38,083 nucleotides of DNA from Syntrophobacteraceae bacterium (GCA_031292215.1 JARLHO010000177.1:1-38083), one strand, 5' to 3'; shown: positions 1 to 38,083, counted from the first letter of the stretch. The notes: generated from the letters alone by a model not told the origin. Numbers and translations: made by a program.

Positions 1-158
1 GACCTTGTATGTAACTGGGCCGTTGTTTGTATTCACAGGACCTTAGCATAGTGTGCCGTTTCTTGAATGTCCAGCAGATTAGGAAAAAATTACGGATGCC
101 GGTCCACTTTCTTTCTGGCTATCCCAACGGGAATTGCTGAAGGGGTTGCGAATTTCTC
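1..158. other. Gene-free flank downstream of the RND pump gene
   Basis: I see no convincing gene, RNA or terminator here. It lies 3' of the pump gene. An outer-membrane factor gene, if linked, would have to lie beyond the window edge. Confidence 0.5.
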
Positions 159-3100
159 TTAGGATACAGTCTTTTCTTTCACGCCGTTTTCTTTCTGCCC
201 ATAGGCCATGAAGTAGACGACGGGCACGACGATCAGGGTGAAAAAGGTCGAAACGGCTATACCGAAAATGAGCGCCCAGGCGAGGCCGGAAAAGACCGGA
301 TCAAGACTTATCGGCCACGCGGCAAGCATTGCGGCGAGCGAGGTCAGAAGAATTGGCCTCGTTCTAAGAGCCCCGGCCTCGATCAGTGATCTTTTCAGGG
401 GTTTTCCCTCTTTTTTGCGCTCTTCGACAAACTCGATGAGAAGGATGGAGTTTCTCGTAGCGATGCCGGAGAGGGCGATCATTCCGATCATTGCCGTGGC
501 GGTGAAAAAAACCGGGTTGTCCCACCCGCCCACAGGATGAGCGGTCAAAAGGTTTAGCAGCCAGAAACCGGGCAGGATGCCTATGACCGAAAGGGGCAGG
601 GCTATCAACTGGATGGCCGGAAGCAAATAGCTCCGGGTCTGGTAGAGCAGCAGGATGTAGATCCCGAGAACCGCTACCCCGAAGGCTATGCCCAGATCTC
701 GGAAGACCCGGATCGTAATGAACCATTCCCCTTCACCCGACCAATCCACTTTGACATCTTTTAAGGCCGGGACATGCGCGAGTTTCTTTTCCAGTTCGAG
801 CACGGCGTTTGGCGGGGGAAGACCTGCGGTATCGCCAAAGACGTAGACGACCGGTTGCAGGTTTTTGTGATAGATGGGCTGGTCGATGGTCGTATTGACA
901 AAGGTCCCGAGGTCGGAGAGAAACACTTTCTGCCCACCGGCGCCGGTGATCATCAGTTGCATCAGGTCGGCTTTTAGCGCCCGCTCCTGTCCGGGAAGGC
1001 GAAGCTCGATAGCAACGGGGCGGACTTCGTTATCGATCATGAGAGCGCTCGGGCGGGTCCCGAGGACCGAGCCCTGGAGGGCTCCGGCGATTTCACTGTC
1101 GGAGATGCCGTTTAAAGCGGCCTTTACCCGGTCGATTTTGAAGATGATCTTTTTCTGCGGGGCGACGATAAAGTCGTCCACATCGACTACTCCCGGGGTC
1201 TTTTGCATAACGGAGCGTACGACCTTGGCCGCATCGACAAGTTTTGCGTAGGGTTCGGCTATGCCCCCGTAGACTTCGGCGACCAGTGTGTCGAGAACAG
1301 GGGGGCCGGGCGGATTTTCAACTATTTGTATCCTTGCGCCGTCGCGGCGCGCGATGGCGGTTAGGGCGTCTCTTGTCCGCAGCGCAATGGCGTGGCTCTG
1401 GTACTTCCTGTATTGCTTGTCTATGAAATTCACCCTGACGTCGGCGTACCGGGGCCCCTGCCTGAGGTAGTAGTGGCGCACCAGGCCATTAAAGTCCATG
1501 GGGCTTGCGGTCCCGGAATAGGTAGTAACGTCTGTGGTTTCGGGGAGCCCCATGAGATAGCGGCCGATATCGGCCGCGGCCGCCTGGGTTGTCTCGAGGG
1601 TGGTCCCCTCCGGCATGTCGATCACCACATCCATTTCGTTTTTGTTGTCGAACGGGAGCATCTTTAGCGGCACTCTGCCGGTGAATATGAGCAACACCGC
1701 GAAGGCCATAAGGACAGCGATGAGCGCGATGAGGCCCCGTCGAAGTTTTGGGGACTCAAACATGGGGCCGAGGACCCGGCTGTAGAGCTTAAAGAGGGGG
1801 TCTGTCTCGATGCTGTAGGGTTTTTGCGGATGGTCATAGCTGCCCTTTAGCATGTGCAAAGAAAGCCAGGGAGTAATGGTAAAGGCCACAAGGAGGCTTG
1901 CAAGCATCGCGATCGGAACGTTTAGAGCCATGGGCGCCATGTAGGGCCCCATCATCCCGGTGATGAAAAACATCGGCAGAAAAGAGATTATGACGGCCAG
2001 TGTCGCAAGGATTATCGGCGGACGCACTTCGTTTACCGCGCTCACAATGGCGTCGAAGGGGCTTTCGTTTCGCATCGCGAAATGGCGATGAATGTTTTCG
2101 ACGTCTACTATCGGGTCGTCTACGACCAGGCCGAGTGCGAGGATGAGCGCAAAAAGAGTGACGCGGTTGATGGTGTAATGACAGAGTAGATTTACGATAA
2201 GGGTAAGGCTGAAGGTGACCGGAACGGCCAGGGCGATGATTATGCCTTCGCGCCATCCCAGGGTGTAGGAGAGGAGCAGCACCACGATGACGATGGCGAC
2301 GATGAGGTCTTCCATGAGGTCGTTGACCTTGGCATCGGCGGTCTGCCCGTAGTCTCTGGTGACCCTTAGGTGGACACCCTCGGGGAGGGCGGTGCGCTCG
2401 AAATTTCGGGCTTCCTTTAGAACCTCGTCCGAGACCCAGACCGCATTTGTGCCGCGGCGCTTGGCAACGGCCACGGTTACCGCCGGGTAGTCTTTGTCCG
2501 ACTGGATGGAGGCAGGTTTTCGCTCTCCATGGGCGGCGGGGTCCATGTAGGAGAAGGCCCTTTTGGCAAAGGAAATCCGGACGTAGTTGTCCGGCTCATC
2601 GGGTCCGTCCCCAACCGTTGCAACATCTTTGAGGAAGATCGGCTTCATGTCCTTAACGCCCACGACGATGTTTTTCACCTCGCCTGCGGTGGTGAGGAAT
2701 CGGCCGGCGTGCAGATCGATGACTTTATCACCCTGGATGAGGCTTCCGGCGGGAAGGGAGCCGTTTGCGCTTTTTATGGCCCGCTCGACCGCATCGATTC
2801 CCACGTCTCTTCCGGCCATGCGCTGGGGGGAAAGATGGACAGTGATCTGTCTTTGCCTTCCTCCCACGATATAGGTCTTGCCGGCGTTTTTAACCGATTG
2901 GAGCCTGATTTCGAGCTCTTCGGCAAGGCGGTGGAGCACGTAGTCGCTGTAGCGCGCGCTGTAGAGGGTGAGATTGATAAGGGGCACATCGTCTATTTCA
3001 ACGGGTTTTATCGCCCAGCCGGTAACTCCGGGCGGAACGATATCGAGATTGGAGTTGATCTTGTTGTAGAGCTTTACCCAACTGCGCTCCCGGTCCTCGC

Positions 3101-3419
3101 CCACGTAGAAACGAACGGTTACAACGGCCTGAGACGCGTAGCTGGTGGAATAGACATATTCCACGCCATCTATCTGGTAGAGAAGTTTCTCAAGAGGCGT
3201 CGAAACCTGGCGTTCGACCTCGCGGGCCGAGGCCCCGGGCATATTGACCAGTATGTCGGCGATGGGCACAACGATCTGGGGGTCTTCTTCGCGCGGGGTG
3301 ACAGCGATGGCCACGATGCCGACAATGAGACTTATCAGGATGAGAATGACCGAAAGGTTGCCCTGGAGGAAAGCGGTGACCAGCTTAGTCATCCCTTTGT
3401 GCTGTTTTGCCTCTGTCAC
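159..3419 (-). CDS. RND-family efflux pump inner-membrane subunit (AcrB/HAE-like)
   Basis: Proton-driven inner-membrane exporter of the AcrB superfamily. The 1086-residue length and the pattern of one N-terminal membrane helix (about residues 22-42), a large periplasmic loop, a helix bundle, a second periplasmic loop and a C-terminal bundle are typical. The TM4 proton-relay pair is present (GLVVDDPIVDVEN, Asp434-Asp435). In TM10 the usual lysine region reads ATRNSILLIEF, with Arg in the Lys position; I believe this occurs in related pumps. Asp-Asp places it with HAE (organic solute) pumps rather than CusA-type metal pumps, but the substrate is unknown. The GTG start overlaps the stop of the adaptor gene by 4 bp (GTGA), so translation is probably coupled. 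A second start, Met10, is possible. No TolC-like partner is in the window. Confidence 0.93.
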   Translation of the reverse strand: MTEAKQHKGMTKLVTAFLQGNLSVILILISLIVGIVAIAVTPREEDPQIVVPIADILVNMPGASAREVERQVSTPLEKLLYQIDGVEYVYSTSYASQAVVTVRFYVGEDRERSWVKLYNKINSNLDIVPPGVTGWAIKPVEIDDVPLINLTLYSARYSDYVLHRLAEELEIRLQSVKNAGKTYIVGGRQRQITVHLSPQRMAGRDVGIDAVERAIKSANGSLPAGSLIQGDKVIDLHAGRFLTTAGEVKNIVVGVKDMKPIFLKDVATVGDGPDEPDNYVRISFAKRAFSYMDPAAHGERKPASIQSDKDYPAVTVAVAKRRGTNAVWVSDEVLKEARNFERTALPEGVHLRVTRDYGQTADAKVNDLMEDLIVAIVIVVLLLSYTLGWREGIIIALAVPVTFSLTLIVNLLCHYTINRVTLFALILALGLVVDDPIVDVENIHRHFAMRNESPFDAIVSAVNEVRPPIILATLAVIISFLPMFFITGMMGPYMAPMALNVPIAMLASLLVAFTITPWLSLHMLKGSYDHPQKPYSIETDPLFKLYSRVLGPMFESPKLRRGLIALIAVLMAFAVLLIFTGRVPLKMLPFDNKNEMDVVIDMPEGTTLETTQAAAADIGRYLMGLPETTDVTTYSGTASPMDFNGLVRHYYLRQGPRYADVRVNFIDKQYRKYQSHAIALRTRDALTAIARRDGARIQIVENPPGPPVLDTLVAEVYGGIAEPYAKLVDAAKVVRSVMQKTPGVVDVDDFIVAPQKKIIFKIDRVKAALNGISDSEIAGALQGSVLGTRPSALMIDNEVRPVAIELRLPGQERALKADLMQLMITGAGGQKVFLSDLGTFVNTTIDQPIYHKNLQPVVYVFGDTAGLPPPNAVLELEKKLAHVPALKDVKVDWSGEGEWFITIRVFRDLGIAFGVAVLGIYILLLYQTRSYLLPAIQLIALPLSVIGILPGFWLLNLLTAHPVGGWDNPVFFTATAMIGMIALSGIATRNSILLIEFVEERKKEGKPLKRSLIEAGALRTRPILLTSLAAMLAAWPISLDPVFSGLAWALIFGIAVSTFFTLIVVPVVYFMAYGQKENGVKEKTVS

Positions 3420-4573
3420 GGAACGACTACCTCCTCCCCGGCTTTAAGCCCTGAGAGCACCTCGATAAGCTTGCCCCTGGTCCGGCCCGGCCTTATGAAT
3501 CTTCTCTCCATGCGGCCCTTGGAGTCGACAGTGTCCACCAGGTACAACTCCCCCACCTCCTGGACCGCTGCGGCCGGTATTACGAGCGCGTGGTAAGAGC
3601 CGCACGGGACATATATTCTTGCAAACAGACCGTTAACAAGGTCGGCGGAAGCGGGCAGGGTGATTTTTACCTGGACTGTCCGGGTGGAATTGTCGGCTTG
3701 CGGGACGATTTCCCTTATTTTGCCCGTAAGCGTGCGGTGGATGGCGTCGATTGAGACCTCGATCTGCCGGCCGACCTTGAGATAAGGCAGAACGGATTCG
3801 GAGACGACCGCATGCACTTCGGCAAGGGATGGCGCATCGATGAAAAAGAGCGGCCGGCCGGGTGCGGCCATGTCCCCTACATCGAGGAGCTTTGTTACGA
3901 CCCGGCCGGTAAAGGGTGCTCGTATCACGGTGTAGCTGAGCATAACCGTTGCTTCCCTTTCGGTGGCCTCGGCCTGTTTTTTTTGCGCCTGCAGCCGGGC
4001 GACCTCCTTTGCGGCGACATCACGCCGGGTCTTGGCGTACTGGGCGCGCTGGGCGGTGGTGGCCCCGTTTTTCAAAAGGTTTTCATACCGGCGGTAGTCC
4101 GACTCGCCCTTTTCCATGTTCGCCCTGGCCGCATCGACTCCAGCCCCGATCGCTACGACCTGCGACTGGGCCTGCCGGAGCTTTTCTTCGACCGCCCTGT
4201 CATCTAGCGTTGCAAGCACCGTCGCCTCAGCGCCCTTCTCCGGTCCCTTGACCCACTCGCCCGGCGCCACGCGGATTTGCCTCACCTGGGCCATGAGGTG
4301 GCTGCTCACCTCCGCTTCGTTTTTCGACCGGATGGTCCCCACCTGTTCGACGATCAACGGAAATGTTTCTCCGGTGACCCTTACCGTCTGCAGGGCGGGA
4401 TTTTTGGAAAGGCCGGCTGTTTTAGAGGCGGCGGACCGGGGGCCAACCTTGCTCACGAAGGCCCCGGAGAGCCAAAGCATCATGACGATGAGGGCGAGAA
4501 GCGCAAGCCCCCCATTTCGGATTTGGGCGCGGACGGCCCTTTTCTTATCTTCGCCGGTATTATGCTCAGTCAT
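3416..4573 (-). CDS. RND efflux periplasmic adaptor (HlyD/MFP family)
   Basis: Membrane-fusion protein that bridges the pump to an outer-membrane channel. The N-terminus is short and basic, followed by a single hydrophobic anchor (LALLALIVMMLWLSGAFV), a lipoyl-like half motif (RQIRVAPGEWVKG), an alpha-helical hairpin rich in Ala/Glu/Arg, the second lipoyl half (VIRAPFTGRVV) and beta-barrel segments. This is the usual order of the family. I chose the ATG at 4573 (MTEHNTGED) because GGAG lies about 9 nt upstream; an upstream ATG at 4597 lacks a comparable ribosome site. It is the first gene of the efflux operon and overlaps the pump gene by 4 bp. No linked regulator is visible. Confidence 0.9.
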   Translation of the reverse strand: MTEHNTGEDKKRAVRAQIRNGGLALLALIVMMLWLSGAFVSKVGPRSAASKTAGLSKNPALQTVRVTGETFPLIVEQVGTIRSKNEAEVSSHLMAQVRQIRVAPGEWVKGPEKGAEATVLATLDDRAVEEKLRQAQSQVVAIGAGVDAARANMEKGESDYRRYENLLKNGATTAQRAQYAKTRRDVAAKEVARLQAQKKQAEATEREATVMLSYTVIRAPFTGRVVTKLLDVGDMAAPGRPLFFIDAPSLAEVHAVVSESVLPYLKVGRQIEVSIDAIHRTLTGKIREIVPQADNSTRTVQVKITLPASADLVNGLFARIYVPCGSYHALVIPAAAVQEVGELYLVDTVDSKGRMERRFIRPGRTRGKLIEVLSGLKAGEEVVVP

Positions 4574-4922
4574 TTTTTTCACTCCAAAAGCAGCCATGGC
4601 CGTTCGGTATTACTTCATGCAAAGATTTTGCGGAATCGATAAAGCCCGCCGCACTCCTTTGATCGGTATCCAAGCCGTAATTGTTAATTTTTTTTCGAAA
4701 GTGGACCACTTTATCGGGAAATCCTGTTTATCGGGAAATCCTGCAGTTTCGCACCGTCTACGGATATTTCAAGGAAGAATCGTCACCATTTCTACCCGAC
4801 CATGGGTTAGGTGGGGGGATTATAGAGCTTTCCGGGGAAAATGGGTAACACTTAAATAGTGAGCGGCGATTAGCGAGAAGCGACCGGTTTGCCGGGATAT
4901 TGCAGTGAACGCAGGGGACACA
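4574..4922. other. Upstream region of the efflux operon
   Basis: This stretch holds no convincing gene. It contains a perfect 17-bp tandem duplication at 4710-4743 and a T-rich run near 4689-4696. The part at 4861-4885 is a short AGCGA-rich stretch that resembles the heptamers at the end of the window. The efflux operon promoter must lie here, but I cannot pick convincing -35/-10 boxes. Confidence 0.5.
4710..4743. repeat. Perfect 17-bp tandem duplication upstream of the efflux operon
   Basis: The unit TTTATCGGGAAATCCTG occurs twice, back to back (4710-4726 and 4727-4743), about 140 bp before the adaptor start. Its location upstream of an efflux operon would fit a doubled operator, but it could equally be a replication-slippage duplication. 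No regulator gene is adjacent. Confidence 0.75.
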
Positions 4923-4934
4923 TACGCATGTGTC
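4917..4934. repeat. Short hairpin interrupting the vapC remnant
   Basis: GACACAT-acgc-ATGTGTC is a perfect 7-bp inverted repeat with a 4-nt loop, preceded on the plus strand by GGG. It begins exactly where the vapC reading frame stops resembling PIN-domain toxins. Short palindromes of this kind resemble REP-type elements, but I see only this copy in the window. Confidence 0.55.
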
Positions 4935-4949
4935 TACAAGTACCTTCAC
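4923..4949 (-). pseudogene. vapC: VapC PIN-domain toxin remnant (first 9 codons only)
   Basis: Reading on the minus strand from GTG at 4949, the first codons give MKVLVDTCV, the typical opening of VapC PIN-domain ribonucleases, including the first metal-binding Asp. After that the frame loses all resemblance (it continues through cysteine-rich nonsense to 4758). The GTG overlaps the TGA of the upstream VapB-like frame (GTGA), the normal vapBC coupling. The toxin is therefore dead. Disruption by the palindrome at 4917-4934 is an inference. Confidence 0.6.
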
Positions 4950-5119
4950 GGCTTGTTGCGCAGTTCCTTGTAGGCGTAGCCGGGATCGTAGTCTATCGAA
5001 TGGAACAGCTCCAGGATCTCGATCTGCTTTCGGCGCTGGATGTATTCCTGAAGAGCTTCCGTGACCACGCCTTTCTTTGTGGCATGTTTGCCGATGAGAC
5101 GGGCTTGTTCAATATCGAA
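4946..5119 (-). pseudogene. vapB: VapB-type antitoxin remnant lacking a start codon
   Basis: The minus-strand frame from 5119 reads FDIEQARLIG, then KKGVVTEALQEYIQRRKQ, then a tail with IDYDPGYAYKELRNKP before TGA. This matches the layout of VapB-family antitoxins: ribbon-helix-helix-like N-terminus, a KKxVVTxALQE(Y/F)IxRR helix, and a toxin-neutralising acidic/aromatic tail. The usual MxTNLxID opening is missing. The frame runs back without any ATG or GTG into the 3' end of acetate kinase, with only a TTG out of frame nearby. I read it as a 5'-truncated pseudogene left next to ackA. The paired toxin is also broken, so the locus is inactive. Confidence 0.6.
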
Positions 5120-5139
5120 AGAAAAAGGGGGATGCGAAT

Positions 5140-6327
5140 TTAAGTCGTTTCTCCGTCGAGGCGCGGGAAGAGCAGAGCCCGGGTATGTCTGGCTATCATC
5201 AGGTCTTCGTTGGTGTGGATGAGCCGTACGGTGCAGGGGGCATTTCCAACCGAGATGAGCTCCGCGTGTGCTTCGTTTTTTTTCGGATCCAGGCGGATGC
5301 CAAGATATTCGAGGCCCTGGCAGATCATGGCGCGGACCGGCGCGGCCCGCTCTCCGATGCCGCCTGTAAACACCAGGGTATCTATGCCGCCCAGGACCGC
5401 GCTAAGCGCTCCGATATGTTTGCGGGCGATGTAGCAAAATAGCTCGACGGCCTGGGCCGCATGGGGTTCGGATTCCATCTTTTCGAGGAGCGTTTTTACA
5501 TCGGAGCTCATGCCCGATATGCCAAGGAGTCCCGAACGGTAATGAAGAAGCCTTTCGAGTTGGCGCGCGTCGTAGCCCTTTTCGTCCATAAGATAAAGCA
5601 AGAGCCCCGGGTCGAGATCCCCGCACCTTGTGCCCATCATAAGGCCGCCAAGGGCGGTTAGCCCCATGGTGGTGTCGCGCGGCTTGCCATCGAGAAGAGC
5701 AGCCATACTGGCCCCGTTGCCCAGATGGGCAATGACGGATTTGCCCCGCAGGGCCTCTTTGAGGGCGCCCACGACGAATTCGTAGGAAAGGCCGTGGAAG
5801 CCGTACCGGTAGATACCTTCCTGCCTGAGACTTCGAACAACAGGGAGCCACTTGGCGATTTCGGGCATGGAGCAATGAAAGGCGGTGTCAAAACATGCCG
5901 CCTGGCCAATGCCCGGGTAGTGTTCGGCGAGGGCGTCGATGCCCTTTAGCTCTCCCGGGAGATGCAGCGGTGCAAGGGAAATGATGCCTCTTAGGGTTTG
6001 CATGAGCTCGGGGGTGACTTTTTCGGGCCGCACGTGGTCGGGCCCTCCATGCACCAGTCGATGTCCCACGCCGTCGGGTCCGGGGAGGCCGTGTTTTCCC
6101 ATTGCCGTAGAGAACATGGCCCTTACCGCATCGGAGTGGGCCGCAAAATCGTCATGGCTGTCGGTAAGACGCCTGCCCTGCGCATCTTTTATCCAAAGCC
6201 AGCCCCCGGGCAGGCCGATTCGTTCCACCGCGCCTTCGGCCACCAGTTCCTCGGAGGCATCCATCGCGTACAAGGCGAACTTCATGGAGGAAGAGCCGGA
6301 GTTGATGCACAGAATGTGGTGTTTCAT
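5140..6327 (-). CDS. ackA: Acetate kinase
   Basis: Catalyses acetate + ATP to acetyl phosphate + ADP, reversibly, in the cytoplasm. The 395-residue length is normal. Family signatures are visible in order: NSGSSSMKFAL at the N-terminus, GHRLVHGG (substrate-site Arg/His), FDTAFH (catalytic Asp), YGFHGLSYE, HLGNGAS (phosphate loop), TRCGDLDPG, FTGGIGE, and C-terminal HTNEDLMIARHT with the conserved Glu. No pta gene is adjacent, so its coupling to acetyl-CoA is inferred from the CODH/ACS operon 8 kb away. The start lacks a strong Shine-Dalgarno sequence: a run of short near-repeats (6330-6382) sits directly upstream. The gene is probably transcribed alone. Confidence 0.96.
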   Translation of the reverse strand: MKHHILCINSGSSSMKFALYAMDASEELVAEGAVERIGLPGGWLWIKDAQGRRLTDSHDDFAAHSDAVRAMFSTAMGKHGLPGPDGVGHRLVHGGPDHVRPEKVTPELMQTLRGIISLAPLHLPGELKGIDALAEHYPGIGQAACFDTAFHCSMPEIAKWLPVVRSLRQEGIYRYGFHGLSYEFVVGALKEALRGKSVIAHLGNGASMAALLDGKPRDTTMGLTALGGLMMGTRCGDLDPGLLLYLMDEKGYDARQLERLLHYRSGLLGISGMSSDVKTLLEKMESEPHAAQAVELFCYIARKHIGALSAVLGGIDTLVFTGGIGERAAPVRAMICQGLEYLGIRLDPKKNEAHAELISVGNAPCTVRLIHTNEDLMIARHTRALLFPRLDGETT

Positions 6328-6329
6328 AA

Positions 6330-6382
6330 TCGGTGAATCCGGCCAATCGGGGAGTCGGTGAATGGGTCAATGGGTGAATCGG
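6330..6382. repeat. Short-period imperfect repeats before ackA
   Basis: Several near-copies of an octamer, (C/G)GGTGAAT or GGGTCAAT, are packed between the ackA start and the hairpin at 6388. The pattern is imperfect, and other spacings (CCAATCGG, GGAGTCGG) are mixed in. It occupies the place where the ackA ribosome-binding site would be expected. Confidence 0.5.
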
Positions 6383-6387
6383 CGTTC

Positions 6388-6420
6388 CAGTGCGGGGCCG
6401 TATTAATCGGCCCCGCACTG
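6388..6420 (-). terminator. Strong hairpin downstream of the small secreted protein gene
   Basis: CAGTGCGGGGCCG and CGGCCCCGCACTG form a perfect 13-bp stem around the 7-nt loop TATTAAT. It lies 28 nt past the stop of the 70-residue gene and upstream of ackA. No U-run follows on the minus strand, so it may terminate weakly, protect a 3' end, or separate the two transcripts. Confidence 0.55.
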
Positions 6421-6447
6421 AAGAGCGCCATACTTCTTTACGTCACG

Positions 6448-6660
6448 CTATAGCCGTGCGGAACAGCGAACAGGCTGAGTCGCCACGGGCATGGTCACCC
6501 ATCCGGTGTGGGGATTGGCGAAAACTTGCTCATAGGTCATGACCCGGCAACAGGCGCACGACTGGTTTACTGCAGCCAGGCATTGATAAGACGAAGCGTA
6601 GGCAAAGCTCGAATAAAACAACAACGCCAAAAAAAGAGCGGTCACTTTTATTAGTCTCAT
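6448..6660 (-). CDS. Small secreted cysteine-rich protein, function unknown
   Basis: A 70-residue protein with a clear signal peptide (MRLIKVTALFLALLFYSSFAYA) and predicted cleavage after Ala22, giving a mature peptide of about 48 residues. It has five cysteines: one early, a CxCC cluster, and one near the C-terminus. I do not recognise a family. That it is a real gene is supported by an excellent ribosome site (AAAGGAGG about 10 nt before ATG) and by the strong hairpin just downstream. The CxCC cluster could bind metal or form disulphides; this is speculation. It lies next to an L,D-transpeptidase gene of the same orientation, 103 nt away. Confidence 0.7.
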   Translation of the reverse strand: MRLIKVTALFLALLFYSSFAYASSYQCLAAVNQSCACCRVMTYEQVFANPHTGWVTMPVATQPVRCSARL

Positions 6661-6763
6661 AGGAATTACGCCTCCTTTCCGTAAGCCGGATAATAGTCAT
6701 TTTGATTGCTTCCCGCAATGGGCGGCGGCGATAACCGGAGTTCGCCCGGGAAGGGCGAGGAGC

Positions 6764-7438
6764 TCAGGGCATGATGTAGACGGGTGTTCCGATTTGCACC
6801 ACATGGAATAACTCATCTATGTCGGCGTTATCCACCGCGATGCAGCCCAAAGTCCAGTCGGGTTTGCAGCCGCCGCCGTGGATGAAAACCATTCCCCCCA
6901 GGGCCGTGTCGGAAGGCGGCATTCTTTGGGAGGTGTCGGCATCCTTTATCGCGCGGTATTGAGCAGGGGAAATAAGACCGCGCGACAGGGCGTCATGAGC
7001 TTCCCGGATGGACGGGTAGCTTAGTCCGAGGGATTTGTGATAGCTGCTGTAAGGGTTTTTCTTGCAGATCGCAAATTTGCCCTCCGGGGTCCTGCCATCG
7101 CCATGAAAGTATTTCGTGCCTTTCGGGTGGGGGCCAAGCGCGCAGGGGTATTCGCGCACGAGCGTTTTGCCCTCAATCAGCAAAAGCCTGTGTTTTGCCT
7201 TGTACACGTAGATGACAGGGCTTGTTATGTGGGAGAGGGGCACATTGAAGTCCACGGTCGCGTAGGGCACATTTTCTTTCGGGGCCGGCAGCGGCAGAGG
7301 CGGCGGTTGGACCATTTTTACCGCAGGAGGTGGACAAGTGGATTGGAAAATCGAGCACGAGCACAACGTCGAGCACAGTAGACCCACACAAAGAATAGAA
7401 AGGCCCATGCCCCTTAGGATTTTTCCCCTGCGCCACAT
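6764..7438 (-). CDS. L,D-transpeptidase (YkuD domain), probable lipoprotein
   Basis: Cell-envelope enzyme that forms 3-3 cross-links in peptidoglycan or attaches proteins to it through a catalytic cysteine. The YkuD active-site block is present near the C-terminus: HGGGC...TLGCIAVDNADIDEL, with the His and the Cys of the (S/T)xGC motif. The N-terminus is basic, then hydrophobic (GLSILCVGLLCSTLCSCS) with a lipobox-like LCSC, so lipid anchoring is likely. A proline-rich linker (PPPLPLPAP) follows before the domain. ATG at 7438 has GGGAGG 8 nt upstream. At 224 residues it contains a single catalytic domain; no LysM or peptidoglycan-binding module is visible. Confidence 0.88.
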   Translation of the reverse strand: MWRRGKILRGMGLSILCVGLLCSTLCSCSIFQSTCPPPAVKMVQPPPLPLPAPKENVPYATVDFNVPLSHITSPVIYVYKAKHRLLLIEGKTLVREYPCALGPHPKGTKYFHGDGRTPEGKFAICKKNPYSSYHKSLGLSYPSIREAHDALSRGLISPAQYRAIKDADTSQRMPPSDTALGGMVFIHGGGCKPDWTLGCIAVDNADIDELFHVVQIGTPVYIMP

Positions 7439-7802
7439 ACTCGATTCCTCCCAATGTTTTTGCGAAAAATTTTGAAATTGCCCATCGGCTCCCGAGGAGC
7501 GATGGCTGCTGCATGAACATCAAACCCCTCTCGAAGCCTGCAACCGGAAAAATTGTCGGTCGAGTTTTCCGTGAATTTGTGAAGGCTTGCGATAAGTTCT
7601 CAATCCGAGCAGAAAGTCTTGGCGGGGAGATAAATACGTTAAGTCGGAGTGGTTTGCAAGGGAAAGAAGGGGGGCGGCTTGCCTTTATCGGAAAGGTAGT
7701 GCCGTCATACCGGTCTATTGCGGAGTAAACGTAAATGATTATTATAGAAACCTTAAACCAGGCGCATGATGGTTGGAGTTTTGTCGTGCTTAGGAGGAGT
7801 CG
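7439..7802. other. Divergent intergenic region
   Basis: Lies between the leftward L,D-transpeptidase and the rightward DksA-BON gene and should hold both promoters. I see AT-rich patches (7735-7755) but no boxes I can defend, and no convincing small gene. Confidence 0.4.
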
Positions 7803-8573
7803 ATGATGACCAAGGACGAAGTGGTTTTCCTTAAAAATATGCTCGTTGACAGGCGCAACGGGATTCTGGAGAGGGTGCAAAGGCTTGCCGCCGCTTGGCA
7901 GGAATTGGAAGAGCCGGCGATAGAGTTGGAAGAGGAAGCTCAGAAGGCCAATATTGTCAAGCCCTATGACAAGCTCGATGAAAGCAGGAAAACAGAGATC
8001 GAGCAGATCGACCTGGCGCTGATCAAAATGTCAGTGGGCGATTACGGGATTTGCGAGTCATGTGGTGACGACATCGCACCGAAAAGGTTGCAGGTGTTAC
8101 CTTGGGCTCGCCTTTGCGTGGAGTGCGCTCGCGACCTCGAAAAAAGGCACGGAAGTCTGCCCCAGACAATGGAAGTGGCGATATCGGGAAAAATCCCCGA
8201 AGAATACCAGGATTTGGGCGCTCAGCAGATTATCGGCCTGATCTATGAACGGCTGCAAAACGACGAGAGAATCGAGACCGAAGAGCTCCGGGTTTCTTTC
8301 AAAAAAGGGGTCGTGGCATTGGACGGAAGGCTAGGTAGCGAGAGCGAGCGCGAACTGGTCCTCCATTTGATTTCCGATTCCATGGGTTTTTCATCTGTCG
8401 TCGATCGAATTGAAGTAAACGAGTCGGGCGTGGAATCCGATGAGATTTCGGAAGGGGTCTCGGGAGAAGAGGAGTCGGGCGGCCTGTTTTACGACCAGGA
8501 GATGAGCGAGGAGGCTTTTGAGGCGCAAGGGATGTTTTCCGGGGCAAGCTTTATAAACAACTTAAGCGCTTAA
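7803..8573 (+). CDS. TraR/DksA-type zinc-finger protein with C-terminal BON domain
   Basis: Residues 1-75 form a helical, acidic coiled-coil-like region that includes DKLDES (Asp56, Asp59), which resembles the DxxDxA tip motif of DksA. A four-cysteine zinc finger follows (CESC, 17 residues, CVEC). After a linker, residues about 140-205 match a BON domain (IIGLIYERLQND..., GVVALDGRLGSESERELV, VVDRIEV). The last 50 residues are acidic and low in complexity. DksA-like proteins bind the RNA polymerase secondary channel; BON domains usually bind phospholipid or other ligands in envelope proteins. There is no signal peptide, so this is a cytoplasmic fusion. AGGAGGAG precedes tandem ATGs at 7803 and 7806. 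It is a monocistronic, plus-strand gene convergent with ruvB. Function is an inference: a transcription modulator with an added ligand-binding domain. Confidence 0.82.
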   Translation: MMTKDEVVFLKNMLVDRRNGILERVQRLAAAWQELEEPAIELEEEAQKANIVKPYDKLDESRKTEIEQIDLALIKMSVGDYGICESCGDDIAPKRLQVLPWARLCVECARDLEKRHGSLPQTMEVAISGKIPEEYQDLGAQQIIGLIYERLQNDERIETEELRVSFKKGVVALDGRLGSESERELVLHLISDSMGFSSVVDRIEVNESGVESDEISEGVSGEEESGGLFYDQEMSEEAFEAQGMFSGASFINNLSA

Positions 8574-8616
8574 CGCCTGTTAGCGCGGTCACAGGACGGA
8601 TCCCGGGAGGTAATTG

Positions 8617-8641
8617 GAGGGTTGCGGGGGGCGCAACCCTC
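8617..8641 (+). terminator. Perfect 10-bp hairpin after the DksA-BON gene
   Basis: GAGGGTTGCG, a GGGGG loop, then CGCAACCCTC. It sits 44 nt past the stop codon between two convergent genes. A T6 run occurs only later (8657-8662), so it is not a classical intrinsic terminator. A second, imperfect hairpin (GCGCTTAAC/GTTAGCGC) overlaps the stop codon. Confidence 0.5.
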
Positions 8642-8837
8642 GAACTTAAACGAGCATTTTTTAAGGAAAAATCCGCCTTCCGGGATAGATTGGCAACTTG
8701 TGTGCAGGAAATGAATATCGTTTGATTTAGTATATAATAATAACAAGGCAGTTACAGTGCCGGTGACTACGGACAAGCCCTAAATCTTTTCTATTAATCG
8801 GGGCCATTTTCGACAGTGAGTTTGCCTCTCGCATCGC

Positions 8838-9857
8838 TTACAATCTCAGTTGGTGGGCGCAGGTGTTATAGGCAATGCCAAGATGTTCGTAGGCAAGGCG
8901 GGTAGCGAGACGGCCGCGGGGGGTTTTGTTGATGAACCCCTCCTGGATGAGAAAGGGTTCATAGACGTCTTCGATGGTGTCTTTTTCTTCGGAGACCGAG
9001 GCGGCGAGGGTTTCGATGCCTACCGGTCCCCCGTCGAATTTTTCGATGATAGTGGAAAGGATTTTTCGGTCCATCGCATCAAAGCCCTTTTGGTCCACAT
9101 CGAGCATTTTGAGGGCGGCATCAGCCACCTCAAAGGAGATGATTCCATTGGCGCGGACTTCCGCGAAGTCGCGGACCCTTCGCAGAAGGCGATTGGCTAT
9201 CCTTGGGGTCCCGCGCGAGCGCCTTGCGATTTCAAAGGCGCCTTCCTCCTCGACGGCTGTTCCAAGTATTTTTGCCGACCGCAAGATGATGCTTTTTAGC
9301 TCCAAGGGGCTGTAGAATTCGAGTCTTAGCGAGACGCCGAACCGGTCGCGAAGCGGAGGGGATAAGAGGCCGGCCCGGGTTGTGGCCCCTATCAGGGTAA
9401 ACGGGGGAAGATCGAGTTTTACGGTGCGAGCCGATGGCCCCTGGCCGATGATGATGTCGAGCTTAAAGTCTTCCATGGCCGGATAGAGGATTTCTTCGAC
9501 GACGTGATTAAGACGATGGATTTCGTCAATAAAGAGGACGTCTCCGCGCTCAAGATTTGTAAGGATCGCGGCCAGATCCCCTTGTCTTTCGATGACCGGC
9601 CCGGAGGTGCTCCGAAGGCTTACCCCCATCTCATTGCTTATGACGGCTGCAAGGGAGGTCTTGCCAAGGCCCGGGAAGCCGTGAAAAAGCACGTGGTCCA
9701 GGGGCTCCGACCGTTTTTTGGCTGCGGCGATAAAAACATGGAGGTTTTCTTTGACCTTTTCCTGCCCGATGTATTCGGCAAGGCTTCGGGGTCGCAGACT
9801 GCCCTCGATGGGCAGGTCTTCTTCCTCTTTTTGTGGATTTATCACACGGTCCGACAT
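8838..9857 (-). CDS. ruvB: Holliday junction branch-migration ATPase RuvB
   Basis: AAA+ hexameric motor that works with RuvA to move Holliday junctions during recombinational repair. Normal length (339 residues). Visible motifs are [18 protein letters not shown] near the N-terminus, Walker [10 protein letters not shown], Walker [10 protein letters not shown], sensor 1 GATTRAG, arginine finger LRDRFG, and a C-terminal winged-helix region ending in LAYEHLGI. The ribosome site is weak (GAAAAG). It is separated from ruvA by 385 nt that carry dispersed repeats, so it probably has its own promoter or depends on read-through. Confidence 0.97.
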
Positions 9858-9918
9858 CTTTTCGCAATCTCGCGGCTGGGCGCATTAGGCGGAGGGGGCA
9901 CGGCACTTGCTTCTGTTT

Positions 9919-9945
9919 GTTGGGCTGCGCTGCGCTTAGCCCAAC
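9919..9945. repeat. GTTGGG-type hairpin repeat, copy 1
   Basis: GTTGGGCT...AGCCCAAC with a loop rich in GCGC, followed by CTAC. Closely similar elements lie at 22693-22720 and, imperfectly, 22318-22353. A half copy (CCACCCAACCT) lies near 31099. Similar hairpins are widespread in proteobacterial intergenic DNA. Confidence 0.7.
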
Positions 9946-9973
9946 CTACATAAGCGGGGCCGCCCCGTCCTGG

Positions 9974-10150
9974 GACGCGGTTTGAACGAGAATGAAACTT
10001 CGAGTTTCCTAAGAGAGCGGCGGGAGAGTAAATCCCCCCGGCCCCCCTTTGCAAAAAAGGGGGGTGATTGAGCCTGGTCCCTCCATGCGCGTCACTACCG
10101 GCGGCGCGTCATTGCAAAAAGAAATGGGCTATAAAATTGAGCCTTTGGCT
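9974..10150. repeat. Long dispersed intergenic repeat, copy A
   Basis: About 177 bp that align almost end to end with 31152-31330. Landmarks in order are GCGGTTTGAACGAG, AGTTTC-TAAGAG, an exactly shared 44-bp block (10021-10064) containing a CCCCCCTTT...AAAAGGGGGG palindrome, GATTGAGCC, CTCCATGCGCGTCA, CGTCATTGCAAAA and ATAAAATTGA. It has no coding capacity that I can see. Confidence 0.85.
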
Positions 10151-10242
10151 GTTTAAGGGACGATCTTGGCCCAACGAAGTTTCACATAAGGAGCGGCAAA
10201 TGGGCGCCTGCACGGTTAACATTTGCGCTCGCCTGGTCGGCC

Positions 10243-10842
10243 TCATACCAGCGCCCGTAGCGCGCCCCGCAGGAGATCTTCTATCGACGGGTTTTCCCCG
10301 AGCCCCTGTTGGGCCAGTTTCAGCGCTTTTTCGGCCTCGGTAGACCGATAGCCAAGGTTTAGGAGCGCCGAAAAAGCATCCGGAAAGGTGTCGCCCGGCT
10401 CAGTCAAGGGCTGCTGGGGACCCGCCTTCTCGCGGCCTTTGCCCTGCACCTTGTCCCGGAGTTCGAGCACGATCCGGTCGGCGATTTTTTTCCCTACTCC
10501 CGGGACGTTTTTCAGCCGCACGAGATCCTGGCGGACAATCGCCTCCTTTAGCCCATCGGGGCTTATCCCCGAGACGATCCCCAGGGCAAGTTTGGGGCCA
10601 ACGCCGTTTACCCCGGTCAGGAGCAAAAACATATCCTTTTCTGCAACCGTTCGAAAACCGAAAAGGTGGATGGCGTCTTCCCGCACGTGGGTATGGATGT
10701 TAAGCATGACGGGGTGGCCAAGGTCTGGCAGGTCGCAAAAAGTGCTAAGCGGCACCTGCACATGATAGCCTACGCCGTTGACATCGACGATGACATAGTC
10801 GGGGGTTTTTACCCGCAATTTGCCTTCGAGAAACCCTATCAT
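10243..10842 (-). CDS. ruvA: Holliday junction DNA-binding protein RuvA
   Basis: Tetrameric protein that grips the four-way junction and loads RuvB. The start is MIGFLEGKL, the standard opening of the family; its ATG overlaps the ruvC stop (ATGA, 10839-10842), so I prefer it to a longer frame starting 21 nt upstream. The oligonucleotide-binding N-domain is followed by two helix-hairpin-helix motifs (LLTGVNGVGPKLAL and LKNVPGVGKKIADRI) and a C-terminal RuvB-binding domain (FPDAFSALLNLGY...EKALKLAQ). Length is 199 residues, as expected. Confidence 0.96.
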   Translation of the reverse strand: MIGFLEGKLRVKTPDYVIVDVNGVGYHVQVPLSTFCDLPDLGHPVMLNIHTHVREDAIHLFGFRTVAEKDMFLLLTGVNGVGPKLALGIVSGISPDGLKEAIVRQDLVRLKNVPGVGKKIADRIVLELRDKVQGKGREKAGPQQPLTEPGDTFPDAFSALLNLGYRSTEAEKALKLAQQGLGENPSIEDLLRGALRALV

Positions 10843-11342
10843 TGCCTTTGCGGAACCTTCCACCTGAGGTTGGACGACCAGGTGCTAATGTGGCAGACCG
10901 CTACGGCGAGGGCGTCGGCGGCATCGGGTTCAAGCTCTTTGTCGATGCGCAAAAGCCTTTGGACCATTCCGGCGACCTGCTCCTTTGCCGCTCTGCCGTA
11001 GCCTGCAACCGATTGCTTAATGCGCAAGGCGGAGTACTCGTGAATGGAAAGCCCCGAGCCGACTCCGGCAAGGATTGCAACCCCGCGCGCCTGTCCGAGA
11101 GTGAGGGCGCTTTTGACGTTTTTTGCAAAGAAGACCTCTTCGATCGCCATAAATTGGGGACCATAGGCGCCGATGGAGTCCTTAAGCTGCTCGAAGATGA
11201 TTTCCAGCCGCTCGGGAAGCGGGCGCGAGGAGGCAATCTTAACCGTTCCATGGTGGATGTGCTTCAGATGAGAGCCATCCCCCTCAACGATCCCAAATCC
11301 GGTGTAGCGGGACCCCGGGTCCACTCCGATTGTTCGGATCAT
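10839..11342 (-). CDS. ruvC: Holliday junction resolvase RuvC
   Basis: Dimeric, metal-dependent endonuclease that cuts Holliday junctions. The four acidic active-site positions are present: Asp in IGVDPGSRYTGFG, Glu in AIEEVFFAKN, and the C-terminal DAADALAVAVCH pair. Length is 167 residues, which is standard. It starts 3 nt after the yebC stop and overlaps ruvA by 4 bp, so the three genes are translationally linked. Confidence 0.96.
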   Translation of the reverse strand: MIRTIGVDPGSRYTGFGIVEGDGSHLKHIHHGTVKIASSRPLPERLEIIFEQLKDSIGAYGPQFMAIEEVFFAKNVKSALTLGQARGVAILAGVGSGLSIHEYSALRIKQSVAGYGRAAKEQVAGMVQRLLRIDKELEPDAADALAVAVCHISTWSSNLRWKVPQRQ

Positions 11343-11345
11343 CTT

Positions 11346-12095
11346 CTAATCCAGCGATTCCATGATATCGTCGGGGATGTCAAAGTTTGCGTAAACATTT
11401 TGAACATCGTCCTGTTCTTCGAGTGTGTCCATGAGTCTTAAGAGTTGCTGGGCGATCTTTGCGTCTTCGATTCGAACCGTTGTCTGGGCAGACATCGTCA
11501 CTTCGGCCAGTTCGTAGCCGATCCTTTTTTCGTCGAAAACCGCTTTAACGTTTAAAAACTCCTCGGGCGCCGTAATGACTTCAAACTGGTCTTCCTGGTC
11601 TTTGACATCTTCTGCGCCGGCATCGAGGGCGAGTTCCATGAGTTCTTCCTCGGGCATGGTTTTTTTGTCCAAAACTATGCTGCCCTTTTTATCGAACATC
11701 CAGGAGACACATCCCGCCTCACCCAGGTTTCCGTTGTTGCGGCTGAAGATGTGGCGAATTTCGCTCGCCGCCCGGTTTCGGTTGTCGGTCATAATATCGA
11801 TAAGGACGGCAACGCCTGCCGGGCCGTAGCCCTCGTAGGTTATTTCCTCGTAGTTTACGCCTTCAAGCTCGCCTGTGCCCTTCTTTATGGCGCGGTCGAT
11901 ATTTTCCTTGGGCATGTTTTCAGCCTTTGCGGCCAGGACCGCGGCCCGAAGACGGGGATTTCCGTCCGGGTTTCCGCCGCCCATCCGGGCCGCCACCATC
12001 ACCTCTTTTATCAACCGGGTAAATATTTTTCCTCGTTTGGCATCAGCCGCCCCTTTTTTGTGGCGGATGGTGGCCCATTTGGAGTGACCTGACAT
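11346..12095 (-). CDS. yebC: YebC/PmpR family regulator or translation factor
   Basis: Conserved cytoplasmic protein with the family opening [25 protein letters not shown], conserved [11 protein letters not shown] and [10 protein letters not shown] blocks, and an acidic C-terminus. Members have been described as transcriptional regulators (PmpR) and, more recently, as factors that relieve ribosome stalling; the sequence alone does not decide. AGGAGG precedes the ATG. It sits directly upstream of ruvC, the classical gene order in many bacteria. Confidence 0.95.
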
Positions 12096-12109
12096 AAAAC
12101 GCCTCCTGT

Positions 12110-12700
12110 CTACGTTTTCTTATTCAGAGCAAGTATGTAAATCTCTTTGCTCTGTTTTCGGGTGGCCTCGGGTCTAACCACCCGGGTCTGGCTGAAATGT
12201 TTTTTTGCCTCCGCCAGCAACCGGTGAAAGTCCGATCCATGAAACAACTTGGCCAGGAATGTTCCTCCGGGGGCAAGAGCCCATAGGCCCACTTCGAATG
12301 CGCGCTCGAAAAGAAGCGCAGATCGGGCGCTGTCGGCTGCCTTGATGCCCGAGGTGGAGGGGGCCATATCGCTTAGCACAACGTTAAAGGGGACATGGTC
12401 GTGCAGGACGGTTTCAACGAAGCCCTGGTCGTAGATGTCTCCCTGAACAGTCACGACGAACTTGGGGAAAGAATGTTCGATCGGTTTGAGATCGATGGCC
12501 ACAATGAGGCCGGCGCCCCCCACGATTTCGCCCGCAAGCTGTATCCATGAGCCGGGGGCCGCGCCCAGATCGAGGACGCGGTCTCCAGCCTTAAGTATCT
12601 TAAACCTTTTTTGAATCTCTTCGAGCTTATAAACGGCTCGTGCAAGGTAATGGTGCTTTTTTGCCTTGCGAAAAAAATGATCCTGGACCGTAAAAGTCAT
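12110..12700 (-). CDS. rlmE: 23S rRNA 2'-O-methyltransferase RlmE (FtsJ/RrmJ)
   Basis: SAM-dependent enzyme that methylates the 2'-OH of a uridine in the ribosomal A loop. The SAM-binding motif is [11 protein letters not shown]. The K-D-K-E catalytic tetrad can be traced in [29 protein letters not shown] and [11 protein letters not shown]. Length is 196 residues, normal for the family. It is the first gene of the leftward rlmE-yebC-ruvC-ruvA block, 14 nt before yebC, and is divergent from the macro-domain gene. Confidence 0.93.
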
Positions 12701-12820
12701 CGTGCCGCCCTAAGGATATGAATTGTTTCCTATATCGGAAAACTCCGGGTTTGTAAACCAGGGCTTTGCGAAAAGGTGATAAACTGAGCCCATTCTTATT
12801 TTAGACGCAAGAGGACACGA

Positions 12821-13363
12821 ATGGAAAAAATAATCAAGGGGAAAAAACTTGAACTTGTCCGTGGCGACATAACGGAGCTTGCGGTCGATGCGATCGTAAA
12901 CGCCGCAAACACGCGACTCCAGTTGGGGGGAGGCGTGGCGGGGGCGATAAGGACCAAGGGAGGAGCGAGCATCCAAAAGGAGTGCGACCGGATAGGTCCG
13001 ATCCGGGTGGGGGAGGCGGCGGTAACCGGAGGGGGAAGGCTCAAGGCGTCCTACGTGATTCACGCGGCAGGGCCGGTATTTGGAGAGGGAGGAGAAGACG
13101 AAAAGCTTGGCGGCGCAACCCTTGCGAGCCTTGAGCGGGCAGCGGAAAAAGGGATTGCCTCGATTGCCTTTCCGGCGATAAGCACGGGAATCTTTGGCTT
13201 TCCCAAGGACCGGTGCGCGCAGATAATGCTAAAGACGGTCTTGGAATATCTGTCGAGCCGTACGACAAGTATCGAGACGGTCATCTTCTGCCTCTGGTCG
13301 GACGCAGACCTTGCCTTGTTTGAAAAGACCCTGTCCGAGGGGTTTTTAGGGGAGCCTGAGTAA
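12821..13363 (+). CDS. Macro-domain protein (O-acetyl-ADP-ribose deacetylase-like)
   Basis: Single macro domain of the MacroD/YmdB type, which hydrolyses O-acetyl-ADP-ribose or removes ADP-ribose from proteins. The domain opens with VRGDITELAVDAIVNAANTRL and GGGVAGAI (catalytic Asn and ribose loop), then YVIHAAGP and the phosphate loop AISTGIFGFP. Length is 180 residues. GAGGA lies 6 nt before ATG. There is no NAD-dependent partner (sirtuin, DarT) next to it. Its end overlaps the convergent methyltransferase-like gene by 18 bp. Confidence 0.93.
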   Translation: MEKIIKGKKLELVRGDITELAVDAIVNAANTRLQLGGGVAGAIRTKGGASIQKECDRIGPIRVGEAAVTGGGRLKASYVIHAAGPVFGEGGEDEKLGGATLASLERAAEKGIASIAFPAISTGIFGFPKDRCAQIMLKTVLEYLSSRTTSIETVIFCLWSDADLALFEKTLSEGFLGEPE

Positions 13364-13960
13364 TGTGGGCAATACCTTCGCCGCGTGGAGTCGTTCAATA
13401 AGTTGCACCGCTCCGTAAATCCACAGAAAGTAGCTTGCGTCGAGGATGGCCTTTCTTAGTTGCCGGGTGTTTACCGAGGAGGTTTCCGGCTCGGTGTAGA
13501 TCCATATTTTGGGGATAAACCGGGGCACCCGTTTTGCGTAGGCCTCAAACGAGGGGCCATGGATTTTTCGAAGGCTTTCTTCTTCGCCAAGAATTACGAA
13601 GGGGTAGTAGAGGCCGAAAGAAAGGGTTAAAAGGGCTAGAATAAGAAAGCTGCCCGAGGCAAGCCCGATCCCCGCGGCCCCGAAAAGGCTAAAGAGGTAG
13701 AGGGGGTTTCGCGTTGTCGAATAAGGCCCCGATTCCACCAGGGTGGTGGTTTTTCGTCCGGTGATGTAGAGGGAACTCCAGGTCCTGCCAAAGGAGGCGA
13801 CGATTACACAGCCAAGGCCTGCGAAACTGATCAGAGCCTGGCTTAGGCCACTGCCCGGCCTGTTTTCGCAGACGATGAGCAAAAGTAAGACCACGGCGGC
13901 CAAAACGCGGGAGTGAACGATACGAATCTTTGAATTTTTGCCTGCGTCCAAAAGGTTCAT
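13346..13960 (-). CDS. Isoprenylcysteine carboxyl methyltransferase-like membrane protein
   Basis: Integral membrane protein with about four to five hydrophobic segments and the ICMT/PEMT signature: GPYSTTRNPLYL followed by a helix, then GEEESLRKIHGPSFEAYAKRVPRFIP, which forms the SAM-binding C-terminal part. Bacterial members methylate small or lipid substrates that are mostly unknown. A C-terminal extension of about 50 residues (RKAILDASYFLWIYGAVQLIERL) goes beyond the usual domain. It is convergent with the macro-domain gene (18-bp overlap of coding ends). Confidence 0.82.
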   Translation of the reverse strand: MNLLDAGKNSKIRIVHSRVLAAVVLLLLIVCENRPGSGLSQALISFAGLGCVIVASFGRTWSSLYITGRKTTTLVESGPYSTTRNPLYLFSLFGAAGIGLASGSFLILALLTLSFGLYYPFVILGEEESLRKIHGPSFEAYAKRVPRFIPKIWIYTEPETSSVNTRQLRKAILDASYFLWIYGAVQLIERLHAAKVLPTLLRLP

Positions 13961-14225
13961 TTCTTTACTTCCAGGGATAAGTTCGGATTACTGACAAAGT
14001 TTCCCCACCCATCTTCCGGGGGAGGGGGGGCGGCTGGTCGTTAAGTACTGTGGGTGTGTATAGAAAAGACGGTGTAAAGACAAGGAAATTCCGCAGGTTT
14101 TCGACTTTCCCACCCTTTATTTTCAGCCATTGGAACTCAAACGCCACAGCGGGGGAAAAATTACTTTGTGGGGCGCAATGGGCAGTTTTGACCACGGTCG
14201 CGCGGGGTGCTTTCAGGAAAAATTG
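13961..14225. other. Intergenic region before the acs promoter
   Basis: No supported gene. It contains a G-rich patch around 14018-14032. A 76-residue frame on the minus strand lacks family resemblance and a ribosome site. Confidence 0.4.
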
Positions 14226-14254
14226 TTGACATTTTACGGTAATCTATTTATGAA
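14226..14254 (+). promoter_or_regulatory. Sigma-70-like promoter for the acs operon
   Basis: A perfect -35 box TTGACA (14226-14231), a 17-nt spacer and TATGAA (14249-14254). This is the best vegetative promoter I find near the operon. Transcription from it would give a leader of roughly 330 nt before acsD. Confidence 0.6.
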
Positions 14255-14390
14255 GCGTTGGTTCCACTGCCTGAGAAGGAGGGGACGGGGTTGAGGCATA
14301 ATTACCCACTTGCCTGCGGATCTTCAGTCGCTTCGTTTCCCCGGTTTTACCAGTTCTCGGGCTTTCCTCTTTGCAATCGGTCAACAAATA

Positions 14391-14544
14391 CTCGGTGGAA
14401 CCGAGCGTTAACCCTGAGAGCTTTTCAGGCAACCCCGAAGGAAAGCGCTTTCGGTCCGGCAGGAAAGAATCCCAAGGTTTTGGCTCTAAGACGGCAATGT
14501 CTTACTAGACGTGTATTCCGCTGATTTAGGTAGGCTTGAAGCCT
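14391..14544 (+). promoter_or_regulatory. Structured 5' leader of the acs operon
   Basis: Four hairpins follow one another between the promoter and acsD: CTCGGT/ACCGAG with a 3-nt loop (14391-14405); CCTGAG/TTCAGG (14413-14429); CCGAA/TTCGG enclosing the perfect 12-bp palindrome GAAAGCGCTTTC (14435-14454, palindrome 14441-14452); and AGGCT/AGCCT (14532-14544). The long leader and clustered stems suggest RNA-level or operator control. I checked it by eye against cobalamin, SAM, TPP, glycine and THF riboswitch landmarks and found no match. The palindrome could instead bind a dimeric repressor at the DNA level. Confidence 0.45.
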
Positions 14545-14594
14545 GATCGGCTCGCGGACAAACATGGAATCGACTCTCAAGAAGGAGGCTGACC

Positions 14595-15539
14595 TTGACA
14601 TTTCAACCATCAAAGCAGGTGTATTCGGGAAAAATCAGAGAAGTAACCTTGGGCAGCGGAGACAAGGCGGTTACGATTGGCGGCAGAGGCGTGTATGCTT
14701 TTCATTCATTCGAGGGGGCGATGCCAAACGCTCCAAGAATTGCGATGGAAGTATGGGACAAGGACCCGAGCGAGGACTGGGCGGCGGCCGCAAAGGCTCC
14801 TTTCGGCGATGTTTTGGCAGACCCCGCGGCCTGGGCGAGCAAATGCGTAAAAGAGTACGGGGCCGAGATCATAGTGGTCCAGACCAAGTCTGCCGACCCC
14901 AATGGTGACAACCGCGCGGCGGCCGATGTGGCCGCGACGGTAAAAAAAGTTGTCGACTCCGTCGATGTGCCCGTGATTGTGTGGGGCGTAGCCAATCACG
15001 AAAAAGACACAGAGGTCATGAAACTTGTGGCCGAAAGCTGCGCGGGGAAAAAGGTTGCGCTCTCTCCGGTCGAAGAAGGCGACTACAAGCAGATAGGGGC
15101 GGCATCCCTTGGCTATAATCAACTGGTTGTCGCGTCTTCGCCAATTGACATAAACCTGGCCAAACAGCTAAACATCCTGCTTGGAAACCTGGGGGTGAAA
15201 GCGGAGAACCTTTTAATCGATCCCACAACAGGCGGGCTCGGCTACGGACTCGAGTACACCTATTCGGTTATGGAGCGCGCCGGGCAGGCTGCTCTTACCC
15301 AGGAAGACGAAAAGCTCCAGCAGCCCATGATTGCCAACGTGGCCAATGAGACGTGGAAGTGCAAAGAGTCAAATCTTAGCACCGAGGACGCCCCGGAGCT
15401 TGGCGACGCGGCCCAGCGCGGGATTTTGATGGAGGCGGTAACCGCTGTCGACCTTATGCTCGCCGGGGCCGACGTGGTGGTTATGCGCCACCCTGAAGCC
15501 ATAAAACTGGTGAGAAACTATATAGCGAAAATGATGTAA
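14595..15539 (+). CDS. acsD: Corrinoid iron-sulfur protein small subunit (CODH/ACS delta)
   Basis: Small (beta/delta) subunit of the corrinoid iron-sulfur protein, which carries the methyl group from methyltetrahydrofolate to acetyl-CoA synthase. The sequence has the TIM-barrel pattern and family blocks such as YGAEIIVVQTKSADPNG, VPVIVWGVANHEKD, LLIDPTTGGLGYGLEYTYSVMERAG and GADVVVMRHPEAI. Length is 314 residues. I take TTG at 14595 as the start because GAAGGAGG lies 6 nt upstream and MTFQPSKQ fits the family. It is the first gene of the acs operon. Confidence 0.95.
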   Translation: MTFQPSKQVYSGKIREVTLGSGDKAVTIGGRGVYAFHSFEGAMPNAPRIAMEVWDKDPSEDWAAAAKAPFGDVLADPAAWASKCVKEYGAEIIVVQTKSADPNGDNRAAADVAATVKKVVDSVDVPVIVWGVANHEKDTEVMKLVAESCAGKKVALSPVEEGDYKQIGAASLGYNQLVVASSPIDINLAKQLNILLGNLGVKAENLLIDPTTGGLGYGLEYTYSVMERAGQAALTQEDEKLQQPMIANVANETWKCKESNLSTEDAPELGDAAQRGILMEAVTAVDLMLAGADVVVMRHPEAIKLVRNYIAKMM

Positions 15540-15613
15540 CCCTTGCCGGGAATGATGGAACAAGTGTTTTCGGTAAAACGAACCTCCCCGGGAAGGGGAA
15601 AAGAGGTGCTTAC

Positions 15614-17602
15614 ATGGCTGATGAAAAGAAACCGGTAGTAGTTGTAGAAGAAAAGAAGGCAAAGAAAGTGGATTATCGGGACGTTACGACTTGCGAGACC
15701 ACCCTCCAGATGCTCAGAAAAATGGAGGCTGACGGACAAGATAATTGTTTTACCCGCGCGGCGGAGATGAAGCCCTGCCCGATCGGCGCCGATTCGGCCT
15801 GTTGCAAGAACTGCTTCATGGGCCCCTGCCGACTAAACGCCAAAGACCCATACTCGAAGGTCGGGGTTTGCGGTGCGACAATCGATACCATTGCCGCCCG
15901 AAACTTTGCCCGTAACGTCGCTGCCGGCTGCGCGGCTCATACCGACCACGGCATGGGGATGCTCGACATTTTCCGGGAAGTGGTAAACGGCAAGATCGAG
16001 CATTTCAAGATCCAGGACGTAAAGAAGCTCAAAAGCGTTGCCGAAAGCATCGGGATCGAGACCGCCGACAGGGAGGTTATGGCTATAGCCAAGGATCTCT
16101 ATGCGGAACTCGAGCGCACATACACCCAGGTTGAAGGCGAAATTCCTTTCGCAAAGCGCGTTCCGGCGAAGACCCTCGAATCGTGGCGCAAGGAAGGCAT
16201 CGTTCCGCGCGGGGCGATGCGCGAGATCATGGAAATCATGCACCGCACCCACATGGGCGTTGACCAGGATTACGACAACATCGTGAAGCAGTGCTCGCGA
16301 ACGGCGCTGGCCGATGGCTGGGGCGGCTCCATGGTTGCAACGGAGATTTCCGACATTCTGTTTGGCACGCCTTCGCCCAGGGTGGCCGGCGTCAATATGG
16401 GGTTCCTTAAGGAAGACCAGGTAAACGTCATTATTCACGGCCACGAGCCGCTGATGTTCGAAGCCATGGTGGTTGCGGCAAGCGATCCGGCAAACATTGA
16501 AAAAGCCAAGGCCGCCGGGGCAAAGGGCATCAACCTGCTTGGCATGTGCTGTTCGGGCGCCGAAGTTCTGGGTCGCCACGGCATTCCTCATGCCGGAAAT
16601 TTTCTCTCGGTCGAGCCGGTTATCGCCACGGGCGCAGTCGATGCGATGGGCGTAGACGTCCAGTGCATCATGCAGTCCCTGGTGAAGGTCGCCCAGTGCT
16701 ACGGCACGAGGTTTTTTACGACCAACCCCAGAGCTCACATCGAGGGGGCGGTGCACATCGAATTTCGCGAACACGCCCCTTTTGACGCACCCAACCAGAT
16801 CATCGCCATGGCTGTCGAGCGTTTTGCAAGCCGTACGGCCAAGGTCGTGATCCCCTCGCGGCAGGACTGGGGGGTACACGGCTTCTCGCACGAGTATATA
16901 AACTACATGCTGGGCGGCGAGTTCCGCGAGTCCTATACCCCGCTTAACGCCAACATCATAAACGGAAAAATCCGCGGCGTAGCCGGTGTGGTAGGATGCA
17001 CCAACCCGCGCGTAAAGCACGATTACCTGCACGTCGAACTGGTAAAAGAGCTGATCAAAAATGACATTTTGGTCGTCCAGACCGGATGTTCGCAGATATC
17101 GCTCGCCAAAGCCGGCCTCATGAGGCCGGATGCCGCAGTGCTTGCAGGCCTGGGCCTCCAGGAAGTGTGCGAGACGGTTGGAATTCCGCCCGTTTTGAGC
17201 CTTGGGTCCTGCGTCGACAACAGCCGCATACTCATTGCCGTAGCCGAAATGGTGAAGAATGGCGGACTTGGCGACAAGATTTCGGATCTGCCGGTAGCGG
17301 GCGCGGCGCCCGAGTACATGAGCGAGAAGGCGATCAGCATCGGTCAGTACTTTGTGGCTTCGGGCGTCTACACCGTTTTCGGCACGACATTTCCGACGGT
17401 GGAAGGCACGAAGTTCCACGAGCTGCTGTTTAACGGGCTTGAGGAAAAGGGCTTCGGAAAGTGGGGATTTTGCAACGATCCGATAGAGATGGCCTACATG
17501 ATTATTGATCACATCGATAAGAAGAGGGCGGCCCTCGGCATTTCCGAGCAGCGCGAACGGAAACTGTTCAGCATGGATGATCGCAGAACGGCTGAAGGCT
17601 AA
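15614..17602 (+). CDS. cooS: Carbon monoxide dehydrogenase catalytic subunit
   Basis: Ni-Fe enzyme (AcsA/CooS) that interconverts CO and CO2 and feeds CO to acetyl-CoA synthase. All metal ligands can be placed. The D- and B-cluster cysteines are 55, 63, 64, 67, 72 and 86, with exactly the spacing of characterised CODHs (Cx7CCx2Cx4Cx13C). C-cluster ligands are His277 (HGHEP), a Cys in MCCSGAEVL, Cys351, Cys462 (GCTNPR), Cys492 (TGCSQ) and Cys533 (GSCVDN). Length 662. A charged, Lys/Val-rich N-terminal tail of about 20 residues precedes the domain. GAGGTG precedes ATG. It lies 74 nt after acsD. No cooC nickel-insertion ATPase is adjacent. Confidence 0.98.
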   Translation: MADEKKPVVVVEEKKAKKVDYRDVTTCETTLQMLRKMEADGQDNCFTRAAEMKPCPIGADSACCKNCFMGPCRLNAKDPYSKVGVCGATIDTIAARNFARNVAAGCAAHTDHGMGMLDIFREVVNGKIEHFKIQDVKKLKSVAESIGIETADREVMAIAKDLYAELERTYTQVEGEIPFAKRVPAKTLESWRKEGIVPRGAMREIMEIMHRTHMGVDQDYDNIVKQCSRTALADGWGGSMVATEISDILFGTPSPRVAGVNMGFLKEDQVNVIIHGHEPLMFEAMVVAASDPANIEKAKAAGAKGINLLGMCCSGAEVLGRHGIPHAGNFLSVEPVIATGAVDAMGVDVQCIMQSLVKVAQCYGTRFFTTNPRAHIEGAVHIEFREHAPFDAPNQIIAMAVERFASRTAKVVIPSRQDWGVHGFSHEYINYMLGGEFRESYTPLNANIINGKIRGVAGVVGCTNPRVKHDYLHVELVKELIKNDILVVQTGCSQISLAKAGLMRPDAAVLAGLGLQEVCETVGIPPVLSLGSCVDNSRILIAVAEMVKNGGLGDKISDLPVAGAAPEYMSEKAISIGQYFVASGVYTVFGTTFPTVEGTKFHELLFNGLEEKGFGKWGFCNDPIEMAYMIIDHIDKKRAALGISEQRERKLFSMDDRRTAEG

Positions 17603-17642
17603 AAATCTGCGTGGTGCTGGAGAGTTAATCCGTAATTTAATT

Positions 17643-17657
17643 CCGGCTTGAAGCCGG
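17643..17657 (+). promoter_or_regulatory. Intercistronic hairpin before acsB
   Basis: CCGGCT-tga-AGCCGG, a tight 6-bp stem, 36 nt upstream of the acsB start. Its core GGCTTGAAGCC also forms the last hairpin in the acsD leader (14533-14543). It may affect mRNA processing or stability. Confidence 0.5.
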
Positions 17658-17693
17658 TTGCGTTGCAGGGAAAAAGAGAAAAGGAGTTTAGTT

Positions 17694-19913
17694 ATGTCCA
17701 GGTTAGTCGCTTTTGCAGCGATCCAGGGAGCTTACAATATAGTTTCCAAAGCCGAAGGCAAGTTCAAGCAGGCCATGGATAAGTACGGCCCGAACCAGCC
17801 TCTGGAATTCCCCAATACGGCTTATTACCTTCCCGTTATTTATTCGATCCTGGGTATCAAGGTCGAAAAACTGGCCGATGCCGAGCCGGTAATGAAGAAG
17901 TGCCGCGAGCTTCTTCCCCCGCACGTAAAGCTCGAACACAACATCCACCTTCCCTACCTGGGGGGGACCCTGGATGCCGGTATGGCAGCAATTCTGGCCG
18001 AAGAAGTTGTCGAGGCGATCCGCTACGTCGAGACGCCCAATTTTTATACGCTGGGCGAGGACTGCGATCCGGCCAACGGCAAGGTCTGGCTGGGCGCTGC
18101 CGACGACACGATCATGAGAAAGCGCGGCGTCGAATTCGTCGACGGATCGGCCCCCGGTTTTGCGGCCATCGTCGGCGCGGCCCCCACCCCGGCTATTGCC
18201 AAGCAGATCGCCGAGGAATACCAGAAAAAGAACCTCTATATTTTCATGGCAGCCAACCAGAACGGCACCTCGTTTGCCGAGCAACTGGTGGAAGCGGGTG
18301 TTGAGATCGGCTGGGGCACGCGTCTTGTGCCTTTTGGGCCGGACATCTCCGGGGCGGTCTTTGCTCTTGGTTTTGCAAACCGCGCGGCCATGGCCTTCGG
18401 CGGTGTAAAGCCCGGCGATTACCAGTCGATTCTTAAATACAACAAGGACCGCATCTTCGCGTTCGTAAACGCCTTTGGCGAAGTAAACGCGGAGTGGGCG
18501 GCAAACGCCGCCGGGTGTATCAACTGGGGTTTCCCGACCATTGCGGATACCGATATCCCCGAGATCAAGCCCTATGGCGTTTGCACCTACGAACACGTGG
18601 TATCTAGCGTTCCCTACGACCAGATGACCGCAAAGTCGATCGAGGTTCGCGGACTCAAGGTAAACATTACCGAGATACCGATCCCTCTTGCCTACGGTCC
18701 GGCTTTTGAGGGCGAGCGCGTACGAAAAGACGACGTCTACCTGGAGTGCGGCGGCGGAAAGACTCACTGCTGCGAACTGGTTAGAATCGCTGCGATGGAC
18801 GCTGTGGAAGACGGCAGAGTCGAGGTTATCGGCCCTGACGTCAAAGACATAAAGCAGGGTTCGAGGCTTCCGATGGCGGTGCTCGTTGAAGTCGCGGGCC
18901 GGAAGATGCAGGAAGATTATGAACCGATCCTCGAGCGGCAGATGCACCACCTGGTAAACTATGCCCAGGGCATCATGCACATCGGCCAGCGCGACATTGC
19001 CTGGTATCGGATCGGCAAGCAGGCTGTAGATAAGGGTTTTACCCTGGAACACATCGGTAAAATCCTGCACGCGAAATACCACCAGGATTTCGGGGCTATT
19101 TTCGACAAGTGCCAGGTAAAGATTTACACTGAAGAAGCCAAGGTCACCGAGATGCTGGGCGTTGCGCGCAAGGCTTACAAGATCCGTGACGAGCGCATCG
19201 AAGGCATGACCGACGAAGCCTGCGAGACCTACTACTCGTGCACGCTGTGCCAGTCTTTCGCGCCGACCCACGTCTGCGTGATCAGCCCGGAGCGCACCGG
19301 ACTTTGCGGGGCTTATAACTGGCTTGACTGCAAGGCCTCCAACGAAATCAATCCCACCGGTCCCAACCAGCCGGTCCTTAAGGGCGAAACCCTGGATGCG
19401 AAGCTTGGCAACTGGAAGGGTGTAAACGATTTCGTCTACAAGGCTTCCAGGCAGTCGATTGCGACCTACAATTTCTACAGCCTGGTATACGACCCGATGA
19501 CCACCTGCGGTTGCTGCGAGTGCATTGCGGCGGTTCTTCCGATGTGTAACGGCATCATGTCGGTAAACCGCGACTATACGGGCATGACCCCGAGCGGTAT
19601 GAAATTCACCACGCTTGCCGGCACGATCGGCGGCGGTCTGGTGACCCCCGGGTTTGTTGGCCACAGCAAGTACAACATCACGCAGCGAAAATTCATCGTT
19701 GGTGACGGAGGCCTTCAGCGGCTTGTGTGGATCCCCAAGATTTTGAAGGACGAGCTAAAGGACAGGCTTCTTAAGCGCGGTGAGGAAATCGGCATTCCAA
19801 ACTTCATCGACATGATCGCCACCGAGGAAAACGGCACCACGGAAGACGAAGTTTACGCGTTTCTCGAAAAAGTGGGACATCCCGCTTTGACGATGGAAAG
19901 CATTCTTGGCTGA
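17694..19913 (+). CDS. acsB: Acetyl-CoA synthase (CODH/ACS beta subunit)
   Basis: Makes acetyl-CoA from CO, a corrinoid-bound methyl group and CoA at the Ni-Ni-[4Fe-4S] A-cluster. A-cluster ligands are complete: Cys516, Cys519, Cys528 and Cys538 for the cubane (CTLC...C...C spacing as in Moorella), and the Cys605-Gly606-Cys607 motif for the distal nickel. The 739-residue length corresponds to the three-domain bacterial enzyme, with the N-terminal CODH-binding domain that short archaeal CdhC lacks. I chose ATG at 17694 (MSRLVAFAAIQG), with AAAGGAG upstream, over an in-frame start 36 nt earlier. It lies 91 nt after cooS. Confidence 0.97.
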   Translation: MSRLVAFAAIQGAYNIVSKAEGKFKQAMDKYGPNQPLEFPNTAYYLPVIYSILGIKVEKLADAEPVMKKCRELLPPHVKLEHNIHLPYLGGTLDAGMAAILAEEVVEAIRYVETPNFYTLGEDCDPANGKVWLGAADDTIMRKRGVEFVDGSAPGFAAIVGAAPTPAIAKQIAEEYQKKNLYIFMAANQNGTSFAEQLVEAGVEIGWGTRLVPFGPDISGAVFALGFANRAAMAFGGVKPGDYQSILKYNKDRIFAFVNAFGEVNAEWAANAAGCINWGFPTIADTDIPEIKPYGVCTYEHVVSSVPYDQMTAKSIEVRGLKVNITEIPIPLAYGPAFEGERVRKDDVYLECGGGKTHCCELVRIAAMDAVEDGRVEVIGPDVKDIKQGSRLPMAVLVEVAGRKMQEDYEPILERQMHHLVNYAQGIMHIGQRDIAWYRIGKQAVDKGFTLEHIGKILHAKYHQDFGAIFDKCQVKIYTEEAKVTEMLGVARKAYKIRDERIEGMTDEACETYYSCTLCQSFAPTHVCVISPERTGLCGAYNWLDCKASNEINPTGPNQPVLKGETLDAKLGNWKGVNDFVYKASRQSIATYNFYSLVYDPMTTCGCCECIAAVLPMCNGIMSVNRDYTGMTPSGMKFTTLAGTIGGGLVTPGFVGHSKYNITQRKFIVGDGGLQRLVWIPKILKDELKDRLLKRGEEIGIPNFIDMIATEENGTTEDEVYAFLEKVGHPALTMESILG

Positions 19914-19921
19914 TCAAACGT

Positions 19922-19951
19922 CCGGGCGGGGGGCTTTTTGCCTTCGCCCGG
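19922..19951 (+). promoter_or_regulatory. Intercistronic hairpin between acsB and acsC
   Basis: CCGGGCG...CGCCCGG, a 7-bp stem around a 16-nt loop that itself contains T5. It starts 8 nt after the acsB stop. It could cause partial termination or mark an RNA processing site that sets lower acsC/acsE levels. Confidence 0.5.
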
Positions 19952-19993
19952 TCTCAATATCAGAAATCGAACCTATAGCAGGAGAAGACGCAC

Positions 19994-21346
19994 ATGGGTC
20001 TTACCGGGATTCAAATCTTTAAATTGCTGCCCAAGACAAACTGTGGCGAGTGCGGGGTTCCTACCTGCCTGGCCTTTGCGATGAACCTTGCCGCAGCCAA
20101 GGCCGAACTTGATAGCTGTCCCTACGTGTCGCAGGAAGCCAGGGACAAACTGGCTTCCGAATCCGCCCCTCCGATTCGGCCGCTAACGATAGGAACGGGT
20201 GAGTATGCCGTAAAAGTCGGCGGTGAGACCGTGCTGTTTAGACATGAGAAGACCTTTGTAAACGCGCCGGGTCTTGCCGTACTGGTTGCAACCGATGAAG
20301 ACGCGGCTTCGGTTTCCGGAAAGATCGAGCGGTTTAAAAAAGCTCAGTACGATCGCGTTGGCCTGAAGCTTCGGGCCGAGATGTTTGCGATAAAAGACGC
20401 GGGCGGCAATGCGGATGCTTTTTGCGCTCTTGCCAAAAGGGTGGTCGACGAAGTCGGCGCCTCGATGATTTTTATCTCCGAATCGGTTGATGTTCTGACT
20501 ACTGCGGCAGATAAGTTTAAGGACAAAAAGCCGCTGCTCTACGCTGCGACAGAAGCGAACGCCGAAGCGCTTGGAAATCTTGCCAAAGCCGCCGAATGCC
20601 CGGTTGCGGTTAAAGGCGATGGCACGATAGAGAGTGTAATCGCCATTAGCGAAAAACTCTCCGCGCTCGGTGTAAAGGACATAGTGCTCGACACCGGTTC
20701 GCGAAATCTCAAGAAGGCCTTCGAAGAGCAGATTCTTATCCGCCGCTCGGCCCTGAAGGACAGGTTCCGCCCGCTGGGATTTCCGACCATCATTATGGCA
20801 AATGAGATGGGCGATGGGTTAATGGAAGAGGCGCTGGTGGCTGCCACCTTCATTGCCAAATACGGCGCTCTGATTGTTATGAGCGATATCGAGCCTCACG
20901 TTCTTTTCCCGCTTCTTCTGGAGCGACTTAACATCTACACCGACCCGCAGCGACCGATGACCGCCGAGCAGGGTATCTACCCGATAAACAATCCGGACGA
21001 GAATTCTCCGGTGCTCGTAACGTGTAACTTCTCGCTCACCTACTTTATCGTCTCGGGCGAAGTCGAGGGGAGTCGGGTTCCGTCCTGGCTGCTCGTTCAG
21101 GACACCGAGGGACTTTCGGTCATGACCGCCTGGGCGGCTGGAAAGTTTTCGGGGGAATCGGTTGGCACGTTCATCAACAAGTGCGGGATAAAGGACAAGA
21201 TAAAGCACCAGAACGTGATCATCCCGGGGTATGCCGCGGGAATCAGCGGCGAGTTGGAAGAGGAACTCGGAGCGGGCTGGACCGTTTCGGTGGGCCCAAG
21301 AGAAGCTAGCCAGATTCCAAAATTCCTCAAGAGTTTCAAAGCGTAG
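19994..21346 (+). CDS. acsC: Corrinoid iron-sulfur protein large subunit (CODH/ACS gamma)
   Basis: Large subunit carrying cobalamin and the [4Fe-4S] cluster that keeps it reduced. The N-terminal cluster domain has Cys17, Cys20, Cys25 and Cys42 (NCGECGVPTCLAF...DSCPYV), the same positions as in Moorella AcsC. The middle TIM barrel and C-terminal corrinoid-binding domain follow (VIIPGYAAGISGELEEELG). Length is 450 residues. GGAGAAG precedes ATG. It partners with acsD, which is placed at the other end of the operon. Confidence 0.97.
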   Translation: MGLTGIQIFKLLPKTNCGECGVPTCLAFAMNLAAAKAELDSCPYVSQEARDKLASESAPPIRPLTIGTGEYAVKVGGETVLFRHEKTFVNAPGLAVLVATDEDAASVSGKIERFKKAQYDRVGLKLRAEMFAIKDAGGNADAFCALAKRVVDEVGASMIFISESVDVLTTAADKFKDKKPLLYAATEANAEALGNLAKAAECPVAVKGDGTIESVIAISEKLSALGVKDIVLDTGSRNLKKAFEEQILIRRSALKDRFRPLGFPTIIMANEMGDGLMEEALVAATFIAKYGALIVMSDIEPHVLFPLLLERLNIYTDPQRPMTAEQGIYPINNPDENSPVLVTCNFSLTYFIVSGEVEGSRVPSWLLVQDTEGLSVMTAWAAGKFSGESVGTFINKCGIKDKIKHQNVIIPGYAAGISGELEEELGAGWTVSVGPREASQIPKFLKSFKA

Positions 21347-21362
21347 ACTGGAGGCCAAGTTA

Positions 21363-22247
21363 ATGAAGCTGATAGGTGAAAACCTAAACATTATGAGCAA
21401 GAAGTACGGCGCAGCGCTAAAGGCCAAAGAGGCCAAACCGCTTCAGGAGCTTGCCATCGAGCAGGCCAAGGCCGGGATGGACTATGTTGACCTAAACATC
21501 GGTCCTGCCAGCAAGACCGGCGTGGACCTTATGACGTGGCTGGTTCCGGTCATCGAGGAAGTCGTAGATATTCCTCTTGCCCTGGACACCTCGAACGTCA
21601 AGGCCATAGAAGCGGGGTTGAAGGCGTGCAAGAAGCATCGGCCGCTCATCAATTCGATCATGGTCAGGCCGGAGAGAATGGAAGCTCTTTTGCCGCTTGC
21701 GGCACAATATGACGCCGAGTTCGTAGGACTTCTGTGGGGCCCCGAGGGCATGCCCAGGGATGAAAACGAGCGCGGCGCCCTGTGCGCGGAGCTGGTGTTC
21801 AAGGCGACGGGCGAATTCGGCATAAAGCCGGAACGAATCTTTGTCGACCCTATCCAGACGCCGGTAAACGTGCAGCAGATCCAGATCATGAGCGTTTTGG
21901 AATTCATGAAGATGTTCGCAGACATAGCCCCCGGGTGCAGAAGCACCATCGGGCTTTCGAACGTCTCCAACGGCCCTCCGGATCACCTGCGTCCGATCCT
22001 TAACCAGGTCATGCTGATCATACTCAAGCGCCATGGAATGTATTCGGCCATCGTGGACACCTACGATACGATGCTCCATGAGATCGCAAGGGATAAGCAC
22101 CCCGGCCTGGAAGCCCTGGTGCACAAGGTCGAGGACGGAGAGGCCGTCGATATGACGCATCTCTCCGATGAGGAGCGCAGTTTTGTAAAGACGGCCAAAG
22201 TTATCATGGGCCAGGCGCTCTACTCCGATTCGTGGCTTGAAATCTGA
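21363..22247 (+). CDS. acsE: Methyltetrahydrofolate:corrinoid iron-sulfur protein methyltransferase
   Basis: Pterin-binding TIM-barrel enzyme that moves the methyl group from methyl-H4folate to Co(I) of AcsC/AcsD. Visible family blocks are LIGENLNIMSKKY, MDYVDLNIGPASKTG, IPLALDTSNVKAIEAGL, FVDPIQTPVNVQQ and IGLSNVSNGPPDHLRP, which include the conserved Asp and Asn that line the folate site. ATG at 21363 has GGAGG upstream and gives 294 residues; a longer frame reaching back into acsC is not credible. It follows acsC by 16 nt and is the last gene of the operon. Confidence 0.96.
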   Translation: MKLIGENLNIMSKKYGAALKAKEAKPLQELAIEQAKAGMDYVDLNIGPASKTGVDLMTWLVPVIEEVVDIPLALDTSNVKAIEAGLKACKKHRPLINSIMVRPERMEALLPLAAQYDAEFVGLLWGPEGMPRDENERGALCAELVFKATGEFGIKPERIFVDPIQTPVNVQQIQIMSVLEFMKMFADIAPGCRSTIGLSNVSNGPPDHLRPILNQVMLIILKRHGMYSAIVDTYDTMLHEIARDKHPGLEALVHKVEDGEAVDMTHLSDEERSFVKTAKVIMGQALYSDSWLEI

Positions 22248-22254
22248 TTTGTCA

Positions 22255-22293
22255 AAGGCCTGCCCGGTTCGCTATATCTTCCGGGCGGGCCTT
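22255..22293 (+). terminator. Hairpin at the end of the acs operon
   Basis: AAGGCCTGCCCGG and CCGGGCGGGCCTT form a 13-bp stem (one G-U pair) with a 13-nt loop, beginning 8 nt after the acsE stop. Only a short T-stretch follows, so termination may be factor-assisted, but the position fits the operon end. Confidence 0.6.
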
Positions 22294-22404
22294 ATGCCGG
22301 GTTGGGATCAGGATTGGGGTGACGGGTTGCGCTTGCGCTCCACCCAACCTTGTATCTTAAAAGAGCATGAGATTAAGAATAGGGAGGGAGTTTACTCCCG
22401 AGTC

Positions 22405-22532
22405 GAAATCCCCCCAGCCCTCCTTTGAAAACTTACAATTACCCACACGTGCGCCCACCTATCACCTTTTGCAAAGTTGCAAATAAGGGGGGCGAGCGAG
22501 CGTAGCCGGTCCATGCGCGCCATTGCAAGCGG
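22405..22532. repeat. Dispersed repeat, copy B1, interrupted
   Basis: It starts like the other copies (AAATCCCCCC...CCTTTG) and ends like them (AGGGGGGCGA...CCATGCGCG...CATTGCAA). About 60 bp of unrelated sequence separates the two palindrome arms, as if something had inserted into the loop. Confidence 0.6.
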
Positions 22533-22534
22533 CT

Positions 22535-22587
22535 GGGGAGTAAATCCCCCCGAGCCCCCCTTTGAAAAAAAGGGGGGCGATTGAGCC
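22535..22587. repeat. Dispersed repeat, copy B2 (core only)
   Basis: Core palindrome with GGGGAGTAAATCCCCCC, an AAA/TTT-flanked C6/G6 stem, and GATTGAGCC. It is directly downstream of copy B1. The rest of the long repeat is missing here. Confidence 0.75.
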
Positions 22588-22692
22588 AAGCCCTTTCCTG
22601 GGAGTCTCCGTTAAGGGGTAAGTGGGCGTACGTGGAGCTTCCTATGGGCTGGACCGCTACGTCCTCGGACGCAGTTTGAACAAGATTGGTTT

Positions 22693-22720
22693 GTTGGGTT
22701 TCGCATGCGCTCAACCCAAC
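22693..22720. repeat. GTTGGG-type hairpin repeat, copy 3
   Basis: GTTGGGTT...AACCCAAC, with a CGCATGCG loop and trailing CTAC, the same layout as the element at 9919-9945. Confidence 0.7.
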
Positions 22721-22903
22721 CTACTTCTACAATACGTCTTGCTATTTAAGACGGTATCTGCATTTTGTGCTTGTCCAAGTTGACGCAACTTGGTATGGCA
22801 AACCATCTCCCCGTTCCTCTTTTCGGGCGGCGCCTCCGGGCCGCTCAAATCTTCTCTTGCTCCCGCACCCATTGACAGGTAATCGATACATATGGAGGCC
22901 GCC

Positions 22904-23839
22904 GTGAAAGAGACGATCCGTCCATGCCGCTCTATTATTTCCGTTCCCGCCCACAGGGAGAAGATGGCCGCAAAGGCGTGGCGGCTGGATGCCGACGTCG
23001 TTATGCTCGATCTCGAGGATTCGGTGCCTGTGGACCAAAAGGACGAGGCGCGAAAGCTTGCCATCGCCATTTTGCGTGGCGCGAGCCCGGGGTCGCATGT
23101 TAGATCGTGCCGAATAAACGGGATGGATACTCCCTTTGCTTACCGCGACTTAATTGATATAGTCGAGGCTGCCGGCGAGTCCCTCGATACGATCGTGATT
23201 GCGAAGGTAAATGATGCCGCTGAGGTTAAGGCGGTGGATTACTTTCTTACCCAGATAGAGTTGCGGATGGGGCTTGGAAGACGTATCGGGCTTCACCCCT
23301 CGATAGAGACGGCCGCAGGAATGATGAGGGTGGAGGAGATCGCCTTCAGTTCGCCAAGAATCGAGGCGCTCGTTTTCGGGGTGGCCGATTACAGCGCATC
23401 CCTTACCATGCCCGGGGGGGGTATCAGCGGTCATGGCGAAAGGGGCGCTCTTTATTCGGGCGACAGGTTTCATTTTCCGCTAAGCCGGATGGCGATGGCG
23501 GCCAAGGCGGCCGGTCTGGCCGCAATCGACGCCCCTTATGGAGACTATAAGGACCCGGAAGGTCTTAGACGCTCCTGTTCTATGAGCGCCGGCCTGGGCT
23601 ACGATGGCAAATGGGTGATCCATCCCGATCAGATAGCGATAGTAAACGAGCTCTATTCGCCCTCGGAGGCAGATTTACAACGGTCGGCAAGGATTCTGGA
23701 AGCCTACGAGCAGGGCAGGGCCGCCGGGGTGGGGGCGATCGCCCTTGACGGCAAGATGATCGATGGTGCGTCCATAAGGGTTGCGCAGGTCGTGCGCGCC
23801 CGGTGGGAAGCAATCGCGAAAAGAGGTCTAAAGAGCTGA
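22904..23839 (+). CDS. HpcH/HpaI aldolase / CitE-like lyase
   Basis: TIM-barrel, Mg-dependent lyase of the CitE/malyl-CoA lyase group, which cleaves or forms C-C bonds in 3-hydroxyacyl-CoA compounds. Signatures are RSIISVPAHREKM, DVVMLDLEDSVP (metal Glu/Asp), RINGMDTPF, IETAAGM (catalytic Glu) and VFGVADYSA. Length is about 311 residues, as in stand-alone CitE-like and Mcl proteins; citrate lyase alpha and gamma genes are absent, so the substrate is open. I favour GTG at 22904 because GGAGG lies 5 nt upstream; an ATG at 22892 would add 4 residues but has a poor site. A G8 run (23414-23421) lies inside the coding sequence. Confidence 0.85.
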   Translation: MKETIRPCRSIISVPAHREKMAAKAWRLDADVVMLDLEDSVPVDQKDEARKLAIAILRGASPGSHVRSCRINGMDTPFAYRDLIDIVEAAGESLDTIVIAKVNDAAEVKAVDYFLTQIELRMGLGRRIGLHPSIETAAGMMRVEEIAFSSPRIEALVFGVADYSASLTMPGGGISGHGERGALYSGDRFHFPLSRMAMAAKAAGLAAIDAPYGDYKDPEGLRRSCSMSAGLGYDGKWVIHPDQIAIVNELYSPSEADLQRSARILEAYEQGRAAGVGAIALDGKMIDGASIRVAQVVRARWEAIAKRGLKS

Positions 23840-23870
23840 TGCGTAAGTCCCAATTGCGGGAAAGGTAAAG

Positions 23871-25487
23871 ATGAACAACGCCGAGTCTGCGCAAAGTGGC
23901 CAGCAAGGCCTGGCCGGGCATCTCGAACTCCAGATACTCTACGATATCTTCTCCGCCCTGTCCAGTTCCCCTTATCTCAAAGACGTTCTAAAGCGAGCCC
24001 TTGCAAATATCCTTAGCACACTCAAGTGCAAGATGGGCGCCCTCTACCTCGTAAAGGAAAGCTCCGGGGACAAATGGCTGCTCGAGCTCTCTGCCCACCA
24101 CGGGTTTGCGCCGCGGCTTCTAAGCACCGTCCAGTACCTTAAAATACCCTCCGAGATGATGGACAAGTACTGGCAGGTCGACCGCGTCAGATGGTTTCCG
24201 ATATGCAAACTGTACTTTGCCGCCCTTCGCGACCGGATGAAGGAAAAGGGGGTCGAGGAAATCATCTGCATCCCCTTACGGTCCAATAACAATGTCGTAG
24301 GGTTGCTCTATGTGACAAATGACGGCGCCTATAAGCTTGGGGCCGGACAGAGCGAACTGCTCGGCGCGATTGGAAACCAGCTCGGGGTGACGATCCAGAA
24401 TGCGAAGCTTTTCGACTCGATAGAGCGGGCCAAGCGGGAGTTGGAAATAAGTTTTGACGCCATCGGCCACGCGATATTTCTGGTGGACAAAAGAATGCGG
24501 ATTTACCGGGTGAACCGCACGAGCGAGGTGGTCTATGGGCCGGACCTTGTCGGGCGCAAATACCCTCCGATACTTTACGGTAGCGTTGAGGCGCGCGACC
24601 ACTGTCCGATCCTTTCGTGCATGGAAACCGCCCGGCCCGTTCGAACCGAGGGCCCGCACCCGCGTTGGGGCGGCTACTACCACTATTATGCATTTCCGGT
24701 TTTAAACGTATCTTCCGGAGAGCTCGAACGGGTCGTCTATTACGAAAAAGACGCCACGCAGGCGAGAATACTCGAACAGCGTCTCCAGCAGTCGGAACGG
24801 CTAAAGGCGCTGGGAACTCTTGCCGCGGGGATCGCCCATGAAATTCGAAATCCCCTGGCCACCATAAATTTCAATACCCAGATGCTACGGCGCGAATTGG
24901 AGCTAAAACCCGCCCAGGAGGAGATGTTTCAAGACGTTTTCGAGCAGATACGCAGGATGGACCGCATTGTCCAGCAGGTTCTCCAGTTCGCGCGGCCAAG
25001 CGATCCTCAGTTTGTCCCCTCCGAGCTAAACGATGCGGTGCGCCGTTGCGTGGACATGTCGAAAATGTATTTACGCAAGGCCAACGTCGAACTCTCAGTC
25101 GAGCTCGGGCCGGATCTGCCTTCAATCGTGATGGATTTTAACCAGATCTGCCAGGTATTGATGAACCTCATAATCAATTCGATCGAGTCGATGCCCGGCG
25201 GCGGCAAAGTGAGAATAAATACATTTTCAAATGGCGAGCAGGGTCAGGTCTTTGAGATTCACGACTCGGGAACTGGCGTTTTGGAGGAAGACAAGGCCCG
25301 CATATTCGATCCTTTCTTTACCAGAAAGCCTGAGGGCACAGGGATGGGCCTAAGCATATCCAGGCAGATAGCGGAAAAACACGGCGCCCTGATGGAGCTC
25401 GAGTCGGCGCCGGGAAAAGGATCGACTTTCCGATTGATATTTCCCGGGGGAGGCGAGCATCAATTGCCGGCCAGGAATTCGAAATAA
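23871..25487 (+). CDS. Soluble sensor histidine kinase with GAF and PAS domains
   Basis: Residues about 20-180 form a GAF domain (ILSTLKCKMGALYLV..., IICIPLRSNNNVVGLLYV). Residues about 190-295 look like a PAS domain (FDAIGHAIFLVDKRMRIYRVN) that carries a Cx4C pair (HCPILSC). Then come a HisKA dimerisation helix with phospho-acceptor His323 (LAAGIAHEIRNPLATI) and a HATPase_c domain with N box LMNLIINSIESMPGG, G1 HDSGTGV and G2 GTGMGLSI. No membrane segment is evident, so it senses a cytoplasmic signal; the two cysteines could be redox- or metal-responsive (inference). It lies 31 nt after the CitE-like gene and probably in one transcript. No response regulator is in the window, so it is an orphan kinase here. 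Confidence 0.92.
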   Translation: MNNAESAQSGQQGLAGHLELQILYDIFSALSSSPYLKDVLKRALANILSTLKCKMGALYLVKESSGDKWLLELSAHHGFAPRLLSTVQYLKIPSEMMDKYWQVDRVRWFPICKLYFAALRDRMKEKGVEEIICIPLRSNNNVVGLLYVTNDGAYKLGAGQSELLGAIGNQLGVTIQNAKLFDSIERAKRELEISFDAIGHAIFLVDKRMRIYRVNRTSEVVYGPDLVGRKYPPILYGSVEARDHCPILSCMETARPVRTEGPHPRWGGYYHYYAFPVLNVSSGELERVVYYEKDATQARILEQRLQQSERLKALGTLAAGIAHEIRNPLATINFNTQMLRRELELKPAQEEMFQDVFEQIRRMDRIVQQVLQFARPSDPQFVPSELNDAVRRCVDMSKMYLRKANVELSVELGPDLPSIVMDFNQICQVLMNLIINSIESMPGGGKVRINTFSNGEQGQVFEIHDSGTGVLEEDKARIFDPFFTRKPEGTGMGLSISRQIAEKHGALMELESAPGKGSTFRLIFPGGGEHQLPARNSK

Positions 25488-25539
25488 ATACCCCCTGCCG
25501 CCTGGCACACTCGGCGCAAAGCGCAGGTCTTCGGACGTT

Positions 25540-25911
25540 TTAACATCGCGGTTCCAAAGCGGCGTTTACTCTAAACATCGCTTTTAACTGAGTCTTAAAT
25601 TCGGAACGGCGTTGTTCAAAGCGTATTCCGCACCGCCTTGTTTGAGGATGGCTCCACGAATTTTCGGGCGCCTCCAAATCGTACATCACGGTGGATTCGA
25701 CCCGGTTCATGCGCGGTGAATCCAATCCGAATATGCTGATGCTCACTGGACCGGTATCCAGCTTTCCGGTGGCCAGATACTGAACGCAGATACCACACTG
25801 GCTTGCATCCAACACTCTGCCAACGATTACTCCCGCATCGGGTATCACAAAAGCGGCAAAAACCTCTTCGCGGATTTCAAATCGTTTGTGCTTTCTCCGC
25901 TCTCGGTGCAC
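25540..25911 (-). CDS. PilZ-domain protein (probable c-di-GMP receptor)
   Basis: Small cytoplasmic protein of about 123 residues. Both PilZ c-di-GMP contact motifs are visible: an RxxxR block (ERRKHKRFEIRE) and DASQCGI (D/NxSxxG) about 30 residues later, followed by beta-strand-rich sequence ending in CGIRFEQ. It is therefore likely to bind c-di-GMP. I prefer the GTG at 25911, 4-5 nt after a run of seven G on the coding strand that acts as Shine-Dalgarno. A frame opening at 25992 would add 27 residues that do not look like PilZ sequence. Two homopolymer runs lie at 25916-25922 (7) and 25963-25970 (8). The epimerase gene lies upstream in the same orientation. Confidence 0.75.
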   Translation of the reverse strand: MHRERRKHKRFEIREEVFAAFVIPDAGVIVGRVLDASQCGICVQYLATGKLDTGPVSISIFGLDSPRMNRVESTVMYDLEAPENSWSHPQTRRCGIRFEQRRSEFKTQLKAMFRVNAALEPRC

Positions 25912-26193
25912 AACACCCCCCCTGGCCGTCCACAACCCGGCAATCCACGTAACGCTACAAGACCCCCCCCGAAACTGGCGAAAAGCATGCAATTTAGATG
26001 CCTATCTGTTTCAGGCGAGGTAAATATATGATGTAACGGAGCATCTTGTCATGCATCGCTCGTGCGGCAAGGAGCGCAAGTGTAAAGAAAACCAACATGC
26101 AAAGTTTCAAAAAACGGAGCTAAATCGTATTGGATACCGGTTTAGGGGTTGCAATCAAGTTCGTAAAGATTTCCGACGCGCCGGCACTTGAGG

Positions 26194-27213
26194 CTAGACG
26201 CGATAATATCGCCTGTACCAGTCTACGAAAAGCGAGACCCCCTCGCGCAGGGGCGTTTCGGGGTGGAAGCCAAATTCCCTGGCAGTGTCTTCGATATCGG
26301 CGAAAGTCGCCCGTACATCGCCCGGCTGCATGGGGAGAAACTCCTTTATAGCCTTTAGCCCCAGGCAGTCTTCTATGGCCGATATAAATTCCATAAGCTG
26401 AGCGGGTTTATTGTTTCCGATGTTGTAGAGCTTAAAGGGGGCAAAGCTTGAGCCGGGGTCCGGGGCGAGTCCATTCCACTCGGGGTTGGGGGCGGGAGGA
26501 CGGGCGACTATGCGCATGAGAGCATCGATCACGTCGTCGATATAGGTAAAATCGCGGATCATTTTGCCGTCGTTAAAAATCTGGATCGGTTCCCGGGCAA
26601 GTATTGCGCGGGTGAAAAGAATGGGGGCCATGTCGGGGCGTCCCCAGGGGCCGTAGACGGTGAAGAATCGAAGGCCGGTGCAGGGGATCGAGTAGAGATG
26701 CGAGTAAGCATGGGCCATGAGTTCGTTTGCTTTTTTGGTGGCCGCATACAGAGAAACGGGGTGGTCGACGTTATCGTGTATCGAAAAGGGTATTTTTTCG
26801 TTTCCGCCATAGACCGAGCTCGATGAGGCAAAGACCAGGTGTTTTACCTCGGTGCGTCTGCAGGCTTCGAGAAGATGTAGAAACCCGTCGATATTGCTCT
26901 GGACGTAGGCTTTCGGATTAACGAGCGAATAGCGAACGCCGGCCTGGGCCGCCATGTTCACTACGAGCTCGAAGGAATACTTTGTGAAGATATCCTCGAT
27001 TCCAAGATGGTCCAAGAGGTCGAGCTGGTGAAAGCAAAACCCGGGAAATTTGGCGAGAAAAGCGAGCCGGTCCCGCTTTAGCCGCACATCGTAATAGTCG
27101 TTGACATTGTCTAGACCAACCACTTGCCATCCCGCCCGAAGCATCTTTAAAGACAGGTGAAAACCGATAAAACCTGCCGCCCCCGTAACCAGGGCGGGTT
27201 TTTGAAGATCCAT
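26194..27213 (-). CDS. NAD-dependent sugar epimerase, UDP-glucuronate 4-epimerase-like
   Basis: Extended short-chain dehydrogenase/reductase that inverts a nucleotide-sugar hydroxyl. The NAD site is TGAAGFIGFHLS; further signatures are FASSSSVYGGN (catalytic Ser), LYAATKKANELMAHAY (Tyr-x3-Lys) and TGLRFFTVYGPWGRPDMA. The last block and overall resemblance point to UDP-glucuronate to UDP-galacturonate epimerases. I start at ATG 27213 (MDLQKPALVTG, AAAGGGA upstream), giving 339 residues. It should supply an acidic sugar nucleotide for the exopolysaccharide encoded 4 kb away (inference). Confidence 0.88.
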   Translation of the reverse strand: MDLQKPALVTGAAGFIGFHLSLKMLRAGWQVVGLDNVNDYYDVRLKRDRLAFLAKFPGFCFHQLDLLDHLGIEDIFTKYSFELVVNMAAQAGVRYSLVNPKAYVQSNIDGFLHLLEACRRTEVKHLVFASSSSVYGGNEKIPFSIHDNVDHPVSLYAATKKANELMAHAYSHLYSIPCTGLRFFTVYGPWGRPDMAPILFTRAILAREPIQIFNDGKMIRDFTYIDDVIDALMRIVARPPAPNPEWNGLAPDPGSSFAPFKLYNIGNNKPAQLMEFISAIEDCLGLKAIKEFLPMQPGDVRATFADIEDTAREFGFHPETPLREGVSLFVDWYRRYYRV

Positions 27214-27502
27214 TTTGATTTCCCTTTCGATTTTTCCTTCGGCGCGTCCCTGGAAAAAGATAGCCGTCCGCAGCGTCAATTTTGCCCTCATCGGAGTTGA
27301 TTTGCAATGATTTCCATGCGGTTGCAGGTGCTCTTCCCGGGAGCCCGGGCAATTAGTCTCGGGGATGAATTACTAATCCGTAATTAAGTGAAGCTTCGGG
27401 ATTGAAATTTCGGCCTTGGCAACCGTTGTTCCCCATGGAGGCCGGGCGGTCAAACGTATGTCCCGTGCGCTTCCGTGAGGGTCTTACGGGGAGCTGTTTC
27501 CC

Positions 27503-27518
27503 TGGCATCGCTTTTGCT
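27503..27518 (+). promoter_or_regulatory. Sigma-54 promoter
   Basis: TGGCATCGCTTTTGCT matches the sigma-54 consensus TGGCAYR-N4-TTGCW at all but one position. The invariant GG (27504-27505) and GC (27516-27517) are separated by exactly 10 nt. Transcription should start about 12 nt further, just before the riboswitch. It requires an enhancer-binding activator that is not in the window. Confidence 0.8.
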
Positions 27519-27548
27519 TTTCCATCGTTCAACGATATTAGGCACCAC

Positions 27549-27640
27549 ACCATAAAGGGCAAACTGCGCGAAAGCGCAGGACGCAAAGTTACTGGCCTAA
27601 GTCCCGGAGCATCGGGATACGGTCGCAGGACTGCTGGGCG
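27549..27640 (+). promoter_or_regulatory. Class I c-di-GMP riboswitch (GEMM-I)
   Basis: The conserved landmarks appear in order: GGGCAAAC, a GC stem closed by a GAAA tetraloop (TGCGC-GAAA-GCGCA), GGACGCAAAG, TGGCCTAA, a second stem (TCCCG/CGGGA), and the receptor-like ACGGTCGCAGGACTGC. This is the class I c-di-GMP aptamer layout. It starts about 20 nt after the expected sigma-54 transcription start and lies 58 nt upstream of the secreted repeat protein gene, which it should control. Boundaries are approximate. Confidence 0.88.
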
Positions 27641-27648
27641 GATGCAGC

Positions 27649-27693
27649 ACCTCCTTAGGACGCTGGGTTTGCCAAGCGACTCTTCGAGGAGGT
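27649..27693 (+). promoter_or_regulatory. Shine-Dalgarno-sequestering expression platform
   Basis: ACCTCCTT (27649-27656) can pair over 8 bp with the ribosome site GAGGAGGT (27686-27693), 4 nt before ATG. The upstream strand GCTG...CAGC overlaps both the aptamer end and the anti-SD segment, so ligand binding could switch between the two pairings. This points to translational control; the direction (on or off) cannot be read with certainty. Confidence 0.6.
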
Positions 27694-27697
27694 CAAG

Positions 27698-29884
27698 ATG
27701 AAAAGATCCATCGGATACATTGGGGCAATCCTAATCGTTTCCCTGGCGCTGGTTGCGGGTTCTTCGGCCCGGGCCCGGGCAGCGCAAGCCGTACTGGCCT
27801 GGAACGCTGCAAGCGACCCATCGGTCACCGGATACAACGTCTATTTCGGAACTCAAAGCGGTAACTACCAAACGCCGGTAAACGCCGGTGGCAGCGCCAC
27901 CTATACGGTAACGAATCTTTCGGCTTCACAGACCTGCTATTTTGCCGTAACGGCGTATTCGAGCGCCACGGAAAGCGCTTTTTCCCAGGAATTGGCCTGT
28001 AACTTCATAACGGCCCAGGCGGGCGCCAACGGACAGATCACCCCCGCTGGAGTGAGCTCTGTTGCCGGCGGCGGCTCTCAGACCTACTCGATAGTCCCAA
28101 ACCCCGGGTATCAGATAGCTCTTCTTGAGGTAGACGGCCAGCAGGTGAGTCCAACAGCGACTTACACCTTTTCCAATGTGACGAGCTGCCATACAATATC
28201 TGTCACCTTTTCACCCGTAAATTCGCCCGTAAATTTCACTATTTCGGCCCAAAGCCAAGCGGGCGGCGCCATTTCTCCTTCGGGCCCGGTGAGTGTGGCC
28301 CCAGGAGCCAACCAGACCTATACGATAAGTCCGGCCGCCAATTACGCGATTGCAACCGTTACGGTCGACGGGGCATCGGTGGGCGCGGTATCAAGCTACA
28401 CATTCAACGGCGTAGAGTCAAATCACACCATCGCGGCGGCCTTTTCGCCCATCCAGAGCTACACGATTTCGACGAGTTTCCAGGGCGGCGGGTCGATATC
28501 TCCTGCCGGCTCGGTAATCGTTATTTCTGGAAATAACGCCCAGTTCGCGATAACGGCCAACACCGGCTACCAGGTCTCAAACGTCGTAGTAGACGGTAAA
28601 TCGGTCGGCGCGGTTTCGAGCTACACATTCACCGGAGTCTGCGCCAATCACAGCATACAAGCCTCTTTTGCCTCCCAACAATGTGTAATAACCGCATCCG
28701 CCCAGGGCAGCGGAACCATCTCGCCGTCGGGGGCAAATCCGTTTTCCTCCGGGACTAACGTGTCCTATTCGATGACGCCCGCTTCCGGCTACACCCTAAG
28801 CGCGGTTCTAGTCGATGGCAACCAGGTGTCGAGCGGGCAAACGCAGTCGGCCTCGGCAAAGGTCGGAGGCGGCGCCGGTGCGGTCGCTACCAATTACACT
28901 TTTCAGAATGTGGCCGGCGATCATACGATTGAGGCGCTCTTTTCGCCCACCTCTTTGGTGGTAGCAGACGCAGGACCCGATCAGGTCGTAAAAAGCGGGG
29001 CGACCGTAACGCTGGACGGCTTGAATTCGACGGCTTCGGGGGGGCGAATCGCTTCCTACAAGTGGACACAGGTCCTGGGCCCCTCGGTTGCGTTGTCAAA
29101 CCCTTCCTCGCCTCAGTGCACCTTCACGCCTCAAAATATTTCCTCGGCTGCCTCTCTTGGCTTTGCGCTCACAGTCACGAACGCAGCGGGAGTCAGCAGC
29201 AGTTCCACCTGCCTGGTAAACGTCAGTTCGACCGGCAAAGGCCCCGCGGTAAACGCAGGCCCCGACCAGACGGTTTCGGCCTACACCAATGTGACCCTGG
29301 ATGGATCGTCCTACTCCGACTCCTACGGCACGATAGCAACCTATGCGTGGACACAAATCTCGGGGCCAACCGTTTCGATCCTTAACGCCGATACCCCCAA
29401 TGGTTCCTTTGTGGCGCCCGATCCCGGCGCCGGCGGCGAAACCCTCGTGTTCGAACTGAGCGTACAGGACCAGTACGGGCTGGAAGCACGGGGCCTGTGG
29501 ACGGTAAACGTAGTGGGCGACTCCCAGCCGCCGGTGGCCAATGCGGGCGATAACCTGAGCGCGGTTCCCATGAGTACTGTGACCCTTAAGGGTACGGGTT
29601 CGCTAGACCCCACGGGGTCCCCCGACACCTACCGGTGGACACAGATAAGCGGCGTCCCGGTGACCCTTTCCGACCCGACATCGGCTGCCCCGACCTTTAC
29701 CGCCCCCACCTGGACAACCGATCAGGGGGCGCAACTGGTGTTTATGCTAACCGTTACCAACCCCGTAGACCAACTGAGCGCAACGGCGCAATGCACGGTT
29801 ACGGTCCAAAACACGAGCCCGGTTCTGGCGAGTGTGAGGCCCAATTGGTCGTTCGCCTCAGGTTTTGCCGCAGCCAAACGGTAG
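27698..29884 (+). CDS. Secreted FN3 / InlB-repeat / PKD-like repeat protein (putative adhesin)
   Basis: A 728-residue exported protein. A signal peptide (residues 1-29, ending ARARA) is followed by a fibronectin type III domain (about 30-105). Four divergent InlB-B-type repeats come next (about 105-418), each with the pattern GxIxPxG...G.nqtYtisP..GY.i..v.vDG..vg...sYTF..v..nHtI.a.Fs. Three PKD/REJ-like beta-sandwich domains close the protein (about 420-705), with VADAGPDQ/VNAGPDQ/ANAGDN openings and YxWTQ(I/V)xGPxV cores. No membrane anchor, LPXTG or PEP-CTERM sorting signal is visible. Such proteins serve as extracellular adhesins or matrix components. GAGGAGGT lies before ATG. The sigma-54 promoter and c-di-GMP riboswitch upstream tie it to the planktonic/biofilm switch. 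Confidence 0.85.
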   Translation: MKRSIGYIGAILIVSLALVAGSSARARAAQAVLAWNAASDPSVTGYNVYFGTQSGNYQTPVNAGGSATYTVTNLSASQTCYFAVTAYSSATESAFSQELACNFITAQAGANGQITPAGVSSVAGGGSQTYSIVPNPGYQIALLEVDGQQVSPTATYTFSNVTSCHTISVTFSPVNSPVNFTISAQSQAGGAISPSGPVSVAPGANQTYTISPAANYAIATVTVDGASVGAVSSYTFNGVESNHTIAAAFSPIQSYTISTSFQGGGSISPAGSVIVISGNNAQFAITANTGYQVSNVVVDGKSVGAVSSYTFTGVCANHSIQASFASQQCVITASAQGSGTISPSGANPFSSGTNVSYSMTPASGYTLSAVLVDGNQVSSGQTQSASAKVGGGAGAVATNYTFQNVAGDHTIEALFSPTSLVVADAGPDQVVKSGATVTLDGLNSTASGGRIASYKWTQVLGPSVALSNPSSPQCTFTPQNISSAASLGFALTVTNAAGVSSSSTCLVNVSSTGKGPAVNAGPDQTVSAYTNVTLDGSSYSDSYGTIATYAWTQISGPTVSILNADTPNGSFVAPDPGAGGETLVFELSVQDQYGLEARGLWTVNVVGDSQPPVANAGDNLSAVPMSTVTLKGTGSLDPTGSPDTYRWTQISGVPVTLSDPTSAAPTFTAPTWTTDQGAQLVFMLTVTNPVDQLSATAQCTVTVQNTSPVLASVRPNWSFASGFAAAKR

Positions 29885-30440
29885 CCTTTAAGGAAGAGGC
29901 GGTTGTCCCCGTAACCCCCGGAGGGCGCGCTGGAAAAAAGAGCGCAGCGCCACCCTGCGGGGGGGGGGCGAGACCGTTTGGAAATGAGTTAAAAAAATAG
30001 CCCCCACCACTTTGTAAACCAACGGAAAACCATACCCTCTACGTCCGAAAAAGACGCTTTCCATGAAACATGGGCTTTAGGCCAAAAAAATTGAGTTTGA
30101 GGGGTTTTTGCGGACCCCGGGGAAGTAGCATAGTCTCCTAAAGTATGGTATTGCGTGTAAACTCTTGCCCCGATAGGGGTTTTGCAAAAAAATCTTCTGC
30201 AGATTGCGTCAACTTAACTGCATGATACCAAAGGATGTTATCAATGATAAGGTATTTAAAATACCCTGTTTCTAATACTTCCGTTCACCCTTTACCTTCC
30301 AGGATAACACTCTATTTTGATGCTCAAGGTGCAACTTGTGGCGCCTGCTACCTCAAGGGCGATCATTTTCTAATCTATTCGCGGATGTAATAGAGTTGGC
30401 GGAGCCATAGGTAAACCTTGAAGTGAGGGAGCCCAAAGTT
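29885..30440. other. AT-richer intergenic region
   Basis: No supported gene. It contains a G10 run (29959-29968), an AT-rich palindrome GGTATTTAAAATACC near 30250, and a small CCCC-GATA-GGGG stem with T4 (30168-30183). Base composition is visibly more AT-rich than the flanking coding DNA. The promoter for the nuclease-like gene should lie here, but I cannot place it. Confidence 0.5.
30168..30183 (+). terminator. Small candidate intrinsic terminator
   Basis: CCCC-GATA-GGGG followed by TTTT. The stem is short, and it lies 284 nt past the adhesin-like gene, so this is tentative. Confidence 0.3.
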
Positions 30441-30986
30441 ATGATGTCTCGCGGTAAATCCAATGCCCTGGTAATTGTTCTGGTGCTTTTTACGCTCTTT
30501 TGGTTATTGCCTTCGTCCTGCTTTGCCTATATGGGCAGGGTCGAAAATGTCGACGGAGGGGATTTGCTTACGGTTTCGGCAAATGGCGCTTCGCGAAAAG
30601 TTCGTCTCTTTGGCATTGCATGCCCTCTTTTCGGGCAGCCGTTTCACGGCAAGGCGATGTTTATGACCAAATTTCTTTCGCTTAAAAGAAACGTGGATAT
30701 TACCCCTGTTTTTACGGATAATTACGGCATAGAAAATTCGCTTGTACGAGTCGAGGGATCGGGGGCCTATCTTAACGACAGACTTCTTGGATACGGGCTT
30801 GCGTGGGTTAAGCCCTGCGAGAGCAAATCTCATCTGTGCGTGGAATGGAAAAAGCTCGAGGGAGTGGCCCAGATGAACTTTATTGGACTTTGGGCTCAGC
30901 CGCCCGCGATTGCCCCGTGGGAGTGGCAAAAGGCGCAAAGGATGCTGATACTCGATCGCATGAAGTCGACAGAAAAAAAGAAATAG
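30441..30986 (+). CDS. Exported staphylococcal-nuclease-fold protein, probably catalytically inactive
   Basis: A signal peptide (hydrophobic ALVIVLVLFTLFWLL, cleavage near CFA) is followed by an SNase-type OB fold: GRVENVDGGDLLTVSANG, RKVRLFGIACP, LNDRLLGYGLAWV, C-terminal GLWAQPPAIAPWEWQK. Active SNases read GIDxPE and DxYGR at the metal and catalytic positions; here these are GIACPL and DNYGIE. The catalytic Glu, one metal Asp and the second Arg therefore appear lost, while the first Arg (VRL) is kept. It may act as a binding protein. I start at ATG 30441 (GAGGGAG 9 nt upstream) rather than at a GTG 18 nt earlier. The gene stands alone, between the adhesin-like gene and the exopolysaccharide operon. 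Confidence 0.75.
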   Translation: MMSRGKSNALVIVLVLFTLFWLLPSSCFAYMGRVENVDGGDLLTVSANGASRKVRLFGIACPLFGQPFHGKAMFMTKFLSLKRNVDITPVFTDNYGIENSLVRVEGSGAYLNDRLLGYGLAWVKPCESKSHLCVEWKKLEGVAQMNFIGLWAQPPAIAPWEWQKAQRMLILDRMKSTEKKK

Positions 30987-31526
30987 CTTGTAATTTGCGG
31001 TAATTCATGCCTTGGCGCTTAGGGCAAACGATATATTTAAGCGCGCCGGCGCCCCAAGAGCTCAATTTGGGAATTTCTCTTACGACACAATCTCTACGTT
31101 CCACCCAACCTGCAAATGAAGGTTTCTACAAGCTGGGCCGCCGCTTCGTTGGATGCGGTTTGAACGAGGATGAAACTTGGAGTTTCATAAGAGAGAGCGA
31201 CGGGAGAGTAAATCCCCCCGGCCCCCCTTTGCAAAAAAGGGGGGCGATTGAGCCTTGCCCCTCCATGCGCGTCATTACTAGCGGCCCGTCATTGCAAAAG
31301 GAAATAGCCATAAAATTGAACCCTTGGCGGCATGCGGCGCGGACTGCCGTCCGTGATGCCGCAGGCGCAGCCAGTCGGGCAGGTCGGGGCTTGGCAACCC
31401 GTCTGCGGCGACACGCCGCTGAAGTTTCATAAGAGCGGCGCCGCCAAGTCCCGGGGCGCCTGGTAAGACTTGAGCCTCCTGCGCCCGTTCCTACCCGATT
31501 TACCTTTTCCATGAAGAGATGAAAAA
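30987..31526. other. Repeat-containing gap before the exopolysaccharide operon
   Basis: No supported gene. It holds a half GTTGGG element (31099-31110), copy D of the long dispersed repeat (31152-31330) and a GC-rich stretch with several small hairpins (31330-31450). An operon promoter is expected near 31440-31510; a GG-N10-GC spacing at 31469-31482 exists, but its boxes are poor. Confidence 0.6.
31152..31330. repeat. Long dispersed intergenic repeat, copy D
   Basis: The same orientation and order of blocks as 9974-10150, including the exactly shared 44-bp core at 31201-31244 and the trailing CTCCATGCGCGTCA, CGTCATTGCAAAA and ATAAAATTGA blocks. Differences are scattered single substitutions and one 2-nt indel. 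Confidence 0.85.
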
Positions 31527-33059
31527 ATGGCCGAGTCCGAATCTTCGGAGCGAAACGTCCCTGTTGCTACCAATGCGGCCGGTTCTGCCGAACGCATGTT
31601 TATAGTTCGGGAAGCAAGGCCTACCAACAACCTTCGCGACTACCTGTCCATATTTTTTAAACATCAGAAGACTATAGTGGTGTCTTTTTTGGTGTTTAGC
31701 CTCCTGGGTTGCCTCATGTCGCTGGTATACAAAAGGGTCCTCTACACGCCAAGGTTTGAGGCCAAGTCTTCGCTTCTGGTAAAGTTTGGCTGGGAGAATT
31801 TTTATCCGGATCCATCTCTTGGCAAGCGCGAGGCGCCGGCCGTAGACCAGGCGGAGATGCTCGGGGCCGAAATCAGTATTCTTAAGAGCCGGGGGCTAAA
31901 GGAAAAAATAATCGATTCTTTTACGCCTGAAGCCATTTTCCCGTCTCTTGCCAACAGAAGCTTTACCGGTATTAGCAAAAGAGACCAGGCACTTTTGCTG
32001 CTCGAAAAATACATAAAGGTTAAACCGGCAAAGGGCGGTGTTGTGGACGTAACCTTTGAAGGAAGCGATTCCAAAAGTGCTGCCGCCGTAGTAAATGAGC
32101 TCGTTCGAGACTATATCGATAAGCGCGGTGAAATCTATAAGGATCCCAAGTCGGCGCAGTTTCTCCAAAATAAGGTCGACTACTACCGAGCAAAGCTTTT
32201 GCAGTCACGAAACGACATGAAGGCGTTTTCTGAAAAAACCAAGATCATCGCCTTCGACCAGCAGCGCAACATGGTCCTTGAGCGCCGTTCGCACCTAAAC
32301 ATAGCCTTAAACAATACGGCGAACGGAATAAAGGAAGTGGAGCAAACGATCGCCGAACTGGAAAAAGAATTGCAGTCGATTCCGCGCTCCGAGCTGACCG
32401 CTGCGGCTTCTAGCCGCGCGGGGGACGCCCAGTCCCGGTTGCTCGCCCTAAAGCTCCAGGAGCAGACGCTAAGCGCGAAGTTTAAGGAAGGCAACCCGCT
32501 GATCGCAACTGTTCGCGCAAAGATTGCAACTGTTGAAGATTACATCAAGAAAAATTCAGCTGAAAATCCCGATATTGCCTCGGCGGACCCCGTGTACCAG
32601 GAAATCCAAAAGCAGATCCTGGGCGGCAAGGCGAAGTTAAGCGCGTTAACCGTGAGGTACACCGGCACGCAGAGTCAGCTTGGCGATATAAACAACGAAC
32701 TCGCCTTCTTTGAAGGAAAGGAAAACCAATACCGAGGGCTGGCCTCGGCCATAGCATCCAACAAGCGGATGTATGAGGACTACCGGCGAAAACTCGAAGA
32801 AGCCAAGGTGTATAACGAACTGGGCCGCGATAAGATGACCAGTGTAAGTGTCATCGAGGCCGCCGCGGCGCCGATATCTCCTGTAAACCAGCCCACGCCC
32901 CTGGCCCTTTTGTTTGCCGCATCCCTTATCTTTTCTCTTTTTGCGAGCCTTGGGATCGCCTACCTGTTGGAGAGCAACAAACAGGTGATGAGCACGGAGA
33001 TGGAGGCCGAAAAGAGATTGGAGCTTCCCGTGTTGATCACCATTCCGATCAAGAATTAA
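31527..33059 (+). CDS. Polysaccharide chain-length determinant / Wzz family protein
   Basis: Polysaccharide co-polymerase that sets chain length and helps export in Wzx/Wzy-type exopolysaccharide systems. It has a cytoplasmic N-terminus, a first membrane helix (TIVVSFLVFSLLGCLMSLVY, about residues 50-70), a long periplasmic region with heptad-rich coiled coils, and a second helix (PLALLFAASLIFSLFASLGIAYLL, about 463-486) preceded by the family's PxxPxxP-like PVNQPTP. No kinase domain is fused to it; the ATPase is a separate gene (34730-35461). Length is 510 residues. The ribosome site is modest. It is the first gene of the exopolysaccharide operon and lies 11 nt before the next. Confidence 0.88.
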   Translation: MAESESSERNVPVATNAAGSAERMFIVREARPTNNLRDYLSIFFKHQKTIVVSFLVFSLLGCLMSLVYKRVLYTPRFEAKSSLLVKFGWENFYPDPSLGKREAPAVDQAEMLGAEISILKSRGLKEKIIDSFTPEAIFPSLANRSFTGISKRDQALLLLEKYIKVKPAKGGVVDVTFEGSDSKSAAAVVNELVRDYIDKRGEIYKDPKSAQFLQNKVDYYRAKLLQSRNDMKAFSEKTKIIAFDQQRNMVLERRSHLNIALNNTANGIKEVEQTIAELEKELQSIPRSELTAAASSRAGDAQSRLLALKLQEQTLSAKFKEGNPLIATVRAKIATVEDYIKKNSAENPDIASADPVYQEIQKQILGGKAKLSALTVRYTGTQSQLGDINNELAFFEGKENQYRGLASAIASNKRMYEDYRRKLEEAKVYNELGRDKMTSVSVIEAAAAPISPVNQPTPLALLFAASLIFSLFASLGIAYLLESNKQVMSTEMEAEKRLELPVLITIPIKN

Positions 33060-33070
33060 AGAGGCGCAAA

Positions 33071-34618
33071 ATGTACCTCGATTATTTCAAATTAAAGAAA
33101 AGTCCTTTCCACATAACTCCGGATCCCGAATTCCTGTTTCTTAGCCAGAGTCATAAGGAAGCCTCGGCTTCGATTTACTACGGTATTGAAACCAAAAAAG
33201 GATTCATTGCCGTAACCGGGGAGGTGGGAGTGGGGAAGACGACTATTCTTCGCTCCTACCTGGAAGGAACCGACCCGGATAAGATTAGAATAGTCTATAT
33301 ATTTAACGCCGCCCTTTCCTTTGACCGGCTGCTCGATCAGATTTGTTCCGAGTTTGGCATCCGGACCGCAGGCAAAGACTCTGCGGAACTCGTTGACCTG
33401 CTGTTTAATTATCTTATCGAGGAATACAAAAAGGATCGTAACGTCGTTTTGATAGTCGACGAGGCGCAGAACATGCCGGTGGAAACCCTCGAGCGGCTGC
33501 GGATGCTCTCCAACCTTGAAACCTCGCAGGATAAACTCTTACAGATAATTCTTGTCGGTCAGCCCGAGTTTGAGGCCAAATTGGATCTGCCCGAGCTGCG
33601 GCAGTTAAAACAGCGGATGGCGATTCGCTCGCGCATCGAACCGCTTACCAGCGAGGAAAGCTTCGCGTATATCAATCACCGGCTTATGAAGGCATCGTTA
33701 TTCCACAATCCGATTTTCACCAAAAAGGCGCTTACGCGCATCATAAAAGAGTCAAAGGGCATTCCGCGAACGATAAACATTCTGTGCGACAATGCGCTTG
33801 TAACGGGCGCGGGCTACCGGTGCAAGCCGGTGGATGAAAAGATTGCAGAAGAGGTGATTAGAGATTTTCGTGGACCGCGGCCACCTCGGGGCTTGCGGTG
33901 GAAAATTATCTGGGCGCCGGTTCTTTCGGGTTTTATGGTGGCGGCTTTCCTGGTTTTTCGAACCATTGTGCCCGATCCGGCAAAGCCTTCGCCGGAAAAA
34001 CGAAAAATTGTGGAAAAGCTCCACGAGCCTTTGCCTGCCCATGTTCACAAAGATAGAGTAAAGATCGTGAGGGCTGTCCAAAGTTTAGCCGTGAAAATAA
34101 AAGAGCCTGCGGTTGCTAAAGTCCATCGTGACAAAATGGGGGGGACGGACCCCGGTGAGGGGGCCGGAGAAAATGTCGCAAAGCCTGCGGCTCAAGAGGT
34201 GGCCGAGAAGAGTAATGGCGCGCCTTCCCCCGAGGCCGGCAAAGCGGCGCCCGCCCCGGAGATGAGCAAATCCGCGCCTTCCCCGGAGGTAAAGCGGGCG
34301 GGAAACGGTTTTCCCTCGGCGCGATCCGAGCCTTCCGCACCGATTGCTCCGAGGAGCGGTGGCGATAGAGCCCCGTCCGCAAAACCCCCGGGGATCGATC
34401 CCGCACCGGCCAAGCCCGATGTCTTGCCCGTAAAAAAGGCGTCCGGGGGGCCATCGTCTCAGCTCGTGGTGGTAAGGTCGGGCGATAGCGTGAGCAAGCT
34501 GTTGATGGGCATCTATGGCATTGTCAGCCCCGCCATGCTGGCCTCTTTTAAACAGCTTAATCCTCAGGTTAAGGACATCAACAAAATCTCTGTTGGGGCA
34601 AAGATCCTTCTTCCGTAG
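33071..34618 (+). CDS. ExeA/GspA-like AAA ATPase with membrane anchor and C-terminal LysM domain
   Basis: Residues 1-265 are an ExeA-type AAA ATPase: opening MYLDYFKLKKSPFHITPDPEFL, Walker A GEVGVGKTT, Walker B VVLIVDEAQNM, and QPEFEAKL/LKQRMAIR sensor blocks. This is the form found in type II secretion ExeA and in exopolysaccharide/PEP-CTERM loci. A membrane helix (IWAPVLSGFMVAAFLVF, about 276-294) leads to a long Pro/Ala/Lys-rich linker with repeated APSPE-type motifs (about 300-460). The C-terminal 50 residues resemble LysM (VVRSGDSVSKLLMGIYG...LNPQVKDINKISVGAKILLP). The layout implies a cytoplasmic motor tied through the inner membrane to peptidoglycan, perhaps opening the wall for the export machinery (inference). 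Confidence 0.87.
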   Translation: MYLDYFKLKKSPFHITPDPEFLFLSQSHKEASASIYYGIETKKGFIAVTGEVGVGKTTILRSYLEGTDPDKIRIVYIFNAALSFDRLLDQICSEFGIRTAGKDSAELVDLLFNYLIEEYKKDRNVVLIVDEAQNMPVETLERLRMLSNLETSQDKLLQIILVGQPEFEAKLDLPELRQLKQRMAIRSRIEPLTSEESFAYINHRLMKASLFHNPIFTKKALTRIIKESKGIPRTINILCDNALVTGAGYRCKPVDEKIAEEVIRDFRGPRPPRGLRWKIIWAPVLSGFMVAAFLVFRTIVPDPAKPSPEKRKIVEKLHEPLPAHVHKDRVKIVRAVQSLAVKIKEPAVAKVHRDKMGGTDPGEGAGENVAKPAAQEVAEKSNGAPSPEAGKAAPAPEMSKSAPSPEVKRAGNGFPSARSEPSAPIAPRSGGDRAPSAKPPGIDPAPAKPDVLPVKKASGGPSSQLVVVRSGDSVSKLLMGIYGIVSPAMLASFKQLNPQVKDINKISVGAKILLP

Positions 34619-34729
34619 CAGGAAAACTCCGTATCTCAAATGGCCGGTAAAATCCGTATTTGCTGATCATTCTTATAGATAATAAGGAAGAGAAACGGGG
34701 CCTATGCTTGTTTATAGAGGAGCGAGGCC

Positions 34730-35461
34730 ATGAGCAAAATCTACGAAGCGCTGCAAAACGTTCACCGGGAAAAGAAGGGGAAAGGGCCATTCGAACGAAT
34801 CGCACCGGTTCCTTTCGCCCCGCTGGAGGCCGCCGCCTTAGGATTTGAAGACGAGATGCTGAGCCTCTATAAGCTCATAGAGGCCCTTTTGCCACATTTC
34901 CCATCAAGGATTATCCAGTTCATCGGCGCAAGGGAAGGGGAGGGGACTTCCACGGTTTCCAGGCAGTTTGCCCGGGCAGCGGCCGATCTGATAGGCCATT
35001 CGGTGCTGCTGGTTGACGCGGACCGTCTCAATCACAGCCAGGATCTTTTCTTTGATATCCAAAGCGGCATCGGCTGGGTCGACGCGCTACGAAGCGGAAG
35101 CAATATCGAGGACTCCTTTCAACGTGTGGGGCAGTCTAAATTGTTTGTAAGCCGGTGTGGCAATTCCTCTGTTTCCACGCCGGAAATCTTTAACTCCTCG
35201 TTTGACCGGATGTGCGAAAAGCTCAGGGCAAATTTTGAGCTGGTTTTGATCGATTCAGCACCTTTGGCGATTTCACCCGACGGTCTTGCCATCGCTTCCA
35301 AAGTGGATGGAGTAGTGCTGGTGGTGGAGGCGGAAGGGTCGAGGTGGCAAACTGTGCGGCGCCTGCGCGACAGTATCTACAGGGTGGGGGGGAGTATGCT
35401 GGGGGTTGTTTTGAATAAAAGACGCTATTATATCCCTCAGTCTATATACAGGCGTTTATAA
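34730..35461 (+). CDS. CpsD/CapB-like (BY-kinase family) P-loop ATPase
   Basis: Cytoplasmic partner of Wzz in exopolysaccharide assembly. The MinD/BY-kinase fold is visible: a Walker A region (GAREGEGTSTVSRQFA), Walker A' VLLVDADR, Walker B LVLIDSAPL, and VDGVVLVVEAEGSRW near the end. The C-terminus carries a tyrosine cluster (RRYYIPQSIYRRL), which would be autophosphorylation sites. The Walker A lysine of GEGKST is Thr here. It opens with MSKIYEALQ, as in PEP-CTERM/XrtA-type loci. Length is 243 residues. GAGGAGCGAGG precedes ATG; the gene follows the ExeA-like gene by 111 nt. Confidence 0.83.
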   Translation: MSKIYEALQNVHREKKGKGPFERIAPVPFAPLEAAALGFEDEMLSLYKLIEALLPHFPSRIIQFIGAREGEGTSTVSRQFARAAADLIGHSVLLVDADRLNHSQDLFFDIQSGIGWVDALRSGSNIEDSFQRVGQSKLFVSRCGNSSVSTPEIFNSSFDRMCEKLRANFELVLIDSAPLAISPDGLAIASKVDGVVLVVEAEGSRWQTVRRLRDSIYRVGGSMLGVVLNKRRYYIPQSIYRRL

Positions 35462-35462
35462 G

Positions 35463-35504
35463 CCCGTCCGCTTCGCCCCGGGACGGGGTTTGAGCGAAAA
35501 TCGT
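35463..35504. repeat. Fragment of the long dispersed repeat, copy E
   Basis: GCCCGTCC...GGGACGGGGTTTGAGCGAAAATCG resembles the sequence entering copy A (CCCCGTCCTGGGACGCGGTTTGAACGAGAATG, read in pieces at 9963-9993). It starts one base after the stop codon of the ATPase gene and spans the possible TTG start of the sugar transferase. Confidence 0.5.
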
Positions 35505-35546
35505 TTGGAACACCAGATTATTTACCTTAAAAAGCGGAACAAAATC

Positions 35547-36713
35547 ATGAAAGACCTATCGTCGGCGGCGGTCGCCAAGTTTGCGCCCGTATGCGAAAGA
35601 ACCTTTTCCGGGCGCCGGAGCGAGTGCGATGATCTCTATACGATCGAATACAACGAGGAGGCTTTCCAAAAAATTTTGGTGTTGGAGCGAAAAAGGTCTG
35701 AACGGTCGAAAAGACCCTTCGTTTTGATGCTGCTCGATGTGGCCACCCGGGACGAGTCCTGCGGCGCCATCCGGGAAAAGGTATTAAGCTGTCTTGCGGA
35801 AACCAAAAGGGACACAGACATTCTGGGGTGGTACCGGCAAGATAGCATAGCGGGCATCATTTTTACCGAGATATCGAGTTCGAACGGTCGGGCCCCATCC
35901 GTGCCCATTGCAGAAAGAATAAAGGCCGGGTTGGCTGGTAAACTTGGGCCGGAGGGAGTCAATCGGGCCCCTATCAGCTTTTTCAATTTTTCGGAAAAGT
36001 CCCGGCCACAGGTTTTATCGGGCCGCCTCACCCTTTATCCGGACATTCGAGAGCGGCTTAATGCGCACAAAAGGGGGCTGAGTATCAAACGAGCAATCGA
36101 TGTATGCGGGGCGCTTATCGGCCTTGTGTTGCTCGCGCCGTTTTTTCTTGTCATTTCCGCAATGATCAAGCTTACTTCGAAGGGTCCTGTCTTTTTCCGC
36201 CAGGAACGGGTGGGCCAATACGGCGATACTTTTATGTTTTTAAAATTCCGGTCGATGTACGTCAATAACGATCCCTCGATTCACAAGGAGTATACGAAAA
36301 GCCTTATCCTTGCGGAGGAAAAAGGCGCGGGCAACGGCGCCCCTGCGGAGGGCGCGGTTTTTAAGATCCAAAACGACCCTCGGGTCACCCCGGTTGGAAG
36401 GTTTCTAAGGAGATCGAGCCTCGATGAGATTCCCCAGTTGATAAACGTTTTGGCAGGTCGCATGTCGCTTGTCGGGCCGCGCCCTCCCATCCCCTATGAG
36501 CTTGAAAACTACGATCTTTGGCACTGGAGGCGAGTGCTTGAGATGAAACCGGGCATAACCGGAATGTGGCAGGTCGGAGGGAGGAGCAGAACTACATTTG
36601 ACGAAATGGTGCGCCTTGACCTCAATTACATGACCCAATGGAGCCTCCGGCTCGATATGAAAATACTTTTCATGACGCCTCTGGCCGTTTTGAGCGGCAA
36701 GGGGGCGTATTAA
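35547..36713 (+). CDS. Initiating sugar-phosphate transferase with GGDEF-like N-terminal domain
   Basis: The C-terminal part (about 185 residues before the end to the stop) is a bacterial sugar transferase (WbaP/PssY/EpsL type) that loads the first sugar-phosphate onto undecaprenyl phosphate. It has KRAIDVCGALIGLVLLAPFF (membrane anchor), GPVFFRQERVGQYGDTFMFLKFRSM, FLRRSSLDEIPQLINVLAGRMSLVGPRPP and KPGITGMWQVGGRS. The N-terminal 150 residues follow a GGDEF-domain pattern (helix EEAFQKILVLERKRSERSKRPFVLMLLDV..., then RDTDILGWYRQDSIAGIIFTE where a cyclase would have RYGGDEFAVLLPE), so it is degenerate. I chose ATG 35547. An upstream TTG (35490) would add 19 residues, but that region overlaps a repeat fragment. 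Confidence 0.85.
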   Translation: MKDLSSAAVAKFAPVCERTFSGRRSECDDLYTIEYNEEAFQKILVLERKRSERSKRPFVLMLLDVATRDESCGAIREKVLSCLAETKRDTDILGWYRQDSIAGIIFTEISSSNGRAPSVPIAERIKAGLAGKLGPEGVNRAPISFFNFSEKSRPQVLSGRLTLYPDIRERLNAHKRGLSIKRAIDVCGALIGLVLLAPFFLVISAMIKLTSKGPVFFRQERVGQYGDTFMFLKFRSMYVNNDPSIHKEYTKSLILAEEKGAGNGAPAEGAVFKIQNDPRVTPVGRFLRRSSLDEIPQLINVLAGRMSLVGPRPPIPYELENYDLWHWRRVLEMKPGITGMWQVGGRSRTTFDEMVRLDLNYMTQWSLRLDMKILFMTPLAVLSGKGAY

Positions 36714-36785
36714 CGGCTTCCAACCGATCAAACGGAATGTGACCTGGGCGTATTTACGCGAAATTTGCGGCAAAAGGAGGAGGAG

Positions 36786-37787
36786 ATGATCCGGGTTGGC
36801 ATAGTCGGCTATGGATATTGGGGGCCAAACATCGCCAGAAATTTCGAAAGAGTCGAAGGGTGCCGGGTTGTAAGGATCTGCGATTCCAACCCCGACGCTT
36901 TGGAACGTGTTAGAAAATCTTTGCCGGGAATAGATACCTCAACCGAGCTGAGTGCTGTGGTTAAGGCGCCCGACATCGATGCGGTTGCCATTGTTACGCC
37001 TGTTTCGACCCACTTCGAGCTGGCCAGGCAGGCGCTTGAAAACGGCAAACACGTGTTTGTGGAAAAGCCTTTTACCTCCAATTCAGACCAGGCGTTGCGG
37101 TTGATCGAGATTGCCGAGCGAAAAAACCTCAAGCTCATGATCGATCACACGTTTCTTTTTACCGGCGCCGTTAGAAAAATCAAACAACTGGTCGAGGAGG
37201 GCGTACTGGGAAAACTCTACTATTACGATTCGACCAGGGTAAACCTGGGTCTTTTTCAACACGATGTAAACGTCATATGGGACCTTGCCCCCCATGACAT
37301 TTCGATAATGAATTACGTGATCGGGCAAAAGCCCGAGGCCGTGGTGGCAACCGGTGGCAACCACGTGTGCGAGCACGAGTATGTGGCCTACGTAACGATC
37401 TATTTCCCAGACAATGTGATAGCGCACGTAAACGTCAACTGGCTCTCTCCGGTGAAGGTGCGGACCACGCTTTTGGGCGGTGAAAAGAAAATGGTGGTCT
37501 GGAACGACCTTGACGCCGACGAGAAAGTAAAGGTCTACGACAAGGGGGTGGAGATCGGAAACAGGCTCGGTGTCTACGATTTGCTCGTTAGCTATCGCTC
37601 GGGCGACATGTGGTCGCCCAAACTCGACCCGACCGAGGCGCTAAAGCTTGAGACCCAGGAGTTTATCGATTGCATTCAGTACGGCACAAAGCCGCTAAAT
37701 GATGGTTGGGCCGGATACACGGTGGTACAGATGCTTGAGGCTGCGGATAAATCGCTAAAAAACAGAGGAGGGCTGATTTACATGTGA
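36786..37787 (+). CDS. Gfo/Idh/MocA-family nucleotide-sugar oxidoreductase
   Basis: NAD-dependent dehydrogenase with an N-terminal Rossmann fold (IRVGIVGYGYWGPNIARNF), the EKP motif (HVFVEKPF, catalytic Lys) and a C-terminal beta-sheet domain with DLAPHDISIMNY (substrate His). Similarity to WlbA-type UDP-N-acetylglucosaminuronate 3-dehydrogenases is suggested by the surroundings and by DHTFLFTGAVRKIKQL, but the substrate is not proven. ATG 36786 has AAAGGAGGAGG just upstream and gives 333 residues. It is the last gene before the tandem array; the rest of the exopolysaccharide locus presumably continues beyond the window. Confidence 0.88.
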   Translation: MIRVGIVGYGYWGPNIARNFERVEGCRVVRICDSNPDALERVRKSLPGIDTSTELSAVVKAPDIDAVAIVTPVSTHFELARQALENGKHVFVEKPFTSNSDQALRLIEIAERKNLKLMIDHTFLFTGAVRKIKQLVEEGVLGKLYYYDSTRVNLGLFQHDVNVIWDLAPHDISIMNYVIGQKPEAVVATGGNHVCEHEYVAYVTIYFPDNVIAHVNVNWLSPVKVRTTLLGGEKKMVVWNDLDADEKVKVYDKGVEIGNRLGVYDLLVSYRSGDMWSPKLDPTEALKLETQEFIDCIQYGTKPLNDGWAGYTVVQMLEAADKSLKNRGGLIYM

Positions 37788-37793
37788 TTGCGA

Positions 37794-38083
37794 GGGAGCG
37801 GGAAGCGGGGAGCGGGAAGCGGGAAGCAGGAAGCGGGAAGCAGGGAGCGGGGAGCAGGGAGCGGGGAGCAGGGAGCGGGAAGCGGGAAGCGGGAAGCGGG
37901 AAGCGGGAAGCGGGAAGCGGGAAGCGGGAAGCGGGGAGCGGGGAGCAGGGAGCGGGAAGCGGGAAGCGGGAAGCGGGGAGCAGGGAGCGGGGAGCAGGGA
38001 GCGGGAAGCGGGAAGCGGGAAGCGGGAAGCGGGAAGCGGGAAGCGGGAAGCGGGAAGCGAGAAGCGAGAAGCGAGAAGCGAGA
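37794..38083. repeat. Heptanucleotide tandem array (GGRAGCR)n, continues past window end
   Basis: About 41 in-phase units of 7 nt: GGAAGCG is the main form, with GGGAGCG, GGGAGCA and GGAAGCA variants, and AGAAGCG in the last four. One strand lacks T altogether and contains only purines except for the regular C. Variant units are clustered: runs of GGGAGCR alternate with runs of GGAAGCG at about 37843-37877, 37934-37954 and 37976-38003. The array starts 6 nt after the oxidoreductase stop codon. Confidence 0.97.

Follow-up and report, generated by a model that had tools for sequence, protein, structure and literature searches.

A conserved sigma-54 promoter stacked on a c-di-GMP-I aptamer and a predicted translational switch ahead of a secreted repeat protein gene in Syntrophobacteraceae

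The 38,083-nt stretch of DNA analysed here (the window, meaning the whole of that stretch) is one contig, contig 122, of a Syntrophobacteraceae draft genome of 4.89 Mb that is 97% complete. The gene of interest, with its start codon at 27698, encodes a protein with a hydrophobic, signal-like N-terminal segment and Pfam matches to K319L-like_PKD (2e-43), PKD_4 (7.9e-15) and, marginally, fn3 (4.4e-5; 24.1 bits against a cut-off of 25), while no NCBIfam match to a PEP-CTERM sorting domain was found on it (Table 1). In relatives, within the limits of their contigs, the genes mostly follow the order kinase, PilZ-like, epimerase, target, SNase-like, chain-length, ATPase and tyrosine-kinase. The target protein is likely to act in the matrix or at the surface because a signal-like, repeat-bearing protein heads XrtA-like polysaccharide genes in this largely kept order. 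An earlier note, made from the sequence of the window alone, had described the product as a secreted repeat protein of the adhesin or matrix type, and the signal-like start, the marginal fn3 domain, the four divergent repeats, the PKD repeats and the conservation of the target type across loci agree with that description. The PilZ-like neighbour, which has 55-67% identical copies at syntenic places, may be a second link to c-di-GMP, at the protein level. Elsewhere in the window, 14595-22247 holds a CO dehydrogenase/acetyl-CoA synthase gene set (delta, CODH, ACS, gamma and methyltransferase), which fits a syntrophic or sulfate-reducing lifestyle.

Table 1 Features of the leader, its target gene and the neighbouring genes, in window coordinates.
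Feature	Position	Strand	Basis
PilZ-like gene (c-di-GMP receptor fold, weak)	25540..25992	-	PilZ 16.8 bits, below the cut-off of 22.5
NAD-dependent sugar epimerase/dehydratase, divergent neighbour	26194..27291	-	domain match, synteny
Palindrome ATTAC-N6-GTAAT, putative enhancer (UAS) for a sigma-54 activator	27369..27384	.	motif counts; role inferred
Sigma-54 -24/-12 element TGGCATCGCTTTTGCT	27503..27518	+	sequence; score 14.6; conserved before 15 GEMM-I aptamers
P1 5' strand	27542..27552	+	core 27550-27552; imperfect extension 27542-27548 from folding only
c-di-GMP-I (GEMM-I) aptamer, G20 type	27548..27638	+	RF01051, 74.7 bits, E 4.9e-13
P1 3' strand	27635..27645	+	core 27635-27637; common to anti-sequestor arm
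Anti-sequestor 5' arm	27637..27648	+	slide test; register; outer extension 27633-27635 with 27675-27677
Anti-Shine-Dalgarno ACCUCCUU	27649..27656	+	anti-sequestor loop; sequestor 5' arm
Anti-sequestor 3' arm GCUGGGUUUGCC	27662..27673	+	folding; slide test; register in other genera
Shine-Dalgarno region GAGGAGGU	27686..27693	+	paired by anti-Shine-Dalgarno in sequestor; covariation
Secreted 728-aa target protein, fn3 + four divergent repeats + PKD repeats	27698..29884	+	Pfam, sequence
Polysaccharide genes: SNase-like, Wzz-like (XrtA chain-length type), XrtA-type ATPase, tyrosine-kinase-like, sugar transferase	30423..36713	+	domain matches, synteny

The leader of the target gene contains a well-preserved GEMM-I aptamer, as the earlier note had proposed. 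A covariance-model search with cmscan at the gathering threshold matched RF01051 over its full length (1-87), far above the cut-off of 35 bits, and this was the sole RNA family matched across the entire window. The GNRA loop on P2 and the core motifs GGCAAA, GACGCAAAG and GGCCUAAG are present within 27557-27601 and are invariant or nearly so across 11 homologues, and the core pairs of P1 are 100% standard in the same homologues, with C-G replaced by U-A in five of them. The position that sets ligand selectivity, assigned by reference to Vc2 and Gs1761 as Rfam column 11 (G20 of Vc2), is occupied by G27558 and not by the A of the cGAMP type. On its sequence, the aptamer is an ordinary c-di-GMP-I member of the G20 type, and c-di-GMP is its predicted ligand.

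The host genome (G000; other G numbers denote relatives and L numbers denote loci) encodes ~11 GGDEF domains and holds two GEMM-I aptamers, and at least one such aptamer is present in 25 of the 26 genomes of the family, which together supplied 86 other GEMM-I loci for comparison with that of the window. The second aptamer of the host genome, L002 (G000:C105:31695-31771), is of the other GEMM-I subtype, with GCC/GG instead of GGC/GC, and is followed by a small ORF and a FliD-like flagellar gene; loci resembling it occur in G018, G020, G021, G022 and G023.

Upstream of the aptamer, the sigma-54 element has T27503, GG at 27504-27505 and GC at 27516-27517, giving the exact GG-N10-GC spacing with near-consensus flanks, and transcription is expected to start near 27528-27530. 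We scored -24/-12 sites in a zone 25-85 bases before each aptamer with weights based on the published consensus. Only 0.24% of background 60-bp windows reach a score as high as that of the window's site, for which alone the shuffle p value is 0.01. A site scoring at least 14 precedes 10 of 51 aptamers in the subtype to which that of the window belongs, and none of 36 in the other subtype. These sites are located at -40 to -64 relative to the aptamers, and 15 loci have one once weaker sites are counted, while L015, L020 and L033 have a good site farther up, at about -200. The host genome encodes one RpoN and ~37 sigma-54 activators (Sigma54_activat domains).

The module is wider than first described, as it begins at a palindrome 118 bases before the promoter element that was absent from the earlier description. 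The window's copy is the only perfect one in the 4.89-Mb genome. With at most one mismatch the palindrome was found at 9/15 sigma-54 GEMM loci and 0/72 other GEMM loci (Fisher 1e-8), and with at most two mismatches at 14/15 and 2/72, respectively (Fisher 3e-13), although these values are optimistic because the motif was picked by eye on the same, related loci before counting. Its uniqueness in the genome and its restriction to sigma-54 loci are not products of that choice. A 6-nt spacer is preferred, other spacers yielding nothing comparable, and a scan of ten genomes for the palindrome followed by a strong -24/-12 site returned mostly GEMM-fn3 genes. In the host genome, no other perfect copy marks the activator's own promoter, and most near matches are not followed by a good -24/-12 site. 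We infer that the conserved palindrome is a putative upstream enhancer site for the sigma-54 promoter.

Gene neighbourhood in other genera, where orthologues of an NtrC-type protein adjoin GEMM-fn3 genes, points to a candidate for the protein that binds there. In G001, a 466-aa NtrC-type protein is encoded directly upstream of a palindrome-bearing GEMM gene, and its homologues, with one strong match per genome in 18 of the 26 genomes, also lie directly upstream of a GEMM gene in G003, G004 and G005 and within 3 kb of one in G012. This neighbourhood recurs in three to four genera; ~0.1 cases would be expected by chance (Poisson P ~8e-6). The window genome's single-copy homologue, G000:C107:4445-5791 (L209; 55% identical), is the best candidate to bind the palindrome; the GEMM genes beside the activator in G003 and G004 have no clear palindrome, which counts against the link. 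In the genus-level proteins GAFTGA is retained and a Ser occupies the site of the phosphorylated Asp in the receiver domain, as read by eye from an alignment that is missing some rows, and because of this replacement the activator is probably not switched by ordinary phosphorylation.

Between the aptamer and the start codon lies a platform that can form two mutually exclusive hairpins. The earlier note had recognised one of these, an 8-bp pairing of an anti-Shine-Dalgarno (anti-SD) sequence with the Shine-Dalgarno (SD) region, here called the sequestor. ACCUCCUU and GAGGAGGU form eight consecutive pairs, seven Watson-Crick and one G-U. The window's duplex alone is not significant against shuffles (p = 0.07), but across 33 loci the duplex reaches p<0.01 in 16, with a mean z of -2.5. 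Covariation in the sequestor of 11 genus-level homologues is 0.211 compared with 0.103 in shuffles (0/500 shuffles), and three pairs are altered on both sides, for example as GUCUCC with GGAGAU in L043, while the sequestor of L053 has 11 pairs. These counts are conservative because MAFFT misplaces the SD in L045, L046 and L049. The pairing is therefore real, beyond shuffles across loci and covarying, but as a description of the switch it covers only half of the platform, since the second hairpin, the anti-sequestor, buries the anti-SD. In the anti-sequestor, 87.5% of alignment cells are paired, compared with 20-46% when the arms are slid. Within the genus its variation is on one side only, and in other genera (L029, L032 and L004) arms of 12 nt with different sequence keep an identical register. 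The arms begin two bases before the aptamer match ends, and from this register it follows that the 3' strand of P1 falls inside the anti-sequestor. An H-type pseudoknot, in which the anti-SD loop would pair with the SD while the anti-sequestor is formed, was judged sterically poor, as there is no linker between the stem and the anti-SD.

Folding with and without the aptamer constraint, a check put forward in the earlier note, was done with ViennaRNA on the free leader and on the leader with aptamer and P1 formed, in a model without pseudoknots or strand-exchange kinetics. In the free leader, sequestor and anti-sequestor share the ensemble about half and half at 37 °C and 20:80 in favour of the anti-sequestor at 25 °C, with an SD accessibility of only 0.16-0.29. 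Formation of P1 shifts the ensemble to the SD-hiding hairpin, which then makes up 0.95-1.0 of it at two temperatures, with three 3' ends and with two parameter sets. Forcing P1 carries a modelled cost of ~5-10 kcal/mol, which would have to come from ligand binding. The orthologues L022, L017 and L043 show the same P1-dependent shift and L018 shows it partly. In contrast, the SD is predicted to be hidden whether or not P1 forms in L053, in L039 and at most of the loci from other genera, so that the thermodynamic argument for the sign of the switch rests on the window's clade. For that clade, folding predicts an OFF switch in which c-di-GMP represses translation. The earlier proposal that c-di-GMP gates translation is upheld in that the platform is conserved, but the predicted repression is not what a fit to c-di-GMP biology, as that note had it, would suggest for an adhesin.

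The model that we propose takes up the aptamer, promoter, palindrome, both hairpins and synteny, all supported by sequence comparison, and adds a presumed activator, ligand binding, switch sign and protein function. At the first gate, sigma-54 RNA polymerase would start near 27529 only with an activator on the palindrome, the single-copy NtrC-type protein being the best candidate. At the second gate, the leader would present the GEMM-I aptamer followed by the translational platform. Without ligand, the anti-sequestor (27633-27648 with 27662-27677) could form, holding the anti-SD in its loop and leaving the SD free. With c-di-GMP bound, P1 would be fixed and the anti-sequestor would lose its base, because the 3' strand of P1 belongs to it; the anti-SD would then pair with the SD and translation would stop. 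The resulting logic would be "activator AND NOT c-di-GMP", applied to a secreted repeat protein that heads an exopolysaccharide cluster. The earlier note had placed a sigma-54 element, an aptamer and the anti-SD pairing within 27503-27700 as two gates, one an activator for transcription and the other c-di-GMP for translation. The sequence there is as described, each of the three elements passes comparative tests, the partners that they need are encoded in the genome, and placement, spacing, SD-hiding helix and target type are conserved across loci; the two gates have the support of comparison, and the response to ligand is predicted. On balance we favour a two-gate unit with a sigma-54 activator and c-di-GMP-repressed translation as the probable reading. 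Its fuller form, a conserved two-input gate with transcription turned on by a dedicated, pseudo-receiver NtrC-type activator and translation of a matrix protein turned off by c-di-GMP, is more tentative.

The alternative that survives best keeps both gates and reverses the sign of the second, and we consider it rather unlikely. Here, the ligand-bound aptamer would stack on, or kinetically favour, a shortened anti-sequestor and leave the SD free, so that c-di-GMP would turn translation on, which is the response to high c-di-GMP that one would expect of a matrix protein. Vc1, which precedes the gbpA adhesin gene and is the most closely studied GEMM-I in such a place, is positively regulated by c-di-GMP according to the abstract of PMC4744006, and the anti-sequestor without its base can still hold ~10 pairs and forms first during transcription. 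However, the SD-hiding hairpin was dominant with P1 formed in every setting tried. The conserved UUUGCC (27668-27673) is complementary to GGCAAA in the aptamer core (27559-27564) and might serve as an anti-aptamer, but the probability of this pairing in the ensemble is 0.000, and we rejected that model; UUUGCC is already accounted for as part of the anti-sequestor arm, and the change at this place in L043 weakens the anti-aptamer pairing.

It is improbable that the promoter of the two-gate unit is instead a PEP-CTERM (PrsK/PrsR) promoter. The genome does encode PrsR (G000:C47; 612.9 bits against a cut-off of 502.6), XrtA-type ATPase and chain-length genes adjoin the target, and PEP-CTERM genes have sigma-54 promoters in the passages of PMC1569441 considered here. 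PrsR was nonetheless rejected as the activator at the palindrome, since its motif, as described in the text of that paper, is 17 nt ending in TTTACA and is unlike ATTAC-N6-GTAAT. The target, moreover, lacks a PEP-CTERM match.

We see still less room for a transcriptional riboswitch, acting through a terminator or Rho. Many GEMM-I riboswitches are terminator switches, but no terminator-like site was found in 27292-27720 on either strand, and a conserved element of this leader pairs and covaries with the SD. With Rfam column 11 taken as the selectivity position, G27558 is as in c-di-GMP types, and the c-di-GMP-I match is full. Sensing of 3',3'-cGAMP instead, as by some Geobacter GEMM-I RNAs (PMC8835794), is thus very improbable. 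An accidental sigma-54 match, with another promoter driving the gene and the riboswitch alone being real, would fit the weakness of a lone -24/-12 match in one genome but is the least probable of these readings given the alike position at 15 loci, the common palindrome and the absence of a sigma-70-like site in the intergenic region.

Both the aptamer class and its occurrence before fn3 proteins are already known, as the earlier note had stated for adhesins. In the abstract of PMC4744006, Vc1 before the gbpA adhesin gene of Vibrio cholerae is an ON switch with c-di-GMP. It resembles the window leader in aptamer class, in place before a surface or attachment protein and in control of the next gene, but it is activated by c-di-GMP where folding predicts repression here, and neither a sigma-54 promoter nor the palindrome belongs to that system as its abstract presents it. 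In Geobacter, GEMM riboswitches precede fibronectin type III proteins (PMC2996986; KN400_1971 in PMC13194489), sharing with the window the riboswitch family, a surface fn3 target and a related delta-proteobacterial setting, whereas the passages of those papers describe no sigma-54 element, enhancer or platform. PEP-CTERM systems have sigma-54 promoters before secreted matrix proteins in the corresponding passages (PMC1569441; pepA, PMC9850573), and likewise combine the promoter with an upstream activator site and nearby exopolysaccharide genes. They differ in the enhancer motif, and the window has a target without a PEP-CTERM tail and a leader with an RNA sensor. As summarised in PMC9262584, homologous, highly similar GEMM aptamers in a pair of cyclic-dinucleotide riboswitches act as ON or OFF switches depending on the downstream part, and the window platform differs in acting on the ribosome site. 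No description of a c-di-GMP or GEMM riboswitch combined with sigma-54 or RpoN was found in the titles, abstracts and passages of the open-licence literature. The stacked, conserved module of sigma-54 promoter, enhancer and riboswitch, together with the platform, appears to be undescribed there, in keeping with the earlier suggestion that the stacked control and the platform are the new part.

GEMM-I aptamers are common, but whether a given member represses or activates can rarely be predicted. Here, the aptamer, promoter, enhancer and platform are conserved genus-wide and both hairpins of the platform can be drawn pair by pair, which makes sign and logic testable with one reporter series, and a candidate activator can be named for the control of surface proteins in largely uncultured delta-proteobacteria. 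If true, the logic would be opposite to the usual rule, by which c-di-GMP favours production of the matrix, and the surface or matrix protein would be made only when two signals agree.

Other leaders in the family bear on these elements. In a paralogous leader before an fn3 gene, L147 (G023:C241, minus strand, ~850-1030 of the locus), the palindrome is still perfect and the promoter strong (score 16.6), but the aptamer has lost its core, GNRA loop and receptor and gives no Rfam match even at E 1, and the SD pairing is lost too. Such joint decay, seen in this one case, is expected if aptamer and platform cooperate. We also considered L147 as a GEMM variant for a new ligand and set this aside, as it is the single such sequence in 26 genomes and the SD pairing is lost as well; decay is likelier. 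A recurrent second target of the window's aptamer subtype, without close sigma-54 sites, is found at L009, L011, L021, L027, L040 and L081, where the aptamer precedes alike proteins that start with M-I-R-E-L and share an N terminus that is HDOD-like by eye. At L051 (G002:C1:3041694-3041895), a tandem pair of GEMM-I aptamers with 50 bases between them precedes a single lipoprotein-like gene.
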